A DNA stretch of 64,000 bases from the NCBI GenBank assembly GCA_029688995.1, contig JARULA010000002.1, positions 496,001 through 560,000 on the forward strand, written 5' to 3'. A model generated the notes under the pieces. That model saw nothing but the letters and a program-made list of their open reading frames with translations. It was not told where the DNA came from and ran no database searches. A program made the translations under genes and the position numbers. This stretch comes from Marinilabiliaceae bacterium ANBcel2. Lineage in GTDB: Bacteria; Bacteroidota; Bacteroidia; Bacteroidales; Marinilabiliaceae. The first letter of the stretch is position 1. The number at the start of each line of letters is the position of its first letter. Below are positions 1 to 64,000 of this stretch, piece by piece.

Positions 1-1590
1 GATGAGGTTATTGAGCCAAAGCTTAGTGCTCAATGGTTTATTCGAATGAAAGATCTTTCTAAACCTGCTTTGGATGCTGTAATGAGCGATGAGGTTAAGT
101 TTCATCCTTCCAAGTTTAAAAATCTTTACCGTCATTGGATGGAAAATATAAAGGATTGGTGTATATCTCGTCAATTGTGGTGGGGGCATCGTATTCCGGT
201 TTACTACCTTGAGGATGGATCTTATGTGGTTGCAGAAACAGCTGAGGAGGCATTAGCTGCTGCTAAAAAGAAGAGTGGTAATGAGAAGCTGAGCTTTTCT
301 GATTTGCGTCAGGATGAAGATGTTTTAGATACCTGGGCCTCTTCATGGTTATGGCCAATTACAGTTTTTGACGGCTTTAATCCCGAGAATAGTGATATTG
401 ATTACTATTATCCTACAAATGATTTGGTGACAGCACCTGAAATCATCTTTTTTTGGGTGGCCCGTATGATAATAGCAGGCTATGAATATAGAGAGACTTA
501 TCCTTTTAAGAATGTTTATTTTACCGGTATTGTAAGAGATGCTAAACGACGTAAAATGTCAAAATCTCTTGGCAACTCACCTGATCCTTTAGATCTTATT
601 GGCAAGTATGGAGCTGATGGTGTGAGAGTTGGAATGTTACTCTGTTCTCCTGCAGGAAATGACCTTTTATTTGAAGAGTCATTAACTCAACAGGGAAGAA
701 ATTTTGCCAATAAAATATGGAATGCTTTTCGACTTGTAAAATCGTGGAGTGTGGATGAGACAATAGAACAACCCAAGCATTCGCGTATAGCTGCTTCATG
801 GTTTTCTAATCGTATGAAGCAGGAGGTGGCAGTAATAGATGATCATTTTGAAAAGTTTCGTATCTCTGATGCTGTAATGTCGGTTTATAATCTTTTCTGG
901 GAAGAGTTCTCTAGTTGGTATCTTGAAATAGTTAAACCTCCTTATCAGCAGCCTGTTGATTCAAAGACTTATGCTTCAACAATTGCTTTTTTGGATGATT
1001 TAATGCGGTTACTTCATCCGTTTATGCCATTTATTTCAGAGGAGATTTGGCAGTTGTTACAAAAGAGAGAAAAAGGTGAAAGTTTGATGGTGAGTCTTAT
1101 GCCCAAAGTTGAAGGGTATGACAACTCTTTTATAGAGAGTTTTGAAGTTGTTAAAGAGGTTATAGGAAATGTTAGAACTATAAGAAAAGAGAGGAGTATC
1201 CCTTTAAAAGAGATTGTGAGTTTAAAAGTTATACAAGGTAAGGATGGCTATATGCCTCAATTTGATGAGATAATTAAAAAGATTGTGAATGTTGATGTAG
1301 TCTCACAAATTAAAGAGAAAGAGGATAAAGCAGTATCTTTCTATGTTAAGTCGTCTCAATATTTTGTACCGGTTGAATCTTTTGTAAATGTTAAGGAGGA
1401 GTTAGAAAAACTTCAAAATGAGCTTAATTATACAGAAGGATTTTTAAAGGGTGTAATGAAAAAGCTGGGTAATGAGAGGTTTGTAAATGGTGCGCCTCAA
1501 AAGGTTGTGGATATAGAGAAGCAGAAAAAGAGTGATGCTGAGGCAAAAATTGCAGCATTAAAAGAGAGTATTGCACGATTAGCACCTTAA
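1..1590 (+). CDS. valS: Valine--tRNA ligase, C-terminal part (5' truncated by window)
   Basis: Charges tRNA-Val with valine in the cytoplasm. The reading frame is open from base 1, so the gene starts before the window and the HIGH-motif half is missing. Visible are the end of the Rossmann catalytic core with the class I signature RRKMSKSLGNSPDPLDLI, the alpha-helical anticodon-binding domain (WNAFRLVKSW onward), and a C-terminal Lys/Glu-rich helical segment that corresponds to the ValRS coiled-coil arm. The sequence ends with a TAA followed by a strong hairpin terminator. KMSKS context followed by this tail separates ValRS from IleRS and LeuRS. Confidence 0.95.
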   Translation, partial: DEVIEPKLSAQWFIRMKDLSKPALDAVMSDEVKFHPSKFKNLYRHWMENIKDWCISRQLWWGHRIPVYYLEDGSYVVAETAEEALAAAKKKSGNEKLSFSDLRQDEDVLDTWASSWLWPITVFDGFNPENSDIDYYYPTNDLVTAPEIIFFWVARMIIAGYEYRETYPFKNVYFTGIVRDAKRRKMSKSLGNSPDPLDLIGKYGADGVRVGMLLCSPAGNDLLFEESLTQQGRNFANKIWNAFRLVKSWSVDETIEQPKHSRIAASWFSNRMKQEVAVIDDHFEKFRISDAVMSVYNLFWEEFSSWYLEIVKPPYQQPVDSKTYASTIAFLDDLMRLLHPFMPFISEEIWQLLQKREKGESLMVSLMPKVEGYDNSFIESFEVVKEVIGNVRTIRKERSIPLKEIVSLKVIQGKDGYMPQFDEIIKKIVNVDVVSQIKEKEDKAVSFYVKSSQYFVPVESFVNVKEELEKLQNELNYTEGFLKGVMKKLGNERFVNGAPQKVVDIEKQKKSDAEAKIAALKESIARLAP

Positions 1591-1618
1591 CCTTAACATA
1601 AATGAGTGAACATGTTTT

Positions 1619-1657
1619 AGCTGATAACTCTTTTACATTAGAGATATCAGCTTTTTT
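1619..1657 (+). terminator. Intrinsic terminator after valS
   Basis: AGCTGATA at 1619-1626 pairs with TATCAGCT at 1645-1652, and CTCT (1628-1631) pairs with AGAG (1640-1643) across an A/A mismatch. A T run follows at 1652-1657. A third copy, AGCTGATA at 1657-1664 followed by TTTTT, could form an alternative second hairpin with the TATCAGCT arm. Confidence 0.8.
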
Positions 1658-1788
1658 ATTATGGGCAGCTGATATTTTTCTATTTGAATAAAATCTTATA
1701 TTTTTGACATCTGTAGATATGCAAATTATTTAATATGAATATTGGTATATTTTTAGGGATATTACCCATAAGATAAAAAAATGATGAT

Positions 1789-3729
1789 ATGAGACAACTC
1801 TTTTTTTTGATAGTTATTTTACTTTTTTCCACTCCCTTTATATCTTATTCTCAGGTTGAGGATCCTGTTAAGTGGGAGTTTTCTTACACTGTTATTGATG
1901 AGGCAAGAATTAAGGTCTTTGCTAAAGCTGAGATTGAGCAGCCCTGGAATATATACTCTACCAATGTTGATCCTGGAGGACCTATACCTACCTCTTTTGT
2001 GATTGAAGAGGATGATAGTTATGATGTTGTAGATGGGTCTTTAAAACAAGATCCAGAGCCGGTACCATCATATGATGAGGCATTTCAGATGGAGGTTGGC
2101 TACTTTAACGATAAAGTTGTTTTAAGTAAGGAGGTGGTTATAAGGGGTGAACAACCTTTGCATGTTAAAGGCTACGTTGAGTATATGGCATGTGATGATC
2201 ACCGGTGTTTGCCTCCGCAGGCAGTTGATTTTAATATTGAGGTAGCTGATAGCGGATCGGTTGAAAAGATATCTGATAGTGATTCTACTGATAAATCAAC
2301 TGATTATAGTGGTATTTTCTTAATTGCTTTTATAGGAGGATTGGCCGCCTTGTTAACACCATGCGTTTTTCCCATGATACCATTAACGGTAAGCTTTTTT
2401 ATTAGAAATGCCGGAAACAGAACTAAAGCAATTAAAGATGGATTAATGTATGGGGGAACTATTATTTTTGCCTATGTAGTATTAGGATTATTAATCTCAG
2501 TTCTGTTTGGTGCTAATGCCTTAAACACCATGGCTACCAGTCCGGCCTTCAATTTATTCTTTTTTATATTGTTAATCTTTTTTGCAGCATCCTTTTTTGG
2601 TGCCTTTGAGTTACAAATGCCTTCAAAATGGAGCAACTCTCTTGATGAGAGAGCTGATAAATCGCGAGGTTTAACAGGGGTGTTTTTGATGGGACTAACT
2701 TTTGTTCTTGTTTCTTTTTCTTGTACCGGACCAATTGTGGGCACTTTGTTAGTTGAAGCAGCCATTGGTGGTAGTATGTTTTCGCCTGCTGTTGGCATGC
2801 TTGGTTTTAGTATTGCCCTGGCTATACCTTTTACACTATTTGCTATATTTCCCACAGCTATGAAATCCTTACCTAAATCGGGTGGTTGGATGAATTCGGT
2901 TAAGGTTGTTCTTGGTTTTATTGTTGTTGCTTTTTCTTTAAAGTTTTTGTCGGTTGCTGATGCTGTTGCACAGTGGGGAATATTAGATCGTGAGGTGTTT
3001 ATTTCGTTATGGATAGCTATATTTTTACTGCTTGGGTTATATCTTATTGGTAAAATTAAGTTTTCACATGATAGTGACTTACCCTATATAAGTGTTCCTC
3101 GTTTGGGACTTTCGATTGTGGTTTTTGCTTTTGTTTTCTATTTAATTCCAGGATTATGGGGAGCACCGCTTAAAGCTGTTAGTTCGTTTTTACCTTCACC
3201 TGTAACTCAGGATTTTGACCTGTCGCGAATGCAGGTTAGCTCTGATGTAAGATCCGCAGGTGTTGATAATGTTGCAGATGGTGTTAGTGTTATAGAGGGT
3301 CCCCATGGATTGATGAAGTATACCGATTATGATGAAGGGCTAGAAGCGGCCAAAGAAGCAGGGAAGCCTATATTCCTTGATTTTACCGGTCTGGGGTGTG
3401 CAAACTGTCGAAAAATGGAGAGTATGGTGTGGTCTGATGATAATGTTCGTCATTTGCTTGCCAATGATTTTATTATAATCTCTTTATATGTTGATAACAG
3501 GGAGAATTTGCCCGATTCAGAACAGTATGTTTCTGATGTTACAGATAGACGTGTACGTACTGTTGGAAACAAGTGGAGCGACTTTCAGATTTCACGTTAT
3601 GGTGTAAATAGTCAACCTTTTTATGTGTTGTTAGATCACAAGGAGAACAAGCTAAATGAGCCAAGGGGCTATAATACAAATGTTGAGGCTTATGTAAATT
3701 GGCTTAGAGAAGGGATAGAGAATTTTTAA
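1789..3729 (+). CDS. dsbD: Thiol:disulfide interchange protein DsbD
   Basis: Inner-membrane reductase that passes electrons from cytoplasmic thioredoxin to periplasmic substrates. All three parts are present: signal peptide (about 1-21), an N-terminal immunoglobulin-like domain with the redox pair C135/C140 (MACDDHRC), a multi-pass CcdA-type membrane domain with C192 (TPCVFP) and C312 (SFSCTGP), and a C-terminal thioredoxin domain with CANC at 537-540. The length of 646 residues is normal for DsbD. All six catalytic cysteines are seen, so it should be active. It stands alone between the valS terminator and the OmpA pair. Confidence 0.93.
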   Translation: MRQLFFLIVILLFSTPFISYSQVEDPVKWEFSYTVIDEARIKVFAKAEIEQPWNIYSTNVDPGGPIPTSFVIEEDDSYDVVDGSLKQDPEPVPSYDEAFQMEVGYFNDKVVLSKEVVIRGEQPLHVKGYVEYMACDDHRCLPPQAVDFNIEVADSGSVEKISDSDSTDKSTDYSGIFLIAFIGGLAALLTPCVFPMIPLTVSFFIRNAGNRTKAIKDGLMYGGTIIFAYVVLGLLISVLFGANALNTMATSPAFNLFFFILLIFFAASFFGAFELQMPSKWSNSLDERADKSRGLTGVFLMGLTFVLVSFSCTGPIVGTLLVEAAIGGSMFSPAVGMLGFSIALAIPFTLFAIFPTAMKSLPKSGGWMNSVKVVLGFIVVAFSLKFLSVADAVAQWGILDREVFISLWIAIFLLLGLYLIGKIKFSHDSDLPYISVPRLGLSIVVFAFVFYLIPGLWGAPLKAVSSFLPSPVTQDFDLSRMQVSSDVRSAGVDNVADGVSVIEGPHGLMKYTDYDEGLEAAKEAGKPIFLDFTGLGCANCRKMESMVWSDDNVRHLLANDFIIISLYVDNRENLPDSEQYVSDVTDRRVRTVGNKWSDFQISRYGVNSQPFYVLLDHKENKLNEPRGYNTNVEAYVNWLREGIENF

Positions 3730-3818
3730 CTCTAAAAGGTGATAGTTTTGTGCAAATATATCTTATCATCATAAGAGAGATGTTCATCCATTATATTATT
3801 ACATTGGTAAAATAGCAA

Positions 3819-3850
3819 TTGACTTTATTGTATGCTCTTGCATATTTTTG
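3819..3850 (+). promoter_or_regulatory. Bacteroidota-type promoter for the OmpA pair
   Basis: TTG at 3819-3821, 21 bases, then TATTTTTG at 3843-3850, which fits the TAnnTTTG -7 box. The ATG of the OmpA gene lies 28 bases further on. Assigned by consensus only. Confidence 0.6.
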
Positions 3851-3878
3851 CAGCATGTATTAGTTTATTTTTTCATTT

Positions 3879-5195
3879 ATGAGAAGATTTATACTTGCTG
3901 CACTCTTTTTTATTTTTGCATTTTCACTTTTGCAAGGACAAATTGATTTCAGCTCTCTGGAGGAGGAGCAGATCTATAATCCCGATAGCACATATAATCG
4001 ATGGTCGGTCACGGTGGGGTACGGACCTGTAATATATTATACCGATGTTATCGACTATACAGTTTTTCCCTCATCTGATTTAAAGTTTGCCCCCACTTTG
4101 CAAATAGCCAGGCAGTTTGGCCGCTCATGGGCCGTTGAAGGTCAGTTTTTAATGGCAGATATGTATGGTCAAAAGTATGAGAGGTATTTTGAAGGTAGTT
4201 TTAGAGAGGCTACTATTAACTTAAAGGGTGGGATAAATCAGCTTATTAGTGGTGGACCTCTTGGAGACCGCTGGAATATATATGGTAAAATAGGAATAGG
4301 TGCGATCTTTTTTCGTTCTGTTCAAAGAGAACAGGGGAGTGATAATCTGTTGACTGTAGGTGATATATACTCTATTCCTTCTGGTTACCCAACAAGCTAC
4401 TCTGATTGGAGTAGTGACGACTACCTGGTCATGGGATATGAGCGTAGAAATGCCGATTTACAAAAAAAATCCAGAGTATCAGAGGTTATAATTCCTTACG
4501 GACTGGGAGTTAGTTATAGAATTAATAATCGTTTTGATGTTGGTTTTGAGGCAAATATGCGCAATGTTGCAGCTGATAATCTGGATGTTGATAAAACAGG
4601 TGCTGATAATGATTCATATTTGCAAACCTCTTTTTCTGTTACATATAAAATAGGTAGAAGAGATCGCCGACACTCCTCATGGACATATAAGGATTTTAAT
4701 CTTGCCTATGAGAGAGAAAGGGCCAGAGATCCATTAGCTTATAAGATTGACTCTTTAAGGCAGGAGGTTCAGGAGCTTGCTTCTGTTAGAGATAGTGTTG
4801 TTAGTGATACTACTTATGTTCACACTCAAGAGGTTATAAAAAGGGAGTTTTATTCTGCAACAATATTTTTTGGATTTGATCGATCAGATATAGATGCACG
4901 TGGGCAAAAATCTCTTGCTGCAGTTGCCAGATTTATGCTGGGAAACCCCGAAGCAAGAATGGTTATTCAGGGCTATACCGATGAGAGGGGCCCCGATCAA
5001 TATAATTATAAGTTAAGTGAAAGGCGATGTATGGCCGTAAGGGATGCGCTGGTTAATGATTTTGGTATTAGCAGTTCGCGTTTTGATGTTGAGCCTAAAG
5101 GAGAATCAGAACTTTTATCAGATACAAAAGCTCTTGCCCCACGAGGAATTCATCTTGTTAATCGTCGTGTTGATATTATTTATATAACAGATTAA
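3879..5195 (+). CDS. OmpA-family outer-membrane protein with barrel and peptidoglycan-binding domain
   Basis: Predicted to anchor the outer membrane to peptidoglycan. A signal peptide (about 1-20, ending near LLQGQ) is followed by a beta-barrel-like region with alternating aromatic strands, a short coiled-coil linker (LRQEVQEL) and a C-terminal OmpA domain. The OmpA domain holds both usual diaminopimelate-binding residues: D368 in GYTDERG and R383 in LSERRC. It is followed three bases later by a paralogue with the same layout, so the two probably arose by tandem duplication and are co-transcribed. The specific role is not known from the sequence. Confidence 0.85.
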   Translation: MRRFILAALFFIFAFSLLQGQIDFSSLEEEQIYNPDSTYNRWSVTVGYGPVIYYTDVIDYTVFPSSDLKFAPTLQIARQFGRSWAVEGQFLMADMYGQKYERYFEGSFREATINLKGGINQLISGGPLGDRWNIYGKIGIGAIFFRSVQREQGSDNLLTVGDIYSIPSGYPTSYSDWSSDDYLVMGYERRNADLQKKSRVSEVIIPYGLGVSYRINNRFDVGFEANMRNVAADNLDVDKTGADNDSYLQTSFSVTYKIGRRDRRHSSWTYKDFNLAYERERARDPLAYKIDSLRQEVQELASVRDSVVSDTTYVHTQEVIKREFYSATIFFGFDRSDIDARGQKSLAAVARFMLGNPEARMVIQGYTDERGPDQYNYKLSERRCMAVRDALVNDFGISSSRFDVEPKGESELLSDTKALAPRGIHLVNRRVDIIYITD

Positions 5196-5207
5196 AGCTT
5201 GTTTTAT

Positions 5208-6494
5208 ATGCTTTATAGTCTAAAATATAAGTTCTGGTTATTTTTATCGCTTTTGCAACTCTACTCTTTAATCACTTTATATTCTCAGGGGCGAGTTACT
5301 GATGATAGAATTATTACTGAAGAGATGAGATATTCGGTTGAGAAGAGTTTTAATAGCTGGAGTCTTTCATTGGGAGCAGGTCCTTTATTTATGTATACTG
5401 ATATTACAGATTATTCAGTTTTTCCCGATCATAGATGGAGGGTTGCTACTGCTTTAACATTAAGTAAGCAGCTTAAGCCTGTTGTGGGAGTAGATTTGCA
5501 GTTAGTCAAGGGTGATATGTTTAGCAGAGATCAAAAGTATTGGTTTAAAGGGGATTTATATGATGTCACTCTTGCAGGGTCACTCTATTTGAATCATCTT
5601 GCTGCAATGTCAGGACCTGTTAATGATAGATGGAATTTTTATCTTAAAACAGGTATAGGATTTACTGCTTTTCGTAGCAGGCTCTATTTTGCCGGTAGTG
5701 ATCAAATTGTTCGTGAAGATGACTTGGGTATAGAGGGCGTTGACCGTTATATGGTACATGGTTTTGATGTTTATTCTCCTGAAGAGAAAAGCAGCAGGCA
5801 AAAGGAGGTTATTATCCCTTTTGGTGCAGGAGTGCAATATCGTATTAATAATCGTTTTGATCTGGGGTTTGAATCGGTAATGCGGTTTTCAACCAGAGAT
5901 AATTTGGATAATGTTTTAACCGGACCTACAAATGATCGCTACCTTTTTACAGGTTTAACTTTAAATGTTAAGCTGGGAAGAGAGAAAAGACATACAAGGT
6001 GGACTTACAGGGGGTATGGATTTGATCTCTTTGGGAGAGTTGTTGGAGATACTCATGAAGAGGAATTAGTTCTGTTGAAAGAGGAGGTTGAACGATTAAA
6101 GTCTTCTAAAAGAGTAGTGGAGCGTTCTGTTTTTGTTGAAGAACATTTAACTATTTTGTATGGTCGCACCGATATATACTCTTTCTTTTTTGATCGTTTT
6201 GGAGATACTCAATTTTATTTTGATGATAAAACTGCTATTGCTGATGCAGTTCTTTTTTTACAAAATAATCCCGATTCTTTTATTTCTCTTTACGGATATG
6301 TTGATAAATCAGATGATGGGGATCATGATAAGATAAGTTTAGAATATTGCAGAAAGGTTAAAAATTATATTGTTGAAAATTTTAAGGTGGATAGAGATTC
6401 AATTATAATAAATGCAATGGGCAGCTCTGTTGGTTTTAAAGGTGATGGAGAGATTAATGTTAATCGCAGGGTTGATTTAATAACTACCAGATAG
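5208..6494 (+). CDS. OmpA-like paralogue with a degenerate peptidoglycan-binding domain
   Basis: Tandem copy of the preceding gene. Shared blocks include SLSLGAGP-type strand openings, TDITDYSVFPD, NDRWNFYLKTGIG and YRINNRFDLGFE. I start it at the ATG at 5208 rather than a TTG at 5199, because 5208 begins a clean hydrophobic signal peptide. The C-terminal domain keeps the fold and D366 (GYVDKS), but the conserved Arg of the LSxxRA motif is Tyr (Y380 in ISLEYC) and the end is shorter. It may therefore bind peptidoglycan weakly or not at all while keeping the barrel function. A strong terminator follows at 6548. Confidence 0.8.
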   Translation: MLYSLKYKFWLFLSLLQLYSLITLYSQGRVTDDRIITEEMRYSVEKSFNSWSLSLGAGPLFMYTDITDYSVFPDHRWRVATALTLSKQLKPVVGVDLQLVKGDMFSRDQKYWFKGDLYDVTLAGSLYLNHLAAMSGPVNDRWNFYLKTGIGFTAFRSRLYFAGSDQIVREDDLGIEGVDRYMVHGFDVYSPEEKSSRQKEVIIPFGAGVQYRINNRFDLGFESVMRFSTRDNLDNVLTGPTNDRYLFTGLTLNVKLGREKRHTRWTYRGYGFDLFGRVVGDTHEEELVLLKEEVERLKSSKRVVERSVFVEEHLTILYGRTDIYSFFFDRFGDTQFYFDDKTAIADAVLFLQNNPDSFISLYGYVDKSDDGDHDKISLEYCRKVKNYIVENFKVDRDSIIINAMGSSVGFKGDGEINVNRRVDLITTR

Positions 6495-6547
6495 ATTCTT
6501 GATTTATTGAGCCTTTAATTTATAAAATCTGTTGGTTTTAGTTTTGG

Positions 6548-6589
6548 CAGGATAATTGTTTTTTAGAAAAAACAGTTATCCTGTTTTTT
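6548..6589 (+). terminator. Intrinsic terminator after the OmpA pair
   Basis: CAGGATAA (6548-6555) pairs with TTATCCTG (6576-6583). Inside it GTTTTTT pairs with AAAAAAC, and TTTTTT follows. Confidence 0.85.
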
Positions 6590-6604
6590 ATTTAAAAATG
6601 AAGC

Positions 6605-6612
6605 TATATTTG
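6605..6612 (+). promoter_or_regulatory. Candidate -7 box for the DUF1573 gene
   Basis: TATATTTG fits TAnnTTTG and lies 32 bases before the ATG, immediately after a terminator. No convincing -33 element is seen. Confidence 0.45.
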
Positions 6613-6644
6613 TACAGTTCATTATCAAATTTAATTTAAACATT

Positions 6645-7052
6645 ATGAGAAAAAATATATTTTTTGGAACATTTTTACTTTTACTCTCTTTTCTTTTTAT
6701 GGGTGCAGGAGAGGTTAACGGACCGGTTTTGGAGTTTGAAAAGTCGGGATTACAACTTGGTGAGATAGAGCTTGGGGATTTACCTGACAATAATTTCTCT
6801 CTTGTTTTTACCAATGAGGGAACGCAGCCTCTTGTTCTTTCTAATGTGCGTGCCTGTTGTGGTACACGAGTTCTTTCTTATCCCGAAGAACCTGTTATGC
6901 CGGGATATAAGGATACTATTAAGGTAAGGGTTAACTTTCCCCGCAGGGCGCAACGTTTTAATCGTGTAGTAACTGTAAACTCAAATTGTGAAAATGATTT
7001 TTCTCATACTTTTAGAATTTCAGGGAGAGTTGTTGAGAATGGTGAGGATTAG
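6645..7052 (+). CDS. DUF1573 single-domain secreted protein
   Basis: Short exported protein of 135 residues: an N-terminal hydrophobic signal (about 1-21) and one DUF1573 domain, an immunoglobulin/ASH-like fold common in Bacteroidota envelopes. The typical pattern is visible: FxLxNxGxxPLVLxNVRACCGT, followed by PGxxxxIxVxF and a strand ending in FRISGRV. The vicinal cysteines in RACCGT are characteristic of the family. Function is unknown. It lies 20 bases ahead of a DCC-type protein and probably shares its transcript, but a functional link is only inferred. Confidence 0.8.
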   Translation: MRKNIFFGTFLLLLSFLFMGAGEVNGPVLEFEKSGLQLGEIELGDLPDNNFSLVFTNEGTQPLVLSNVRACCGTRVLSYPEEPVMPGYKDTIKVRVNFPRRAQRFNRVVTVNSNCENDFSHTFRISGRVVENGED

Positions 7053-7072
7053 TCATCTGTTGAGATATTGAG

Positions 7073-7441
7073 ATGATTTTATTGTATGATGGATATTGTG
7101 TTTTATGCTCAGGACTTGTTCGTCGACTGGTTAAAATTGTAGGGGATAATATATCTGTTATACCTATGCAATCGACAGTGGGCGAAGAGTTGTTAAAGAA
7201 TTATAATATTGATCTTTTACCTGATGAGGTTATATTGTTGAAAGATAAAGAGATCATTAGAGGGGCAGATGCTATTATAGAGTTGATGAGATTATGTGGG
7301 CGGTGGTGGAGGTTTACTGCAAAAGTTATCTCTACTTTTTTTCCTGCGGCCTTTGTGCATTGGGGTTATAAACGGGTAGCAAAATACCGTTTTTTCTTGT
7401 TTGGACGTCGTAAGAGCTGTTATTATGGAGACATTAATTAA
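7073..7441 (+). CDS. DCC (DUF393) family thiol-disulfide oxidoreductase-like protein
   Basis: Small protein of 122 residues of the DCC/DUF393 family, named for the DxxCxxC motif seen here as DGYCVLC at residues 6-12. A second conserved region, the RGADAIIELM segment, and a C-terminal WGYKRVAKYR stretch with aromatic and basic residues match the family. Members are predicted thioredoxin-fold redox proteins, but the substrate is unknown. It ends 5 bases before the convergent DUF4924 gene. Confidence 0.8.
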   Translation: MILLYDGYCVLCSGLVRRLVKIVGDNISVIPMQSTVGEELLKNYNIDLLPDEVILLKDKEIIRGADAIIELMRLCGRWWRFTAKVISTFFPAAFVHWGYKRVAKYRFFLFGRRKSCYYGDIN

Positions 7442-7446
7442 TACAA

Positions 7447-7989
7447 TTATAGCTCCAGTTCTCCCTCTCTTTCCAGTTTCTCCTTTTTTGAGAGTTCAGC
7501 CAGGAGCTTGCTGAATGCTTCAAGTGCCTGATTTGTCTCTTCAGATACTTTGTCACCTTTTAATTTTAACAAGAAGGAGTTATAAATGGCACTAAGCATT
7601 AACTCTACTTCATTGTTGCACTCTTTGTCGGTTTTTGACTTTAGTTCGTTTATTAATGGTTGAACCGACATATATAGAAGCTGATACTGTTTGTGGTGGT
7701 TCGAATTAATTAAATTTAGATGGAGTGAGTTTAAATCATTTATCAAATTTTTTATAACCTGCAGATGCCCTTTTTCTCTTTTCTCCTCTATTTTGATCAT
7801 CTCTGTTAGGTTTTCCCACCACTCTTTTATCTCTTTAATTCTCTTTTTATCTGTTTTATAGTGGGGTATAATGTTCTCTTCAATAAGATCCATATTACAT
7901 TTATTAGCTCTTATTAAGTCCTCAACCTGCCACATATATAGAATATATTCAGCTATATTCTCTTCTCTTTTCTTTTTTGCTGTTATCAT
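7447..7989 (-). CDS. DUF4924 family protein
   Basis: Hypothetical cytoplasmic protein of 180 residues, almost entirely helical and rich in Lys and Glu, without signal or membrane segment. The N-terminal block KKREENIAEYILYMWQVED followed by LIRA is what I recognise as the DUF4924 signature found across Bacteroidota. It lies 3 bases downstream of the S4-domain gene and in the same operon as pth. No function can be assigned. The conserved linkage with translation factors hints at an RNA or ribosome-related role, which is inference only. Confidence 0.7.
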   Translation of the reverse strand: MITAKKKREENIAEYILYMWQVEDLIRANKCNMDLIEENIIPHYKTDKKRIKEIKEWWENLTEMIKIEEKREKGHLQVIKNLINDLNSLHLNLINSNHHKQYQLLYMSVQPLINELKSKTDKECNNEVELMLSAIYNSFLLKLKGDKVSEETNQALEAFSKLLAELSKKEKLEREGELEL

Positions 7990-7992
7990 TTT

Positions 7993-8376
7993 TTAGCCGT
8001 TGAATAGGTTATCAAGATCTCTTCTCTCTTTTTTTGTTGGACGCCCCATACCTTTAGGCCGGTTCATTTTATTTGCCAGTCTTCTCATTTTTAAAATTTC
8101 AAGATCACTTTCGGGTGTAATCTCTTCAATATAACCGGGTGTAAGTTTTGCACCCATTCTTTTTTCTGCAGTATTTATAATTTTGTACTGTTTTTCAATA
8201 GGAGGTTCTTTAATTGATATGGTTTCCCCGGGTTTTATTGTTCTTGAAGGTTTTACATAAGAGTTGTCAACTGTAACCTGTCTTTTTTTACATGCTTCTG
8301 CTGCTAAACTTCTTGTTTTAAAAAGTCTTACAGCCCATAAAAATTTATCTATTCTAACCTGATTAGCTGTTTCCAT
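7993..8376 (-). CDS. S4-domain RNA-binding protein (HslR/Hsp15-like)
   Basis: RNA-binding protein of 127 residues. The S4 domain occupies about residues 6-70: VRIDKFLWAVRLFKTRSLA, followed by VTVDNSYVKPSRTIKPGE. A basic tail with RPKGMGRPTKKERR follows. Length and layout match Hsp15/HslR, which in E. coli binds 50S subunits carrying stalled peptidyl-tRNA. The neighbour pth (peptidyl-tRNA hydrolase) 11 bases upstream fits a shared role in rescuing stalled translation. I give no gene symbol because Bacteroidota members are not characterised. Confidence 0.82.
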   Translation of the reverse strand: METANQVRIDKFLWAVRLFKTRSLAAEACKKRQVTVDNSYVKPSRTIKPGETISIKEPPIEKQYKIINTAEKRMGAKLTPGYIEEITPESDLEILKMRRLANKMNRPKGMGRPTKKERRDLDNLFNG

Positions 8377-8387
8377 AGATAAGCGTC

Positions 8388-9014
8388 TTATTTGTTGTTG
8401 AATAGGTTCATGGTGCGTGTAACACCTATTGTTCCATAGCTTGTTACAATCTGTGCTGCCTTATCAATTCTTTCGGGCAGTTTCTCTTTTTCACTTTCAT
8501 CCCATTCACCTATAACAAAGTTGACTTGATCACCTTTTTTATATTCATTTCCTATTCCAAATCTTAATCTTGCAAATTTATTATGTCCAAGATTTTGTTG
8601 TATGCTTTTTAATCCGTTATGACCCGCATCACTTCCCTTTGCTTTTAATCTTAATGTGCCAAAGGTAAGAGCTAAATCATCAGCTATAACCAGAAGGTTT
8701 TCCACTGGAATTTTTTCCTTTTTTAGCCAGTAATTTATGGCTCTGCCACTTAAATTTACATAAGTAGATGGTTTTAGCAAAACAAAAACTCTTGCTTTAT
8801 GTTTGAAGCGAGTTGTCATTCCATATCTTCCATCTTCAAAAGTTGCATCCTTTTCTTTTGCAAGATAGTCTAGAATATCAAAACCAATATTATGTCTGGT
8901 ATTTTGGTATTCTGCTCCTATATTTCCCAGTCCGGCTATAAGATATTTCATCTCAGGTTTGCTATTATTGCTAACTTTTTTTATGCCTAAAGAGTATAAT
9001 ATTTTATCTATCAT
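8388..9014 (-). CDS. pth: Peptidyl-tRNA hydrolase
   Basis: Releases tRNA from drop-off peptidyl-tRNAs. Motifs of Pth are complete: GLGNIGAEYQNTRHNIGFD with catalytic His (TRHN), KPSTYVNLSGRA, DDLALTFGTLRLK and GSDAGHNGLKS. The annotated start gives 208 residues with a 21-residue extension before MKYLIAGLGN. A start at 8951 would give the usual core length, and the sequence does not decide between them. It is first in an operon with the S4 protein and DUF4924. The rplY terminator upstream implies its own promoter. Confidence 0.93.
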   Translation of the reverse strand: MIDKILYSLGIKKVSNNSKPEMKYLIAGLGNIGAEYQNTRHNIGFDILDYLAKEKDATFEDGRYGMTTRFKHKARVFVLLKPSTYVNLSGRAINYWLKKEKIPVENLLVIADDLALTFGTLRLKAKGSDAGHNGLKSIQQNLGHNKFARLRFGIGNEYKKGDQVNFVIGEWDESEKEKLPERIDKAAQIVTSYGTIGVTRTMNLFNNK

Positions 9015-9042
9015 ATAATCCTTTTTGAATCGATGTAAAGAT

Positions 9043-9074
9043 AAAAAACCTCCACATTAATAATATGGAGGTTT
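9043..9074 (-). terminator. Intrinsic terminator after rplY
   Basis: AAACCTCCA (9046-9054) and TGGAGGTTT (9066-9074) form a 9-bp stem. On the minus strand it is followed by a run of T (A run at 9043-9048 on the plus strand). Confidence 0.85.
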
Positions 9075-9117
9075 ATATCTTTAAGGCATACTAAGCCTAA
9101 TTTAATTTATACTATTT

Positions 9118-9720
9118 TTATGACTGCTCTTCAGCCGTAGCTTCTTCTCCAGCTTCACCCTGTCCTGCTGCCCTTGCCGCACGTGTTAGCTTAACTGCAG
9201 CTACAACCGAGTGTTTAGCATTAAGCAGCTCTATTCCTGGGAAGTTTAATGAACCAACTTGAATTGATTTTCCCAATCCTAACTTGCTTATATCAATATT
9301 TAGATGATCGGGAAGATCTTTGGCCAATCCTTTTACTCTTAATTTTCTTTGCTCCAGAGTTAATTTACCTCCTGCTTTAACACCTTCGGGGAGTCCTTCA
9401 AGTTTAACAGGTATTGAGATTGTGATTGGTTTATCTTCAAACACCTGAAGAAAATCTATATGAATAAGATTATCTGAAACAGGATGGTATTGAGTCTCCT
9501 TAATGATTGATTCATATACCTTGCCATCAATGTTTAAAGTAACAATATAAACATTGGGGGTAAAGATAAGTTTGTTGAAGTCTTTTAATGGGGTATAAAA
9601 GTGAACGATCTCTTCACCTCCATATAAAACACCGGGAACATTTTTGTCTTTACGTAAATCGTTTGTGGCTTTTTTGCCTAGGTTTTCTCTTTTAAACCCT
9701 TTTAGTTCAATTTTTTGCAT
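9118..9720 (-). CDS. rplY: 50S ribosomal protein L25/general stress protein Ctc
   Basis: Binds 5S rRNA in the large subunit. At 200 residues it is the long Ctc/TL5 form. The N-terminal L25 domain (about 1-95, with KNVPGVLYGG and IHIDFLQV) is followed by the beta-rich C-terminal domain (VKLEGLPEGVKAGG, then DISKLGLGKSI) and an acidic Ala/Glu-rich tail. It is transcribed alone between a -7 box at 9818 and the terminator at 9043. The leader of roughly 90 bases contains two possible hairpins. Confidence 0.95.
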   Translation of the reverse strand: MQKIELKGFKRENLGKKATNDLRKDKNVPGVLYGGEEIVHFYTPLKDFNKLIFTPNVYIVTLNIDGKVYESIIKETQYHPVSDNLIHIDFLQVFEDKPITISIPVKLEGLPEGVKAGGKLTLEQRKLRVKGLAKDLPDHLNIDISKLGLGKSIQVGSLNFPGIELLNAKHSVVAAVKLTRAARAAGQGEAGEEATAEEQS

Positions 9721-9746
9721 TTTCTTTAAATTAAAATGTGCTACTC

Positions 9747-9782
9747 AAAATTAAGTTACGAATGATGTTAAACCTTAATTTT
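9747..9782 (-). promoter_or_regulatory. Structured 5' leader of rplY
   Basis: AAAATTAAG (9747-9755) and CTTAATTTT (9774-9782) are perfectly complementary over 9 bp, with an 18-base loop. Closer to the presumed transcription start, ACGA and TCGT around 9791-9801 form a second small stem. The region lies between the -7 box at 9818 and the rplY start at 9720. No known ribosomal-protein leader was identified. Confidence 0.4.
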
Positions 9783-9817
9783 CCCATCACACGAAAGTCG
9801 TTCTCCTAAAACGGCTG

Positions 9818-9825
9818 CAAAGATA
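9818..9825 (-). promoter_or_regulatory. Candidate -7 box for rplY
   Basis: CAAAGATA on the plus strand reads TATCTTTG on the minus strand, a perfect TAnnTTTG match about 100 bases upstream of the rplY ATG. No clear -33 element. Confidence 0.5.
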
Positions 9826-9829
9826 TAAA

Positions 9830-10768
9830 TTAAATTATAAATTGTGTGCTTATAGATTGATAATTATAGACTTTGTCTATTGTATCTGAAAAGAGTTGTG
9901 CAACGCTCAACACTTTTATTTTATCAGACTCCTTTTTTAGCGGAATAGAATCTGTAACATAAAGTTCAGAAAGAGCAGAGTTTTCGATTCTCTCATATGC
10001 CGGTCCGGATAACACCGGATGAGTTGCAAAGGCACGTACACTGGCAGCACCTCTGTCAACCATTATATCAGCAGCTTTTGTTAAAGTACCGGCAGTATCA
10101 ATCATGTCATCTAGTATTATTACATTTTTACCTTCGACATCACCTATTATCCGCATCTCATCAATTACATTTGCTTTTGATCTATATTTATGGCATATAA
10201 CCATTGGAGTTTCCAAAAACTTTGCATATGTATTTGCCCTTTTAGTTCCTCCTACATCTGGCGAGGCTATTACAAGATTGTCAAGCTTCATTTTGCGAAT
10301 ATAGGGAACAAATATACTTGATGCATAAAGATGATCTACAGGTATGTCAAAAAAACCTTGTATTTGATCGGCATGTAAATCCATTGTAATTATTCTGCTG
10401 ACTCCTGCAGTGCTTAACATGTCGGCCATTACTTTTGCACCTATCGACACTCGCGGCTGATCTTTTCTATCTTGTCTTGCAAATCCGAAATATGGTATGA
10501 CTGCAATTATTTTATAAGCTGAAGCTCTTTTTGCAGCATCAATCATCATTAACAGTTCAAACATGTTGTCGGTTGGCGGAAATGTTGATTGTATTAAAAA
10601 AACGTGAGATCCTCTCACTGTCTCTTCAAATGCTGTAGCAAACTCTCCGTCACTGAACTTTATAAGATTGACATTTCCCAGTTCTTTTCCTGAGCAACTG
10701 CTTATTTTTTCTGCGAGATATTTGGTTTGAGTTCCAGTGAAAATTTTAATTGGTGCTTTAGGTGGCAT
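9830..10768 (-). CDS. prs: Ribose-phosphate pyrophosphokinase
   Basis: Makes PRPP from ribose 5-phosphate and ATP, the precursor for purines, pyrimidines, His, Trp and NAD, all of which have genes in this window (his, trp, nadC). I start at the ATG at 10768 (312 residues, the family length). A longer frame from a GTG at 10870 begins upstream of the likely promoter. Motifs seen: the FSDGE loop, IPYFGFARQDRK flexible loop, MDLHADQIQGFF, and the PRPP-binding VIILDDMIDTAGTL. Complete class I enzyme. Confidence 0.95.
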   Translation of the reverse strand: MPPKAPIKIFTGTQTKYLAEKISSCSGKELGNVNLIKFSDGEFATAFEETVRGSHVFLIQSTFPPTDNMFELLMMIDAAKRASAYKIIAVIPYFGFARQDRKDQPRVSIGAKVMADMLSTAGVSRIITMDLHADQIQGFFDIPVDHLYASSIFVPYIRKMKLDNLVIASPDVGGTKRANTYAKFLETPMVICHKYRSKANVIDEMRIIGDVEGKNVIILDDMIDTAGTLTKAADIMVDRGAASVRAFATHPVLSGPAYERIENSALSELYVTDSIPLKKESDKIKVLSVAQLFSDTIDKVYNYQSISTQFII

Positions 10769-10814
10769 TAAATTGCTGTTTATCAGATTTTTGTGTAATT
10801 GCATTAATTTTATG

Positions 10815-10822
10815 CAAAGATA
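10815..10822 (-). promoter_or_regulatory. Candidate -7 box for prs
   Basis: TATCTTTG on the minus strand, about 47 bases upstream of the chosen ATG. Its position excludes the longer GTG-initiated prs frame if it is the true promoter. Confidence 0.5.
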
Positions 10823-10922
10823 AGAAAAATCACTAATGAAATGCATTATGAAGATAAAATAAGTTTTCACCTTCTGTTTTTATGCGGTTGTTTTAATTCT
10901 AAAAAGCTTAGTACTAACTAAA

Positions 10923-11519
10923 TTACCACTTTTTATTTATATTATCTATAAATTCAAGAATCTCTTCTCTGCCCTCTTTTGTTATTGATGATGAGATAAA
11001 CATTGGCGGAAGCTCTTCCCACTTTTTTAGCATCTCCTTTTTATAAATTTCAACGTTTTGAACAGTTTTGTTTTTTCCCGGTTTATCGCTTTTAGTGAAG
11101 ATCATTGCAAATGGAACCTCTGCTTCTCCTAACTCCTCCATATAGGTAAGATCCGATTTTTGGGGTTTTAATCTTACGTCGATTAAAACAAATATGCACA
11201 TAAGATTTTTGCGGTTGTTGATATAACCTGGTGTTAGTTTTTCAAATTTACCCTTCTCCTTTTTTGATACTCTGGCATATCCATAACCGGGTAAATCTAC
11301 CAAGTACCAGCTATTATTAATTAAAAAATGATTGATCAAACGTGTTTTTCCGGGTGTAGATGATGTTTTTGCCAGATTTTTTCTATTGCAGAGCATGTTT
11401 ATAAGTGTTGATTTACCAACATTTGATCTACCGGTAAAGGCATATTCTGGTTTGTTTTGAGGGGGGCATTTTTCGGGATTTTCGTTACTGATCAAAAATT
11501 TAGCATCTTTTATTATCAT
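10923..11519 (-). CDS. engB: Ribosome biogenesis GTPase YihA/YsxC (EngB)
   Basis: Essential GTPase for late 50S subunit assembly. G motifs are complete: G1 GRSNVGKST, G2 region KTSSTPGKT, G3 DLPGYGYA, G4 TKSD and G5 SSSITKEG. I choose the ATG at 11519, giving 198 residues and MIIKDAKFLIS as N-terminus, as usual for the family; a frame extending to 11573 lacks support and overlaps the -7 box. Divergent from manA with 135 bases between. Confidence 0.93.
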   Translation of the reverse strand: MIIKDAKFLISNENPEKCPPQNKPEYAFTGRSNVGKSTLINMLCNRKNLAKTSSTPGKTRLINHFLINNSWYLVDLPGYGYARVSKKEKGKFEKLTPGYINNRKNLMCIFVLIDVRLKPQKSDLTYMEELGEAEVPFAMIFTKSDKPGKNKTVQNVEIYKKEMLKKWEELPPMFISSSITKEGREEILEFIDNINKKW

Positions 11520-11570
11520 ACTATTTTTTAAAATGGTGTGAGTTTTTTTGCTGATTTTTATTATCAGTGA

Positions 11571-11610
11571 CAAAGATATCTTATAAAAATGATAGTTATC
11601 ACTATATTTG
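11571..11610. promoter_or_regulatory. Divergent -7 boxes for engB and manA
   Basis: TATCTTTG on the minus strand at 11571-11578 faces engB. TATATTTG on the plus strand at 11603-11610 faces manA. The two boxes are 24 bases apart and point away from each other. Confidence 0.5.
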
Positions 11611-11654
11611 TGGATTATTTATTTGATTAACTTACTGTTCTTTAAATGTAATTT

Positions 11655-12644
11655 ATGACTACAAAGCTATATCCGTTAAAGTTTAAGCCGTTTTTGAAAT
11701 CTCGTTTATGGGGAGGAACTAAACTTGGCTCGGTATTGGGAAAATCTTTAAATGGGGAGTCAAATATAGGTGAGAGTTGGGAACTATCTGGGGTGGAAGA
11801 TAACATATCTATTATTGCAAACGGTTTTTTAAAAGGGAATAGTCTTACCGAACTTATTGAGATATATATGGGCGATCTTGTCGGGGAAAAGATTTTTCAA
11901 AAGTTTGGAGAAGAGTTTCCTCTGCTTATTAAGTTTATTGATGCACGGGAGGATCTTTCAATTCAGGTTCATCCTGATGATGACCTAGCTTTGAAAAGAC
12001 ATAACTCGTTTGGTAAGACTGAGATGTGGTATGTAATGGAAGCTGAAAAGGATGCTGGTTTAATTAGTGGATTTTCGACAGATATTAACAAGCAAGAGTA
12101 TCTTGAATTGGTGGAATCCGGAAATCTGGAGTCAGTATTAGCGAAACATCCTGTCGATAGTGGTGACATCTTTTTTATTCCTGCCGGACGTGTGCATGCT
12201 ATCGGTTCCGGTATATTGTTGGCCGAAATACAACAAACCTCTGATGTGACATATAGAATCTTTGATTTTAACAGAAGAGATGCTGATGGTAATAGCCGTG
12301 AATTGCATACCGATCTTGCTGTTGATGCAATAGATTATAATAAATATGATAATTACAGGACCGAATATAGGAGAGAGAAAAATGTTCCGGTTACTGCTGT
12401 AACCTCTCCATATTTTGAAACAACAATAATAGATATTGATAAATGTTTTAGTCGCGATTATTATAAACTTGACTCTTTTGTTGTTTTAATATGTGTGTTG
12501 GGAGCTGGTAGTATTGAGTATGGGGAAGGAAAGGTTGAAGAGTTCTCCATTGGCGAGACACTTCTTATTCCTGCTGATTTACGGCAAATTACTATTAATC
12601 CCGGTGCCGGTCACTGTAAGTTACTTGAAGTTTATATACCTTAA
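11655..12644 (+). CDS. manA: Mannose-6-phosphate isomerase, class I
   Basis: Interconverts mannose 6-phosphate and fructose 6-phosphate with a bound zinc ion. The cupin core shows the zinc-ligand motif IQVHPDD (about residues 101-107), the EMWYV motif and PAGRVHAIG. The length of 329 residues corresponds to the short Bacillus/Bacteroidota type (about 320) rather than the 390-residue E. coli type. It is followed 36 bases later by lysC on the same strand, and co-transcription is possible although the pathways are unrelated. Confidence 0.92.
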   Translation: MTTKLYPLKFKPFLKSRLWGGTKLGSVLGKSLNGESNIGESWELSGVEDNISIIANGFLKGNSLTELIEIYMGDLVGEKIFQKFGEEFPLLIKFIDAREDLSIQVHPDDDLALKRHNSFGKTEMWYVMEAEKDAGLISGFSTDINKQEYLELVESGNLESVLAKHPVDSGDIFFIPAGRVHAIGSGILLAEIQQTSDVTYRIFDFNRRDADGNSRELHTDLAVDAIDYNKYDNYRTEYRREKNVPVTAVTSPYFETTIIDIDKCFSRDYYKLDSFVVLICVLGAGSIEYGEGKVEEFSIGETLLIPADLRQITINPGAGHCKLLEVYIP

Positions 12645-12680
12645 GATTTAATACCGTTTGAAATATTAAAATAGTGTAAT

Positions 12681-13997
12681 ATGAAAGTGATGAAATTTGG
12701 CGGGACTTCAGTGGGTTCTGCAGAGCGAATTAAAGAGATGACTAAGCTGATTGTAAGAGGAGGTAGAAAAATTGTGGTTTTGTCAGCAATGTCGGGAACT
12801 ACGAACAATTTGGTTGAAATTGTAAATTATCTCTATAAGAAGAATCATGATGGGGCCAATGAGATAATTAACCGTTTGGTTAAAAAGTATAATAAAGAGA
12901 TTGATCTGCTTTATACTACTGAAGAATATAAGGCTCAGGCTCGTGAGCTTGTTAGATATCACTTTAATTATATCAAATCCTTTATAACCGATGTATTTAC
13001 AGTTTTTGAAGAGAAAACTATTTTGGCTCAGGGCGAGTTGTTATCAACGGCAATGGTCAATTTTTATTTAAAGGAGCAGGGTTATAATTCCGAATTATTG
13101 CCAGCTCTAGATTTTATGCGGATCAATAAAAATAATGAGCCTGACACCTCTTATATTAAAAATAATTTAAAGGATTTGCTGGCTGACTATTCTGACGTTG
13201 AGATCTTTATAACGCAGGGATATATTTGTCGTAATGCTTTTGGAGAGGTTGATAACCTTCAAAGAGGTGGAAGTGACTATTCAGCATCTTTAATAGGGGT
13301 AGCTGTTGATGCTGATAATATTCAAATATGGACAGATATCGATGGGATGCATAATAATGATCCCCGATATGTGGAAAACACATCTTCTATTGCCGAGATG
13401 TCTTTTGATGAAGCTGCAGAGTTAGCCTATTTTGGGGCAAAAATACTTCATCCTACAAGTGTTTTACCTGCTAAACTGGCCAATATCCCTGTTAAGCTAT
13501 TAAACACTATGGAGCCTGATGCACCCGGTACAACTATATCCGAGAAGGAGAGTCATAATCGTATTACAGCAGTAGCTGCTAAGGACAATATAACTGCGAT
13601 ACGTATAAAATCGGGACGAATGTTGCTTGCTTATGGCTTTTTGAGAAAAGTTTTTGAAATTTTTGAGAGTTATAAAACTCCTATTGATATGATAACCACC
13701 TCAGAGGTAGGAGTTTCTGTAACAATAGATGACTCAAAACATATTGATGATATCGTTGATGATTTAAAAAAGTTTGGTACTGTCGAGGTTGACCCCGGTC
13801 AGGTTATAATTTGTGTTGTGGGAGACCTTGTTAGAGAGAATAAAGGATATGCCAATAAAATTTTTAATGCATTAAAAGAGATTCCTGTCAGGATGATTTC
13901 ATACGGAGGAAGTGATCACAATATCTCTCTTTTAGTAAGCTCTGAACATAAAAAAGATGCTTTAAATGCATTAAGTAGTAAACTTTTTAATAATTAA
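12681..13997 (+). CDS. lysC: Aspartate kinase (monofunctional)
   Basis: Phosphorylates aspartate, the first step to lysine, threonine and methionine. N-terminal kinase domain with MKFGGTSVGS at residues 4-13, QGELLSTAM, FITQGYI, RGGSDYSA, WTDIDGM and EMSFDEAAELAYFGAKILHP. The C-terminal regulatory part (about 300-438) carries two ACT domains (AIRIKSGRM and VIICVVGDLVREN). No fused homoserine dehydrogenase. With lysA directly downstream, it is likely the lysine-pathway isozyme and subject to lysine feedback, which is inferred from context. Confidence 0.93.
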   Translation: MKVMKFGGTSVGSAERIKEMTKLIVRGGRKIVVLSAMSGTTNNLVEIVNYLYKKNHDGANEIINRLVKKYNKEIDLLYTTEEYKAQARELVRYHFNYIKSFITDVFTVFEEKTILAQGELLSTAMVNFYLKEQGYNSELLPALDFMRINKNNEPDTSYIKNNLKDLLADYSDVEIFITQGYICRNAFGEVDNLQRGGSDYSASLIGVAVDADNIQIWTDIDGMHNNDPRYVENTSSIAEMSFDEAAELAYFGAKILHPTSVLPAKLANIPVKLLNTMEPDAPGTTISEKESHNRITAVAAKDNITAIRIKSGRMLLAYGFLRKVFEIFESYKTPIDMITTSEVGVSVTIDDSKHIDDIVDDLKKFGTVEVDPGQVIICVVGDLVRENKGYANKIFNALKEIPVRMISYGGSDHNISLLVSSEHKKDALNALSSKLFNN

Positions 13998-14077
13998 AAT
14001 GGTTTTACCGTTGTATAGATTAAGTAGTATAATTTTTTATTAAAAAGAACTCACAGATAAAAATTAAAACTTAACAG

Positions 14078-15232
14078 ATGAGTAGTACATTTCCATTAAA
14101 AAAATTTGAAGCTCTTAAAACTCCTTTTTACTATTATGATATGGAGCTGTTGGAGAGAACTTTGAAAAAGATTAAAGAAGAGTCGGACAGATACAACTTT
14201 CATGTTCATTATGCGATTAAGGCTAATTTTAATAGCCGTTTGCTTGAGTTGATTAAGAATTATGGATTTGGAATAGATTGTGTTAGTGGATACGAGATTA
14301 AAAGGGCACTGGAAGTTGGTTTTGATCCGGCAGGAATTGTTTTCGCCGGGGTAGGGAAGTCTGACTGGGAAATAGAACTTGGTTTGGATAATGATATTGC
14401 CTGTTTTAATGTTGAGAGTATTCCAGAACTGGAGGTTATAAATGATTTGGCTAAAAGAAGAGGAAAGGTTGCAACAGTTGCAGTGCGTATAAATCCAAAT
14501 GTGGATGCTAATACTCACAGTTATATAACAACAGGTTTGGATGAGAACAAGTTTGGTGTTAACAGGATTGATCTTGAAGATTTTACTGATAAAATATCTA
14601 AGATGCAAAATGTAAGCTTAGAAGGCTTGCATTTTCATATTGGTTCGCAAATTACCGATTTAAGCTCATTTAAAGATTTGTGTGTTAAAGTTAACGAGAT
14701 TCAGGAGTGGTTTATTTCTCAAAAAATTTATCCTAAAGTGATAAATGTTGGAGGAGGATTGGGCATCGATTATGAGAATCCTGATTATAACTCAATCCCT
14801 CAGTTTGAAGATTATTTTAAAGTTTTTAAAAAAGGGCTTAATATTAAAGGTGATCAGCAGGTTCATTTTGAACTGGGGCGTTCAGTTGTTGGGCAGTGTG
14901 GAAGTTTGATTACCCGGGTTTTATATGTTAAAAAAGGGGTGAAAACAGATTTTGCTATAGTTGATGGGGGAATGACTGATTTAATACGTCCAGCTCTTTA
15001 TCAGGCATATCATAAGATCGAGAATATATCAAGCAGCTCGCCCGAAAAGAAATATGATATAGTTGGACCCATTTGTGAATCATCAGATAGTTTTGGTAAA
15101 GCACAATCCTTGCCGGAAACAGCTCGTGGTGATTTTATTGCTGTTAGGTCTGCCGGTGCTTATGGTGAAGTAATGGTTTCACCCTATAACTTAAGGGAGT
15201 TCCCTAAGGCTTATTATTCAGATCAATTATAG
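14078..15232 (+). CDS. lysA: Diaminopimelate decarboxylase
   Basis: PLP enzyme that converts meso-diaminopimelate to lysine, the last step of the pathway. Alanine-racemase-type barrel with the PLP lysine in HYAIKANFN (about residue 49), LHFHIGSQ, the glycine loop NVGGGLGIDYE and ELGRSVVG, and the C-terminal GPICESSDSF with substrate-binding Cys, then SAGAYGEVMVSPYN. Length of 384 is normal. It follows lysC by 80 bases and is closed by a bidirectional terminator at 15241. Confidence 0.94.
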   Translation: MSSTFPLKKFEALKTPFYYYDMELLERTLKKIKEESDRYNFHVHYAIKANFNSRLLELIKNYGFGIDCVSGYEIKRALEVGFDPAGIVFAGVGKSDWEIELGLDNDIACFNVESIPELEVINDLAKRRGKVATVAVRINPNVDANTHSYITTGLDENKFGVNRIDLEDFTDKISKMQNVSLEGLHFHIGSQITDLSSFKDLCVKVNEIQEWFISQKIYPKVINVGGGLGIDYENPDYNSIPQFEDYFKVFKKGLNIKGDQQVHFELGRSVVGQCGSLITRVLYVKKGVKTDFAIVDGGMTDLIRPALYQAYHKIENISSSSPEKKYDIVGPICESSDSFGKAQSLPETARGDFIAVRSAGAYGEVMVSPYNLREFPKAYYSDQL

Positions 15233-15240
15233 ATAATTTA

Positions 15241-15276
15241 AAAAGGCAGGTTAATAAATAATTCCTGCCTTTTTTA
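15241..15276. terminator. Bidirectional terminator between lysA and the Dabb gene
   Basis: AAAAGGCAGG (15241-15250) pairs with CCTGCCTTTT (15264-15273). T runs exist on both strands, so it can serve both convergent genes. Confidence 0.85.
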
Positions 15277-15294
15277 AATTAAGAGTAAACTTTT

Positions 15295-15594
15295 TTAACA
15301 TTCATAATCTACACAGGCACGTTCGCTTAATACTTCTCTTATTATTAGAGCCACTTTTTGATGGTCGGGATGAATCACATATGCTTTAAGATCCTCCCAG
15401 GAGTTAAAGTGTGTGGTTAAAGCCAAATCGAAGCTTTCATCGGGGTTACTGTTAATTCCTGCTTCTATATGATTTAACTCAGGAATTGTTTTAGACAAAT
15501 CTTCAAGAGCTGTTTTTATCTCCTCAAGTTTTGTTTTTTTTACACTCTCTTTAATATCACTTTTTAATTTAAAAAGAACAATGTGTTTAACCAT
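15295..15594 (-). CDS. Dabb family (stress-responsive alpha/beta barrel) protein
   Basis: Small protein of 99 residues with the dimeric ferredoxin-like alpha/beta barrel (Dabb) signature. It begins MVKHIVLFKLK, has a central helix with repeated Leu, the NHIEAGINSNP strand, SFDLALTTHFNSWEDL and the terminal HPDHQKVALIIREVL. Members range from plant stress proteins to enzymes, so no specific activity can be given. It stands alone, convergent with lysA and divergent from the exonuclease. Confidence 0.85.
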   Translation of the reverse strand: MVKHIVLFKLKSDIKESVKKTKLEEIKTALEDLSKTIPELNHIEAGINSNPDESFDLALTTHFNSWEDLKAYVIHPDHQKVALIIREVLSERACVDYEC

Positions 15595-15685
15595 TTTATC
15601 TCATTTTTTATTAGTTTGCATTATCATTTTTTTTGTAAAAATAGATAATTAGAATAGATAACCTTCTTTATAAATAGAAAAAAAT

Positions 15686-16402
15686 ATGCTCGAGCAGTAT
15701 AAATCTGAAAACGTTTTGTTTATTGATGTTGAGACAGTTCCTATTAGTAGATCTTTTGACCTTTTGGATGAGGAGATGCAAATGCTGTGGACCAAGCAAA
15801 GTAAGCGAATTAGTTATGATGATGAGACTCCTGCTGAGTTATATGATCGTGCAGGTATTTGTGCAGAATTTGGAAAGATAGTGTGTGTATCTGTAGGGGG
15901 AATTACTATTAAAAATGGCGAGCGTTACTTTAAGGTTAAATCTTTTTATGGTGATGATGAGAAGAGTATTCTTCAGGAGTTTGCTCAGGTGTTAAATATA
16001 TTTTCATCCAAAGGGGATAATTTTTTGTGCGGTCATAATGTTAAGGAGTTTGATTTTCCTTTTATTTGTAGACGAATGATTATAAATGGTGTTAAGCTAC
16101 CATCTATTCTCGATGTTTCTGCAAAAAAACCGTGGGAGATTCAATTTATAGATACAATGGAGTTGTGGAAATTTGGAGATTTTAAATATAGAACTTCCCT
16201 TGCATTACTTACAAAAATATTGGGTATTCCCACTCCTAAAGATGATATTGATGGGAGTGAAGTGGCGCAGGTCTATTATGAAGAAAACAATATTGAAAGG
16301 ATAGTGCACTATTGCGAAAAGGATGTTTTAGCTACGGCACAGCTTTTTTTACGCTTTAAAAATGAGCCTTTAATTAAAGAGGATAATATTATAAAACGAT
16401 AG
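15686..16402 (+). CDS. PolB-type DEDDy 3'-5' exonuclease domain protein
   Basis: Stand-alone exonuclease of 238 residues related to the proofreading domain of family B DNA polymerases. The acidic motifs can be read in order: Exo I VLFIDVETVP (D and E), Exo II CGHNVKEFDFP, and Exo III HYCEKDVLA with the Tyr of the DEDDy subgroup. No polymerase domain follows. The substrate (DNA or RNA) is not clear from the sequence; a repair role is plausible. It ends 11 bases before the convergent sorting-domain gene. Confidence 0.85.
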   Translation: MLEQYKSENVLFIDVETVPISRSFDLLDEEMQMLWTKQSKRISYDDETPAELYDRAGICAEFGKIVCVSVGGITIKNGERYFKVKSFYGDDEKSILQEFAQVLNIFSSKGDNFLCGHNVKEFDFPFICRRMIINGVKLPSILDVSAKKPWEIQFIDTMELWKFGDFKYRTSLALLTKILGIPTPKDDIDGSEVAQVYYEENNIERIVHYCEKDVLATAQLFLRFKNEPLIKEDNIIKR

Positions 16403-16413
16403 CAGCTTCTTAG

Positions 16414-17670
16414 TTATCTTATTAAATGAACCGGACCTTGCTCTTTATATTTTTCATCAGGTTCATATCCTTCGGCTGTTATGTAAAAAAAGTAAACTCC
16501 GGGCGGACTCATAGAGCCACCGTTTTTTCCGTCCCATCCCTGAGAAGGATCATTTGACTCATAAACTTTGCGTCCCCATCTATTGTATATCTCCATTCTA
16601 AAACTCTTTAATGATTGATATTCAACTCTAAACTCATCATTTATACCGTCACCATTTGGTGTAAAGGTGTTTGGAATTAGCAGCCTTGACTCTCTTATTG
16701 TTACTGACAGGGGATCGGCAACGCTATCTCTGCAGTTGTATGGCGATGAGCGATCTATAACTGTTAAATATGCATGTTGGGTGCCTATCTCGGAAAAAAG
16801 ATTTACAGGCTCTCTCTCCGATCGGGTAACTCTGCCAAATTGCCACTGCCGTGCCGTGATATTTCCTTTACTTGTATCGGTGAATCTTATCTCTACTGGT
16901 CCCGATGCATTGATCGATTGTGGCGGAGTTCCTTCTATATCGGTGGGGATTTCATTGGGAATTTCGGCCTTTATAACTTCGGCTTCGTAGGATGCTTTAA
17001 CGGCTATAGCGTTATATAACATCTCTGTTTCAATACTGTTGTTTAAGTTATCTGTAATAGAGAGTGTAAAGAGAGTCTTCTGGTAAGGAGCATTTATTAT
17101 TAATGGATTTTCACTATCCATTTCAGTGATATCTGTTTCAGGATCACTATCCCATTGAAAGTATAATTTTTGGTTTGCAAGGTAAATATTTCCTGCATTA
17201 TCGGTATAAATCATCTCTGAGAGCTCAATGTTAGCCTTAATCTCTAATGTATAACAATCCTCATAAATTGTTTCCAGCTCTGCATTGATTATATCGGGGG
17301 TGAAAACCCAGCATGTATAGATTTTTTCACTTTGATCTTCTTTTGTGACAGCTAATCGATAACCTCCGGTTTCTGATATAAGAATAAAAGTTTCGGCGCC
17401 CGACTGGGTGCTTAACTCTATATCCCATTCAGATGTGTTGTAATTATATTGATACCATTGATATGTATAGTTTGCATTACTATTTTCTGCACTATACCTT
17501 AACGGATGGTTTGTTTCAAAATCATTATAAAAAAATATTGGCTCTTGTGGGCTGTATTGGGTCATTTTACTATCTGCTGCTGTGGTTGCCTCTATTTGAC
17601 TGTAGGTTACGGCAGAAAAAAGTAAAAAGAGTATAACAGATATAGTGTACAATGTTACTCTTCTTCTCAT
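16414..17670 (-). CDS. Secreted protein with gliding-motility/T9SS type B C-terminal domain
   Basis: Exported protein of 418 residues. I start at the ATG at 17670, which begins MRRR before a hydrophobic signal; the frame from the TTG at 17694 adds nothing recognisable. The middle holds PKD/Ig-like segments (for example VEIRFTDTSKG then the WQFG motif). The C-terminus is the type B sorting domain: IPNTFTPNGDGINDEF, MEIYNRWGRKVYES, GWDGKNGG and PPGVYFFYI. Such domains direct type IX secretion to the cell surface. Function of the passenger is unknown. The last residues VHLIR are the usual barrel end. Confidence 0.85.
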   Translation of the reverse strand: MRRRVTLYTISVILFLLFSAVTYSQIEATTAADSKMTQYSPQEPIFFYNDFETNHPLRYSAENSNANYTYQWYQYNYNTSEWDIELSTQSGAETFILISETGGYRLAVTKEDQSEKIYTCWVFTPDIINAELETIYEDCYTLEIKANIELSEMIYTDNAGNIYLANQKLYFQWDSDPETDITEMDSENPLIINAPYQKTLFTLSITDNLNNSIETEMLYNAIAVKASYEAEVIKAEIPNEIPTDIEGTPPQSINASGPVEIRFTDTSKGNITARQWQFGRVTRSEREPVNLFSEIGTQHAYLTVIDRSSPYNCRDSVADPLSVTIRESRLLIPNTFTPNGDGINDEFRVEYQSLKSFRMEIYNRWGRKVYESNDPSQGWDGKNGGSMSPPGVYFFYITAEGYEPDEKYKEQGPVHLIR

Positions 17671-17691
17671 TGGGAAAACTCTTTTTATTAG

Positions 17692-17699
17692 CAAAAATA
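17692..17699 (-). promoter_or_regulatory. Candidate -7 box for the sorting-domain protein
   Basis: TATTTTTG on the minus strand, 22 bases upstream of the chosen ATG; it overlaps the rejected TTG start. Confidence 0.4.
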
Positions 17700-17781
17700 C
17701 AATATTACAACGTAAAAGAGCCTTATTTAATTGTAATAATATGTTGATTATTCAATTGTGTTATAACCGAATCTAAATCAT

Positions 17782-17789
17782 TACTTTTG
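17782..17789 (+). promoter_or_regulatory. Candidate -7 box for the UvrD-like helicase gene
   Basis: TACTTTTG fits TAnnTTTG, with TTG 23 bases upstream at 17756-17758, slightly long spacing. The GTG start of the helicase is 61 bases downstream. Confidence 0.4.
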
Positions 17790-17850
17790 TAGTTATTATT
17801 TTACAATTGTTGATATTTATATTTTGTAGCACAAATAAAATTTTTAAAAG

Positions 17851-20154
17851 GTGCAGAGTTATCTTAATGAATTAAATCCAGCTCAAAAAGAGGCTGTTGT
17901 AAATTTTGACGGACCTTCACTGGTTATCGCCGGTGCCGGGTCGGGAAAAACCCGAGTGCTTACTTATCGTATAGCTTACCTGTTATCGCAGGGAGTTTCT
18001 CCTTATCGCATTTTGGCTCTTACCTTTACCAATAAGGCTGCACGGGAGATGAAGCAGCGTATTGGTGCAATCATTGGAGATCAGTTTGCACGGCAGTTAT
18101 GGATGGGTACTTTCCATTCTGTTTTTGGTCGTATTTTAAGAATGGAGGCCGAAAAACTTAATTTTAAGTCCTCTTTTACAATATATGATAATGCCGATTC
18201 TAAAAGTCTGGTTAAATCTATATTGAAAGAGATGAGGATTAAGGATAAAAATTATAAACCGGGATTGATACTATCGCGTATCTCATCTGCAAAAAATGAT
18301 CTTATATTGCCTAAGGCTTATAGTCAGGATCAGAACCGGATGGTTGCAGATAAAGCATCTGGTATTCCTCTTACTTATGAGATTTATGCTAGATATGTAA
18401 AGCACTGTACAAAATCCGGCGCTATGGATTTTGATGATTTGCTGCTAAATACAAACATTTTGTTTAGAGATTTTCCCGAATCACTGGCACGTTATCAGGA
18501 TCAGTTTTTATATGTTTTGGTAGATGAGTATCAGGATACCAATATTTCTCAATATCTTATTGTTCGCAAACTTGCCGAAAAACATAAAAACATATGTGTT
18601 GTTGGCGATGATGCTCAAAGTATTTATAGTTTTCGTGGTGCACGAATTCAAAATATTTTAAATTTCAGGAATGATTACCCCGGTTATCAGTTGTATAAAC
18701 TTGAGCAGAATTACAGGTCAACTCAAAATATTGTTAATGTAGCCAATAGTATCATCTCTAAAAATAGTGGGCAGATTGAAAAAGTTGTCTATTCGAAGAA
18801 TGATGAGGGGGATAAAGTTAAGTTTTTATCTGCTTACTCTGATATTGAAGAGGGGTTTTTGGTTGTTAAAGATTTAGTTAGAAGGCAAAGTGAGACAGGA
18901 TGCTCTTTTGCCGACTTTGCTATTTTGTATCGAACGAATGCCCAGTCACGAATTTTTGAAGAGGCTTTTAGAAAAGCTTCACTACCTTATAAAATATATG
19001 GGGGTTTGTCGTTTTATCAGCGTAAAGAGATTAAAGATCTTCTTGCCTACTTAAGGGTTGTGGTGAATCCTTCAGATCAGGAGGCGTTAAAGCGAATTAT
19101 AAACTATCCTGCCCGTGGTATTGGCAAAACCACTACAGATAAGCTTGAGGCTGCTGCCATCGCAAATGATATCTCTATATGGGAAGTTTTGACACACCCC
19201 TCTTTGGCATCTGTTGGCTTTAATGCCGGCACATTAAAAAAGCTTGGAAATTTCAGCTCTATGATAAAAAATATGGGGAGTCAAATTTTGCAATCTGATG
19301 CCTATGAGATTACCAAAGAGATTGCTATTCAAAGTGGACTGATAAAAGAATTGCAACAAGATAAGAGTATCGAAGGTCAAACTCGTGTTGAAAACATTGA
19401 TGAGCTTTTGAATGGTGTTCGTGATTTTGTTGATGAAAAGATCCAATCGGGACAATCAGCATCTTTAATTGAGTTTTTAGAGGAGGTCTCCCTGTTAACC
19501 GATCAGGATAATGAGGGTGAGGAAGGAGTTGATAAAATTACTATGATGACTATTCACTCTGCAAAAGGATTAGAGTTTGAGAATGTTTATATAACTGGTG
19601 TTGAAGAGGGATTGTTTCCTTCTCCCATGTCGATAGATTCGCGTGAAGCACTTGAGGAGGAGCGGCGCCTTTTTTATGTTGCAGTTACCCGTGCTCAAAA
19701 AGCTGTAACACTCTCTTTTGCAAAAAGCAGGTTTAAATATGGGGAACATAACTTTGTTACACCCAGCAGATTTATAAGAGACCTCGATGTTAGCTGTATA
19801 GATGAGGAGAGTTTGAGTTTTATTATGGCAAATAAACAACCCTCTTTTAAGGAGAGACAAAAAAAAGTGTTTAATCCTTTCAATAGCTCCTCTTCGTCGT
19901 CACAATTAAAGAGGAGCAGTAGGTTAAATAAGAGGGGTTTTGAAGATAAAGATCAACAGGATGCCTCGCAATTGATTAAAGCGTATAACAGAGATGTTAA
20001 TATTGGTAATCGTGTAGAGCATGATCGTTTTGGGCATGGAAAAGTTATTGATTTGGAGGGAGTGCCTCCTAATGTAAAAGCAGTAGTTGAGTTTGATAAT
20101 GCTGGAGTTAAACAATTATTACTTAAGTTTGCCAGACTAAAAATATTGAGCTAA
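17851..20154 (+). CDS. UvrD/PcrA-type ATP-dependent DNA helicase
   Basis: Superfamily 1A 3'-5' helicase for DNA repair and replication-conflict resolution, 767 residues. Motifs in order: Q motif LNPAQKEAV, Walker A AGAGSGKTRVL, Ia ALTFTNKAAREM, II VDEYQDTN, III VVGDDAQSIYSFRGA, IV QNYRST, V TIHSAKGLEFENVY and VI VAVTRAQ. The C-terminal 60 residues (VEHDRFGHGKVIDLEG onward) form the Tudor-like PcrA tail that contacts RNA polymerase. The start is a GTG; no better ATG precedes the Q motif. Whether to call it uvrD or pcrA is not settled by sequence. Confidence 0.93.
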   Translation: MQSYLNELNPAQKEAVVNFDGPSLVIAGAGSGKTRVLTYRIAYLLSQGVSPYRILALTFTNKAAREMKQRIGAIIGDQFARQLWMGTFHSVFGRILRMEAEKLNFKSSFTIYDNADSKSLVKSILKEMRIKDKNYKPGLILSRISSAKNDLILPKAYSQDQNRMVADKASGIPLTYEIYARYVKHCTKSGAMDFDDLLLNTNILFRDFPESLARYQDQFLYVLVDEYQDTNISQYLIVRKLAEKHKNICVVGDDAQSIYSFRGARIQNILNFRNDYPGYQLYKLEQNYRSTQNIVNVANSIISKNSGQIEKVVYSKNDEGDKVKFLSAYSDIEEGFLVVKDLVRRQSETGCSFADFAILYRTNAQSRIFEEAFRKASLPYKIYGGLSFYQRKEIKDLLAYLRVVVNPSDQEALKRIINYPARGIGKTTTDKLEAAAIANDISIWEVLTHPSLASVGFNAGTLKKLGNFSSMIKNMGSQILQSDAYEITKEIAIQSGLIKELQQDKSIEGQTRVENIDELLNGVRDFVDEKIQSGQSASLIEFLEEVSLLTDQDNEGEEGVDKITMMTIHSAKGLEFENVYITGVEEGLFPSPMSIDSREALEEERRLFYVAVTRAQKAVTLSFAKSRFKYGEHNFVTPSRFIRDLDVSCIDEESLSFIMANKQPSFKERQKKVFNPFNSSSSSSQLKRSSRLNKRGFEDKDQQDASQLIKAYNRDVNIGNRVEHDRFGHGKVIDLEGVPPNVKAVVEFDNAGVKQLLLKFARLKILS

Positions 20155-20219
20155 TTTTGTGGTTTGGATTAGAGTATTTATAGTTCTAGCTTATCTGCCT
20201 ACAATTTTATTTATTATAC

Positions 20220-20819
20220 ATGGATTATAATTCAACAAGAAAGCCATTAATTCTTCCGGAGTATGGGAGGCATATTCATAAAATGGTTGACTATGCAAAA
20301 ACCATTGAGGATCGCAATGAGCGTACACGCTGTGCACATTCAATAGTGAGTGTTATGGGTAATCTGTTTCCCCATCTTCGTGATGTTAGTGATTTTAAAC
20401 ATAAGTTATGGGATCACATTGCAATAATGTCTGATTTTGAATTGGATATAGATTATCCCTATGAGCCTCCCAGGCCTGATAATTTTTCGGCTAAACCTGA
20501 TCCTGTTCCTTATAATGATTTTAAAATACATTATCGTCATTATGGCCGGTTGATTGAGCAGATGATTTTAAAGGCAATTGATATGGAGGAGGGAGAGTTA
20601 AAGAGTTACTTTGTCTCTTTGATTGCCAACCACATGAGAAAGTCCCTTATTAACTGGAATAAAGATCATGCCAATGATGAGAGGATTAAGATTGATATGG
20701 AGACACTCTCGGGCGGTAAGTTGAGTCCGACAATAAAAGAGATTAGATTGTTGGACAATCGTGATCACCATAATCCAAAAGGTGGACGCAGACGCAACTT
20801 TTCTAGAAAAAAGCAGTGA
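20220..20819 (+). CDS. DUF4290 family protein
   Basis: Cytoplasmic protein of 199 residues belonging to the Bacteroidota family DUF4290: LPEYGRHIHKMVDYA near the N-terminus, then RCAHSIVSVMGNLFPHLRD and HKLWDHIAIMSDFELDIDYPY. The C-terminal 20 residues are very basic and Arg-rich (NPKGGRRRNFSRKKQ), suggesting nucleic-acid contact, which is inference. The gene sits 19 bases upstream of the murA start, a pairing I recall as common in the phylum. Function unknown. Confidence 0.85.
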   Translation: MDYNSTRKPLILPEYGRHIHKMVDYAKTIEDRNERTRCAHSIVSVMGNLFPHLRDVSDFKHKLWDHIAIMSDFELDIDYPYEPPRPDNFSAKPDPVPYNDFKIHYRHYGRLIEQMILKAIDMEEGELKSYFVSLIANHMRKSLINWNKDHANDERIKIDMETLSGGKLSPTIKEIRLLDNRDHHNPKGGRRRNFSRKKQ

Positions 20820-20838
20820 TATATCAAAACATTGTTTA

Positions 20839-22143
20839 ATGAGCAGTTTTGAAATAAGGGGCTCCTGCAATTTATCAGGATCTATTATGCCTCAGGGAGC
20901 TAAAAATGAAGCATTACAGGTGATATGTGCTGTGTTGCTAACACCTGAAAGGGTTGTTATAGATAATATTCCTGATATTATAGATGTTAAAAATCTTATT
21001 TTTTTACTTGAGAAACTGGGTGTTGAAGTTGTAAAACTCTCTACATCTAAATATCAGTTTTGTGCTGCTAATGTTGATTTATCTTATCTTCAGTCGAGGG
21101 AGTTTAAAGGTAAAGCCTCTTCGTTAAGAGGGTCTATTATGATTCTGGGACCGCTTTTAGCACGCTTTGGATATGCTTATTTCCCTAAGCCGGGAGGCGA
21201 TAAAATTGGGAGGCGTAGATTAGATACTCATTTTTTTGGATTTGAAAAATTGGGTGCTCAATTCCATTTTGAGTCTGATAATTTTTTTTATACAGTAACT
21301 GCCGACTCTCTTTCAGGTAACTATATTTTGCTTGATGAAGCTTCGGTTACCGGTACTGCAAATATTTTAATGACTGCTGTGCTAACTCCCGGTAAAACTA
21401 CTATCTATAATGCTGCTTGCGAACCATATATTCAACAACTCTGTAAAATGTTAAACAGGATGGGAGCATCCATAGGTGGTGTTGGATCTAATTTGTTGAC
21501 TATTAAAGGTGTTAGTGAGCTAAATGGTTGTTCACACCGTATATTGCCTGATATGATTGAGGTAGGTAGTTTTATTGGTATGGCTGCCATGACTCGAAGC
21601 AGTATTACTATTAAAGATGCTGCACCTTCAGAGCTTGGGATGATTCCTCTTGCATTTAAAAGAATGGGTGTTAAAATAGAGATACAGGGTGAAGATCTTT
21701 TTATACCTGGTTTAGATGAGTATGAGATAGAAACTTTTATAGATGGTTCTATCATGACTATCTCTGACGCTCCCTGGCCCGGATTAACCCCTGATCTTTT
21801 GAGTGTTTTCCTTGTCCTTGCTACGCAGGCTAAGGGGAGTGTTCTTATTCATCAAAAAATGTTTGAGAGCCGACTTTTCTTTGTGGATAAATTAATTGAT
21901 ATGGGGGCACGTATAATTCTTTGTGATCCTCATCGTGCTACAGTTATTGGTAATAACCATGAAACACCTCTTCGAAGCTCTGTTCTATCTTCTCCTGATA
22001 TTCGCGCAGGCGTATCTCTTTTAATTGCTGCCCTTTCTGCCAGAGGGACCAGTGTAATTCATAATATTGAGCAGATTGACCGTGGATATCAAAATATTGA
22101 TAAACGTCTTAATCAGCTTGGAGCTTCCATTCGTCGTATTTAA
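20839..22143 (+). CDS. murA: UDP-N-acetylglucosamine 1-carboxyvinyltransferase (MurA) with Asp in place of the catalytic Cys
   Basis: First committed step of peptidoglycan synthesis: transfers enolpyruvate from PEP to UDP-GlcNAc. I use the ATG at 20839 (434 residues, family length); the frame extends upstream to 20761 only by overlapping DUF4290. K22 and N23 (GAKNEA) are present. The loop residue that is Cys115 in E. coli is Asp here, D121 in PGGDKIGRRRLDTH. Asp at this site keeps activity in known homologues and abolishes covalent fosfomycin attack, so intrinsic fosfomycin resistance is expected. The C-terminal motif region SSPDIRAGVSLLIAAL is intact. Confidence 0.94.
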   Translation: MSSFEIRGSCNLSGSIMPQGAKNEALQVICAVLLTPERVVIDNIPDIIDVKNLIFLLEKLGVEVVKLSTSKYQFCAANVDLSYLQSREFKGKASSLRGSIMILGPLLARFGYAYFPKPGGDKIGRRRLDTHFFGFEKLGAQFHFESDNFFYTVTADSLSGNYILLDEASVTGTANILMTAVLTPGKTTIYNAACEPYIQQLCKMLNRMGASIGGVGSNLLTIKGVSELNGCSHRILPDMIEVGSFIGMAAMTRSSITIKDAAPSELGMIPLAFKRMGVKIEIQGEDLFIPGLDEYEIETFIDGSIMTISDAPWPGLTPDLLSVFLVLATQAKGSVLIHQKMFESRLFFVDKLIDMGARIILCDPHRATVIGNNHETPLRSSVLSSPDIRAGVSLLIAALSARGTSVIHNIEQIDRGYQNIDKRLNQLGASIRRI

Positions 22144-22281
22144 CTCTTCATTCGTCTTCAAAAAATGCACTTTAGTCATTTTTGTGCCTTTTTAACAAAA
22201 GGCTAAAACGTTGACAACCAGCATATTAACTCGCCTTCCTTAAAATATAAATATAATTTTTAACATTCACAAACAAACAAA

Positions 22282-22314
22282 TTTGGATTTTATCTGTTTA
22301 ATAACATACATTTG
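22282..22314 (+). promoter_or_regulatory. Bacteroidota-type promoter for the TlpA-like gene
   Basis: TTTG at 22282-22285, 21 bases, then TACATTTG at 22307-22314, both perfect matches with correct spacing. The ATG lies 19 bases downstream of the -7 box. Confidence 0.7.
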
Positions 22315-22333
22315 CAGAGTAAAATAGAAATAT

Positions 22334-22900
22334 ATGAAATTTAGGACTTTTACTTATTTATTGATAGTGACCGGATTGGTGTTTTTGTCGTCTATGAATG
22401 GCAGTTATACACCCGGAGTGGGTTTATCAGTTGGGGATAAAGCGCCTGCCATTGATGAAGAGCTTGATGATGGGACGTTTTTTTCTCTTGATTCTTTGAA
22501 AGGGAAAATGGTTCTTGTTGACTTTTGGGCCTCTTATGATGGAAAATCAAGGATTGAAAATCAGACAAAGAGAGAACTGAATAAAAAATATCAAAACAGC
22601 TCTTTTTATAATAGTGATAGTTTTGTTATTGTTAGTATATCTCTTGATAGATTTAAAACTCCTTTTAAAAATGCAGTTAAGAGAGATGGTCTGGATAGTT
22701 TTATTCATCTCTTTTATTCTGAAGGGAAAGATGCCGAGATTGCTCAATTGTATGGAATAGAGGATGAGTTTGTTAATTTTTTGATTGATGGAGAGGGACA
22801 TATTGTTGAGAGGTCATCAGAAATTGACAAAATAGCAGATGCTCTAAAACGGCTCGAATCGGTTACATATGATGATTTCGCATACCGTTTAAGTGAGTAG
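22334..22900 (+). CDS. TlpA-like thioredoxin-fold protein lacking the CxxC motif
   Basis: Exported protein of 188 residues with signal peptide (about 1-20) and an AhpC/TSA-Redoxin fold: VGDKAPAIDEELDDGTFFSL, KGKMVLVDFWASYDGKSR, VIVSISLDR, and a C-terminal strand FVNFLIDGEGHIVER. Where active TlpA or ResA proteins have WCxxC, this one has Y68-D69-G70-K71-S72, so both redox cysteines are absent and no other Cys is present. It cannot act as a disulfide oxidoreductase. A structural or binding role is more likely. Own promoter and own terminator. Confidence 0.85.
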   Translation: MKFRTFTYLLIVTGLVFLSSMNGSYTPGVGLSVGDKAPAIDEELDDGTFFSLDSLKGKMVLVDFWASYDGKSRIENQTKRELNKKYQNSSFYNSDSFVIVSISLDRFKTPFKNAVKRDGLDSFIHLFYSEGKDAEIAQLYGIEDEFVNFLIDGEGHIVERSSEIDKIADALKRLESVTYDDFAYRLSE

Positions 22901-22931
22901 TCAGTATTAATTTTAGGGTGATAATAGAGAA

Positions 22932-22966
22932 GGGGCAGTGTCAAGTAATTTGACGCTGCCCTTTGT
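22932..22966 (+). terminator. Intrinsic terminator after the TlpA-like gene
   Basis: GGGCAGTGTCAA (22933-22944) pairs with TTGACGCTGCCC (22950-22961) with one G/T wobble, followed by CTTTG. The T tract is short. Confidence 0.7.
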
Positions 22967-23044
22967 CATATTTGCAGTTTTATGCTTAACATTGACAGTA
23001 ATGTGTCATTTTGGCTTTAATAGTAAATTGGCAGGAAAATTGAG

Positions 23045-23052
23045 TAACTTTG
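23045..23052 (+). promoter_or_regulatory. Candidate -7 box for grpE-dnaJ
   Basis: TAACTTTG fits TAnnTTTG. The leader to grpE would be about 105 bases. A TTG lies upstream but only 14 bases away, so the -33 is uncertain. Confidence 0.45.
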
Positions 23053-23082
23053 CTGATGATTTAGAATGTTTTAAATGAAAAT

Positions 23083-23103
23083 AATATTGAGATGCTCAAT
23101 ATT
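23083..23103 (+). repeat. 21-bp perfect inverted repeat upstream of grpE
   Basis: AATATTGAG, spacer ATG, CTCAATATT: 9-bp arms with a 3-base centre. It lies about 30 bases downstream of the -7 box and 62 bases upstream of the grpE ATG. It could be a repressor operator or an mRNA hairpin. It does not match CIRCE (TTAGCACTC-N9-GAGTGCTAA). Confidence 0.5.
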
Positions 23104-23164
23104 TGTAACATATAAGTAATTATATGGCTATTTATCTAATTAAACTATTTTTAATTAAAATAAA

Positions 23165-23791
23165 ATGGGCTTAAATATGTCTGGACAATCAAAAAAGGAG
23201 ACTGAAGAAAATAAAGAGATTAAGAAGGGTGAGCAGGAGGTAGATGCTCAGGAGAATGTTGCTGATGATAAGGTGACTAATGAGGAAGGTGATAAAAAGA
23301 AAGATGATAAAAAGAAGAAGAGCAAAGAGAGCTCTGCTGAAAAAAAATGCCGTGAATTAGAGAAAGAGCTTGAAGAGATGCATAATAAACATATGCGCCT
23401 TATAGCAGAGTATGATAACTATCGTAAACGAACTTTAAAAGAGAAGATGGAACTCTCTAAGCTTGCCGGGGAAAAGATTTTTGGTGATATTTTACCGGTA
23501 ATAGATGATTTTGAAAGAGCTCTTTTGCACCTTGATGATGATTCTGATATTACATCGGTGAAAGAGGGAGTTGAACTTATCTATAATAAATTTTTAAAGT
23601 ATTTATCATCTCAAGGAGTGAAAGAGATAAAAACTGATAAGGAGGAGTTTAATGCTGATATTCATGAAGCAGTAACTAAGATTCCTGCTCCCAGTGATGA
23701 CTTGAAGGGTAAAATAGTAGATTGTGTTCAAAAGGGGTATATTCTTGATGAGAAGGTAATAAGGTATCCCAAAGTTGTAGTAGGAGAATAA
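23165..23791 (+). CDS. grpE: Nucleotide exchange factor GrpE
   Basis: Co-chaperone that releases ADP from DnaK. Acidic/basic disordered N-terminus (about 1-65), long coiled coil ([21 protein letters not shown] then [12 protein letters not shown]), and the C-terminal beta wing with [20 protein letters not shown], then [12 protein letters not shown]. 208 residues. The first ATG at 23165 and a second at 23177 are both possible. It lies 16 bases before dnaJ; dnaK is not in this window, so the chaperone genes are split. Confidence 0.93.
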
Positions 23792-23807
23792 AATAAATTT
23801 ATCAGTC

Positions 23808-24974
23808 ATGTCGAAAAGAGATTATTACGAAATATTGGAAGTAGGGAAAAATGCTTCTGCAGAGGAGATAAAGAAAGCATATCGAAAAAAAGCAATACGT
23901 TTTCACCCCGATAAGAATCCCGGAGATGCTAAGGCTGAGGAGAAGTTTAAAGAGGCTGCTGAGGCTTATGAAGTTTTAAGTGATCCCGAAAAGCGCCAAA
24001 GATATGATCAGTTTGGTCATGCTGGTGTTGGTGGAGCTTCTCAAGGGGGAGGCTTTGGTGGAGGTGGCATGAGTATGGATGATATCTTTTCCCATTTTGG
24101 AGATATTTTTGGTGGCGGCTTTGGCGGCTTTAGTGGTTTTGGCGGCTTTAGCGGAGGCGGAGGAAGGCGATCTCAAAGAGTAAATAAAGGTTCTAATCTT
24201 CGTGTTAAGGTTAAATTGACTCTTCAGGAGATTGCTAATGGAGTTGAAAAGAAGCTTAAAGTAAAAAAATATGTTGGGTGTAACTCTTGTAGTGGTACAG
24301 GAGCGGCCGATGGCAACTCTTACAGCTCTTGTTCAACATGTGGCGGTAGCGGACAGGTAACAAGAGTCTCTAACACTATATTGGGGCAGATGCAAACTAC
24401 CTCTACCTGTCCATCCTGTCAGGGAGAAGGTAAAAATATTACTAAAAAATGTCCTAAATGTAATGGTGAGGGACTTATTCGTCAGGAAGAGGTGATATCG
24501 GTAAAGATACCTGCAGGTGTTGAAGAGGGGATGCAGTTGTCGGTATCAGGAAAAGGTAATGCTGCTCGCCGTGGAGGTATTAATGGAGATTTAATTGTTT
24601 TAATTCAGGAAGAGAGACATCCAGACTTAATTAGAGATGGTCATGATCTTATCTATAATTTGACGTTGGGAATTCCTGATGTCGTGCTGGGAACTCCTGT
24701 TCAAATACCTACTATAGAGGGTAAGGTTAAGGTTAAAATTGAACCAGGTACTCAGCCTGGAAAAATTTTAAGACTTAAAGGTAAAGGATTGCCCGAAGTG
24801 AACGGATACCAAAGAGGAGATCTTTTGGTACGTGTAAATGTATATATACCAGATAATATTAGTCGGGAGGAGACCCGTGCCTTTGAGAAGTTTAGAGAGT
24901 CTGAATCATTTACCCCTAAATCGGGTGAGGGTTCAAATATTTTTAACCGTATGAAAAGTATGTTCGATCAATAA
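23808..24974 (+). CDS. dnaJ: Chaperone DnaJ
   Basis: Hsp40 co-chaperone that delivers substrates to DnaK and stimulates its ATPase. J domain at 1-70 with the HPD tripeptide ([10 protein letters not shown]), a Gly/Phe-rich linker ([14 protein letters not shown]), four zinc-finger CxxCxGxG repeats ([32 protein letters not shown]) and the C-terminal substrate-binding domain. It is a full-length type I DnaJ of 388 residues. It shares the transcript with grpE, and oxyR follows 27 bases later. Confidence 0.96.
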
Positions 24975-25001
24975 TTAGTTATTAACAATCTCTTTATTTT
25001 A

Positions 25002-25931
25002 ATGAATCTTCAGCAGCTTGAGTATATTGTAGCATTAGATGAGTATAGACATTTTGTGACCGCAGCAGAAAAATGTTTTGTCACTCAGCCAACTTTAACA
25101 ATGCAATTAAAAAGACTTGAAGATGAGATTGGAATTCAACTTTTTGATCGTACTCGTAAACCTCTTATACCTACGGGTGAAGGGGAGGCTTTTATTGCCA
25201 GAGCAAGAAGAATTTTAAGAGATTTAAATGATCTTGAAAACTTTCTTGTTGAAGAGAAAAAAAGTATTGAAGGAGTTTTTAGAATTGGTGTTATACCAAC
25301 TCTTGCTCCTTATGTTTTGCCACTGTTTTTAGATCGTTTTAGCAGAGAAAATCCTAAAACATATCTAAAAATTGAAGAGCTTAAGTCTGAGTCAATAATT
25401 AAGGCACTGCATAATGATCACTTGGATTTAGGTATTATGGCAACACCTGCTGGAGAGAAGGATTTAAAAGAGACTCTTTTGTTTAACGAACCTTTTCTTT
25501 TTTATGGTTCTTATAATCATCCTTTTCTTAAAGAAGAAAGGGTTGACCCCGATAAGTTAGATAGATCTTCGCTATTATTACTTGCTGAGGGACATTGTTT
25601 TAGAGATCAGGCCCTTAATATTTGTAATGAAAAAGGGGATGAATTTGTTTCTATGAATTTTCATTATGAAAGTGGTTCAGTAGAGACTTTAAAGAGATTG
25701 GTTCAATCCGGTCTCTGTTATACTTTGGTTCCGCAATTATCGGTAAGTGATTTTGAGAGTAAAAATGTTAAGCGCTTTATTTCACCAGAACCTGTTAGAG
25801 AAGTAAGTTTGGTATCACATATTAGCTTTAATAAAACTGCTTTAATTGATTCAATCAAGGCTATTATTCAGGAAGAGCTTCCCGGTGATATCTCAACTCC
25901 GCATGAGGTGAAAAAAATAAAATGGAGATAG
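25002..25931 (+). CDS. oxyR: Hydrogen peroxide-sensing transcription regulator OxyR (LysR family)
   Basis: LysR-type regulator of 309 residues. The N-terminal winged helix-turn-helix starts MNLQQLEYIVALDE with TQPTLTMQLKRLEDEIG. The sensor domain has the OxyR redox pair at the same positions as in E. coli, C199 and C208 (EGHCFRDQALNIC), so peroxide forms a disulfide that alters DNA binding. It follows dnaJ closely, grouping protein-folding and oxidative-stress functions. Its stop codon is just upstream of the trp promoter. Confidence 0.93.
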   Translation: MNLQQLEYIVALDEYRHFVTAAEKCFVTQPTLTMQLKRLEDEIGIQLFDRTRKPLIPTGEGEAFIARARRILRDLNDLENFLVEEKKSIEGVFRIGVIPTLAPYVLPLFLDRFSRENPKTYLKIEELKSESIIKALHNDHLDLGIMATPAGEKDLKETLLFNEPFLFYGSYNHPFLKEERVDPDKLDRSSLLLLAEGHCFRDQALNICNEKGDEFVSMNFHYESGSVETLKRLVQSGLCYTLVPQLSVSDFESKNVKRFISPEPVREVSLVSHISFNKTALIDSIKAIIQEELPGDISTPHEVKKIKWR

Positions 25932-25932
25932 A

Positions 25933-25964
25933 TTTGCATATTAATTTTTTGTTGTGTAAAATTG
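25933..25964 (+). promoter_or_regulatory. Probable promoter of the trp leader and operon
   Basis: TTTG at 25933-25936, 20 bases, then TAAAATTG at 25957-25964, one mismatch from TAnnTTTG. It starts 2 bases after the oxyR stop and would begin a transcript about 38 bases before the leader peptide. TAGATTTG at 25929-25936 is an alternative -7 box. Confidence 0.5.
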
Positions 25965-26007
25965 CAAATAAGTAGTGAGTATAAACTTAAGTATAGATTT
26001 TTTAGTG

Positions 26008-26073
26008 ATGGGAATATGTTTTTGTAATAATAATTGGTGGTGGCAAACTTCATACCTGACTTCCGGGAGGTGA
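26008..26073 (+). CDS. trpL: trp operon leader peptide with three consecutive Trp codons
   Basis: Short frame of 21 codons plus stop: it starts with ATG GGA ATA, carries TGG TGG TGG at codons 10-12 (26035-26043) and ends with TGA at 26071-26073. Trp codons are rare, so three in a row just before a hairpin terminator and trpE is the hallmark of ribosome-mediated attenuation: when charged tRNA-Trp is scarce the ribosome stalls here and the downstream terminator does not form. Too short for automatic gene calling. Translation is inferred, not shown. Confidence 0.8.
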   Translation: MGICFCNNNWWWQTSYLTSGR

Positions 26074-26113
26074 AGCAATGCCCTTTTGTGTTATTACAAA
26101 AAACTAGAATATT

Positions 26114-26152
26114 AAAAAAGGCTTGTCGGACTCCCGACAAGCCTTTTTTTTT
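26114..26152 (+). terminator. trp attenuator terminator
   Basis: GGCTTGTCGG (26120-26129) pairs perfectly with CCGACAAGCC (26134-26143) around the loop ACTC, extended by an A run (26114-26119) against T9 at 26144-26152. It lies between the leader peptide and trpE, 25 bases before the trpE ATG. CTCCCG at 26131-26136 in its loop and 3' arm is complementary to CGGGAG at 26064-26069, giving a possible competing pair. Confidence 0.85.
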
Positions 26153-26177
26153 GAACCAAAATTCAAACTATTCATAC

Positions 26178-27590
26178 ATGAAAAAGTACATCTTAGATTT
26201 AAAATGTAGCTCTATTCCTCCAAATATTGGAGATGTAGTAACACCAGTTAGTGTATATCTTTCATTGAGAGATCTTTTCCCTAACACTATTTTGCTCGAA
26301 AGTTCCGATTATCATGGAGGAAATAACTCTATGTCGTTTGTTTGTTTCGATCCTGTTGCAGATTTTATAGTTGATAAAGAGGAGGTTGTTTGCCGATTTC
26401 CGGATGGTTTGGAGCAGTGCTATCCTTTACCTGCCTCTGAGAGTGTTCCCGATTTATTGACTCGATTTATCTCCTCTTTTATTTTAAAAGGGGAGAGTGA
26501 TGTCCCGGCATGCGGATTGTATGGATATACTAATTACGATGCAGTAAGATATTTTGAAGATGTTGATATTAAGGTTGATTCAGAAGCTCCCAACTCTATT
26601 CCGGATATGCGTTATCATCTCTATAAATCTGTAATTGCATTTAATCATTTTACTAACAAACTCTACTTTGTGGAGCATTTATGCAATTCGCAAGAGAGTC
26701 AAATTGATTCTTTACTTGAGATATTGAAGAACCGTACGGTTTCCTCTTTTGGCTTTCAGCCTTCAGGTGATGAGGTCTCTCCATTAAGTGACCAGCAGTA
26801 TAAAACCATGGTAAATAAAGGTAAAGAGCATTGTTATCGGGGAGATGTTTTTCAGATCGTACTCTCTCGTCTCTTTTCTCAATCTTTTACAGGAGATGAA
26901 TTTAATGTTTATCGTGCTTTGAGAAATATTAATCCCTCTCCATATCTTTTCTATTTCGATTATGGTGGTTATCGTCTGTTTGGTTCATCACCCGAGAGTC
27001 AGCTTGTTGTGGAAAACGGTGTTGCAACAATTAATCCTATTGCCGGCACTTTTAAACGTACAGGTGATGATATGCAGGATTTTAAACTTGCAGAGAAGCT
27101 TGCTGCTGATGTTAAAGAGAATGCCGAGCATGTTATGTTGGTAGATCTTGCTCGTAACGATCTTGCACGAAATTGTAAAAAGGTAGAGGTAACTACTTTT
27201 AAAGAGATTCAGTATTATAGTCATGTTTTACACCTTGTATCAGAGGTAAAGGGCGAGCTTAAGGGTAACAGATCTATACCCAGATTAATGGGGGACACTT
27301 TTCCTGCCGGCACTCTTTCAGGCGCACCTAAACATAAGGCTTTGGAGTTAATAAACAGATATGAGCCTCATCAAAGAAGTTTTTATGGGGGTTGTATAGG
27401 AAAAATAGGCTTTGATAGCTCTTTTAATCAGGCAATTACTATTCGCTCTTTTTTAAGTAAAAACAACAGACTCTTTTATCAGGCTGGAGCCGGTGTTGTC
27501 TCTGAATCGGATGATATAAGTGAACTCAATGAGGTTAGCAATAAGCTTGGAGCTTTAAAAAAAGCAATAAAATTTGCCCGTCAATTTTAA
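26178..27590 (+). CDS. trpE: Anthranilate synthase component I
   Basis: Converts chorismate to anthranilate using ammonia from TrpG. I start at the ATG at 26178 (470 residues, MKKYILDLK); a frame that opens at 26034 runs through the leader peptide and terminator and is not credible. The N-terminal Trp-binding motif LLESS (about residues 39-43) implies feedback inhibition by tryptophan. Catalytic core: FQIVLSRLFSQ, SPYLFYFDYGG, PIAGTFKRTGDD, HVMLVDLARNDLARNC and FPAGTLSGAPKHKALELI. First structural gene of a seven-gene operon, controlled by the upstream attenuator. Confidence 0.95.
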   Translation: MKKYILDLKCSSIPPNIGDVVTPVSVYLSLRDLFPNTILLESSDYHGGNNSMSFVCFDPVADFIVDKEEVVCRFPDGLEQCYPLPASESVPDLLTRFISSFILKGESDVPACGLYGYTNYDAVRYFEDVDIKVDSEAPNSIPDMRYHLYKSVIAFNHFTNKLYFVEHLCNSQESQIDSLLEILKNRTVSSFGFQPSGDEVSPLSDQQYKTMVNKGKEHCYRGDVFQIVLSRLFSQSFTGDEFNVYRALRNINPSPYLFYFDYGGYRLFGSSPESQLVVENGVATINPIAGTFKRTGDDMQDFKLAEKLAADVKENAEHVMLVDLARNDLARNCKKVEVTTFKEIQYYSHVLHLVSEVKGELKGNRSIPRLMGDTFPAGTLSGAPKHKALELINRYEPHQRSFYGGCIGKIGFDSSFNQAITIRSFLSKNNRLFYQAGAGVVSESDDISELNEVSNKLGALKKAIKFARQF

Positions 27591-27618
27591 ACCTGGTAAA
27601 TAATTAAAAAGAATAGAG

Positions 27619-28191
27619 ATGAAAATATTAGTCTTAGATAATTATGATTCTTTTACCTACAATTTGGTACATTATATAGAAGAGTTATCCAACCACAGTG
27701 TAGATGTTTATCGTAATGATAAAATTACTGTGAATGATGCTTCAAAGTATGATAAAATAGTCCTTTCGCCCGGTCCGGGGATTCCTGATGAAGCCGGAAT
27801 ATTAAAGGAGTTAATTTTTAAACTGGGCAGCACACACTCTATATTGGGTGTATGTTTGGGTTGTCAGGCTATAGCAGAGGTTTATGGGGGCTCTATTTTT
27901 AATTTGCCTTATGTTTTTCATGGTATTGCCACACCTGTTAGAGTTACTGATAAAAATGAGGTACTTTTTAATAAACTTAGTTCATCATTTATGGCTGGGC
28001 GATATCATTCGTGGATTGTTAACAGAAGAGGTTTGCCGGATGATCTGCTAATTACTGCTGTTGATGAAGAAGAGCAGATTATGGCCATTAGGCATCGTAA
28101 CTTTGATGTGTGTGGAGTTCAATTTCACCCCGAGTCTGTTTTAACTCCGGATGGTAAAATGATGATAGAGAACTGGCTAAAAAGTGCATAA
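27619..28191 (+). CDS. trpG: Anthranilate synthase component II (glutamine amidotransferase)
   Basis: Supplies ammonia to TrpE. Class I amidotransferase of 190 residues, MKILVLDNYDSFTYNLVHYI at the N-terminus, oxyanion region LSPGPGIPDEAG, nucleophile Cys in LGVCLGCQAIAEVYGG, and the His-Glu pair in VQFHPESVLTPDG. Separate from trpD (not fused as in E. coli). No pabA-specific feature is decisive, but the position between trpE and trpD makes the tryptophan role clear; it may also serve folate synthesis. Confidence 0.94.
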   Translation: MKILVLDNYDSFTYNLVHYIEELSNHSVDVYRNDKITVNDASKYDKIVLSPGPGIPDEAGILKELIFKLGSTHSILGVCLGCQAIAEVYGGSIFNLPYVFHGIATPVRVTDKNEVLFNKLSSSFMAGRYHSWIVNRRGLPDDLLITAVDEEEQIMAIRHRNFDVCGVQFHPESVLTPDGKMMIENWLKSA

Positions 28192-28243
28192 AAGATTTGT
28201 GATCTTTAATTAATATCTAGACTAATGGCTAAATATAAAAGTT

Positions 28244-29251
28244 ATGTTACAACCTGTATTAAAAAAAATGTTTAATTATCAAACACTCTCTTCAAAAGAG
28301 GCATATAATGTTTTAGTTGAAATTACTCGCAATAGTTATACAAAATCTGAAGTTGTTGCTTTTTTATCGGTTTATATGATGAGAACTGTTACTGTTGAAG
28401 AGCTTACCGGCTTTAGAGATGCGCTGTTAGAGTTATGTTTGCCTGTTGATCTTTCCGATTTTAACACCATTGATATGTGTGGAACGGGTGGAGATGGTAA
28501 AAACACATTTAATATTTCCACTTTAGCATCTTTTATTGTTGCCGGGTCAGGAGTAAAAGTCTCAAAGCATGGGAATTATGGTGTTAGCTCGGGGTCAGGG
28601 TCATCTAATATGATGAGTTCTATGGGCTATAGGTTTTCTAATGATGAGTCAATTCTTAAAAAGGAGCTGGAGAGTGCAGGAATTTGTTTTTTACATGCTC
28701 CTCTTTTTCACCCTGCCATGAAGTCAGTCGGACCGGTTAGAAAAGAGTTGGGATTAAAAACATTTTTTAATATGCTGGGTCCAATGGTTAACCCCTCTTA
28801 TCCTAACAACCAGCTTGTTGGAGTTTTTGATCTTGAGCTTGCACGCTTATATCAATATATTTATCAAAAGCAGAATACCAATTTTACTATTGTACATAGT
28901 GTTGATGGGTATGATGAGATATCTTTAACTTCGCCTGTTAAGATAATTAAAAGGAGTGGAGAAGATCTTTTAAAGCCCGAAGATCTAGGTTTTGAGAGGT
29001 TGAAACCAGATTATATAAAAGGGGGGGAGAGCGTTGACTCGGCTAAATCTATTTTTGATAAAATTTTAAAAGGTGAAGGAACCAATGCATGGAATGATGT
29101 AGTGACAGCTAATGCTGCTATGGCTATTAAAACTATGTTTCCTGGAAAGGAGTATGACAGGTGCGTTGAGCTTGCTGCTGATTCGCTCCATTCGGGAGCC
29201 GCATTAAAAGCTTTAAACAAATTGTTAGAGGTAAATAACAAATTGAATTGA
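28244..29251 (+). CDS. trpD: Anthranilate phosphoribosyltransferase
   Basis: Joins anthranilate to PRPP (made by Prs, also encoded here). N-terminal helical domain, then the PRPP-binding motif DMCGTGGDGKNTFNIST, KHGNYGVSSGSGSSN, and the anthranilate-side segments HPAMKSVGPVRKELGLKTFF and NMLGPMVNP. At 335 residues it is full length and not fused to TrpG. It lies 52 bases after trpG and 41 before trpC. Confidence 0.95.
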   Translation: MLQPVLKKMFNYQTLSSKEAYNVLVEITRNSYTKSEVVAFLSVYMMRTVTVEELTGFRDALLELCLPVDLSDFNTIDMCGTGGDGKNTFNISTLASFIVAGSGVKVSKHGNYGVSSGSGSSNMMSSMGYRFSNDESILKKELESAGICFLHAPLFHPAMKSVGPVRKELGLKTFFNMLGPMVNPSYPNNQLVGVFDLELARLYQYIYQKQNTNFTIVHSVDGYDEISLTSPVKIIKRSGEDLLKPEDLGFERLKPDYIKGGESVDSAKSIFDKILKGEGTNAWNDVVTANAAMAIKTMFPGKEYDRCVELAADSLHSGAALKALNKLLEVNNKLN

Positions 29252-29292
29252 GAGGATTCTTTTAACTAATTATTTAAGAAAGCAATTTTTTG

Positions 29293-30084
29293 ATGAATAT
29301 TTTGGACAAGATTATTACTAACAAAAGAGAAGAGGTACAGAGGAGACAGAGGATAAAAAGTGTAGAGAGTTTTAAAGATAGTTTTCTTTTTCACGAAAAG
29401 AGACCTTCACTTTATGATTATCTTTTAAATGGTAATGGAATTATTGCAGAATTTAAAAGAAAGTCTCCCTCAAAAGGCGAGATTAATTGCAAGGTAACTC
29501 CGGCTCAGGTTGTTTTGGGGTATCAAAAAGCTAATGTTTCTGCAATTTCTGTTTTAACTGATCATAAATATTTTGGAGGAAGTAATAGTGATTTAATAGA
29601 AGCCGTTGAAGTAACCTCTTTGCCTGTTATAAGAAAAGAGTTTATTATTGATGAGTACCAGATATATGAGGCAAAAGCTATTGGGGCCTCTGCAATATTA
29701 CTTATTGGAGCTCTATTAACAAAAGAGCAGGTCGCCTGTTTTTCTTCATTAAGCAGGCAATTGGGGATGGATGTTCTCTTTGAAATTCATGATAGCAAAG
29801 AGCTTGATAAGCTAAATAATGACATAGATATTGTAGGTATTAATAATCGTAATTTAAAAACTTTTAATGTAGATATAGAGCAATCGATTTCTCTTGCCTC
29901 TATGTTGCCTGCTGATAAATTGCCGGTTGCCGAAAGTGGTATACAAACCGTTGAAGATTATCTCTATCTTAAAAAATGCGGATTTAAAGGGTTTTTAATT
30001 GGAGAGACTTTCATGAGAAGCGCCCAGCCTGATAAAATGTGTCAATATTTTTGTAACCAAATAAAGATTGCAGAGAGATGTTAA
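29293..30084 (+). CDS. trpC: Indole-3-glycerol phosphate synthase
   Basis: Closes the indole ring from CdRP. TIM barrel of 263 residues with IIAEFKRKSPSKGEI (catalytic Glu and Lys), VSVLTDHKYFGGS (here ISVLTDHKYFGGS), LPVIRKEFIIDEYQI, VGINNRNLKTF and VAESGIQT. I use the ATG at 29293; the TTG one codon earlier is not needed. Its last 7 bases overlap the start of trpF, which indicates translational coupling. Confidence 0.95.
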   Translation: MNILDKIITNKREEVQRRQRIKSVESFKDSFLFHEKRPSLYDYLLNGNGIIAEFKRKSPSKGEINCKVTPAQVVLGYQKANVSAISVLTDHKYFGGSNSDLIEAVEVTSLPVIRKEFIIDEYQIYEAKAIGASAILLIGALLTKEQVACFSSLSRQLGMDVLFEIHDSKELDKLNNDIDIVGINNRNLKTFNVDIEQSISLASMLPADKLPVAESGIQTVEDYLYLKKCGFKGFLIGETFMRSAQPDKMCQYFCNQIKIAERC

Positions 30085-30710
30085 TAAAAGTGTGTGGAAT
30101 GAGGTGTCCTTCTAATATAGCACTTTTAGCTCAGCTTGATATTGACTATATGGGATTTATTTTTTATAAGAATTCTGCCAGATATATTGGTGATGATTAT
30201 ATTAATGGATTTAATGTTAGAGAATTAAACTTATCTCAAGTAACAAAAACCGGAGTTTTTGTTAATGTTAAAATAGAAGAGGTTAAAGAGTTTGCAAATA
30301 AATTTTCTTTAAACGCTTTACAATTTCACGGAGAGGAGAGTGCCGATTACTGTAAGGTTTTTAAGCAGATGGGTTTTGAAGTAATTAAGGCATTAAGACC
30401 ACAAAAAGAGTCTCTTAATAGTGTGGCGAGCCGTTATGAAAAGGTTTGTAACTATATTTTGTTTGATACCCCCACGGCTTTTTATGGTGGCTCTGGTAGA
30501 AAGTTTGACTGGTCGGTTTTGAATAGATATGATGCAGATACTCCATTTTTTTTGAGTGGTGGAATTGAGTTGGATGATGTTATGCAAATTAAGAAGATTC
30601 AAAATAAAAGTTTTGCAGGTGTTGATATTAATAGCAGGTTTGAAACAGAACCGGGACTGAAAGATTTTAACAGGGTGAAACAATTTGTTGAACAGATTAA
30701 AAAAAAGTAA
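30078..30710 (+). CDS. trpF: Phosphoribosylanthranilate isomerase
   Basis: Amadori rearrangement of PRA to CdRP. TIM barrel of 210 residues with KVCGMRCPSNI (catalytic Cys), DYMGFIFYKNSARYI, KTGVFVNV, LQFHGEE, FDTPTAFYGGSGRKFDW with the catalytic Asp, and FLSGGIELDDV plus GVDINSRFE. Separate gene, overlapping trpC by 7 bases (ATGTTAA) and 6 bases before trpB. Confidence 0.94.
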   Translation: MLIKVCGMRCPSNIALLAQLDIDYMGFIFYKNSARYIGDDYINGFNVRELNLSQVTKTGVFVNVKIEEVKEFANKFSLNALQFHGEESADYCKVFKQMGFEVIKALRPQKESLNSVASRYEKVCNYILFDTPTAFYGGSGRKFDWSVLNRYDADTPFFLSGGIELDDVMQIKKIQNKSFAGVDINSRFETEPGLKDFNRVKQFVEQIKKK

Positions 30711-30716
30711 TAATAT

Positions 30717-31895
30717 ATGATCTATCCTGATAGTAAAGGTTTTTATGGAGAGTTTGGCGGAGCTTTTATTCCAGAAATGCTGCTGCCAAATATTGAGAGA
30801 CTTAAGAGTTGTTATAATGAAATATTGTCTTCAGATGGTTATAAACAAAAATTGAGTTCGCTTTTGAACGACTATGCAGGCAGGCCTACTCCATTATATG
30901 AGGCCTCAAACTTATCTTCATTTTATAACACTAATGTATGGCTTAAAAGAGAGGACCTTAATCATACAGGATCTCATAAAATTAATAATACTATTGGTCA
31001 AATTTTGTTAGCTAAAGAGTTGGGCCGAACCAGAATAATTGCTGAAACTGGTGCAGGACAGCATGGCGTAGCTACTGCTACAGTAGCAGCTTTAATGAAT
31101 ATGGAGTGTGTTGTTTATATGGGAGAGGTTGATATAGAACGACAGGCTCCAAATGTTGCACGTATGAAAATGCTTGGAGCTGAAGTGCGACCAGCTGTTT
31201 CTGGAAGCAGAACTTTAAAAGATGCTACCAATGAAGCTTTGCGAGACTGGATAAATAATCCGACCGACACTTTTTACATTATTGGTTCGGTAGTTGGCCC
31301 TCATCCATATCCCGATATTGTAACTCGTTTACAAAGTGTTATTGGTATAGAGATAGAGGAGCATTTTCGTCTTAAAACCGGGAAGGATTATCCCGATTAT
31401 GTTCTCTCTTGTGTAGGAGGTGGCTCTAATGCAGCAGGGAGCTTTTTTCCATTTATTAATAATGATAATGTTACGCTTTTGGGAGCTGAGGCTGCAGGGT
31501 TGGGTGAGAAGAGCGGAAAAACTGCTGCTTCTATGGCCTGTGGTGATAAAGGTGTAATTCATGGTAGTTTTACTTATTTGATGCAGAATGATGATGGTCA
31601 AATTACTGAACCTTATTCATTATCTGCCGGATTAGATTATCCTGGTGTTGGACCGCTTCACTCTTTTTTAAAAGTAAGTAATCGAGCTCAATATATTCCT
31701 GTTAGTGATAAAGAGGCGCTTGATGCAGCTTTGCAGCTGACCAGACTTGAAGGTATTGTGCCTGCATTGGAGTCGGCTCATGCTTTGGCTCTTTTAAATA
31801 AAAGAGAGTTTCTTCATGGTGAAAATGTTGTTATAACAGTTTCGGGACGGGGGGATAAGGATATGCAGACCTACATGAGGGAGTTTAATTTGTAA
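30717..31895 (+). CDS. trpB: Tryptophan synthase beta chain
   Basis: PLP subunit that joins indole and serine. 392 residues of the common TrpB1 type: YGEFGGAFIPEML, RPTPLYEA, KREDLNHTGSHKINN with the PLP lysine, ETGAGQHGVA, CVGGGSNAAGSF for phosphate binding, and GLDYPGVGPLHSFL. All interaction surfaces for an alpha chain are expected, and trpA follows 36 bases later. The C-terminal SGRGDKDM motif with the PLP-nitrogen Ser is intact. Confidence 0.96.
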   Translation: MIYPDSKGFYGEFGGAFIPEMLLPNIERLKSCYNEILSSDGYKQKLSSLLNDYAGRPTPLYEASNLSSFYNTNVWLKREDLNHTGSHKINNTIGQILLAKELGRTRIIAETGAGQHGVATATVAALMNMECVVYMGEVDIERQAPNVARMKMLGAEVRPAVSGSRTLKDATNEALRDWINNPTDTFYIIGSVVGPHPYPDIVTRLQSVIGIEIEEHFRLKTGKDYPDYVLSCVGGGSNAAGSFFPFINNDNVTLLGAEAAGLGEKSGKTAASMACGDKGVIHGSFTYLMQNDDGQITEPYSLSAGLDYPGVGPLHSFLKVSNRAQYIPVSDKEALDAALQLTRLEGIVPALESAHALALLNKREFLHGENVVITVSGRGDKDMQTYMREFNL

Positions 31896-31931
31896 GTTAT
31901 CTTTTTTTAGTTGCTGTTTTAAATTTTTATT

Positions 31932-32699
31932 ATGAGGTTAACCAATATTTTTAATAATAAAAGCGATCTTTTATCTGTCTATTTTACAGCAGGATTTCCT
32001 GAATTGAACAGTACAATCTCGGTTTTGGAGGCTCTTGAAAATGCCGGTGTTGATTTTGTTGAGGTGGGTATGCCTTTTTCTGATCCTGTTGCTGATGGTC
32101 CAACAATTCAGGGTAGCAGCACTCATGCTTTGAACAATGGTATCTCTTTAAAACTGCTATTTGAGCAGCTTGAAGAGGCTAAAAAGAGGGTCTCTTTTCC
32201 GCTTATTTTAATGGGATATTTTAATCCGATTTTAAAATTTGGTGTGGAGAGGTTTGTAGAGCGATGTGTTGAGTGTGATATTCAGGGAGTGATTTTGCCC
32301 GATATGCCTTATGAAATATATGATGAGAAGTATCGTCATATTTTTGAAAAGAGGGGGGTATTTCCAATATTTTTAATTACTCCTCAAACTACAGATGAGC
32401 GTATTAAACTTCTGGATGAAAACAGTTCTCTTTTTTTATATATGGTTTCATCTTCCTCTGTTACAGGCAAGTCTTCAGGGAATAATATGCAGCAACTTGC
32501 TTACTTTAAAAGAGTAGCTGAGATGAAGCTTAAATCTCCTGTAATGACAGGTTTTGGTATTAGTGATAATAAGAGCTTTAAGCGAGTTTGTGGTTATACT
32601 AATGGAGCTATTATTGGCAGTGCTTATGTTTCTGCAATAAAAAATAGTGTTGATATAGAGAGTGATACTCTATCTTTTGTAAAGAGAATTCGGGGTTAA
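31932..32699 (+). CDS. trpA: Tryptophan synthase alpha chain
   Basis: Cleaves indole-3-glycerol phosphate and channels indole to TrpB. TIM barrel of 255 residues with catalytic Glu in DFVEVGMPFSDPVADGP (second catalytic Asp in VILPDMPYE), LILMGYFNPIL, FLITPQTTDERI, and the phosphate loop TGFGISDNKS and GAIIGSAYV. Last gene of the operon, which contains all seven Trp functions in the order E-G-D-C-F-B-A. A terminator follows. Confidence 0.95.
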   Translation: MRLTNIFNNKSDLLSVYFTAGFPELNSTISVLEALENAGVDFVEVGMPFSDPVADGPTIQGSSTHALNNGISLKLLFEQLEEAKKRVSFPLILMGYFNPILKFGVERFVERCVECDIQGVILPDMPYEIYDEKYRHIFEKRGVFPIFLITPQTTDERIKLLDENSSLFLYMVSSSSVTGKSSGNNMQQLAYFKRVAEMKLKSPVMTGFGISDNKSFKRVCGYTNGAIIGSAYVSAIKNSVDIESDTLSFVKRIRG

Positions 32700-32735
32700 A
32701 GTGTCAAGCAGAGAAGAATTCTATTGATGAAAATA

Positions 32736-32777
32736 AAGGGTGCGACAACTTGACATTTTGCCGCACCTTCTTTTTTT
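32736..32777. terminator. Terminator between trpA and the EF-G paralogue
   Basis: GGTGCG (32739-32744) pairs with CGCACC (32762-32767), then CTTCTTTTTTT on the plus strand. A weaker T-rich end on the minus strand may let it also serve the convergent gene. TGTCAAG and CTTGACA nearby (32702-32708 and 32749-32755) are also complementary. Confidence 0.65.
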
Positions 32778-32794
32778 ATTAATATTTAACTGTT

Positions 32795-34951
32795 TTACTC
32801 CTCTTTTGATTCTGCTTCGTAATCGGCCAGCAACTGCTCCTGAATTTCGGGTGGTACTTTATCATAATTGGCGAAATCCATTGTGTAGAAAGCTCGACCT
32901 CCTGTTATCGAGCTTAAAGAGGTAGAGTATTTATTCATCTCTTTAAGTGGTACTTTTGCTTTAATTACCTCGAAGCTTTTTTCGCTGTTCATCCCTTCTA
33001 TAATTGCTCGTCGTCCTTGCAGGTCACTCATTACATCTCCCATGCGATCCGAAGGCACTCTTACTTCAATATTATATATTGGCTCAAGAATTTTTGGTGC
33101 AGCCTCTTTAAATGCTGTTCTAAAAGCGTTACGTGCAGCTAGTTTAAACGAAATCTCATTTGAATCAACAGGATGCATTTTACCATCGTAAATACAGACT
33201 CTTATATCACGTGCGTAAGATCCTGTTAACGGCCCTTCTTCCATTTTTTCCATTATTCCTTTCAGTACAGCCGGCATAAATCTGGTGTCGATAGCACCAC
33301 CTACAATGCAATTACAAAATATAAGTTTTCCACCCCATTTTAGAGGTACCTCCTCGGTATTACGCACATTAACTTTAATCTCTTGCCCGTTTATTTTATA
33401 AATGGATGGATCGGGCATACCTTCTTTGTAAGGTTCAATTATCATGTGCACTTCCCCAAACTGACCTGCTCCCCCCGACTGCTTTTTGTGGCGATAGTAT
33501 GATTTTGCTTTTTTGGTTATTGTTTCTCTGTAGGGAATTTTGGGAGCAAAAAATTCTAACTCTATTTTATCATTGTTTTCTATCCTCCACTTCATTGTGT
33601 TAAGGTGAAACTCACCCTGGCCCGATACAATTATTTGTTTTAGCTCTTTTGAATACTCAACAGATATTGTGGGATCCTCTTCTTGAATTCTTGTTAAAAT
33701 TTCGCCTAATTTCTCCTCATCACTTTCATTAACAGGCTTTAAGGCTGTTCTGAATTTCGGACTTGGATATTTTATGGGGGCATAAATATAGTCGCACCCT
33801 TTTGCATTTAATGTGTGATTTGTGCGGGTCTCTTTTAGTTTTACTGTTGCTCCTATATCTCCTGCAATAAGCTCTGATACTTTTTTACGGGTATTACCGG
33901 CAACACAATAAAGTTGTGATAACCTCTCTTTAACATCTCTGTTCATATTAATTAAATCCATCCCTTCAGAGATTTTTCCTGAAAGAACTTTGAAGTAGCT
34001 TACTTCACCCAGATGTGGCTCAATACTGGTTTTAAAAACAAAAATGGAAGCAGGTTTTGATGGATCAGGATCTACCTCTTTGCCATTTTTATCGGTTACT
34101 GCAGGCATTTCTGAAACAAATGGTACAATGTTTCCTAAAAACTCCATTAGTCGGCGTACACCCATATCTTTTAATGCCGAAACGCAAAAAATGGGGAATA
34201 GATCCCGTGCTATTAATCCTTTTTTTATTCCTTTTCTCATCTCATCTTCGGTTAAACTTCCTTTGTCGAAGTATAACTCCATGAGCTCCTCATCGTTTTC
34301 AGCTGCCGATTCTACCAATGCATTGTGCAGCTCTTCGGCTTTCTCTTTTTCGCTGTCGGGAATTTCCAGTATTTCGGGTTTTCCGCCATCAGGTCCCCAC
34401 TTATACATCTTCATCTTTAATACATCTATTAATGCATTAAAGTCGGGTCCAATAGTTATCGGGTATTGTACTATTACTGCCTTATTACCAAAGAACTCTT
34501 TTATACTTTCATAAGAGGAGTCGTAATTTGATTTTTCATGATCGAGTTGATTCATTACAAATATTACCGGTTTATTATACTCCTCTGTATATCTGAACAG
34601 ATTTTCGGTACCAACTTCAACTCCCTGTGAAGTATTGATTATCATTAATGCTGTATCTGTAACATTTAGTGATGTTATGGCTCCATTAATAAAGTCATCG
34701 GATCCGGGACAATCTATAAAATTTAATTTTTTACCAAGCCACTCAGTATGTAGAACTGATGAAAAAACCGAGTAGCCGTATTCATGTTCTACCCGGTTAT
34801 AGTCAGATACCGTATTTTTATTTTCAACACCGCCTCTGCGGTTTATAACACCTCCTTCATAGAGCATTGATTCGGCAAGAGTCGTCTTACCGGAGCCGCT
34901 GCTTCCAAGCAGCGAAATATTTTTGATCCGTTCAGTTGAGTATACATTCAT
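32795..34951 (-). CDS. EF-G paralogue (EF-G2-like) with altered GTPase motifs
   Basis: Translation elongation factor G-like protein, 718 residues with all five EF-G domains (domain IV with GQFGEVHMIIEPY, domain V with RRAIIEGMNS). The G domain is unusual: P-loop GSSGSGKTT at 16-24 is kept, but the switch II motif is DCPGS (80-84), so the catalytic His of DxPGH is Ser, and G4 is NQLD rather than NKxD. Bacteroides EF-G2 has been described as translocating without GTP hydrolysis, and this protein has features consistent with that. It is not the canonical fusA. It has no close upstream neighbour on its strand. Confidence 0.85.
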   Translation of the reverse strand: MNVYSTERIKNISLLGSSGSGKTTLAESMLYEGGVINRRGGVENKNTVSDYNRVEHEYGYSVFSSVLHTEWLGKKLNFIDCPGSDDFINGAITSLNVTDTALMIINTSQGVEVGTENLFRYTEEYNKPVIFVMNQLDHEKSNYDSSYESIKEFFGNKAVIVQYPITIGPDFNALIDVLKMKMYKWGPDGGKPEILEIPDSEKEKAEELHNALVESAAENDEELMELYFDKGSLTEDEMRKGIKKGLIARDLFPIFCVSALKDMGVRRLMEFLGNIVPFVSEMPAVTDKNGKEVDPDPSKPASIFVFKTSIEPHLGEVSYFKVLSGKISEGMDLINMNRDVKERLSQLYCVAGNTRKKVSELIAGDIGATVKLKETRTNHTLNAKGCDYIYAPIKYPSPKFRTALKPVNESDEEKLGEILTRIQEEDPTISVEYSKELKQIIVSGQGEFHLNTMKWRIENNDKIELEFFAPKIPYRETITKKAKSYYRHKKQSGGAGQFGEVHMIIEPYKEGMPDPSIYKINGQEIKVNVRNTEEVPLKWGGKLIFCNCIVGGAIDTRFMPAVLKGIMEKMEEGPLTGSYARDIRVCIYDGKMHPVDSNEISFKLAARNAFRTAFKEAAPKILEPIYNIEVRVPSDRMGDVMSDLQGRRAIIEGMNSEKSFEVIKAKVPLKEMNKYSTSLSSITGGRAFYTMDFANYDKVPPEIQEQLLADYEAESKEE

Positions 34952-35140
34952 GGTAATAATGTTTAAAAAGGTTAAAATTGAAAATGTTTTAATTCATTTA
35001 GTAATAAGGGTATAATCTCAAAATTAATGATTTTATCTAAAGATACAAGTAATAACTTTTAAAGATGGTTCTCTTTTTTTGTCATAATTTAATGTTATTG
35101 CAGGTCTCTGTTTTTGAATTGAGGTTTAGCATAAACCATC

Positions 35141-35174
35141 TTTGTTTAATATATCACTGCTTTTTTTAACTTTG
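35141..35174 (+). promoter_or_regulatory. Bacteroidota-type promoter for the LolC/E-like gene
   Basis: TTTG at 35141-35144, 22 bases, TAACTTTG at 35167-35174; the GTG start of the permease follows 16 bases later, so the leader is very short. Confidence 0.55.
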
Positions 35175-35190
35175 TGATAAAACTGTTTTT

Positions 35191-36435
35191 GTGAAATTAG
35201 AATTATTTATAGCCAATAAAATAAGTTCAGGAGGTGTTTCGGGTAAGAATTTAGCCGGACCCGTACTTAAGGTTGCTGTTGCAGGTATTATTCTCGGGAT
35301 AGTAGTTATGATACTTTCCATAGCTGTGGGTAGTGGATTTAAACATGAAATAAGAGAGAAAATTACTGGCTTTGGGGGGCATATATCTGTTGTTAATTAT
35401 GATTTTAATTTGAGCTATGAACCTAATCCTATTACAGATGATGCAGCTCTTTATAATAAGTTGGGCAGTTTGGATGGTGTTGACCATATTCAACGATTTG
35501 CATCAAAACCCGGTTTAATAAAGGGGGAGCAGGATATGCAGGGAATTGTTTTGAAGGGTGTTGGTTCGGAGTATAATCCTCATTTTTTAGAGTCGATATT
35601 AGTTGAAGGCGCTATTCCAGAGTATTGTGACCAGGAGACTTCTGATGAGATTCTTGTCTCTGCTGTTGTAGCCGATATGCTTCAGCTTTCATTAGGAGAT
35701 GAGGTGTTTGTCTATTTTTTTCAGGAGCAGATTAGAGTGAGACGTTTTTCTATTGCTGCAATATTTGATAGCCAGTTACCCGATATGGATAAGATGTATG
35801 TAATTGCTGATATCAATCAGGTAAAGCGATTAAATAACTGGGATGATGATCAAATTGCAGGATATGAAATAATTGCTGCTGATTTTGATAGAATGGAGCA
35901 GGTAGGAAGAGAGGTAAGAGATATTGTTTCAACTTATATATCTGATGATGGAATGTTATTACGATCACAAACTATCCGACAAACAGAGCCTCAGGTGTTT
36001 GGATGGTTAGATCTTTTGGATATGAATATTGTGGTTATTATTGTTCTTATTATTATGGTGGCCGGGTTTAATATGATTTCAGGCTTGCTCATTCTTATTT
36101 TGGAGCGTACCAATATGATAGGTGTTTTAAAGGCTATTGGAATAGAGAACTGGTCACTTAGAAAGGTTTTTATAGTTTTAGCTATTAAAATTGGATTAAG
36201 AGGTTTGATATGGGGAAATATTATTGGTATTGGTCTCTGTTTGTTACAGTTGAGTTTTGGCTTTATTAAGCTTGATCCTGAAAGTTACTTTTTAGATACT
36301 GTACCTGTTTTACTTAATCCGGTTCATATTATTTTGTTAAATATAGGAGCTGTATTTGCTATTTTATTGATGATGATAGGACCCTCATATTTAGCAGCTC
36401 GCATTTCTCCTGTTAAGGCCATTATGTTTGATTAA
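35191..36435 (+). CDS. LolC/LolE-like ABC transporter permease (FtsX/MacB family)
   Basis: Inner-membrane permease of 414 residues. One N-terminal membrane helix (about 28-50, VAVAGIILGIVVMILSIAVG) carries the family start pattern, a MacB-type periplasmic domain follows (about 51-260), and three C-terminal helices with the FtsX signature MISGLLILILERTNMIGVLKAIG. Lol transporters move lipoproteins from the inner to the outer membrane, and Bacteroidota use homologues of this type. No ATPase gene (LolD) is adjacent. The start is GTG. Assignment to LolC/E rather than another FtsX-like exporter is probable, not certain. Confidence 0.82.
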   Translation: MKLELFIANKISSGGVSGKNLAGPVLKVAVAGIILGIVVMILSIAVGSGFKHEIREKITGFGGHISVVNYDFNLSYEPNPITDDAALYNKLGSLDGVDHIQRFASKPGLIKGEQDMQGIVLKGVGSEYNPHFLESILVEGAIPEYCDQETSDEILVSAVVADMLQLSLGDEVFVYFFQEQIRVRRFSIAAIFDSQLPDMDKMYVIADINQVKRLNNWDDDQIAGYEIIAADFDRMEQVGREVRDIVSTYISDDGMLLRSQTIRQTEPQVFGWLDLLDMNIVVIIVLIIMVAGFNMISGLLILILERTNMIGVLKAIGIENWSLRKVFIVLAIKIGLRGLIWGNIIGIGLCLLQLSFGFIKLDPESYFLDTVPVLLNPVHIILLNIGAVFAILLMMIGPSYLAARISPVKAIMFD

Positions 36436-36463
36436 TATATATAACTTTTTTTTGGGTAGGTAG

Positions 36464-37123
36464 ATGATTAGAGTTTATGAGATATTAAAAAATTTGTTGG
36501 CATCTTCACTACCTGGTGAGCCGGCGCAAAATCTAATGTCACCATCAGTTAGATTTACCGGCTCTGTAATGCCTTGTAAAGATTTGATGCGATCCAGTAG
36601 TGTTTTGCTACTTCTTTATCCAAAAAACGGGAAAGTTTACTTCCCATTAATTAAGCGACCTAATTATCCTGGTGTTCATGGCGGACAGGTTAGTCTGCCC
36701 GGAGGAGGCTGTGAAGAGTGCGACAACAGCTATTGGGAGACTTCATTGCGAGAGAGTAATGAGGAGTTGGGTATTACAACCAGAGATATTTTATTTGCCG
36801 GTGCTTTATCTCCATTATATATTCCAAACAGTAATTATATGGTATATCCTCAGGTTGGGATAGCTACCAAAGAGCTTCTATTTTATCCCGATAGGGATGA
36901 GGTTGATGAGGTAATAGAACTACCATTATCGGTTCTATTTGATAATAAATATAAAAGTCATTTTACCTGTAATATTAACGGACATAATATTGAGGCACCT
37001 TGTTATCTATATAAAGATAGAGCTGTATGGGGGGCAACTGCCATGATGCTTAGTGAATTTGCAGTGTTATCATCTAAAGAGAGTTGCACAATAACTAATC
37101 TAACACATTCTTGTAATGATTAA
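36464..37123 (+). CDS. Nudix hydrolase, CoA pyrophosphatase (NudL)-like
   Basis: Hydrolase of nucleoside diphosphate-linked substrates, 219 residues. The Nudix box is readable: GGGCEECDNSYWETSLRES followed by NEELGI, with REx2EE catalytic residues. The motif before it, LIKRPNYPGVHGGQVSLPGG, matches the CoA-pyrophosphatase signature (R...H.GQ...PGG), so CoA is the likely substrate. Its last 29 bases overlap the tail of the convergent mltF-like gene. It follows the permease by 28 bases. Confidence 0.85.
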   Translation: MIRVYEILKNLLASSLPGEPAQNLMSPSVRFTGSVMPCKDLMRSSSVLLLLYPKNGKVYFPLIKRPNYPGVHGGQVSLPGGGCEECDNSYWETSLRESNEELGITTRDILFAGALSPLYIPNSNYMVYPQVGIATKELLFYPDRDEVDEVIELPLSVLFDNKYKSHFTCNINGHNIEAPCYLYKDRAVWGATAMMLSEFAVLSSKESCTITNLTHSCND

Positions 37124-38516
37124 ATCTTTCTAAGATCTCTATCACATAGTGATATGGCTCTGCTCCGCGTGCATATCCAAATTGTACTACCGGGTCATTA
37201 TAATATTCGGGATGCGATTTGTTTAATAAATAGTAATCAACATTGTTTTCCCATATTTTTGGATCTTTTTCATACTTTTCTGCTAATCGCATCGCATCAA
37301 GCACATGTCCCAGTCCGACATTATATGATGCCAAAACAAATTTAAGACGCTCATCGGGATCTTCAATTCTATTTTTCATATGTTCATCAAGCCATCTTAA
37401 AAACCTTAATCCGCCTCTAATATTTTGGCGTGGGGCGGTTATTAAATCGACACCAAATCGATCGGCTGTTTGGGGCATTAGTTGCATTAAGCCCATAGCT
37501 CCTGCCCAGCTTTCAGCATCAGGAATAAATCTGGATTCCTGATAAATTAGTGATGCAATCAACCTCCAGTCAAAATCAAAATTTTCACTCTCCTCTTTAA
37601 TTAAATCGTCATAAACCGAAATCTGTCCTCCTTTAATAGAGTGGAAACCTGCATCTACAAGATGTATTGATCTTTGATTAAGAAAGTATTTACGAAAAAT
37701 GAAACTATACTTATCACTCTTTTTAAATCCTGTAAGCCAGTTGTTTATCGCATTTAAAAGTTCTTCTGCATTACTGTTAACAGCCCATGCATGTTTTTGC
37801 GGAAAACTTATTGCAGTTTCTATATCAATGTTAGGGTAGAAGTTGAGATTTACCCTTGCCAAATTTTCATCGCTTACAGTATAAGGTATTTCTCCCTCTG
37901 CTACAAGCTCGATGAGTTGTTCTATTTCATAATCAGGCACCTCTACTATATGAATAGAGTCTCCAATTTCATTTGAAAGGTTTCGTAACCTTTGGGCATA
38001 GGCCGATCCTTTTTGTACATAAATCGTTTTACCTGCCAGGTCTAGCTGATTTCTTATTAATGTATTCCCTTCTCCGGGTTGAGGTTGTGTGCCTATGGGA
38101 TGTCTTTTTTGAACCAGAACCTGTCTTGAATAGCTGTGAGGCTCGGTGTAGGCAATGTTTTCTTTTACAGGATTTTTGGTTACCGGAAGATTTGCTGCTA
38201 TAATGTCTAATTTGCCGTGCTGTAAATTTTTTATGTTTGTTTCTAAATCATTAGATATAGTTATATCTAATTTTAAATCCATAAATTTGGCAAACTCCTG
38301 CAGCAGCTCTAGTTGATATCCCATTGGCTGTCCGCGATACACGAAGTAATTGGTTGAGTTATAGTTAGTAACAACTCTTATTTTGCCTGAATTAAAAATC
38401 TCTGAGAGATCTTTAATATCATCGGGTGTGATTTTTGCATCTCTTTTTTTATCTGAAGATCGACCACAGCCGAATGCAATTATTGAAATTAGAATTATGA
38501 GTAGAGCTTTTATCAT
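37095..38516 (-). CDS. Membrane-bound lytic murein transglycosylase F (MltF)-like lipoprotein
   Basis: Peptidoglycan-cleaving lipoprotein of 473 residues. Signal with lipobox IIAFGC (C17), an N-terminal periplasmic solute-binding domain (YFVYRGQPMGYQLELLQEFA, about 50-270) and a C-terminal SLT goose-lysozyme-like domain with catalytic Glu in YQESRFIPDAESWAGAMGLMQLMP and ASYNVGLGHVLDAM. This two-domain order is that of MltF. Tail-to-tail overlap of 29 bases with the Nudix gene; same strand as the putative porin upstream. Confidence 0.9.
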   Translation of the reverse strand: MIKALLIILISIIAFGCGRSSDKKRDAKITPDDIKDLSEIFNSGKIRVVTNYNSTNYFVYRGQPMGYQLELLQEFAKFMDLKLDITISNDLETNIKNLQHGKLDIIAANLPVTKNPVKENIAYTEPHSYSRQVLVQKRHPIGTQPQPGEGNTLIRNQLDLAGKTIYVQKGSAYAQRLRNLSNEIGDSIHIVEVPDYEIEQLIELVAEGEIPYTVSDENLARVNLNFYPNIDIETAISFPQKHAWAVNSNAEELLNAINNWLTGFKKSDKYSFIFRKYFLNQRSIHLVDAGFHSIKGGQISVYDDLIKEESENFDFDWRLIASLIYQESRFIPDAESWAGAMGLMQLMPQTADRFGVDLITAPRQNIRGGLRFLRWLDEHMKNRIEDPDERLKFVLASYNVGLGHVLDAMRLAEKYEKDPKIWENNVDYYLLNKSHPEYYNDPVVQFGYARGAEPYHYVIEILERFNHYKNVLD

Positions 38517-38565
38517 TTGCGATATTTTTGATTAGCACCAACTTTTATTTTAGTTGCTTAATATA

Positions 38566-40587
38566 TTAATCATAAAAATTCCATGATAGTCCGAACCTTA
38601 TTGTTCTCGGATTTACCGGATAGCCTGGAGAGTGAAAGTAATCATTATTTGTTACCCCTTCATTAATATGATCTACTTTAATAAAAATGCGAGCTCTTTT
38701 AAGGTGCATATTTAAAAAAAGATCTACATAAGGATATTCTCCTACCTCTCGCTCTTTTTGGATGTGAAATTGTCCGGTAGCAGGCAAATATGCAGGGGCG
38801 TACCATTTTGATGTGAATTTAAGATCAAAACCGAGTTGATAAAAAAGAACATCAAAAAGCATTCCTTCGTAGTAATTGGATGTATTTAATACCCATTCAG
38901 GTAGTGGTAAAATATCTTGATGGCTTGAGGCCTGATACATTATGGTGTTTCGGCTGTGAAAATTTCCCAGCTGAAAATATTTTTGTAAACGCAGCTCTAA
39001 AAGTTTTAGGTAGGCTCCGGTTTGTGTTGGCTTTGCATTTTCATCCCAGTAGATATGATCATTTATAAATCGGGATTCACCGGTAAGTTTTAATCTTCGC
39101 GTAGGAATATCAAGTCCCCCCGATACTCTTAATGTTTTTGTCTGACTAAAATTTTCATCCCATTTTATATGATTCGACCAGTATCTGTTTTGCCATAACG
39201 ATGGAGAGTTGAGGTAGAGTCCTCCATCTGCAAAAAAGTTTGTGGTATCATTTTTTATTCTAAAAGTTGTATTAAATCCTCCTCTTAATTCACTGTCTCC
39301 GGCTCTATAACCTTGTATATAGACATTCATCCCAGCATTCCAGTTTAAAGCCTCTGCTGTTGTATTGTATATTTCCCCTCCTATACTGGTTGTAACTTTT
39401 GTTGAGTCACTGTTTAGGTAGTGAGGAGGTTCTGTTTGCGTTCCGGTTTTTGCAGGTGGTATGGGAAATGTGAATTTTTCAATCTCATTTGTAATATAAG
39501 CTCTTAATCCAAAATTGAGAAGTGCATTTGCCTCTTCATTAAATTTAAGCTGAAGGCTGTTTTTCGCTGATGTGTAGTAAACAGAGTCTCTTGTTTGAGT
39601 TGAATCGGCATAGATGTTATTGTAGAAGAACTCCTCCATACTGCCTATATTATAGTAATTGCTCAAATCATCTATTCTGTGCACCCTCCTGTTTCTATTT
39701 AGATGAAAAGAGTGTGTAGCTTTTGCCACTGGTAGTTCTTTATTTAAGGAGTCGTTTTTTTCTATATTTATATGTCCTATGTCGAGTGATTGCGTAAGGT
39801 AGAGTTGATGATTATCTGTTCTGTTGGTTGCAGAGTAAAAATTTACCGGGTAATTTTCAGGTTGATCCTCATCATATATTTCGGGGTTTAATACATAATC
39901 ATCATCAGTTAAACCTCCGCTTTCAAACTGGTCTGCTTTATTATAGACATATGAGCCATGAATTGAATAATTTTCTCCTATATAGCTTGAGAAAAATCTA
40001 AAATGTCTGTTATTAACCTCTTGTGCTTCATATTTACCGATAGATGATATTAAACGGTAATCAAACCCTACATTCCAGTCTGCATTTATATTTTGTGTAA
40101 ACATAGCAGCAACAACCTCTTCGGAGCGCCTTTTGGGACCGCTATAGTGGTAATAGAGATTTGTATAGGGGGTTTTTGTGTTGTAAAATCTCCATTCATC
40201 GGGCTCTCTAAAAAAATTGCTTAAATTATCGGTGAATAAAAATCCTGACCTCAATCTTAATTGAGATACTTCAGCAGCTTGCCATGGTGCTCCGGTATTA
40301 CCAAGTTGCACATTTGCGATAGCCTCTCTGTCGGCCGGATTATGCACTTGAAATCCTGTCGGCATTGTATCTAAAGGAAGAGAGTCTATTCGTGCCCCTA
40401 ACTCTGACAACTTCCAGTTTACAATTTTATGAGGAATTACAGTAGAGGTATCATGCTCATGAATATGACCATCACCACCTATTCGTTGTGATTCAGTTGC
40501 ACCTTCAGGAATTCCTTCTACAACCTGTGCCTCTGCTATTGTTATCGAGAGCAGAATTGTAGTGATAATATGCAGAATTCTTTTCAT
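38566..40587 (-). CDS. Putative porin (Porin_10 type outer-membrane beta barrel)
   Basis: Outer-membrane protein of 673 residues. The ATG at 40587 opens a signal peptide (about 1-20, ending IAEAQ). The body consists of alternating aromatic strands, with conserved blocks VSQLRLRSGFLFTDNLSNFF, YYHYSGPKR, NINADWNVGFDYR and a C-terminal FGLSWNFYD ending in Tyr-Asp after an aromatic strand. It matches the Bacteroidota putative-porin family. Transported substrate unknown. The longer frame from a TTG at 40596 is rejected. Its -7 box at 40594-40601 lies so close that the mRNA may be leaderless. Confidence 0.82.
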   Translation of the reverse strand: MKRILHIITTILLSITIAEAQVVEGIPEGATESQRIGGDGHIHEHDTSTVIPHKIVNWKLSELGARIDSLPLDTMPTGFQVHNPADREAIANVQLGNTGAPWQAAEVSQLRLRSGFLFTDNLSNFFREPDEWRFYNTKTPYTNLYYHYSGPKRRSEEVVAAMFTQNINADWNVGFDYRLISSIGKYEAQEVNNRHFRFFSSYIGENYSIHGSYVYNKADQFESGGLTDDDYVLNPEIYDEDQPENYPVNFYSATNRTDNHQLYLTQSLDIGHINIEKNDSLNKELPVAKATHSFHLNRNRRVHRIDDLSNYYNIGSMEEFFYNNIYADSTQTRDSVYYTSAKNSLQLKFNEEANALLNFGLRAYITNEIEKFTFPIPPAKTGTQTEPPHYLNSDSTKVTTSIGGEIYNTTAEALNWNAGMNVYIQGYRAGDSELRGGFNTTFRIKNDTTNFFADGGLYLNSPSLWQNRYWSNHIKWDENFSQTKTLRVSGGLDIPTRRLKLTGESRFINDHIYWDENAKPTQTGAYLKLLELRLQKYFQLGNFHSRNTIMYQASSHQDILPLPEWVLNTSNYYEGMLFDVLFYQLGFDLKFTSKWYAPAYLPATGQFHIQKEREVGEYPYVDLFLNMHLKRARIFIKVDHINEGVTNNDYFHSPGYPVNPRTIRFGLSWNFYD

Positions 40588-40593
40588 TAACGG

Positions 40594-40601
40594 CAAAGAT
40601 A
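40594..40601 (-). promoter_or_regulatory. Candidate -7 box for the putative porin
   Basis: TATCTTTG on the minus strand, only 6 bases upstream of the ATG at 40587. No -33 element seen. Confidence 0.4.
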
Positions 40602-40643
40602 TTGAAAATATTAAAACCTTGATTAAAGAATTCTTAAATCATC

Positions 40644-40687
40644 AAAGCCTGTAACCGCTTTTATTTATAATAGCAGGTACAGGCTTT
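40644..40687 (-). terminator. Intrinsic terminator after korB
   Basis: AAAGCCTGTA (40644-40653) and TACAGGCTTT (40678-40687) form a 10-bp stem with a partly paired large loop. The T tract on the minus strand is interrupted. Confidence 0.6.
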
Positions 40688-40705
40688 ACAATTTATAAAA
40701 TATTT

Positions 40706-41719
40706 TTATTTAACTTCCCAAACATCGCCATCTTTAGCCAACTGATAAAAGTTCTTAACTTTTGATTGTGACTGAACCGACTCTATTTGATCCTCCATCT
40801 GTTTTTCGTATGTAGGAGCATCTACACTTCGTATTACACCCATTGCTACGGGGAATTCGGGATACTCCATGTTTGCAAGCATTAGGTGTAGAGCGTTGTT
40901 GTTTGATTTTGCATCATGAACTAAAATGTCTTTTTCTGTTACTCCGTTTTCACCAATTTTAGCAACTTTTAAATTCATATTATCCAGAATTAAACCTTTA
41001 TCTCTCTCTTTACCAAAAATCATAGGCTTACCATGTTCAAGTTTTATTGTACGGTCGGCTTTATGATTTTTATCTGCAATCATATTATGAGTGTTGTCAT
41101 TATATATAACACAATTTTGCAGCACCTCTACTACTGATGATCCTTTATGATTTGCAGCTTCTTTAAATACTTCCTGGCAAAGTTTAAGGTCTCTATCGAT
41201 TGCTCTGGCAAAAAAGTTTCCTCTTGCTCCCAAAGTTAACTCTCCGGGTCGAAATGGTGGTTCTATTGTTCCAAACGGCGATGTTTTTGACACAAAACCA
41301 TGAGAAGAGGTTGGGGAGTATTGGCCTTTAGTTAATCCATAAATCTGGTTGTTGAATACAATCATGTTAAGATCGATGTTGCGTCTTACAGTATGGATAA
41401 AATGGTTTCCGCCAATTGCCAAAGCATCACCATCTCCTGTAATTTGCCAAACATTAAGTTTGGGATTTGCTGATTTTACGCCCGATGCTATAGCTGATGC
41501 TCTACCGTGAATAGTATGAAATCCATAGGTGTTCATATAGTATGTGAATCTTGAAGAACACCCTATACCTGAAACAACTACCACATCTTCCGGTTTATAG
41601 TTGAGTTCAGCCATTGATTTTTGTACTGAATTTAATATAGCATGGTCTCCACATCCGGGACACCATCTTACATTTAATTCGCTTTTAAAGTCAGTGAATT
41701 TATATTGTGTATTACTCAT
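40706..41719 (-). CDS. korB: 2-oxoacid:ferredoxin oxidoreductase, beta subunit
   Basis: Thiamine diphosphate-binding subunit of a 2-oxoglutarate (KorAB) type enzyme that makes acyl-CoA and reduced ferredoxin, or runs in reverse in anaerobes. 337 residues with the iron-sulfur/TPP-region cysteines WCPGCGDHA (C20, C23), GIGCSSRFTYYMNTYGFHTIHGRA and the TPP motif ITGDGDALAIGGNH (about 93-106). It lies 3 bases downstream of korA and is closed by a terminator. 2-Oxoglutarate as substrate is the usual assignment for this two-subunit form. Confidence 0.9.
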   Translation of the reverse strand: MSNTQYKFTDFKSELNVRWCPGCGDHAILNSVQKSMAELNYKPEDVVVVSGIGCSSRFTYYMNTYGFHTIHGRASAIASGVKSANPKLNVWQITGDGDALAIGGNHFIHTVRRNIDLNMIVFNNQIYGLTKGQYSPTSSHGFVSKTSPFGTIEPPFRPGELTLGARGNFFARAIDRDLKLCQEVFKEAANHKGSSVVEVLQNCVIYNDNTHNMIADKNHKADRTIKLEHGKPMIFGKERDKGLILDNMNLKVAKIGENGVTEKDILVHDAKSNNNALHLMLANMEYPEFPVAMGVIRSVDAPTYEKQMEDQIESVQSQSKVKNFYQLAKDGDVWEVK

Positions 41720-41722
41720 ATT

Positions 41723-43567
41723 TTACCCCTCCAAAATTTTAATGAATTGATCTTTTAATTCTTTCACTGTGAATGGCTGTCCCTGAACCTTGTTATACTG
41801 TTTGTACTTATATTCGGGATGTTTCATTCTTAGATAGTTTGCAAATTGCCCCATATTGAGTTCGCATACAACTATATTTTTATACTCTTTTAGTATATCT
41901 GCTGTGTTATTGGGGAGTGGATTTATGTAGTTAAAATGTGCAAAAGCTACTTTTTTATTCTCTTTATTCATCTCTTCAACTGCACTGTATAGGTGGCCGT
42001 AGGTTCCACCCCAACCTATAACAAGAAGATCTGCATCTTTATCCCCTTCAACCTCTAAATCAGGAATAATATCTACTATTTTATCCAGCTTCTCTTGTCT
42101 TAGATTAACCATTTTTTGATGGTTTGGCCCGTCATGAGAGATGTTACCTGTAACCGAATCCTTTTCAAGTCCGCCTATTCGGTGAGTATAGCCTGGAGTT
42201 CCCGGGAAAACCCAATCTCGATTTAATTTTTCAGGACTTCTCAGGTAGGTTTTAAACTCTTCGGGTTTCTGTTTGGTTTTTGGAATTGTAATATCGGGGA
42301 AGTCATCTTCATTTGGCACTCGCCATTGTTGAGTTCCGTTTGCAAGGAACCCGTCGGTAAGCACTATAACAGGAATCATATGCTCTACAGCAATTTTACA
42401 GGCATAATAGGTGTAGTCAAAACAGTTTACCGGGGTTGATGCTGCAATAACTGCAACCGGACTTTCACCGTTGCGTCCAAATAGTGCCTGTAAAAGATCT
42501 GCCTGTTCGGTTTTTGTTGGCAGTCCCGTTGATGGTCCTCCTCTTTGTACATCTACTACTACGAGGGGTAACTCTGCCATTACTGCCAAGCCGATCGCCT
42601 CTGTTTTCAAAGCTAATCCCGGACCTGACGTGGTTGTTACTCCCAAATCTCCTGCAAAGCTGGCGCCTAAGGCCGTACAAATACCTGCAATTTCATCTTC
42701 TGCCTGAAACACTTTAACTCCCATATCTTTACGTTCGGCAAGCTCCTGGAGAATTTCTGTAGCCGGGGTGATTGGGTATGAGCCTAAAAACAGCTCTAAT
42801 CCGCTTTTTTCGGCTGCCATAAGAAAACCCCATGCAACAGCTTTATTGCCATTTAAATTTCGATAAAATCCCTTTTTAGATTCCGTAGGAGAGATGTGAT
42901 ATGATGGTGTAACAGCTTCAATAACATTACCATAGTTGTAACCTGCTTCAAGAACTCGCAGGTTTGCTGTCATAACCCTTTCTTTAGCTGCAAATTTGGA
43001 ACGAATGAATTCTGTGGTATGTTCCAGAGGTCTATTAAACAACCAATATACAAGTCCGAGTGCAAACATATTCTTACTTCGAAGAGCACTCTTATTGTCT
43101 AAACCTAAATCTTGAACAGCCTCTTTGGTTAAAGAGGTTATAGGAGCTTCTATAAAATTAAAACTCTCAAGTTTATCTTCAGTTATAGGATTTTCTGTTT
43201 TATATCCTGCCTTTTCGAGTCCTTTTTTATCAAAACTATCACTGTCGGTAATTATAGTTCCACCAGGTTTCATATGTTTTGCATTAGCTTTTAATGCAGC
43301 CGGATTCATTGCAATTAAAACATCTGTTTTATCGCCTGGGGTGGCAACTCCTTTTCCAAAATGAACCTGAAATCCTGATACACCTCCGATTGTTCCTTGT
43401 GGAGCTCTTATATCTGCCGGAAAATCGGGGAAAGTTGATATATCATTTCCAAAGGCAGCCGAGGTGTGAGAAAACAATGTTCCTGTTAACTGCATACCAT
43501 CCCCGGAATCTCCGGAGAATCTCACTGATAATTTTTCAACTTCGATAACTTTTGAACTTTTTCCCAT
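41723..43567 (-). CDS. korA: 2-oxoacid:ferredoxin oxidoreductase, fused gamma-alpha subunit
   Basis: Partner of KorB. Residues about 10-195 form the gamma (POR_N-type CoA) domain, SVRFSGDSGDGMQLTGTLFS; from about 215 the alpha TPP-binding pyrimidine domain follows with GSYPITPATEILQELAERK, FQAEDEIAGICTALGASFAG and TTTSGPGLALKTEAIGLAVM, then a transketolase C-like domain (DADLLVIGWGGTYG). The 614-residue fusion is the common Bacteroidota and Archaea-like arrangement. First gene of a two-gene operon with a long 5' leader. Confidence 0.92.
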   Translation of the reverse strand: MGKSSKVIEVEKLSVRFSGDSGDGMQLTGTLFSHTSAAFGNDISTFPDFPADIRAPQGTIGGVSGFQVHFGKGVATPGDKTDVLIAMNPAALKANAKHMKPGGTIITDSDSFDKKGLEKAGYKTENPITEDKLESFNFIEAPITSLTKEAVQDLGLDNKSALRSKNMFALGLVYWLFNRPLEHTTEFIRSKFAAKERVMTANLRVLEAGYNYGNVIEAVTPSYHISPTESKKGFYRNLNGNKAVAWGFLMAAEKSGLELFLGSYPITPATEILQELAERKDMGVKVFQAEDEIAGICTALGASFAGDLGVTTTSGPGLALKTEAIGLAVMAELPLVVVDVQRGGPSTGLPTKTEQADLLQALFGRNGESPVAVIAASTPVNCFDYTYYACKIAVEHMIPVIVLTDGFLANGTQQWRVPNEDDFPDITIPKTKQKPEEFKTYLRSPEKLNRDWVFPGTPGYTHRIGGLEKDSVTGNISHDGPNHQKMVNLRQEKLDKIVDIIPDLEVEGDKDADLLVIGWGGTYGHLYSAVEEMNKENKKVAFAHFNYINPLPNNTADILKEYKNIVVCELNMGQFANYLRMKHPEYKYKQYNKVQGQPFTVKELKDQFIKILEG

Positions 43568-43913
43568 AAGTTGTTGTCTTATTGTATGAATTTTGATGTT
43601 AATTTTTCAGACTTATAGCCGGATTAATTTAAACATTGAGGAGTCTCTATTTTAATCCGTCGATTTTATAATTGTTAAGGTTTTAAAGCTATAACCTTAG
43701 TTAGTAGTGTTTTACAAGAATATTAATTCTAAAAATAACAAGCGAAAATAGTTCATTATTTGGTAATTAACAAACTATTGTTCTATTGGGGGCTGTTTTT
43801 TTAGTAAAACATCCTTTTTTTTGGATTCAATGAATATATAAAATATCTGTTGGATGATTAAAACTTAATATCTTTGCCATATTTTAAAAATTTATTTTTA
43901 ATAATATTTAAAT
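43568..43913. promoter_or_regulatory. 346-bp divergent intergenic region between korA and the carbonic anhydrase gene
   Basis: No gene is seen here. On the minus strand TTTG (43774-43771), 20 bases and TATTTTCG (43750-43743) form a near-consensus promoter for korAB, leaving about 170 bases of leader. That leader has two possible stems: GGATTAA/TTAATCC at 43621-43627 and 43652-43658, and TAAGGTT/AACCTTA around 43676-43699. On the plus strand TATCTTTG at 43869-43876 serves the carbonic anhydrase gene. No T-run terminator lies in the leader. Confidence 0.5.
43869..43876 (+). promoter_or_regulatory. Candidate -7 box for the gamma carbonic anhydrase gene
   Basis: TATCTTTG, 38 bases before the ATG. 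A TTG lies 16 bases upstream, shorter spacing than usual. Confidence 0.45.
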
Positions 43914-44426
43914 ATGGCATTGATTAGGGAAGTTAGAGGATTTAAACCTAAAATAGGGGAAAATGTTTTTTTAGCTGAAACAGCAGTTTTAATTGGGGAT
44001 TTGGTTGTTGGAGATGATTGTAGTATATGGTATAATGCTGTATTGCGTGGAGATGTTAACTCTATTAGAATTGGTAAGAGGGTAAATATTCAAGATGGCG
44101 CCGTTATTCATACTTTATATAAGAAATCGGTTGCTGAGATAGGTAATAATGTCTCTGTTGGGCATAATGTTACCATTCATGGTGCAAAAATTGAAGATAA
44201 TGTTTTAATTGGTATTGGAGCTACTATCCTTGATCATGTAATTGTTGGAAGTAACTCTATTGTTGCTGCTAACTCATTGGTTTTAACCGGCACTAAAATT
44301 GAACCCAATAGTATATATGCCGGAGTACCTGCTAAGAAAGTAAAAGATATAGAACCCCGACAGACCAAAGAGATGATAAATAGAATAGCTGATAATTATC
44401 TTATGTACGCCGATTGGTATAAATAA
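43914..44426 (+). CDS. Gamma carbonic anhydrase family protein
   Basis: Left-handed beta-helix protein of 170 residues built from hexapeptide repeats (DDCSIWYNAVLRGDVNSIRIG, then RVNIQDGAVIHT, VSVGHNVTIHGAKI, NVLIGIGATIL). The putative metal ligands are present: His in AVIHT and in SVGHNVTIHG. Gamma-class members are trimeric zinc/iron enzymes hydrating CO2, but many bacterial members (YrdA/PaaY-like) have not been shown to be active. It ends 2 bases before the convergent murI. Confidence 0.85.
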   Translation: MALIREVRGFKPKIGENVFLAETAVLIGDLVVGDDCSIWYNAVLRGDVNSIRIGKRVNIQDGAVIHTLYKKSVAEIGNNVSVGHNVTIHGAKIEDNVLIGIGATILDHVIVGSNSIVAANSLVLTGTKIEPNSIYAGVPAKKVKDIEPRQTKEMINRIADNYLMYADWYK

Positions 44427-44427
44427 C

Positions 44428-45258
44428 TTATTCTACTATTATTTGTTTTGCATTAACTCTCTGTTTTAAAAAAAGGGATGCTGCACTGTTAAATGTTTCA
44501 CAATTTTCGGACGTGTAGAATTCTCTGCTTTTGGTACGTGTTATTCTGTTATTTATTTCGGGATGGCGTAGCAGATAATTTTGCAAACTCTCTTTTATAA
44601 CCGAACCTTGAGATACTATTTTCACTTTTGGCGGTAGATGCTTTTTTATTAAAGGCATTAGAATGGGATAGTGGGTGCATCCCAAAATTATAGTATCTAT
44701 TTTAAATGATTTACTTAATAGTTCTTCTATATTTTTTTTTACAAAAAAATCTGCACCTATTGAGAGGTGTTCTCCATTCTCTACCAGTGGTACCCACATG
44801 GGACAGTCTTGCTGGATAACGTTGATGCCGGGGTAAAGTTTGTTTAACTCTATAGGATAGGAGAGAGAGCGGATTGTACCTTTGGTTCCCATAACACCTA
44901 TATATCCATTTTTTGTTAAAGAGCCTGCTATTTCTACGCTTGGCCTTATAACCCCCAGTACCCTTCTTGTGGGATCTGATGATTGAGGGAGATAATCTTG
45001 CTGTATTGTTCTAAGAGCTTTTGCAGAAGCTGTGTTGCATGCCAAAATTATTAAAGGAGCATTAAATGCGAATAGTTTTTTTACTGCCTGTAGAGTGTAC
45101 TTGTAAACTACCTCAAATGATCTCTCTCCGTATGGGGCTCTTGCATTATCACCAAAATAGATAAAGTCGTGCTCGGGAAAGTTTTTTATCAGCTCATACA
45201 TAACTGTTAAACCTCCATAGCCCGAGTCAAATATTGCTATTGGTGATCTTTTTACCAT
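44428..45258 (-). CDS. murI: Glutamate racemase
   Basis: Makes D-glutamate for peptidoglycan. 276 residues with the paired catalytic cysteines in LACNTASA and GCTHYPIL, the N-terminal IFDSGYGGLTV and the FGDNARAPYGERS motif. It is the last gene of the envelope cluster (uppS-bamA-ompH), but an intrinsic terminator sits only 13 bases before its ATG, so expression depends on read-through or an internal promoter. Confidence 0.94.
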   Translation of the reverse strand: MVKRSPIAIFDSGYGGLTVMYELIKNFPEHDFIYFGDNARAPYGERSFEVVYKYTLQAVKKLFAFNAPLIILACNTASAKALRTIQQDYLPQSSDPTRRVLGVIRPSVEIAGSLTKNGYIGVMGTKGTIRSLSYPIELNKLYPGINVIQQDCPMWVPLVENGEHLSIGADFFVKKNIEELLSKSFKIDTIILGCTHYPILMPLIKKHLPPKVKIVSQGSVIKESLQNYLLRHPEINNRITRTKSREFYTSENCETFNSAASLFLKQRVNAKQIIVE

Positions 45259-45271
45259 TTACTATTATTTT

Positions 45272-45311
45272 AAAAAAGGATGATGATAAAATTTTATCAG
45301 CATCCTTTTTT
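45272..45311 (-). terminator. Strong hairpin terminator between ompH and murI
   Basis: AAAAAAGGATG (45272-45282) pairs with CATCCTTTTTT (45301-45311). Inside, TGATAAAA and TTTTATCA form a second perfect stem. T runs occur on both strands. Confidence 0.8.
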
Positions 45312-45336
45312 ATATTAAGTTATTTTGAATAGATGT

Positions 45337-45852
45337 CTAGTTAATTCCCAGTTCTGCTCTTACCATTGGAGCGCAATCAACACTTTCATCTGAATGATAT
45401 AGTATTACTTGTGAGCTTACATCAAAGATATAGATAAAACCATGCTCTTCTCCAACTTTGGCTATAGCTCTTTCTATTTTTTCGAGTATAGGTTCGTATA
45501 GCTCCTGCTCTTTACGTTGTAGAGTTTGTTGAGCCATACTTTGGTAGTTTTGTAAACGTTGCTCTATCTCTTGTATCTCTTTTTCCATTGTAGACCTGAT
45601 TAATTCAGGCATTGTTTCTCGCTGTTCAAGATACTCTCTAAACTTTTTTTCATGCTCTTCACTCATTACCTGCATCCTGTTTTGAAGGGTCTGAGCCTCG
45701 GCCTGTAGTTGCCTGTCTGCCTCTTGTTTTTCGGGCATTTCATTTATTAGTTGCTGAGTGTTGATATGGCCAAACTTTTGATTCTGAGCCGAAGAGATAG
45801 CTGCAGATCCTATAAGTAAGCTAACAATTACAATAAATTTTAATATTTTCAT
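45337..45852 (-). CDS. OmpH/Skp-family periplasmic chaperone, third copy
   Basis: Periplasmic chaperone for outer-membrane proteins, 171 residues. Signal peptide (about 1-22, ending SSAQ), then FGHINTQQLINEMPE, a long Gln/Glu-rich coiled coil (about 45-125) and the closing GEEHGFIYIFDVSSQVILY. The trimeric jellyfish Skp fold is typical of this size. It is the most distal of three tandem ompH genes and resembles the middle copy most, by the shared FGH-N and HG(Y/F)xYIF blocks. Confidence 0.88.
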   Translation of the reverse strand: MKILKFIVIVSLLIGSAAISSAQNQKFGHINTQQLINEMPEKQEADRQLQAEAQTLQNRMQVMSEEHEKKFREYLEQRETMPELIRSTMEKEIQEIEQRLQNYQSMAQQTLQRKEQELYEPILEKIERAIAKVGEEHGFIYIFDVSSQVILYHSDESVDCAPMVRAELGIN

Positions 45853-45898
45853 TTGATTACGATTTTGTGTTTACGAATGTTTTAATTGTCAATAGCTG

Positions 45899-46411
45899 TT
45901 ATAATCCCAGTTTTTCTTTAACAAGCGTAGTAACATCTTCGCTATTCTGAGATTTGTATGGAGTTAATCCTGAATTCTCTTCAAAAATGTATAGATATCC
46001 ATGTTCGTCTCCTACCTGAGCTATAGCTCTTTGAAGTTTTTCGAGAACGGGCATCTGTAGCTCTTGTTGTTTTTGTTGTAGTGTTTGTTGGGCATTTGAG
46101 TAAAATTGCTGCACCCTTTGCTGAACTGTTGTATACTCTTCTTCTTTTGCAGCTCTCTCTTCTTCGGTATATGTATCGAAGTTACTTTCATACTCCTGTT
46201 CTATTCTTTGAAGCTCTTCTTGCATGTTCATTAATTGCCTCTCCAGTCTTTGCGTCTCCTCCTCCATCACAGTATTTATGTTTTGATATTCAGGCATTAA
46301 TAATACAATATCAGCTATATTAACATGGCCGAATTTGCTATCTTGTGCCTTCGTTGATAGAGAAATTAATGAGACTGCTAATATGAAAAAAGATAGTTTT
46401 GCTATTCTCAT
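45899..46411 (-). CDS. OmpH/Skp-family periplasmic chaperone, second copy
   Basis: 170 residues: signal peptide (about 1-22, ending TKAQ), FGHVNIADIVLLMPEYQ, then a Gln/Glu-rich coiled coil (MNMQEELQRIEQEYE and QFYSNAQQTLQQKQQEL) and VGDEHGYLYIFEENSG at the end. Probably binds unfolded outer-membrane proteins and hands them to BamA, encoded upstream in the same direction. It lies 46 bases before the third copy and 30 after the first. Confidence 0.88.
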   Translation of the reverse strand: MRIAKLSFFILAVSLISLSTKAQDSKFGHVNIADIVLLMPEYQNINTVMEEETQRLERQLMNMQEELQRIEQEYESNFDTYTEEERAAKEEEYTTVQQRVQQFYSNAQQTLQQKQQELQMPVLEKLQRAIAQVGDEHGYLYIFEENSGLTPYKSQNSEDVTTLVKEKLGL

Positions 46412-46441
46412 TTTATTTGTGATTTTTAATTATATATATTA

Positions 46442-46945
46442 CTAATAACCTAATACTTCTAAAACCTGATCGCTAATATCATGACGCGGATCCAGATATA
46501 AAACTCCTGTAGTTCTGTCAAAAACAGCAGCAAAGTTTTCATCTCTTGCTATCTCTCTTATAGCAGATGCAACTCTCTCCTGTATTGGTTCAATAAGAGT
46601 TTGCTGTTGCTCCTCCATCTCTCCTTCGGGTCCAAAATATCTCTCCTGAAGAAGTTTTGCTTCTCTCTCTCTTTGAATTATATCTTCTTCTCTTTCGATG
46701 CGCATTTCATCTGAGAGGAAAACACTCTCCTGCTGGTAGTTTTTATATAGCCTTGAGACCTCCTCATAGATTGCTTCCACCTCTTGTTGGTACTCTCTTG
46801 ATAGCTGCTCTAACTGTTCCTGGGCAGCCTGGTACTCAGGAATATTTCGCATTACATGTTCAGTGTCAACAAAGGCGTATCTTTGGGCTGATGCCGAGAT
46901 CCCTGTTAATGCTATTATGAGAACTGTTAATACTGCTTTTTTCAT
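46442..46945 (-). CDS. OmpH/Skp-family periplasmic chaperone, first copy
   Basis: 167 residues: signal peptide (about 1-20, ending SASAQ), YAFVDTEHVMRNIPEYQAAQEQ, long coiled coil, and DENFAAVFDRTTGVLYLDPRHD at the end. It is the most divergent of the three copies; the end resembles the OmpH that follows bamA in many Bacteroidota. Directly downstream of bamA (135 bases). TAGATTTG on the minus strand at 46986-46993 could be a separate -7 box. Confidence 0.88.
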   Translation of the reverse strand: MKKAVLTVLIIALTGISASAQRYAFVDTEHVMRNIPEYQAAQEQLEQLSREYQQEVEAIYEEVSRLYKNYQQESVFLSDEMRIEREEDIIQREREAKLLQERYFGPEGEMEEQQQTLIEPIQERVASAIREIARDENFAAVFDRTTGVLYLDPRHDISDQVLEVLGY

Positions 46946-47080
46946 CAGAAATTATTTTAGTTATCTTCTTATTTAGGGTATAGTCCAAATCTACTTTTGT
47001 ATCATCTGATCTGTTCTTAATTTAAATTCGTATATGAAAATACAAAAATTAAACCATATTTTTCCTTTTTGTAAAACAAA

Positions 47081-49675
47081 TTAAAAGTTTTGCCCCATTA
47101 CAAAGTGGAAATTTCCTCCTGCTGCTCCGGGGTTATGGGGAACATCATCAAATCCGTATCCCCAATCTATTCCCATTAAGCCAAACATTGGTAAAAATAT
47201 TCTTACACCTACACCCGCTGATCTATGTAGGTTAAAGGGATTGTAATTACTAAACTCTGACCATGAATTTCCGGCTTCTGCATATAACATTCCGTAAACA
47301 GTTGCTGATGGTTGCAGTGTAAGAGGATATCTCAACTCAAAAGTCATTTTTGTGTACATATTACCATCTGTAACCATGCCTGCATAATTTCCCTGATCAT
47401 CATACATAGCTCTAACAGCTGTAAGAGAGTTATTCTCGTATCCTCTAAGGCCAATTGTTTCACTGCCGTAATAGTTGTAACCGGCCATGCCGTCGCCACC
47501 AAGGTTATATTTTTCAAATGGCGATTTTAAATTTTTGTCATAATACCCTAGAAAACCTCCTTCAAACTTGGTTCTCATAACCAGATCTCCTGAATTTGAG
47601 AGTGGAGTAAATGCATCACCTTTAAAACTCCATTTGTGATATTCAATTTTTCTATATAGCTCCTGTTCATCACTAATTTGAGAATAATCTTTATCACTGA
47701 AAAGTGAGTATGGAGGAGTGAATTCTACTCCAGCTGAAAATTCAGATCCTCTTCGTGTATATAACGGGTTATCTATAGATCTTCTGGTTAAACTTAGGTT
47801 CATCCTAAAGTTATGAGATGTTCCGTTTGTCATTATAAAATAGTTCCAATTTTTCAGATCGTATCGTTGATAGCTAATACCTGTATATAATGAAAAGAAG
47901 TCATCGGGCCATGTTAGCCGTCTTCCTAGTCCGACAGAGAAACCAAATGTTTTTAGATATTCATCAGGGTCCCCCCGAAGAGAGTATGGGTCATAACCCA
48001 TTCCATAACCACCATATCCATACATTCCTCCATAACCGTATGAACTGGGATAGTAACTGCTACTAACACCGGTTTGAACTGAACGGTATGCAGATACACT
48101 TAAAGAGTTTGGTCTGGATCCTCCCAGCCATGGTTCTGTAAATGATACGCTAAAGTTTCTGTAATAACTTCCGTTTGTTTGAAAACGAAGCGATAGGGTT
48201 TGACCGTCTCCTGTGGGAAGAGGACGCCATGCCTCCTTATTAAAGAAGTTACGCATCGAAAAATTTGAGAATCTTAATCCTAAAGATCCTATGAACATAC
48301 CGCCTCCCCATCCACCGGAGAGCTCTATCTGATCATTAGCCTGCTCCTCCAGATTAAGGTCTATATCTACTGTCCCTTTATCCGGGTCGGGCATAGGCTG
48401 CGGATCTATTTTTTCAGGATTAAAATGACCTAATTGCGCTAGCTCACGTACAGTTCTTATAAGTGCAGCTTTATTAAAAAGTTCGCCCGGTCTTACCCTT
48501 AACTCCCTACGCACAACGTGCTCATGAGTTTTTGTGTTTCCTCTTATATTTATATTCTCTATTGTTGCCTGATCTCCTTCATATATGCGCATTTCTAAAT
48601 CGACCGTATCATTTTCGACTCTCACATCTACAGGAATAATTTGACTAAAAAGATAGCCATTATTCATATATTCGTTGTGAACTGCATCATCATCTATAAA
48701 CAACCTTTCATCCAGTCTGGTTTGATTAAAGATATCTCCTTTTTCTATTCTTAAAATATAGGAGAGGTATTCGCCCGGATATATTGTGTTTCCTACCCAG
48801 GTTATTTCTCCAAAGTAGTATTTATCTCCCTCTTCTATCTCTATTGTTATATCTACAGTATTATCGTCATTTGGAGTCACCTCTTCGCTGGTTATTTGTG
48901 CATCGCGGTACCCTTCTTCGTTATAGCTTTCAATAACAGCTTCAAGATCTTCTCTGTAGTTTTCCTCTACAAATCTTTTTGTTCTAAAAAAGTTAACGAG
49001 TCGGCGTCTCTGGTTTGTATTACTCATTATTCGGTTTAACTGCCTGTCTGATAAAGCCTCATTTCCCTTGAATTCTAACAGGTTGATTTTGACACGCTCT
49101 TTTTTATCAACTTCAACATCCAGAATTACATGATTGTCTCGTTCCGGATCATCTTTTTGAACAATATTCACTTCGGTGTTGTAGAAACCTTTCTCTCCAA
49201 AATAATCCAGAATTACCCTTTCTGCTCTGGAAGTTAGGTATGGAGTAACCTGACTGCCTCTCATCATTCCGATTTTATCGTTGAGATCATTCTCTTCGGA
49301 GCGTCTCATTCCAAAGTAGTTTATTTCAGAGAGGCGAGGTCTTTCCTGAAGATATATCTCAAGATATATATTGTTTCCTTCTATGTTAGATGCTGATATT
49401 TTTACATCAGAAAAGAGTCCGTAATCCCAATATTTTTTGATTGCATTGGTAATATCTTCGCCGGGAACAGAAATCTGCTGTCCAACTCTCAGTCCGGATA
49501 GACCAGCTAGAATCTCCGGATCATTAGTTAAATCTCCGGTTACTTCTATTTCTGCTATCCGATAATTACGGGGAGTTCCTGAATATGATATTTCTGAATT
49601 GTCTGTTTGTCCTGATAACTTAAAAAAAAATAGTAAAAAAGTAACTGTAAAAAAGATTATGCGTTGCAACATCAT
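47081..49675 (-). CDS. bamA: Outer-membrane protein assembly factor BamA
   Basis: Omp85 insertase that folds outer-membrane barrels. 864 residues: signal peptide (about 1-22), five POTRA domains (about 37-450, with VTGDLTNDPEILAGL, LLEFKGNEALSD, FGEITWVGNTIYPG and INIRGNTKTHEHVVRRELRV), then the barrel ending MGQNF with terminal Phe. The barrel has a Gly/Tyr-rich stretch at about 541-565. The conserved GLRGYE motif in the L6 loop appears as GLRGYENNSLT. The start ATG overlaps the uppS stop by one base (TAATG), which suggests translational coupling. Confidence 0.95.
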   Translation of the reverse strand: MMLQRIIFFTVTFLLFFFKLSGQTDNSEISYSGTPRNYRIAEIEVTGDLTNDPEILAGLSGLRVGQQISVPGEDITNAIKKYWDYGLFSDVKISASNIEGNNIYLEIYLQERPRLSEINYFGMRRSEENDLNDKIGMMRGSQVTPYLTSRAERVILDYFGEKGFYNTEVNIVQKDDPERDNHVILDVEVDKKERVKINLLEFKGNEALSDRQLNRIMSNTNQRRRLVNFFRTKRFVEENYREDLEAVIESYNEEGYRDAQITSEEVTPNDDNTVDITIEIEEGDKYYFGEITWVGNTIYPGEYLSYILRIEKGDIFNQTRLDERLFIDDDAVHNEYMNNGYLFSQIIPVDVRVENDTVDLEMRIYEGDQATIENINIRGNTKTHEHVVRRELRVRPGELFNKAALIRTVRELAQLGHFNPEKIDPQPMPDPDKGTVDIDLNLEEQANDQIELSGGWGGGMFIGSLGLRFSNFSMRNFFNKEAWRPLPTGDGQTLSLRFQTNGSYYRNFSVSFTEPWLGGSRPNSLSVSAYRSVQTGVSSSYYPSSYGYGGMYGYGGYGMGYDPYSLRGDPDEYLKTFGFSVGLGRRLTWPDDFFSLYTGISYQRYDLKNWNYFIMTNGTSHNFRMNLSLTRRSIDNPLYTRRGSEFSAGVEFTPPYSLFSDKDYSQISDEQELYRKIEYHKWSFKGDAFTPLSNSGDLVMRTKFEGGFLGYYDKNLKSPFEKYNLGGDGMAGYNYYGSETIGLRGYENNSLTAVRAMYDDQGNYAGMVTDGNMYTKMTFELRYPLTLQPSATVYGMLYAEAGNSWSEFSNYNPFNLHRSAGVGVRIFLPMFGLMGIDWGYGFDDVPHNPGAAGGNFHFVMGQNF

Positions 49676-50424
49676 TATTTGTTTAAAATTAACTGATCAC
49701 TCGTTTTTCCGAATCGTCTCTCTCTATTTTGAAAATCCCAAAGAGCTTCGTAAAAGTTTTCCTTGCGAAAATCAGGCCATAATACTTCGGAAAAATATAA
49801 TTCTGCATAAGCAATTTGCCAAAGAAGGAAATTACTTAATCTCTTTTCGCCGCTGGTTCTTATAAGTAGTTCAGGGTCAGGGATATTTTTGGTCTCAAGA
49901 TATTTGCAAATAAGCTGGTCATTAATATCTGCGGTATCTATTTTATTATCACAGATATCTTGTGCTATAGTTTTGATGGCTTTAGTTATTTCCCATCTGG
50001 AGCTATAGTTGAGAGCCAAAATTAGGTTTAGCCTTTTGTTTTGTGAGGTCTGTTTTGTACAGGCTATAAGCTCTTCCTGTACCTTCAAGGGTAAATTTTC
50101 AATGCATCCGATAAATGATAATTTAACATCATTTTTCATTAATGTTTTAGTCTCAGACGCTATGGTTGAAACCAGCAGTGACATTAATGCATTTATCTCA
50201 TTTTGGGGTCTGCTCCAGTTTTCTGTTGAAAAAGCATAAAGTGTTAAATAGTTAATTCCTATTTCAGCTGCTGCCGTAGTTATTTCTCGTACAGCTTTTA
50301 CTCCGTTTTTATGTCCGAAAATTCTGGCTGAGCCTCTTTTACGTGCCCAGCGTCCATTACCGTCCATTATTACTGCTACATGTTTAGGCAGTTTCTCTTT
50401 GTTAAGTTGTTCTGCTATTGACAT
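49675..50424 (-). CDS. uppS: Isoprenyl transferase (undecaprenyl diphosphate synthase)
   Basis: Builds C55 undecaprenyl diphosphate, the lipid carrier for peptidoglycan and surface polysaccharides. Cis-prenyltransferase of 249 residues with HVAVIMDGNGRWARKRG (catalytic Asp), GHKNGVKAVREI, LTLYAFSTENWSRP, LALNYSSRWEI and the C-terminal PDPELLIRTSGEKRLSNFLLWQ and AYAELYFSEVLWPDF. It lies between the DUF6089 barrel and bamA in the envelope cluster. Confidence 0.95.
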   Translation of the reverse strand: MSIAEQLNKEKLPKHVAVIMDGNGRWARKRGSARIFGHKNGVKAVREITTAAAEIGINYLTLYAFSTENWSRPQNEINALMSLLVSTIASETKTLMKNDVKLSFIGCIENLPLKVQEELIACTKQTSQNKRLNLILALNYSSRWEITKAIKTIAQDICDNKIDTADINDQLICKYLETKNIPDPELLIRTSGEKRLSNFLLWQIAYAELYFSEVLWPDFRKENFYEALWDFQNRERRFGKTSDQLILNK

Positions 50425-50444
50425 ATGTTTTTTTCTTGGGCAGT

Positions 50445-51182
50445 TTAAAAACCATCATAACATTTGGTGTCTTTTGTAAATATGCTAAAGGTTGCATGTA
50501 CACCAAAAATGGAATACCAGTCGTTGTTGTGTATAATAGCAGACTCATTCATATCAAAAGGATCAGATGGGTCAATGGGAGTGTTAAAACCCTTGAGATC
50601 TAAATCATTTGCGAATGTTTTGCGAAACGTCCACTCTATGCCCACTTGCATGTTTTCTGTTGGTTTCCATTTTAGCCCTGCACCAAAAGGCAAAGATAAT
50701 ACAAAAGTCGGTTTTTCAGATAGTTCTCCTTCAACTTCTTTATAACTTTTGTAAAAAGTTGACGCTAAGCCCGCTGTGATATAGGGTGAGAAGTTTGTGT
50801 CGTTGGTATGTGGTTTATCAAACGAGAGAAAGTTAAATTCAGTTAAAAAAGAAATATCTCCTACTGTTCTTTTAAATTCATAGTGATTATTGTGATGATA
50901 CTCTTTTAGAAATGTACGGGATGTGGGGTATTCCCCACTTATTGTTACTGCCGTTACCCCTGTTCTAAATGCTATTCGATCGTTGATTAAATATCTCAAT
51001 AAGATCCCTGCTGATGGATGCATATTATAGAACTGTTTTGTGCGATTAAGCTCTCCATTATACCATGAAACTCCTATAAGAGGTCCCATTTCAAGCTTTG
51101 TTTGTGCTTTAATGTAGTGTGATGGCATTAATAGCACAAAAATAAAGACCGGGAGTATAAAGAGTTTTATATTTGATCTCAT
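50445..51182 (-). CDS. Outer-membrane beta-barrel protein of the DUF6089 type
   Basis: Exported protein of 245 residues. The ATG at 51182 starts a signal peptide (about 1-27, ending IKAQ); an upstream TTG at 51203 is rejected. The mature part is a predicted 8-10-stranded barrel: LEMGPLIGVSWYNGELN, SAGILLRYLINDRIAFRTGV, PYITAGLASTFY and LPFGAGLKWKPTENMQVGIEW. The family is found next to uppS and bamA across Bacteroidota. Function unknown; a role in envelope assembly is inferred from location. Confidence 0.8.
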   Translation of the reverse strand: MRSNIKLFILPVFIFVLLMPSHYIKAQTKLEMGPLIGVSWYNGELNRTKQFYNMHPSAGILLRYLINDRIAFRTGVTAVTISGEYPTSRTFLKEYHHNNHYEFKRTVGDISFLTEFNFLSFDKPHTNDTNFSPYITAGLASTFYKSYKEVEGELSEKPTFVLSLPFGAGLKWKPTENMQVGIEWTFRKTFANDLDLKGFNTPIDPSDPFDMNESAIIHNNDWYSIFGVHATFSIFTKDTKCYDGF

Positions 51183-51261
51183 GGTATTATACTTAAATAG
51201 CAAAATAGTTAAGAGTGGCTAAATATTAACAACGATTGACCATTTAAATTATTGCGATTTT

Positions 51262-52137
51262 TTAATTGCGCTTGTCTGCTCCCCACATCAACTTTGATCT
51301 TAGTGTGGAATAAAAAGATTGTTTATCCCTCTCTATTATTTTAATGTTAAAATCGGCTTTTTTTATAATAAGTTCTGTTCCTGTATCTAATGTAGCATTA
51401 CGGGAGTCCAGGGATGCAAGAAAGTGTTTGCCCCTGCTCTCTATTTTTAATTTAATCTCTACATCATTGGGGACTATAACTGGTCGTACCGTTAAGTTGT
51501 GAGGTGCTATAGGTGTAATTACAAAACTATTGGCAGAGGGGACTATTATTGGGCCTCCTACGCTTAAAGAGTAGGCTGTTGAGCCTGTTGGAGTTGCTAT
51601 TATTAGTCCGTCGGCCCAGTAAGAGCTTAAGAATTGATTGTTTAACCATGTGTGTACTGTTATCATAGATGAGCTATCAGCCTTTTGAACTGTTAGTTCG
51701 TTTAATCCAAAATTGAGATCTTTAAATTGAGTTATGTTTGGCTCTAACTTTAGCAGTTCCACCTCTCTTATTTTATATTTTTTTTGCAGAATGTCTGTTA
51801 TTGCCGAAGGAAGCTCTTCTGTTGAGATGTCTGCTAAAAAACCTAGTCTGCCGGTATTTATGCCTACTATAGGGATGCTTTTTTCTGCAATTATGGTTGC
51901 TGCATCTAAGAATGTTCCGTCCCCTCCGATGCTCAAAAGCATATCACATGATTCTAACAACTTTTTATCTGAAAAAGTTGCTTTATACTCTATTGGAATG
52001 TTTTGTGATTGGATAAATGATAAAAAGGAGTCGTCTATATATATATCAACTCCGTTTTGTGATAGAAAGCTGAAAAGTTGCGAGCACTTTTCATTAAAAG
52101 ATTGTTTAAACTGTTTTCCATATAGAGCTACCTTCAT
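51262..52137 (-). CDS. nadK: NAD kinase
   Basis: Phosphorylates NAD to NADP. 291 residues with the diagnostic LSIGGDGTFLDAA, GINTGRLGFLADIS, NELTVQK (the NE/D motif), the GSTAYSLSVGGPIIVP motif and ITPIAPHNLTVRPVIVP. It lies 13 bases downstream of the CBS protein. nadC, another NAD gene, is 7 kb away in the same window but not in the operon. Confidence 0.95.
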   Translation of the reverse strand: MKVALYGKQFKQSFNEKCSQLFSFLSQNGVDIYIDDSFLSFIQSQNIPIEYKATFSDKKLLESCDMLLSIGGDGTFLDAATIIAEKSIPIVGINTGRLGFLADISTEELPSAITDILQKKYKIREVELLKLEPNITQFKDLNFGLNELTVQKADSSSMITVHTWLNNQFLSSYWADGLIIATPTGSTAYSLSVGGPIIVPSANSFVITPIAPHNLTVRPVIVPNDVEIKLKIESRGKHFLASLDSRNATLDTGTELIIKKADFNIKIIERDKQSFYSTLRSKLMWGADKRN

Positions 52138-52150
52138 GATGTTCGAGAGA

Positions 52151-52816
52151 TTAAATATTTAGGTATTTAATTAATGATTCATAATTTCTCTTTATTTTTT
52201 CATCTATTGTGGATTGCTCTCCAAAGGTTGCTGTTATTTTATAACCAAATCTTTCAAATGAACTTTTGACCGTTTTAATATCTTTTAAGTTCAATTTTAT
52301 AGTTATTCGCAAGGTTCCTGAATTATTGTTCTGTGAAACATAAAGGCTTAATATTTTTCCGTCTGAATCCTCAACTATTCTTGCTATCTCAGATAGTGAA
52401 TAGTCTCTATATCCTACCTCTATAATTATAATTCCTCCAGGTGTTTGCGCGGCAATAAGATTGTTAAAGCTTTGTATCAGCTCATGCTGAGTTATAAGTC
52501 CCATATACTCATTCTTCTCACATAAAACTGGAATAACAGTCAGTTTTAATCTTGCTGCAATCTCTATCACATCATAGATATGTTGATTGTTATAAACATA
52601 TGGTGTCATTAGTGATAATCTGTGATTGCCAAGAGGCTCTTTTGATAAATTTAAGTCGTATATATCGCTATCTGAGATCAAACCTAAAAATGTTTTATTG
52701 TTGACTATAGGCAGATGCGAAATCCTAAATGCCTCCATAAAACTTAAAGCCTCTTCTGCTGTATCGGATGTTTTAAGAGCAGGAATTATATCTGATATCA
52801 AATCTTTTGCCAGCAT
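52151..52816 (-). CDS. CBS domain protein with C-terminal ACT-like region
   Basis: Cytoplasmic protein of 221 residues with two CBS domains (about 1-55, with FRISHLPIVNNKTFLGLISDSDI; and about 68-125, with LKLTVIPVLCEKNEYMGLITQ), which usually bind adenosyl nucleotides, followed by an ACT-like part (about 128-215, GGIIIIEVGYRDYSLSEIARI). This layout resembles AcuB-type sensors. First gene of the nadK-uppS-bamA cluster and divergent from pdxJ; it may sense nucleotide or NAD state, which is inference. Confidence 0.82.
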   Translation of the reverse strand: MLAKDLISDIIPALKTSDTAEEALSFMEAFRISHLPIVNNKTFLGLISDSDIYDLNLSKEPLGNHRLSLMTPYVYNNQHIYDVIEIAARLKLTVIPVLCEKNEYMGLITQHELIQSFNNLIAAQTPGGIIIIEVGYRDYSLSEIARIVEDSDGKILSLYVSQNNNSGTLRITIKLNLKDIKTVKSSFERFGYKITATFGEQSTIDEKIKRNYESLIKYLNI

Positions 52817-52842
52817 AAAACAGAATAAATGAAATACTTTTT

Positions 52843-52850
52843 AACTTTGT
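52843..52850 (+). promoter_or_regulatory. Candidate -7 box for pdxJ
   Basis: TAACTTTG, 24 bases before the pdxJ ATG at 52875, in the 58-bp divergent region with the CBS gene. Confidence 0.45.
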
Positions 52851-52874
52851 CACTATAAATTGATACTTATAGTA

Positions 52875-53588
52875 ATGACAAAACTTAGTGTAAACATAAA
52901 TAAAATTGCTACACTACGCAATTCGCGAGGTGGAAATATTCCAGATGTGATTAAAGCTGCAGTAGATGTTCAGTCTTATGGTGGAGAGGGTATTACAGTG
53001 CACCCCCGACCTGATGAACGTCATATTAGAAGAGCCGATGTTTATGATCTTAAGAGGGTTATTGTAACTGAATTTAATATTGAGGGTTATCCATCACCTG
53101 AATTTATAAAGCTTGTGAAAGAGGTTAAGCCTCATCAGGTAACTTTAGTTCCTGACCCTCCTGAGGCACTTACTTCTAATTCGGGATGGGATACTATTAA
53201 AAACAGAGATTTTTTGCAAGGTGTAATTAGTGAGTTTAAGCAGTGTGGAATACGTACCTCTATCTTTACTGATACTACTGCCGATTTTATAATTAATGCC
53301 GCTAAAACCGGAACCGATCGTATAGAGTTATACACAGAACCTTATGCTTCTGCTTTTGGTGGTAGCAGGGAGTTGGCTGTATCTCCTTTTGTTGAGGCTG
53401 CACGACTTGCAGATAAAGTTGGAGTAGGGGTAAATGCAGGTCATGATCTTAATTTAGAAAATCTTAAATTTTTTAATGATAAAATTCCATTTTTAAAAGA
53501 GGTTTCTATAGGGCATGCGTTAATTGCAGATGCTTTATATATGGGTCTTGAAAAAACAATTTCTTTGTATAAAGATCAATTGAGTTAA
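52875..53588 (+). CDS. pdxJ: Pyridoxine 5'-phosphate synthase
   Basis: Final ring-closing step of the DXP-dependent vitamin B6 pathway. TIM barrel of 237 residues, starting [20 protein letters not shown] at the ATG 52875 (a frame opening at 52860 is not needed). Motifs: [53 protein letters not shown] and [13 protein letters not shown], then [16 protein letters not shown]. Divergent gene heading the nadK cluster on the other side, an arrangement conserved in Bacteroidota as I recall. Confidence 0.95.
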
Positions 53589-53619
53589 TCGTTATCGATA
53601 AATTTATAACTGGATAAAA

Positions 53620-54423
53620 ATGCAGCTGTTTTATCGTAAATTTGGAACTAAAGAGGGTTCACCTGTTTTAATTATTTTGCACGGACTTTATGGTTCGTCT
53701 GATAACTGGATCTCTTTGGCAAGAGAGCTTGAGAGTTATTTTACTGTAATTATTCCTGATTTACGTAATCACGGTAATAGCTTTCACTCTAAAATTCATA
53801 GTTATGAAGCTATGGCTGATGATCTCTATGATCTTTTAGAATCTTTTCCTGATGAGAAATTCATAATAATGGGGCACTCAATGGGTGGTAAGGTTGCTAT
53901 GCGTTTTGCATTAAAGTATCCAGAGCTTTTGGAAAATCTTATCGTTGTAGATATTGCACCGGTTAATTATAATAAGACCTATTCAATTGAGGTTTCATCA
54001 AAACATGAGTTGATTTTAGAGGCAATGCAAAAAATTGATCCTTCAAAATTTAAAAACCGTAAAAGTATTGAAAGTGAGCTTAGATTAAAAGTTTCTGATG
54101 CAATGCTTCCAAAGTTTTTATTGAAAAATGTTAAAAGGAATAAAGAGGGCACATTTTTTTGGCGCTTGAATTTGCAAACATTGATTGATAGTTTGCCTGA
54201 ACTAATGGATGGGTTTTCTAAAGAGGCTCATAGCAGCAATGTTCCTGTTGTTTTTATAAAAGGGGAAAATTCTCCTTATATTATGGATGATTATATGACT
54301 CATATCAGCAGGATATTTCCTGATAATCAGCTTGTTACTATTCCTGATTCTGGTCATCTACTTCATATAGAACAACCCGAACTTTTTTTTAAAACATTTA
54401 TTTATATAACTGATTTAGCATAA
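53620..54423 (+). CDS. Alpha/beta hydrolase (YbfF-like esterase)
   Basis: Serine hydrolase of 267 residues with the alpha/beta fold: LHGLYGSSDNWISLARELE, DLRNHGNSFHS, nucleophile Ser in IMGHSMGGKVAMRFA, acid region FIKGENSPYIMDDY and His in SGHLLHIEQPE. The pattern LHGLxGSxxNW plus LRNHGxSxHS is that of the YbfF/ABHD11-type thioesterase group. The natural substrate is unknown. It follows pdxJ by 31 bases and precedes hisH by 64, but is related to neither pathway. Confidence 0.85.
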   Translation: MQLFYRKFGTKEGSPVLIILHGLYGSSDNWISLARELESYFTVIIPDLRNHGNSFHSKIHSYEAMADDLYDLLESFPDEKFIIMGHSMGGKVAMRFALKYPELLENLIVVDIAPVNYNKTYSIEVSSKHELILEAMQKIDPSKFKNRKSIESELRLKVSDAMLPKFLLKNVKRNKEGTFFWRLNLQTLIDSLPELMDGFSKEAHSSNVPVVFIKGENSPYIMDDYMTHISRIFPDNQLVTIPDSGHLLHIEQPELFFKTFIYITDLA

Positions 54424-54487
54424 TGATAATTTGTGCTCGTGAGAAGTTTTCTTTGACAACCTAATAAAATTAAAATATGTTTATTTA

Positions 54488-55096
54488 ATGAATTCCCAAA
54501 ATATAGTAATTATTAAATATAATGCTGGTAACATACGTTCTGTTAAAAATGCGTTATATCATCTTGGTGTAGATGCTGTTATAACTTCCGATCCTGAGAA
54601 GATTGTTAAAGCCGATAAGGTTATTTTTCCTGGTGTTGGGGAGGCTTTAACCACTATGAAATATCTTAATTCTTCAGGATTATCCGATACGATTAAGTCA
54701 TTAACACAACCTTTACTGGGAATTTGTTTGGGGATGCAGTTAATGGGTAAATACAGTGAAGAGGGTTCTGTTGATTGTATGGGTATTTTCGATGAAAATA
54801 TTAATCGATTTCAAATTCCTGCAGATAACAGTTTAAATATGAAGATTCCTCATATGGGGTGGAATCGTATCTTTGATATTAAATGTGATATTATACCCTC
54901 TCAACTTGAGAATGAATTTGTCTATTTCGTTCATAGTTATTTTGTTCCTTTAGGCGTTGATACAGCTGGAGTTACCGATTATTTTGGACGGTTTAGTTCG
55001 GTTTTACAAAAAGATAATTTTTTTGCCACTCAGTTTCATCCCGAAAAGAGCGGTATTGTTGGACAACAAATATTAAAGAGGTTTATTGAGTTATAG
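54488..55096 (+). CDS. hisH: Imidazole glycerol phosphate synthase, glutaminase subunit
   Basis: Provides ammonia to HisF. Class I amidotransferase of 202 residues with IVIIKYNAGNIRSVKNAL, FPGVGEALTTMKYL, the nucleophile in LLGICLGMQLMG and the His-Glu pair in THFQ-like ATQFHPEKSGIVG. Opens a hisH-hisA-hisF-hisIE set, which covers the middle steps of histidine synthesis. Other his genes (G, D, C, B) are not in this window. Confidence 0.94.
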   Translation: MNSQNIVIIKYNAGNIRSVKNALYHLGVDAVITSDPEKIVKADKVIFPGVGEALTTMKYLNSSGLSDTIKSLTQPLLGICLGMQLMGKYSEEGSVDCMGIFDENINRFQIPADNSLNMKIPHMGWNRIFDIKCDIIPSQLENEFVYFVHSYFVPLGVDTAGVTDYFGRFSSVLQKDNFFATQFHPEKSGIVGQQILKRFIEL

Positions 55097-55126
55097 AAAT
55101 TTTGTAAAATTATTAAGAGTAGAGTA

Positions 55127-55861
55127 ATGCATAATAAGATTGAGATTGTTCCTGCAATAGATATTATAGATAAAAAATGTGTACGATTACAAAAAGGTGA
55201 CTACAATACAAAAAAGGTGTATAGCAGCAACCCTGTTGATGTTGCAAAAAGTTTTGAGAATCATGGTATTACTCGTTTACATGTTGTTGATTTAGATGGA
55301 GCGAAGGCTGGAAAAATCATTAATTATGATGTTTTGTCTGAAATAGCAACAAATACCTCTTTAATTATCGATTTTGGTGGAGGTGTTAAAACTGTTGAAG
55401 ACCTGATAATTGCATTTGATAGTGGTGCAAAGATGGTTACAGGTGGCAGTATTGCTGTTAAAAATCGACCCGAGTTTGTAAGTTGGCTTGATAAATATGG
55501 AGGTGGAAAAATTATTCTTGGAGCTGATGTTAGGGATAAAAAGATTGCTGTTTCTGGATGGACCGAAACTTCTGATATAGACCTATTTGATTTTTTAACG
55601 GGCTATATAAATAGTGGTGTAACACAAGCAGTTTGTACCGATATTAGTAAAGATGGGATGTTGCAGGGGCCTTCACTTTCATTATATAGTGATATTATGC
55701 AGAGATTTCCTGAACTATATCTTATAGCCAGTGGTGGAGTTAGTTGTATGAAAGATATTTATCAGTTGCAAAAAATTGGAATTCCTGCTGTTATTTTTGG
55801 GAAGGCTCTTTATGAGGGAAAAGTATCGTTGAAAGAGATTGAAAATTATATTATTAAATAA
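55127..55861 (+). CDS. hisA: ProFAR isomerase (HisA)
   Basis: Isomerises ProFAR to PRFAR. TIM barrel of 244 residues with catalytic Asp in [19 protein letters not shown], the half-barrel repeat pattern [21 protein letters not shown], and [19 protein letters not shown] with the second catalytic Asp, then [13 protein letters not shown]. It sits 30 bases after hisH and 13 before hisF. Confidence 0.95.
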
Positions 55862-55874
55862 AAAGATTGATCAT

Positions 55875-56633
55875 ATGTTGGCAAAACGTATAATTCCATG
55901 TTTGGATATAAAAGATGGTGAAACAGTAAAAGGAGTGAAATTTGTTGATTTAAAAAATGTAGGCGACCCAGTTGAGCTTGCCAGGGCTTATGCAGAACAG
56001 GGGGCTGATGAACTTGTTTTTCTTGATATTACAGCCTCTTTTGAAGGGCGAAAGACTTTTGTAAAGCTTGTTGAAAACATTGCTAAGCATATAAATATAC
56101 CATTTACAGTTGGCGGAGGGATAAGTGAAGTTGATGATGCCAAAGTTCTACTAGATGCAGGGGCTGATAAGATAAGTATCAATTCGGCTGCAGTTGCTAA
56201 TCCTAATCTTATAAATGATCTTGCAGCAGCTTTTGGCAGTCAGTTTGTTGTTGTTGCAGTAGATGCTAAAGAAAATATGAATCTAAATGATTGGGTTGTT
56301 ACTGTAAAAGGTGGCAGAGAGTTTACCGATAAGCGTCTCTTTTCATGGGTTAAAGAGGCTGAGGAGCGCGGAGCTGGAGAGATATTATTTACCAGTATGG
56401 ATCATGACGGGGTAAAACAGGGATTTGCTAATGATGCTTTACGTCGTATTAGTGAAACTATTTCTATACCCGTTATTGCTTCGGGAGGAGCAGGTGCGAT
56501 GTCACATTTTAAAGATGCTTTTATATTGGGGAAAGCCGATGCTGCTTTAGCTGCTAGTGTTTTTCATTATAATGAAATATCGGTTCCTGATCTAAAGGCC
56601 TATTTAAAGCAAGAGGGAGTAACGGTTAGATAG
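55875..56633 (+). CDS. hisF: Imidazole glycerol phosphate synthase, cyclase subunit
   Basis: Cyclase partner of HisH; yields IGP and AICAR. TIM barrel of 252 residues from the ATG at 55875 ([15 protein letters not shown]); a frame extending to 55839 overlaps hisA and is rejected. Motifs: [55 protein letters not shown] (catalytic Asp), and [15 protein letters not shown]. Confidence 0.96.
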
Positions 56634-56669
56634 AAATTTTAAACTAATCATTATAAAGTTGATAAAAAT

Positions 56670-57269
56670 ATGAATGTTGATTTTTCAAAAACTGCTGATA
56701 ATCTTGTTCCTGCAATAATTCAGGATAGTACAACAGGAAAAGTTTTAATGTTGGGATATATGAATGAAGAGGCTCTCGATAAAACAGAAAAAGAGAGGAG
56801 GGTCACCTTTTATAGTCGTTCTAAAAAGAGATTATGGACAAAAGGGGAAGAGTCGGGGAACTATTTAAATGTGGTATCAATTAAATCGGATTGTGATAAT
56901 GACTCGCTCTTGATTATGTGTAATCCTGTTGGCCCTGTTTGTCATACCGGGAGTGATACATGTTGGAATGAAAAAAATGAGAGCAGAGAACTTGATTTTC
57001 TTCAAAGCTTGCAGGATTTAATTGAAAAGAGAAAAGTTGAGATGCCCAAAGGGAGTTACACAACCTCTCTTTTTACTAAGGGAACAAGAAAGATTACTCA
57101 AAAAGTTGGGGAAGAAGCTGTTGAGACAATTATTGGGGCTATGGCTAATGATGATGAGAATTTTATTTATGAAGGGGCAGATCTAATTTATCATTTAATA
57201 GTGCTTCTTACACATAAAGGTTATAGAATTGAAGATTTAATAAAAGAATTGCAAAAGAGACATAAGTAG
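56670..57269 (+). CDS. hisI: Bifunctional phosphoribosyl-AMP cyclohydrolase/phosphoribosyl-ATP pyrophosphatase
   Basis: Fused HisI-HisE protein of 199 residues. The N-terminal cyclohydrolase (about 1-110) has VLMLGYMNEEALDKT, RRVTFYSRSKKRLWTKGEES and zinc-ligand cysteines in SDCDNDSLL and GPVCHTGSDTCW. The C-terminal pyrophosphatase (about 112-199) has TRKITQKVGEEAVETIIGAM and DLIYHLIVLL. Last his gene of the cluster; a terminator follows. Confidence 0.95.
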   Translation: MNVDFSKTADNLVPAIIQDSTTGKVLMLGYMNEEALDKTEKERRVTFYSRSKKRLWTKGEESGNYLNVVSIKSDCDNDSLLIMCNPVGPVCHTGSDTCWNEKNESRELDFLQSLQDLIEKRKVEMPKGSYTTSLFTKGTRKITQKVGEEAVETIIGAMANDDENFIYEGADLIYHLIVLLTHKGYRIEDLIKELQKRHK

Positions 57270-57311
57270 TGGATATTTAAATTGATTATTTATTACAAAT
57301 ACTGTCTGTAG

Positions 57312-57342
57312 CCCGGATAATATTTATTGTCCGGGTTTTTTT
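57312..57342 (+). terminator. Intrinsic terminator after the his genes
   Basis: CCCGGATAAT (57312-57321) pairs with ATTGTCCGGG (57326-57335) with one wobble and loop ATTT, followed by T7. Confidence 0.85.
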
Positions 57343-57371
57343 GTTGCCGTCCATCGCGAGCAGTAATTTTG

Positions 57372-57989
57372 TTATTGAGGGGTAACTATTATTTCAATTC
57401 GGTTGTTTAACGTTTTTCCCTTTTCATTATCGTTTATGTATCTCGGATAGTTTTCTCCCATACCTCTTGTTTTTACTCTATTAGATGTAATACCGTTTTC
57501 TATAAGAAAAGCTGATACTGAGTTTGCTTTTCTTTCGGTCATAATTTGATTGTAGCTTGCCTCTCTGCTATTGTCTGAGTGACCATGTACTTCAACATTA
57601 GTATTACTATGTCTGTTTAAAATAGAGATAAGATTATTTAGATCACTTTCAGCATGGGATGCGATATTGTATTGATCAGGGTTGAAAAGCATATTGTTAT
57701 TTATCTCTATTATAACAGCATTATTAAAGGAGTTTGTAATTGAGTGCGCAATTTTGTTCTTGACCTCTGTTTCAACGCTCTTCATTATTGAAGATGTTCT
57801 CTCTTCATCTGTTTTTATGCGATCTATTACACTTGCAGCACTTTCGCTTATCTCTTTGATAGCATATTCATCAATCTTATCGGCAGGGAAACTTGCCGAT
57901 TCCGGTCTTTCAACTGTTCTTAGTGATTTACATCCGTAAACAGAAAGAGTAATAATGGTAATAAATAATGTAAATTTAGTCAGCTTCAT
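57372..57989 (-). CDS. OmpA-family lipoprotein
   Basis: Outer-membrane lipoprotein of 205 residues: signal with lipobox SVYGC (C20), a helical stretch (about 35-90) and a C-terminal OmpA peptidoglycan-binding domain with EVHGHSDNSREASYN and MTERKANSVSAFL (the Arg of the motif is present), RGMGENYPRYIND and NNRIEIIVTPQ. Unlike the pair at 3.9-6.5 kb there is no barrel. It stands alone in convergent position to the his genes. Confidence 0.85.
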   Translation of the reverse strand: MKLTKFTLFITIITLSVYGCKSLRTVERPESASFPADKIDEYAIKEISESAASVIDRIKTDEERTSSIMKSVETEVKNKIAHSITNSFNNAVIIEINNNMLFNPDQYNIASHAESDLNNLISILNRHSNTNVEVHGHSDNSREASYNQIMTERKANSVSAFLIENGITSNRVKTRGMGENYPRYINDNEKGKTLNNRIEIIVTPQ

Positions 57990-58127
57990 AACTACAGTTC
58001 TTTGCTTAATATTAATTCTAATGTAAATATATTACGAAATTAAGTAAATCTTACCCTGTTTTTGATTAATTTCAAATATAAAGAGTAATCTTTTTTTCTT
58101 GTGACACTATATGTCTTTTCTCAATTA

Positions 58128-58135
58128 TAGATTTG
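58128..58135 (+). promoter_or_regulatory. Candidate -7 box for the WYL-type regulator
   Basis: TAGATTTG, 38 bases before the ATG. No good -33 element. Confidence 0.4.
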
Positions 58136-58173
58136 TCTGTTAATTACACTTTTCATTTAAATAAGCTTTAAGT

Positions 58174-59085
58174 ATGTCCGATCAGGCTAAATTTCAAAAA
58201 ATGTTAGAGATTCTTCTTATGTTGAATTGTAAATATGGAAGAACTATAGAGGAGTTAGCTGCAAAATATTCTCTTTCACAGCGCACAATATATCGCTATA
58301 TTAATACTTTTCGTCAGGTAGGTTTTGTTGTTAGTAATAAATATGGATATTTTAAAATTGATGTTCAAAACAGTGTTGCCTCTGATATTAGTGAGCTGCT
58401 ACATTTTAATGAAGAGGAGTCCTTTCTTTTAAGTAAAGCTATCCACTCAATTGATGAAAATATTGAGTTTAAGAGTAAATTGGTTAAGAAGTTGTACAGT
58501 ATCTATGATACCAACAGGATTATATATTCAGTTGTGAAAAAAAAGGATACAGAAAATATTTATAATGTTTTGCAAGCTATTAAAAAGCAGATGCAGGTAG
58601 TTTTTAAAGGATATAGATCGGGGAATTCAGCACAGATTAGAGATAGGGTTGTTGAGCCTTTTGATTTTACCGAAAATTATAATGCTATTTGGTGTTTTGA
58701 TGTTGAGGATGAGAGTGTAAAACTGTTTAAATCAGCTCGTATAGAAGAGGTTGTTTTGCAAAAGATTACGTGGAAATATAAGTCGAAACATGTTAAAGGA
58801 ATAACTGATGTTTTTAGAATTTCAACCCTTGAAAAGATTAAAGTTGAGTTAAAATTAACATTGTTAGCTGCTAATCTTTTATTGGAAGAGTTCCCTCTTT
58901 CTGAAAAATTTTTAAGCAGATGTAATAAGAGTGGTTACTTTTACTTTTGCTGTGATGTTGCAGGATTTATTGGTGTAGGGCGCTTTGTGCTAGGCCTCCC
59001 AGGTGAGGTTGAGGTATTATCTCCTAAAAGTTTTATAGATTATATTAAGGAGAAGCAAAAAACATCTCTTGTTGACATTAGTTGA
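58174..59085 (+). CDS. HTH-WYL family transcriptional regulator
   Basis: 303 residues: N-terminal winged helix-turn-helix of the DeoR/HTH_11 kind (LLMLNCKYGRTIEELAAKYS, then LSQRTIYRYINTFRQVGF) and a C-terminal WYL-type domain (about 140-200, with QVVFKGYRSGNSAQIRDRVVEP and NAIWCFDVED, here a divergent WYL motif as WCF) plus a WCX-like end. WYL proteins bind small molecules or nucleic acid and often regulate DNA-damage or defence genes. The only gene close downstream is a small lipoprotein at 59143, 57 bases away. Confidence 0.82.
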   Translation: MSDQAKFQKMLEILLMLNCKYGRTIEELAAKYSLSQRTIYRYINTFRQVGFVVSNKYGYFKIDVQNSVASDISELLHFNEEESFLLSKAIHSIDENIEFKSKLVKKLYSIYDTNRIIYSVVKKKDTENIYNVLQAIKKQMQVVFKGYRSGNSAQIRDRVVEPFDFTENYNAIWCFDVEDESVKLFKSARIEEVVLQKITWKYKSKHVKGITDVFRISTLEKIKVELKLTLLAANLLLEEFPLSEKFLSRCNKSGYFYFCCDVAGFIGVGRFVLGLPGEVEVLSPKSFIDYIKEKQKTSLVDIS

Positions 59086-59142
59086 CTATGATTAGTTATT
59101 TATTTGAATAACGGTTTTAATTGCTAATTAAGATATATTGCT

Positions 59143-59451
59143 ATGTTAAAGAAATTAGGTCTCTGCAAGATTACTGTTTTAGTGGTGATGTTTTCCTGTT
59201 CATCTCCTTTGAATATTCAATTTTGCACTGAAAATTATCAGGATGATTTAAAACATATTTATAATTCCGGTGATATTAACAGTTATCATTACGATCTGCT
59301 TGAAAGCTATATTATTTGGTGTTTATTAAATAATAAGGAGATCACACATTATACTTATGGGGAGTTGCTTAAGTTAGCGGTTCAGTATGATGATAGTCTT
59401 AAATTAACGGGAGAGTTATTAATCTCTCCCATTACCTTAAATGGCCTTTAA
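59143..59451 (+). CDS. Small predicted lipoprotein, function unknown
   Basis: 102 residues: hydrophobic N-terminus with possible lipobox VVMFSC (C19), then a charged, Tyr-rich globular part with TENYQDDLKHIYNSGD and YHYDLLESYIIWCLL. I do not recognise a family. Its last 15 bases overlap the tail of the convergent nadC, and a 7-bp stem GGGAGAG/CTCTCCC (59409-59430) lies inside its coding end. It is placed after the WYL regulator on the same strand and might be its target, which is a guess. Coding potential is moderate. Confidence 0.55.
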   Translation: MLKKLGLCKITVLVVMFSCSSPLNIQFCTENYQDDLKHIYNSGDINSYHYDLLESYIIWCLLNNKEITHYTYGELLKLAVQYDDSLKLTGELLISPITLNGL

Positions 59452-60279
59452 ACTCATATCCATACTTTTAATCTGGTGGGTAAGAGCTCCAACTGAAATA
59501 TAATCTATCCCGGTTTCAGCATATTCTCTTAAATTATCGAGAGTAATATTTCCAGATGATTCAGTTTCATATCGATTTGCAATTAGGTCAACCGCCTCTT
59601 TTGTTGTAGGAATATCAAAATTATCAAGCATTATTCTATCTACTCCACCTATTTCAATAACTTTTTTGAGTTCGTCGAGATCTCTTACCTCTATCTCAAT
59701 TTTTATTTTTTTATTTTTTTTGTTTAAGTAATTTTTTACTGCTTTTATAGCTTCCTCAATTCCACCGGCGAAATCGATATGGTTATCTTTTAACATTACC
59801 ATATCATATAATCCCATCCTGTGATTTTCTCCTCCTCCGGTTTTTACAGCCAGCTTTTCTAAAAAACGAATGCCGGGTGTGGTTTTTCTTGTATCTAAAA
59901 CTTTTGCTTTAACTCCTTTAAGTTTTTCAGCGTATAGGGATGTGTTTGTTGCTATACCACTCATTCGCTGCATAATATTTAATATAAGACGTTCTGTTTT
60001 AAGTAGAGTCCTTACTTTACCTTCAGCTGTAAAGGCTATATCTCCACTATTGACTTTTGATCCATCTTTAATAAATTGATTTATATTTATAGTGGAATCT
60101 ATTTTTTTTAATATTGTAATTGCAACTTCACTTCCTGCCAGAACACCTTTCTCTTTTATAAGTAATTCAACTTTTCCTGTTGCATTTTCAGGAATACAAG
60201 CTATTGACGAATGGTCTCCATCTCCGATATCTTCATTAAGTGCATTTTCGATAAAATGATCTAAAGTTTTATTATCCAT
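59437..60279 (-). CDS. nadC: Nicotinate-nucleotide diphosphorylase (quinolinate phosphoribosyltransferase)
   Basis: Forms nicotinate mononucleotide from quinolinate and PRPP in de novo NAD synthesis. 280 residues with LNEDIGDGDHSS, MQRMSGIATNTS, KVLDTRKTTPGIR, KTGGGENHRMGLYDMVMLKDNHI, EIEVRDLDEL, RIMLDNF and ESSGNITLDNLREYAETGIDYISVG. Complete enzyme. nadA and nadB are not in the window. It follows DUF4783 by 17 bases on the same strand. Confidence 0.95.
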   Translation of the reverse strand: MDNKTLDHFIENALNEDIGDGDHSSIACIPENATGKVELLIKEKGVLAGSEVAITILKKIDSTININQFIKDGSKVNSGDIAFTAEGKVRTLLKTERLILNIMQRMSGIATNTSLYAEKLKGVKAKVLDTRKTTPGIRFLEKLAVKTGGGENHRMGLYDMVMLKDNHIDFAGGIEEAIKAVKNYLNKKNKKIKIEIEVRDLDELKKVIEIGGVDRIMLDNFDIPTTKEAVDLIANRYETESSGNITLDNLREYAETGIDYISVGALTHQIKSMDMSLKAI

Positions 60280-60296
60280 CTCTATAATAAATATGA

Positions 60297-60716
60297 TTAA
60301 TTATTGCGGGCTTCATCTTGTTTCTCAATTCTAATTTGATGTATAAGAGAGCTGTTATTATTTTGTTTTGTTAAAATCATAATTCTGTGTTGTCCATTGC
60401 TGTAGTTATATCTGCCAATAGCAAACACAGCATTTTCTCTTACTCCTTGATGAATAATTCTGAATGAAATGGGTGGGTGTTTTTTAAAGAAGCTATCTAT
60501 TAAATAACGTGCCTGTTCTTTACTGTATATTCCGCTACTTTCGGGCATAATGATTTCAATGCGATCATTAAAGTGCTCACTTAACTGTGATGCATTACTT
60601 TTATCAAAAGCTGAAATAATATCACTGCTTATTGTTGCTTCACTGTTTTGAGTGTATGCATTTGCAATAAATAGCATTGTATAAAGCAGAGTACTTAATA
60701 TATATACCAGTCTCAT
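60297..60716 (-). CDS. DUF4783 family secreted protein
   Basis: Exported protein of 139 residues with a signal peptide (about 1-22, ending NAYTQ) and an NTF2-like alpha+beta fold: DIISAFDKSNASQLSEHFND, IEIIMPESSGIYSKEQARYLIDSFF and RIIHQGVRENAVFAIGRYNYSNGQHRI. This matches DUF4783, a Bacteroidota family often found beside nadC and rlmH. Function unknown. Divergent from rlmH. Confidence 0.8.
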   Translation of the reverse strand: MRLVYILSTLLYTMLFIANAYTQNSEATISSDIISAFDKSNASQLSEHFNDRIEIIMPESSGIYSKEQARYLIDSFFKKHPPISFRIIHQGVRENAVFAIGRYNYSNGQHRIMILTKQNNNSSLIHQIRIEKQDEARNN

Positions 60717-60789
60717 TTTTTATTTGTTTAATTTTAATACAAATATTAAAAGAATTTTTGACATAATTCAATCAACAAAAATTAAACCA

Positions 60790-60797
60790 TATCTTTG
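60790..60797 (+). promoter_or_regulatory. Candidate -7 box for rlmH
   Basis: TATCTTTG, 43 bases before the ATG at 60840. The nearest TTTG upstream is 29 bases away, so no good -33. Confidence 0.45.
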
Positions 60798-60839
60798 ATA
60801 TTGATTTATATATCTAATTTGGGATTAAATTTTGTATTA

Positions 60840-61313
60840 ATGAAGATCTATTTAATTATGGTTGGCAAAACTGATGCTGGGTGGATTGAATCGGGAATTG
60901 ATCTCTTTGTTAAAAGAGTTTTGCATTACCTCCCTTTTGAAACTATAATTATTTCTGATATAAAAAGGGGGGCTAAATTAGATGAGAAGGAGCTAAAAAA
61001 GAGAGAAGGGGAGGCCATTTTGAAAAATATTTCACTCTCTGATTATGTTGTTCTTTTAGATGAAAAGGGAGTTAATTACGATTCTGTTGGGTTTTCCCGT
61101 TTTATTGAGAAGAAGATGGTCGGCGGAATTAAAAAACTTATTTTTGTTGTGGGTGGTGCTTATGGATTTTCACCTCCTGTCTATAATCGTGCTGATGCAA
61201 AAGTTAGTTTATCGCGTATGACTTTTTCACATCAAATGGCTCGTCTGTTTTTTGTTGAGCAGTTATATAGAGCTTTGACTATAATTAAAAATGAAAAATA
61301 TCATAATAGATAG
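60840..61313 (+). CDS. rlmH: 23S rRNA (pseudouridine1915-N3)-methyltransferase RlmH
   Basis: SPOUT methyltransferase of 157 residues acting on the assembled 70S ribosome. The ATG at 60840 gives the exact family length; a TTG-initiated frame from 60795 overlaps the -7 box. Motifs: MKIYLIMVGKTDAGW, VVLLDEKGVNYDSVGFSRFIE, KKLIFVVGGAYGFSPPVYNRA with the knotted SAM site, and SLSRMTFSHQMARLFFVEQLYRA with YHNR near the end. The sensor gene follows 17 bases later. Confidence 0.95.
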   Translation: MKIYLIMVGKTDAGWIESGIDLFVKRVLHYLPFETIIISDIKRGAKLDEKELKKREGEAILKNISLSDYVVLLDEKGVNYDSVGFSRFIEKKMVGGIKKLIFVVGGAYGFSPPVYNRADAKVSLSRMTFSHQMARLFFVEQLYRALTIIKNEKYHNR

Positions 61314-61330
61314 TTTTTGACTGTTGTTGT

Positions 61331-64000
61331 ATGTTTCAATTTAAGAAATTAGTTTTAACTCTGTCAACATTGTTAATTGCTATATTGATTGCAGCAATAA
61401 CCTTATCTTATGGTTTAGATTCGGCCAATGATAATAGTAAGGCTCTACTTAAAATTGAAGAGAAGATAAATGGATTAAGAGAGCAGATGAAAACTCTATC
61501 ATCCTCTTTACCCGAGGATAGTTTTTCCAGTCATCAATCTTTATGGGAAAAGATATCCACTTACTCTTCAGATGAGATCTCTCTTGCGGTATATCAAAAC
61601 AATGAACTTATTGCCTGGAGTAACAATCAAATCCCTTTGCAGGGGATTAATCCCGGATATTTTGATCATCCTGTTGTTAAACTTGATAACGGTTGGTTCT
61701 TATCATCAAGCACAAGTTATGATGAAAATATTAAAGTTGTTGCTTTTGCTCTTTTAAAGAAAGATTATCCCTTTCAGAATAAATATTTGCAGAACTCATT
61801 TAATCCTTTATTTAACATTAACTCTTCTGTTTTAATAACCAGAGATGGTCATGATGATTATTTGCCTGTATATGATGAAAATGGTGAGTATCTTTTTAGT
61901 TTTATAGTTGATGATTATTTAAAATATGGGTATTGGTGGCAAAGGGTGGCAGGATATCTTTATTTACTATCACTTATTATCATTTTTTTATTGTGTGATA
62001 AAATCTTGCGAAGGTTTAAAAATCATGATAAAATCAATTTGATTTTTTTAACTGTTACATCTGTTTTTTTGCTCTTTTTTTATGTTGTTTTTTGGCATTT
62101 CAATCTTTATCCTAAAGATTATTCCAATATCTTCACTCCCTACTATTTTGCCATGTCCTCTTTTTTACCATCGTTAGGACATTTTGTGATTTTTGCACTT
62201 TTGCTTTTTATTACTTCAATGTGGTTTTACAGATATTTTAAAATTCCTCTCTTTAATTTTTTTAAACATCGAATTATCACAGTTGGAGTTCCCTTTTGCT
62301 TGATTTTACTCTCTATTTTTTTTCTTATCTATATAAATTCTCTTTTTTATGATTTAGCAAAGCATTCATCGGGGACTTTTGTAATTACGGGATTAGCAGA
62401 TATTGACTTTGCTGTCTTCGTTAAACTTTTGCTTTTTGCACTGCTTTTATCTTCTTTTATCTTTCTGTTTGATAAAGTTGTTATAACAGCCCTCTATTAC
62501 CTCTCTTTAAAACAATTAACTCTGATAATTTCGGTTGTTATATTTTTGTTTGTTTTATTATATAGAGGATTTGGTAAAGGTGATAGTGATTTTGCATTTC
62601 TTTTTTATTTTGCATCATTTTTGATTCTTGCTCTTGCAAAAAGAGACAGGATGATAATATACTCCTATTCAACATTTTTATGGCTCTCTTTTTTATTTGC
62701 CTTGTATATAGGTTCTCTTTTTACCGATCTTTCGATTCGAGAGGAGGAGCAGAATAGAGAGCTGCTGGCCGAAAATCTTACTTTTAGATATATGCAGGAT
62801 GAGGATCCAGTTGCTGAAATTTATCTTGAAGAGATAGAGTATCAAATTATAAATGATGCAACATTAATGAGAATGGTCGCTGATTCAGAACTCGATATAG
62901 AAATGATTAGAAATCATTTGATGAAGTTTTACTTTTATGGTTTTTGGCAGCGTTATGATATGCAGGTGATTCCATGCTGGCCTCAGGGAGATCTGTACAT
63001 TGAAGATACCGCAGAGACAATTAATTGTTATGACTATTTTTTTTATCGACTTGATAATATAGGGTATAATATCGCCGGGGGTAACCATTTTTATTATCTG
63101 GATAATTTTAATGGGCGCTCTACCTATTTTGGTGTTTTTAGATTTTTCCCTGATAATCCAGAAAGAGAGACAACGCTTTTTATTGAATTAAATTCTAAAC
63201 CTTTTTTTGAAGGTTCCGGGTATCCCGAACTTCTTATCAGTGAAAGTGATCAACAGTATAAAGAGTTGCTTAGTGGGTACTCTTATGCAAAATATATAGA
63301 TGGTGATTTGGTTCGGCGCGGTGGGGAGTATAACTATAAAACTGAAGCGCATTTTTATAACCCTGTATTGCACAGCAAGTTTTTTATGAAAGATGGTGAC
63401 TATTCTCATTTAGTTTATCAACCTTCAGAGAGTATAACAGTTGTGATCAGCAGGGAAGATTATTCTATTTCAAATATATTTATCTCTTTCTCTATATACT
63501 TTCTCTATTTTTTAGCTGTAGGAATTATTTTTTTATTAATAATACGCTGGAAGCTTACTGGTTTTAATTTTAATCTCTCTATTCAAAAAAGAATTCAGGT
63601 TGCATTTGTCTCTTTGATGTTGTTGATGCTTATTGTAATAGCGTCTGGCACAGTTCATTATACGGTCAAGCAGTATAGAAATAAGCATATCGAGATGCTA
63701 GAAAATAAAGTACAGTCTGTGCTTATGGAGTTAGAGTATAAAGTAGGTATTGATGGTCCTGAAACTTATGCTCCAGAAGATTATCTTAACTATCAACTTC
63801 AAATGATCTCTAATGTTTTTAATTGCGACATAAATCTTTATGGTATAGATGGGAAATTAACCGGCACTTCGCGACCTGAACTTTTTGGTTATGGTATTTC
63901 AGGAGCGCGCATGAACCCTACAGCCTATCAGCAGCTTTTGTATGGTAATGCTGTAAGGCATCTTGAGGATGAAGTTATTGGCAATATGGACTATTTATCA
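61331..64000 (+). CDS. Large multi-pass membrane sensor protein, probably N-terminal part of a histidine kinase (3' truncated)
   Basis: Open for 890 codons from the ATG at 61331 to the window end with no stop. First membrane helix at about 7-28 (KLVLTLSTLLIAILIAAITL), a periplasmic loop (about 30-195), a cluster of about eight helices (about 200-470), a second soluble extracytoplasmic domain (about 475-710), two more helices near 715-775 (the second is VAFVSLMLLMLIVIASG) and the start of a PAS or HAMP-like part. The layout is that of the large Bacteroidota sensor histidine kinases, but the kinase core lies beyond the window, so this is inference. It follows rlmH by 17 bases, probably in the same transcript. 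Confidence 0.6.
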   Translation, partial: MFQFKKLVLTLSTLLIAILIAAITLSYGLDSANDNSKALLKIEEKINGLREQMKTLSSSLPEDSFSSHQSLWEKISTYSSDEISLAVYQNNELIAWSNNQIPLQGINPGYFDHPVVKLDNGWFLSSSTSYDENIKVVAFALLKKDYPFQNKYLQNSFNPLFNINSSVLITRDGHDDYLPVYDENGEYLFSFIVDDYLKYGYWWQRVAGYLYLLSLIIIFLLCDKILRRFKNHDKINLIFLTVTSVFLLFFYVVFWHFNLYPKDYSNIFTPYYFAMSSFLPSLGHFVIFALLLFITSMWFYRYFKIPLFNFFKHRIITVGVPFCLILLSIFFLIYINSLFYDLAKHSSGTFVITGLADIDFAVFVKLLLFALLLSSFIFLFDKVVITALYYLSLKQLTLIISVVIFLFVLLYRGFGKGDSDFAFLFYFASFLILALAKRDRMIIYSYSTFLWLSFLFALYIGSLFTDLSIREEEQNRELLAENLTFRYMQDEDPVAEIYLEEIEYQIINDATLMRMVADSELDIEMIRNHLMKFYFYGFWQRYDMQVIPCWPQGDLYIEDTAETINCYDYFFYRLDNIGYNIAGGNHFYYLDNFNGRSTYFGVFRFFPDNPERETTLFIELNSKPFFEGSGYPELLISESDQQYKELLSGYSYAKYIDGDLVRRGGEYNYKTEAHFYNPVLHSKFFMKDGDYSHLVYQPSESITVVISREDYSISNIFISFSIYFLYFLAVGIIFLLIIRWKLTGFNFNLSIQKRIQVAFVSLMLLMLIVIASGTVHYTVKQYRNKHIEMLENKVQSVLMELEYKVGIDGPETYAPEDYLNYQLQMISNVFNCDINLYGIDGKLTGTSRPELFGYGISGARMNPTAYQQLLYGNAVRHLEDEVIGNMDYLS

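Follow-up and report, generated by a model that had tools for sequence, protein, structure and literature searches.

A predicted ribosome-mediated tryptophan attenuator in front of the trp operon of Marinilabiliaceae bacterium ANBcel2 and its counterparts in other Bacteroidota

Analysis of the region upstream of trpE in Marinilabiliaceae bacterium ANBcel2 reveals a short leader peptide gene with three consecutive Trp codons, followed by an intrinsic terminator. Judged from sequence comparison and RNA modelling, it is highly likely that transcription of the trp operon is attenuated at this site by a ribosome-mediated mechanism. Such a switch very probably lets the bacterium make the Trp enzymes only when tryptophan is short. 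All positions refer to the window, which is the whole stretch of 64,000 nt (64 kb) analysed here.

An initial annotation of the window had already proposed this reading. Conservation supports it, and an antiterminator, which was absent from that annotation, can be drawn with partial comparative support. The trp attenuator arrangement is sound and largely expected, since this kind of switch had already been predicted for the phylum. The main additions of the present study are the comparative support, the under-calling of the element by Rfam in Marinilabiliaceae, and the duplicated and tandem attenuators found in relatives.

Leader peptide gene, promoter-like element and trp operon

The following features, all on the + strand, were identified:
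25933-25964: promoter-like element of Bacteroidota type, TTTG (25933-25936), a 20-nt spacer and TAAAATTG (25957-25964)
26008-26073: leader peptide gene, ATG...TGA, 21 codons, encoding MGICFCNNNWWWQTSYLTSGR followed by TGA (by translation)
26035-26043: sensor codons TGG TGG TGG, codons 10-12 of the leader (read from sequence and translation)
26071-26073: leader stop codon TGA
26178-27590: trpE, anthranilate synthase component I, ATG at 26178
27619-28191: trpG (TIGR00566 above cut-off)
28244-29251: trpD (TIGR01245 above cut-off)
29290-30084: trpC (NF001377 above cut-off)
30078-30710: trpF (best-matching families are phosphoribosylanthranilate isomerase)
30717-31895: trpB (TIGR00263 above cut-off)
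31932-32699: trpA (TIGR00262 above cut-off)

The leader and its run of three Trp codons had been placed exactly to the base in the initial annotation, as sequence and translation confirm. The promoter that was called plausible there is a promoter-like element of Bacteroidota type: TTTG-N20-TAAAATTG has one mismatch to TTTG/TAnnTTTG, the general consensus of Bacteroidota promoters, and is a better fit to the sigma factor of this phylum than to sigma-70 of E. coli. The same element is enriched 5' of the leaders of relatives, with a mean of 1.29 mismatches in 10 positions versus 2.59 in Markov controls. We infer that the promoter is active, that the leader is translated in coupling with its transcription, and that the operon responds to tryptophan.

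As had been noted, trpE follows the terminator; in fact the complete trpEGDCFBA operon lies on one strand 3' of leader and terminator, ending at 32699. A gene for an OxyR-like LysR-type regulator (25002-25931) is located on the same strand directly 5' of the trp leader. The attenuator is tied to trp gene regulation by position only, namely by its place before the trp operon and by the copies before split trp units described below. Searches of the genome (a 98% complete draft assembly) for TrpR, TRAP and the T-box (RF00230 covariance model) gave no match.

The 9-mer TGGTGGTGG occurs a single time in the window, and 30 copies are found in the whole genome. Therefore the 9-mer by itself is not rare, and the rarity lies in the combination of leader and terminator. 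In 100 random 64-kb windows of the same dinucleotide make-up we found 24 such 9-mers and not one complete set of leader and terminator.

Terminator

26114-26152, + strand: intrinsic terminator, 16-bp stem 26114-26129/26134-26149, loop 26130-26133, T9 26144-26152

The stem consists of a G+C-rich 10-bp core (26120-26129/26134-26143; GGCTTGTCGG/CCGACAAGCC) with the loop ACTC, lengthened to 16 bp by six A-U pairs. The perfect 10-bp terminator with T9 that had been described at 26120-26152 is therefore correct, its stem extending further from 26114. Folding of 26072-26152 yields -28.5 kcal/mol, with a z-score of -7.0 versus shuffles. A simple terminator scan missed the hairpin, probably because the T run lies partly within the stem, whereas direct folding shows it. 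In the family alignment compensatory changes occur in nine out of 12 aligned terminator pairs, 99% of the cells are paired and none of 500 shuffles equals this; RNAalifold recovers the terminator as the sole structure. By these comparative measures the terminator is firmly supported.

This bears on the question whether the leader might act mainly via translation, the position of the ribosome altering Rho or RNase access or the translation of trpE instead of intrinsic termination. Transcription-translation coupling in Bacteroidota is presumed here, which leaves some room for such control. However, nearly all of the leaders detected are separated from trpE by a strong T9 terminator with a covarying stem, and we consider control at this level highly improbable.

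Alternative pairings and proposed mechanism

26038-26083, + strand: 1:2 hairpin region, pairing the Trp codons with the leader end and post-stop sequence (MFE fold; arm ends approximate)
26065-26088, + strand: predicted antiterminator arm (region 2) across the leader stop codon, duplex with 26114-26134 of -13.6 kcal/mol

The MFE fold of the leader has a z-score of -6.3, and in this fold the 1:2 hairpin is nested in a longer helix (26021-26034/26090-26103). Across 89 distinct leaders the own partner in the 1:2 pairing is stronger than swapped partners, and none of 2000 permutations was as good; these and the following permutation counts are uncorrected for common descent and should not be read as exact probabilities.

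For the antiterminator, modelling and comparison have to be considered together. With a modelled ribosome on the Trp codons, 80% of the terminator 5' arm is predicted to pair upstream versus 54% with a shuffled spacer, the own spacer being superior to shuffled ones in 80 of the 89 leaders. The predicted partner of the 5' arm extends mainly from about 6 nt ahead of the leader stop codon to 14 nt behind it, and a ribosome that has reached this codon would cover the same region. The site in the window is predicted to behave in this way as long as the terminator 3' arm is not yet made: with the ribosome on the Trp codons the free RNA folds with -12.9 kcal/mol and the 5' arm is paired upstream, while with the ribosome at the stop codon only -1.9 kcal/mol is reached and the 5' arm is unpaired.

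In the family alignment the 2:3 pairing is register-specific. Covariation of the 2:3 pairs does not go beyond shuffles there (72% of the cells are paired, and 282 of 500 shuffles reach as high a value), in a test that is low in power because both sides are conserved. Swapping partners among the 89 leaders shows a slight gain for the own arms (-9.55 versus -9.00; 16 of 2000 permutations as good), and this test is weak because the arms are near-identical. When 15 loci with divergent terminators are used the own arms are favoured (64 of 20000 permutations as good). An antiterminator that is mutually exclusive with the terminator can thus be drawn, and sequence comparison and modelling support it moderately, less strongly than the terminator.

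The following sequence of events is proposed. RNA polymerase would initiate some 40 nt upstream of the leader gene, with a ribosome following behind. Under a shortage of charged tRNA-Trp, this ribosome would stall at the Trp codons 26035-26043 and open the 1:2 hairpin, which would free 26065-26088 to pair with the terminator 5' arm (26114-26134); with this antiterminator formed, the terminator would be blocked and trpEGDCFBA transcribed. With ample Trp, it is the stop codon that the ribosome would reach, at 26071-26073, and it would cover 26065-26088, so that the 16-bp terminator would form and transcription would end at 26144-26152, before trpE.

The little antiterminator covariation leaves the switch less firmly established than the terminator, and one might therefore think of a leader RNA that is controlled otherwise, by a Trp-binding aptamer, by a TRAP-like protein or, in the manner of TnaC, by free Trp that acts on the nascent peptide. 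Yet neither TRAP nor a T-box was found in the genome, and the peptide varies widely outside the retained consecutive Trp codons, unlike an arrest peptide. Furthermore, extra free Trp should repress and not induce a biosynthetic operon. Control of this sort seems very unlikely to us, and stalling at the Trp codons is the reading that we follow here.

Conservation in Bacteroidota

The closest named neighbours of this trpE are those of Natronoflexus and other Marinilabiliaceae, within the Bacteroidota. A Trp-codon leader with a terminator was present in all 31 Marinilabiliaceae genomes checked, i.e. those having trpE with upstream sequence. In the wider Bacteroidota an automatic test detects leader and terminator upstream of trpE in 93 out of 126 regions, a set in which duplicates were kept and some regions are cut by contig ends. 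Several loci without a leader before trpE (e.g. L034, L144) were not scored as true absences, because in some Bacteroidota another trp gene comes first. Two loci (L004, L005) have an insert of about 240-450 nt, without a recognised gene, between terminator and trpE.

WWW is found in 74 of the 89 distinct leaders, the remainder having WW or WxW. In these leaders the distance from the Trp run to the stop codon is mostly 7-11 codons and that from the stop to the terminator start is 21-51 nt. Beyond the Trp run the leader peptide is widely variable between loci, and the consecutive Trp codons are retained. Absence of conserved Trp codons and terminator in close relatives had been named in the initial annotation as grounds to reject the attenuator, and the reading survives this comparison: Trp run, run-to-stop distance, terminator and position before trpE are kept in the family and beyond.

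Duplicated and tandem attenuators

Loci L155-L157, before trpC: extra WWW leader and terminator copies
Locus L158, before trpB and before trpE: extra WWW leader and terminator copies

In three genomes with split trp operons (G014, G024, G007) a second leader with terminator precedes trpC, besides the one before trpE. The trp operon of G358 is split as well, and has separate leaders and terminators before trpB and before trpE, the leader peptides of both copies being near-identical. Because each split trp unit carries its own leader and terminator, the attenuator is tied to the trp genes and not to the upstream neighbour of trpE. Leader, Trp codons, terminator, spacing, conservation and the copies ahead of split trp units can be taken as established at the level of sequence and comparison.

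It could still be argued that the hairpin simply ends transcription of the oxyR-like gene upstream and that the three-Trp ORF is a product of chance. The terminator lies about 180 nt past this LysR-type gene, with no further terminator-like site reported by the scan in between. But a promoter-like element separates that gene from the leader, and in 89 distinct loci leaders with a Trp run keep an almost constant spacing to the terminator. Neither these facts nor the copies before trpC or trpB in relatives, nor the failure of any random window to give the full set, fit a terminator of the upstream gene. We regard this explanation as extremely improbable and keep to attenuation of the trp operon.

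Two Trp attenuators in series, at most about 430 nt upstream of trpE, were observed in eight loci of the Prolixibacteraceae type (L078, L081, L082, L083, L085, L092, L094, L101) and likewise in L095, L113 and L119. The upstream leader of these tandem loci encodes a conserved peptide, either NTIWLPWWGLL or KSIWLWWGNTFLC, and is followed by a terminator of its own; the arm CAATATGGCT...AGCCATATTG of its hairpin hardly varies. The second leader has its own Trp run, either WWW or, in L095, L113 and L119, WRW/WSWRW/WTWRW; it is followed by a terminator and then trpE. When 198 genomes of the order were searched at the DNA level for the upstream tandem leader, a single strong additional case emerged. 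Tandem leaders that are both WWW, each with its own terminator, occur within 430 nt upstream of trpE in L030 (G042).

The attenuator could be a modular cassette in this branch of Bacteroidota, with one copy per split trp unit and with serial pairs in some lineages, in which the upstream one has its own conserved peptide (IWLPWWGLL or IWLWWGNTF). The sole Trp-dependent transcriptional control may also be exerted by this cassette. For this proposal as a whole we see about even chances.

Comparison with known systems

In the literature searched we found no experimental proof of ribosome-mediated trp attenuation in Bacteroidota, and as far as this literature shows, such attenuation has so far merely been predicted for the phylum. 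The site described here offers a clean testable case. If the proposed mechanism is true, transcription and translation would have to be coupled closely enough in these bacteria for the leading ribosome to steer the polymerase.

The T-box and TRAP systems of Firmicutes likewise control trp genes via transcription termination, but neither was matched in this genome. The E. coli trpL leader (RF00513 Trp_leader) shares with our site the Trp-codon leader, the alternative hairpins, which are predicted here, and the intrinsic terminator before trpE, and on this anatomy our site would operate by the same mechanism. However, both are not recognisably homologous, as there is no RF00513 match at the site at E values up to 10. 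While E. coli trpL has two Trp codons, three consecutive ones are present here, and no TrpR match was obtained in this genome.

The closest known element is the Bacteroidete tryptophan peptide leader RNA, RF01692 Bacteroid-trp, which was predicted in 2010 from Bacteroidetes by Weinberg et al. (PMC2864571); in Flavobacterium psychrophilum the Bacteroid-trp motif was noted ahead of the trp operon in a paper from 2019 (PMC6414381). The initial annotation was unaware that this RNA had already been described for Bacteroidota.

25988-26127, + strand: match to RF01692 Bacteroid-trp, model positions 1-131 of 131, 43.7 bits, E 3.5e-4

With the Rfam gathering threshold applied, the site went unmatched, and RF01692 surfaced by an E-value search alone. 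Both have in common the occurrence in Bacteroidota, the trp operon context, consecutive Trp codons within the 1:2 hairpin, a match over the full length and on the right strand, and the conserved 3' end AAAAAGGCUUGUC, which is the terminator 5' arm. They differ in that the site has a longer insert in the hairpin and scores below the threshold. Since its 43.7 bits are under the gathering threshold of 49 bits, we consider the site a close sub-threshold relative and do not file it as a member of RF01692.

In Marinilabiliaceae 40 out of 60 genomes have an RF01692 match at E <= 1, but only one out of 60 lies above the 49-bit cut-off; a relative from this family (L013/G036) reaches 49.7 bits. In Bacteroidota 27 of 296 genomes pass the cut-off. 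Because the cut-off is passed in a single Marinilabiliaceae genome while the element is present in every trpE-bearing genome checked, the Rfam model misses most members from this family and the branch is under-annotated for trp control. The kind of element is already known, and the site upstream of trpE is a divergent, unannotated instance of it.

Follow-up and report, generated by a model that had tools for sequence, protein, structure and literature searches.

A probable transcription attenuator of the trp operon in a Marinilabiliaceae bacterium, with a covarying contact between the stop-proximal strand and the terminator loop

The trpEGDCFBA operon of Marinilabiliaceae bacterium ANBcel2 is very probably controlled by a ribosome-mediated transcription attenuator. 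We analyzed a 64,000-nucleotide stretch of the genome, called the window below, in which the trp leader lies between an OxyR-like LysR gene (25002-25931) and the seven-gene trp operon. The architecture of the leader is essentially classic, and its departure from the classic form is confined to the antiterminator contact. Judged from the sequences of related leaders, the helix kept by compensatory changes appears to grip the terminator loop, mostly together with the first bases of the 3' arm, rather than the 5' arm. The parts of the locus are as follows.

25002-25931, same strand as the trp leader and directly upstream of it: LysR-family regulator gene, OxyR-like (best NCBIfam match OxyR, below the curated cutoff).
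26008-26073, + strand: trp leader peptide ORF, MGICFCNNNWWWQTSYLTSGR, 21 residues, from the ORF scan (ATG at 26008, stop codon TGA at 26071-26073).
26019-26030, + strand: helix 1 5' arm (region 1), TTTTTGTAATAA, perfect 12-bp complement of 26091-26102.
26035-26043, + strand: Trp sensor, three consecutive codons TGG TGG TGG; the Trp codons are kept in relatives.
26048-26075, + strand: local hairpin (probability 1.00 in the free RNA), which makes CGGGAG inaccessible in the absence of a ribosome.
26064-26069, + strand: antiterminator outer arm CGGGAG, just 5' of the leader stop codon, supported by covariation between the stop-proximal strand and the terminator loop.
26075-26087, + strand: antiterminator inner arm, approximate limits; predicted partner the terminator 5' arm (minimum free energy (MFE) structure of the stalled, shortened RNA).
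26091-26102, + strand: helix 1 3' arm (part of region 2), TTATTACAAAAA, supported by complementarity and covariation, as for its partner arm.
26114-26149, + strand: intrinsic terminator hairpin 26114-26129:26134-26149, a perfect 16-bp stem with a 4-nt loop and a T-run to 26152.
26116-26126, + strand: terminator 5' arm segment predicted by folding to pair with the inner arm, approximate limits.
26131-26136, + strand: antiterminator partner CTCCCG, made up of 3 nt at the end of the terminator loop followed by the 3 nt that begin the 3' arm.
26178-27590, + strand: trpE, first gene of the operon (NCBIfam match).

The trpE-G-D-C-F-B-A operon spans 26178-32699, and its best NCBIfam matches cover all seven enzymes, those of TrpE and TrpF lying below their curated cutoffs. 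The distance from the terminator to trpE is about 25 nt. Features that define this functional class were found in the leader, namely a short ORF with consecutive Trp codons, an intrinsic terminator before the first gene, and a mutually exclusive antiterminator backed by covariation. The whole leader segment folds at -55.8 kcal/mol (z -6.4), and none of 200 shuffles folded as well. Across the whole window, no other strong terminator was found behind a mini-ORF in which one residue occurs three times in a row. A search of the genome for a His-run pattern gave 57 matches; 30 loci were scanned and yielded one short HHHH ORF, with no terminator.

A first-pass annotation of this DNA had proposed mutually exclusive pairings within the leader, and the coordinates of all its arms were correct. 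The 12-bp long-range helix that it placed around the Trp codons (26019-26030:26091-26102, helix 1) is perfectly complementary and encloses them. This is the longest inverted repeat in 26000-26113, and a length of 12 nt was reached by none of 1000 dinucleotide shuffles (mean 6.4). CTTC (26048-26051) and GAAG (26072-26075) close the local hairpin as annotated. The interior of this hairpin is paired, although the MFE structure contains 26055-26058:26064-26067 (CCUG:CGGG) and not the annotated ACCT/AGGT, a small shift of register. The complementarity of CGGGAG (26064-26069) with CTCCCG (26131-26136), called the outer helix here, is exact. Taken alone it is at chance level, with 20 inverted pairs of at least 6 nt among 221 bases; only the relatives give it significance.

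The pairings, the covariation of the outer helix and helix 1, and the fold switch were computed; we infer the stalling, the order and kinetics of events and the effect on expression, which would run as follows. Without translation, helix 1 and the local hairpin would sequester the antiterminator strand, and the terminator would form. When charged tRNA-Trp is plentiful, the ribosome would reach the stop codon and cover the adjoining antiterminator arm, and the terminator would again form. When Trp is short, the ribosome would stall on codons 26035-26043, where it would mask the 5' arm of helix 1 together with the upstream strand of the local hairpin. This would leave CGGGAG, and GCAAUGCCCUUUU downstream of it, free to capture the terminator 5' arm, the loop and the first bases of the 3' arm during its transcription, and the polymerase would continue into trpE. 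The annotation had described the order of events as different in detail from the classic 1:2/2:3/3:4 scheme. We correct this: the regulatory logic follows that scheme, with helix 1 plus the local hairpin in the role of 1:2, the antiterminator in that of 2:3, and the terminator in that of 3:4. The annotation had also omitted that the stop codon adjoins the antiterminator arm, so that a ribosome finishing the peptide would cover that arm.

We folded the leader with and without an imposed ribosome footprint. The masks, whose sizes were assumed, covered 26020-26052 for a ribosome at the second Trp codon and 26053-26085 for a ribosome at the stop codon. When no ribosome was imposed, helix 1 had a probability of 0.88-0.96 and the local hairpin of 1.00, and the outer antiterminator was at 0.00 at every length tested. 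With the stalled ribosome and RNA ending at 26136, the outer pairing rose to 0.94, and the MFE structure extended inward to the terminator 5' arm. This probability dropped to 0.35 by 26140 and to 0.00 at full length, where the terminator stood at 0.96. With the ribosome at the stop codon it was 0.00, since that mask itself covers CGGGAG. Thus, in the folding, the outer antiterminator does not form in the free or at-stop states, and the terminator does. Full-length RNA favors the terminator in every state, so antitermination must be kinetic and decided during synthesis of the 3' arm.

A similar shift was predicted across the related leaders described below. At least three expected outer pairs were present in 122 of 159 stalled leaders versus 41 of 159 free leaders and 0 of 159 at the stop codon, the last figure arising largely by construction of the imposed mask. 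In a swapped-strand control, in which the strand was taken from another species, at least three expected outer pairs were present in 153 of 477 stalled folds. These results and the covariation uphold the annotated view that the pairings are mutually exclusive, and point to the predicted opening of the first arm and the small hairpin by a ribosome stalled on the Trp codons and to predicted competition of CGGGAG with the terminator. The competition model was largely right; what it lacked is that CGGGAG:CTCCCG appears to be just the outer part of a longer predicted antiterminator reaching the terminator 5' arm. Since the loop has 4 nt and the pairing takes up 3 nt of the 3' arm, the upper part of the terminator stem should be unable to coexist with the antiterminator.

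For comparison, we gathered 206 trpE loci by trpE searches and took their upstream stretches. In two the upstream sequence was too short, in 28 the 500 nt searched contained no Trp-rich ORF, and in six an ORF was present without a terminator by our criteria. A leader with a terminator was accordingly found at 170 of the 206 loci, and removal of 11 exact duplicates left 159 distinct leaders, that of the window included; 34 of the 206 had no leader by the search criteria used. One such miss (L005) is explained by a leader 589 nt upstream, past the 500-nt limit. In three genomes (G038, G047 and G055) the match to the Rfam family RF01692 and trpE are some 1.3 to 1.5 kb apart, with the match upstream, so that another gene probably comes first. 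The nearest named relatives belong to Bacteroidota, the best being Natronoflexus pectinivorans (Marinilabiliaceae). In the close relatives L041/L006 and L005, additional sequence separates the terminator from trpE, and the leader is about 400-590 nt away from this gene.

A sliding test on 148 distinct leaders looked for 12-nt leader windows, located by their distance from the stop codon, that fit the terminator of their own leader better than those of other species. The leader window starting 12 nt before the stop codon gave z 13.8 against the terminator loop, and the next one gave z 11.3. The one 48 nt upstream of the stop codon, before the Trp codons, gave z 9.3 against the pre-terminator segment, which corresponds to helix 1. 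Values of 5.4 to 8.9 for windows close to the terminator against the pre-terminator segment are expected because these overlap that segment. Other combinations ranged from -3.2 to 5.8 and were mostly far weaker. Two terminator 5'-arm windows, tested against the same stop-proximal position, gave z 1.6 and 1.8.

Among all 159 leaders, none of 5000 permutations matched the pairing of the stop-proximal strand with the terminator loop. When relatedness was reduced to 44 representatives below 68% identity, z was 7.2 for the outer helix and 6.5 for helix 1, with 0 of 5000 permutations as good in either case. Covariation of the local hairpin was weak to moderate (z 4.9 for all 159; z 2.1 for the 44 representatives, 103 of 5000 permutations). 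Pairing of the Trp codons with the post-stop segment gave no signal in the same comparison (z -0.3 and -0.4). We also contrasted disjoint nearest neighbors with differing loops (79 pairs), the neighbors being defined by leader similarity, not by a tree. The leader's own outer pairing was better in 42 pairs, worse in 11 and tied in 26 (p 2.2e-5), and that of helix 1 was better in 39, worse in 16 and tied in 24 (p 0.0027).

The outer strands differ greatly between leaders, as in GGGAUU:AAUCCC, GAGAGUU:AACUCUC, GUAAGAUU:AAUCUUAC, GGGAAAU:AUUUCCC and UCGUGAA:UUCACGA. An outer stem scoring at least 14 was present in 117 of 159 leaders, with 68 distinct strands. Loop nucleotides were taken in by 113 of these stems, 91 reached the 3' arm, and 29 reached the 5' arm. 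In the narrower region used for the permutation test, 96 of 159 leaders reached a score of 14 versus 17.0% of mismatched pairs. Depending on the region used, 42 to 63 of the 159 leaders had no strong contiguous outer stem. The outer helix was scored across distant clades by register-free stem scores and permutations instead of column by column, because the MAFFT alignment (A1) shifts the stop-proximal strand by about 2 nt between clades relative to the pairing.

These data bear on the complementarity being a product of shared ancestry or composition and without function. Related leaders do share sequence, and a lone 6-mer match is common. The z of 7.2 among divergent representatives, the outcome of the neighbor contrasts and the diversity of strands largely contradict such an origin, which we consider extremely improbable.

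A more serious alternative is a plain classic attenuator, in which antitermination would proceed via the terminator 5' arm only and the loop complementarity would be incidental. The MFE structure of the stalled RNA does predict inner pairing with the 5' arm, and the stop-proximal strand of some distant relatives (L144, L190 and L191) looks complementary to the 5' arm by eye. The inner helix does not stand out in the window, where 39 of 500 shuffles did as well, and it gave no covariation signal in the relatives (z 0.3 and -1.1). The latter result is uninformative because the 5' arm hardly varies, so the covariation test leaves room for a role of this arm. Nevertheless, covariation sits in the loop (z 13.8) and not in the 5' arm (z 1.6 and 1.8), and the contrasts favored the outer pairing by 42 to 11. 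We therefore regard antitermination by the 5' arm only as improbable. As an observation on distant members of the class, the pre-stop strand of L144, L190 and L191 can be matched by eye to the terminator 5' arm, as with CGGGGCUU and GAGCCCCG in L144, and both antiterminator geometries may occur in Bacteroidota.

The stop-proximal strand could also pair with the loop as an H-type pseudoknot that keeps most of the terminator stem and strengthens or modulates the terminator. Three leaders (L027, L028 and L049) have loops of 7-8 nt with the complement wholly or mostly inside, and coexistence is geometrically conceivable there. In the window, by contrast, the loop has 4 nt and the pairing uses 3 nt of the 3' arm; 91 of the 117 stems likewise reach this arm. 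Trp starvation would moreover raise termination, the wrong sign for a biosynthetic operon. We regard a pseudoknot of this type as very unlikely.

Among nine near relatives, the leader of the window included, 4 of the 12 helix 1 pairs were changed on both sides and 77.8% of cells were paired; the ends were poorly kept, each end pair being unpaired in 7 of the 9. The terminator had 97.1% of cells paired and three pairs changed on both sides. For the three-helix structure as a whole, 0 of 500 shuffles had as high a covariation score. In this near-clade alignment (A2), the outer helix had 92.6% of cells paired, with one poorly kept pair (columns 61:132, failing in 4 of 9 sequences). CGGGAG was invariant and no both-sided change occurred, which neither supports nor opposes the outer helix. 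Owing to this near invariance, the evidence for the outer helix comes from the wider comparisons.

Of 75 leaders, 73 had their best outer duplex no more than 6 nt from the leader stop codon, and in 46 it overlapped this codon, consistent with masking once a ribosome has completed the peptide. Four leaders of the nearest relatives (L004, L005, L006 and L041, the last two identical) have their stop codon about 20 nt downstream of CGGGAG. In these, a ribosome at the stop codon would cover the inner arm and leave the outer arm exposed, which makes them a real exception.

In the trp attenuator of E. coli (RF00513, Trp leader), the antiterminator is formed by region 2 with the terminator 5' arm. The leader of the window shares with this type a leader peptide with Trp codons, three alternative pairings and an intrinsic terminator before trpE. 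It differs in that the covarying contact involves the terminator loop plus the first part of the 3' arm, and the extension to the 5' arm is a prediction. RF00513 had no match in 20000-34000. Two further Rfam candidates were rejected as chance matches, RF00225 (IRES_Tobamo) at 29180-29287, with 28.2 bits against a gathering score of 50, and RF02273 (FsrA) at 26065-26146, with 19.2 bits against 80.

The catalogued family closest to this leader is RF01692 (Bacteroid-trp). Like the leader of the window, it is a Bacteroidota trp leader located before trp biosynthesis genes, and the two have in common the long helix that encloses the Trp codons and AAAAAGGCUUGUC in the terminator 5' arm. RF01692 aligned end to end with 25988-26127 (model positions 1-131 of 131, not cut off) at 43.7 bits, below the gathering score of 49 (E 0.018 for 14 kb with all families; E 8.9e-4 for the genome). 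The leader is thus a sub-threshold, divergent relative of RF01692 and not a member. Unlike the window, the consensus structure line of RF01692 lacks both an antiterminator and any pairs in the region of the terminator. A genome from the same family as the source of the window (G036) passes the cutoff with 49.7 bits. In 149 related genomes, searched with stricter filters that lose weak matches, RF01692 was found in nine at E ≤ 0.001, five of them over the cutoff, versus a leader and terminator at 170 of 206 trpE loci in our search; the two samples differ.

In the excerpted text of Weinberg et al. 2010 (PMC2864571), the 'Bacteroid-trp' motif appears as a table entry only. The corresponding parts of two transcriptome papers (PMC9723704, PMC7366714) mention leader-peptide attenuation in the phylum, with no details on trp. 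The first notes it upstream of amino-acid operons in Flavobacterium psychrophilum; these leaders share the phylum and the general idea with ours, and no antiterminator is given in that part (PMC9723704). Within the portions of the open literature searched, including PMC2864571, PMC4833913, PMC3766115, PMC9723704, PMC7366714 and PMC2965389, no description of a loop-gripping antiterminator was found. Attenuators of this functional class are textbook knowledge and the family has an Rfam entry; within the open literature searched, the novelty is the contact of the antiterminator with the loop and 3' arm.

The Rfam model for the trp leader of this phylum shows just the Trp-codon helix; the decisive antiterminator is absent and few related leaders are recovered. 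A rule that the stop-codon strand pairs with the terminator loop would let Bacteroidota attenuators be recognized where sequence models fail. It also allows the mechanism to be tested by mutating both sides of the pairing; no worked-out trp attenuator from this phylum was found in the open literature searched. We give roughly even odds to a wider reading, in which trp attenuators in a large part of Bacteroidota (class Bacteroidia), including tandem copies in some lineages, would use an antiterminator between the stop region and the loop plus proximal 3' arm. Such a design would keep the 5' arm fixed, let the loop and stop-proximal strand co-evolve freely, and read the arrival of the ribosome at the stop codon directly.

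Several leaders of this kind were also seen away from trpE. In six of them (L032, L033, L034, L036, L038 and L040) the stop-proximal strand is complementary to the loop by eye, as with GTCGTGAG and CTCACGAC in L033, L036 and L038. Contig 43 of genome G063 carries two leaders, L037 (62882-63005) and L040 (59085-59210), 3.8 kb apart on the same strand. Their peptides are nearly alike (NNNWWWRLRKHNS and NSNWWWRLRKHNS), which suggests a duplicated attenuator for two trp transcription units.

At 11 loci (L052, L055, L056, L057, L059, L066, L068, L069, L075, L087 and L093), an additional Trp-rich leader peptide, equipped with its own terminator, lies about 280 to 375 nt 5' of trpE and ahead of the usual Trp-run leader. 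The trp operons of these loci appear to carry tandem attenuators. At several of them, the strand after the upstream stop codon is complementary by eye to the loop of that leader's terminator, as in L066 with GUUAGGAG:CUUCUAAC. The upstream peptide, NTIWLPWWGLLT or KSIWLWWGNTFLC, is conserved as amino acids, which could hint at nascent-peptide sensing.
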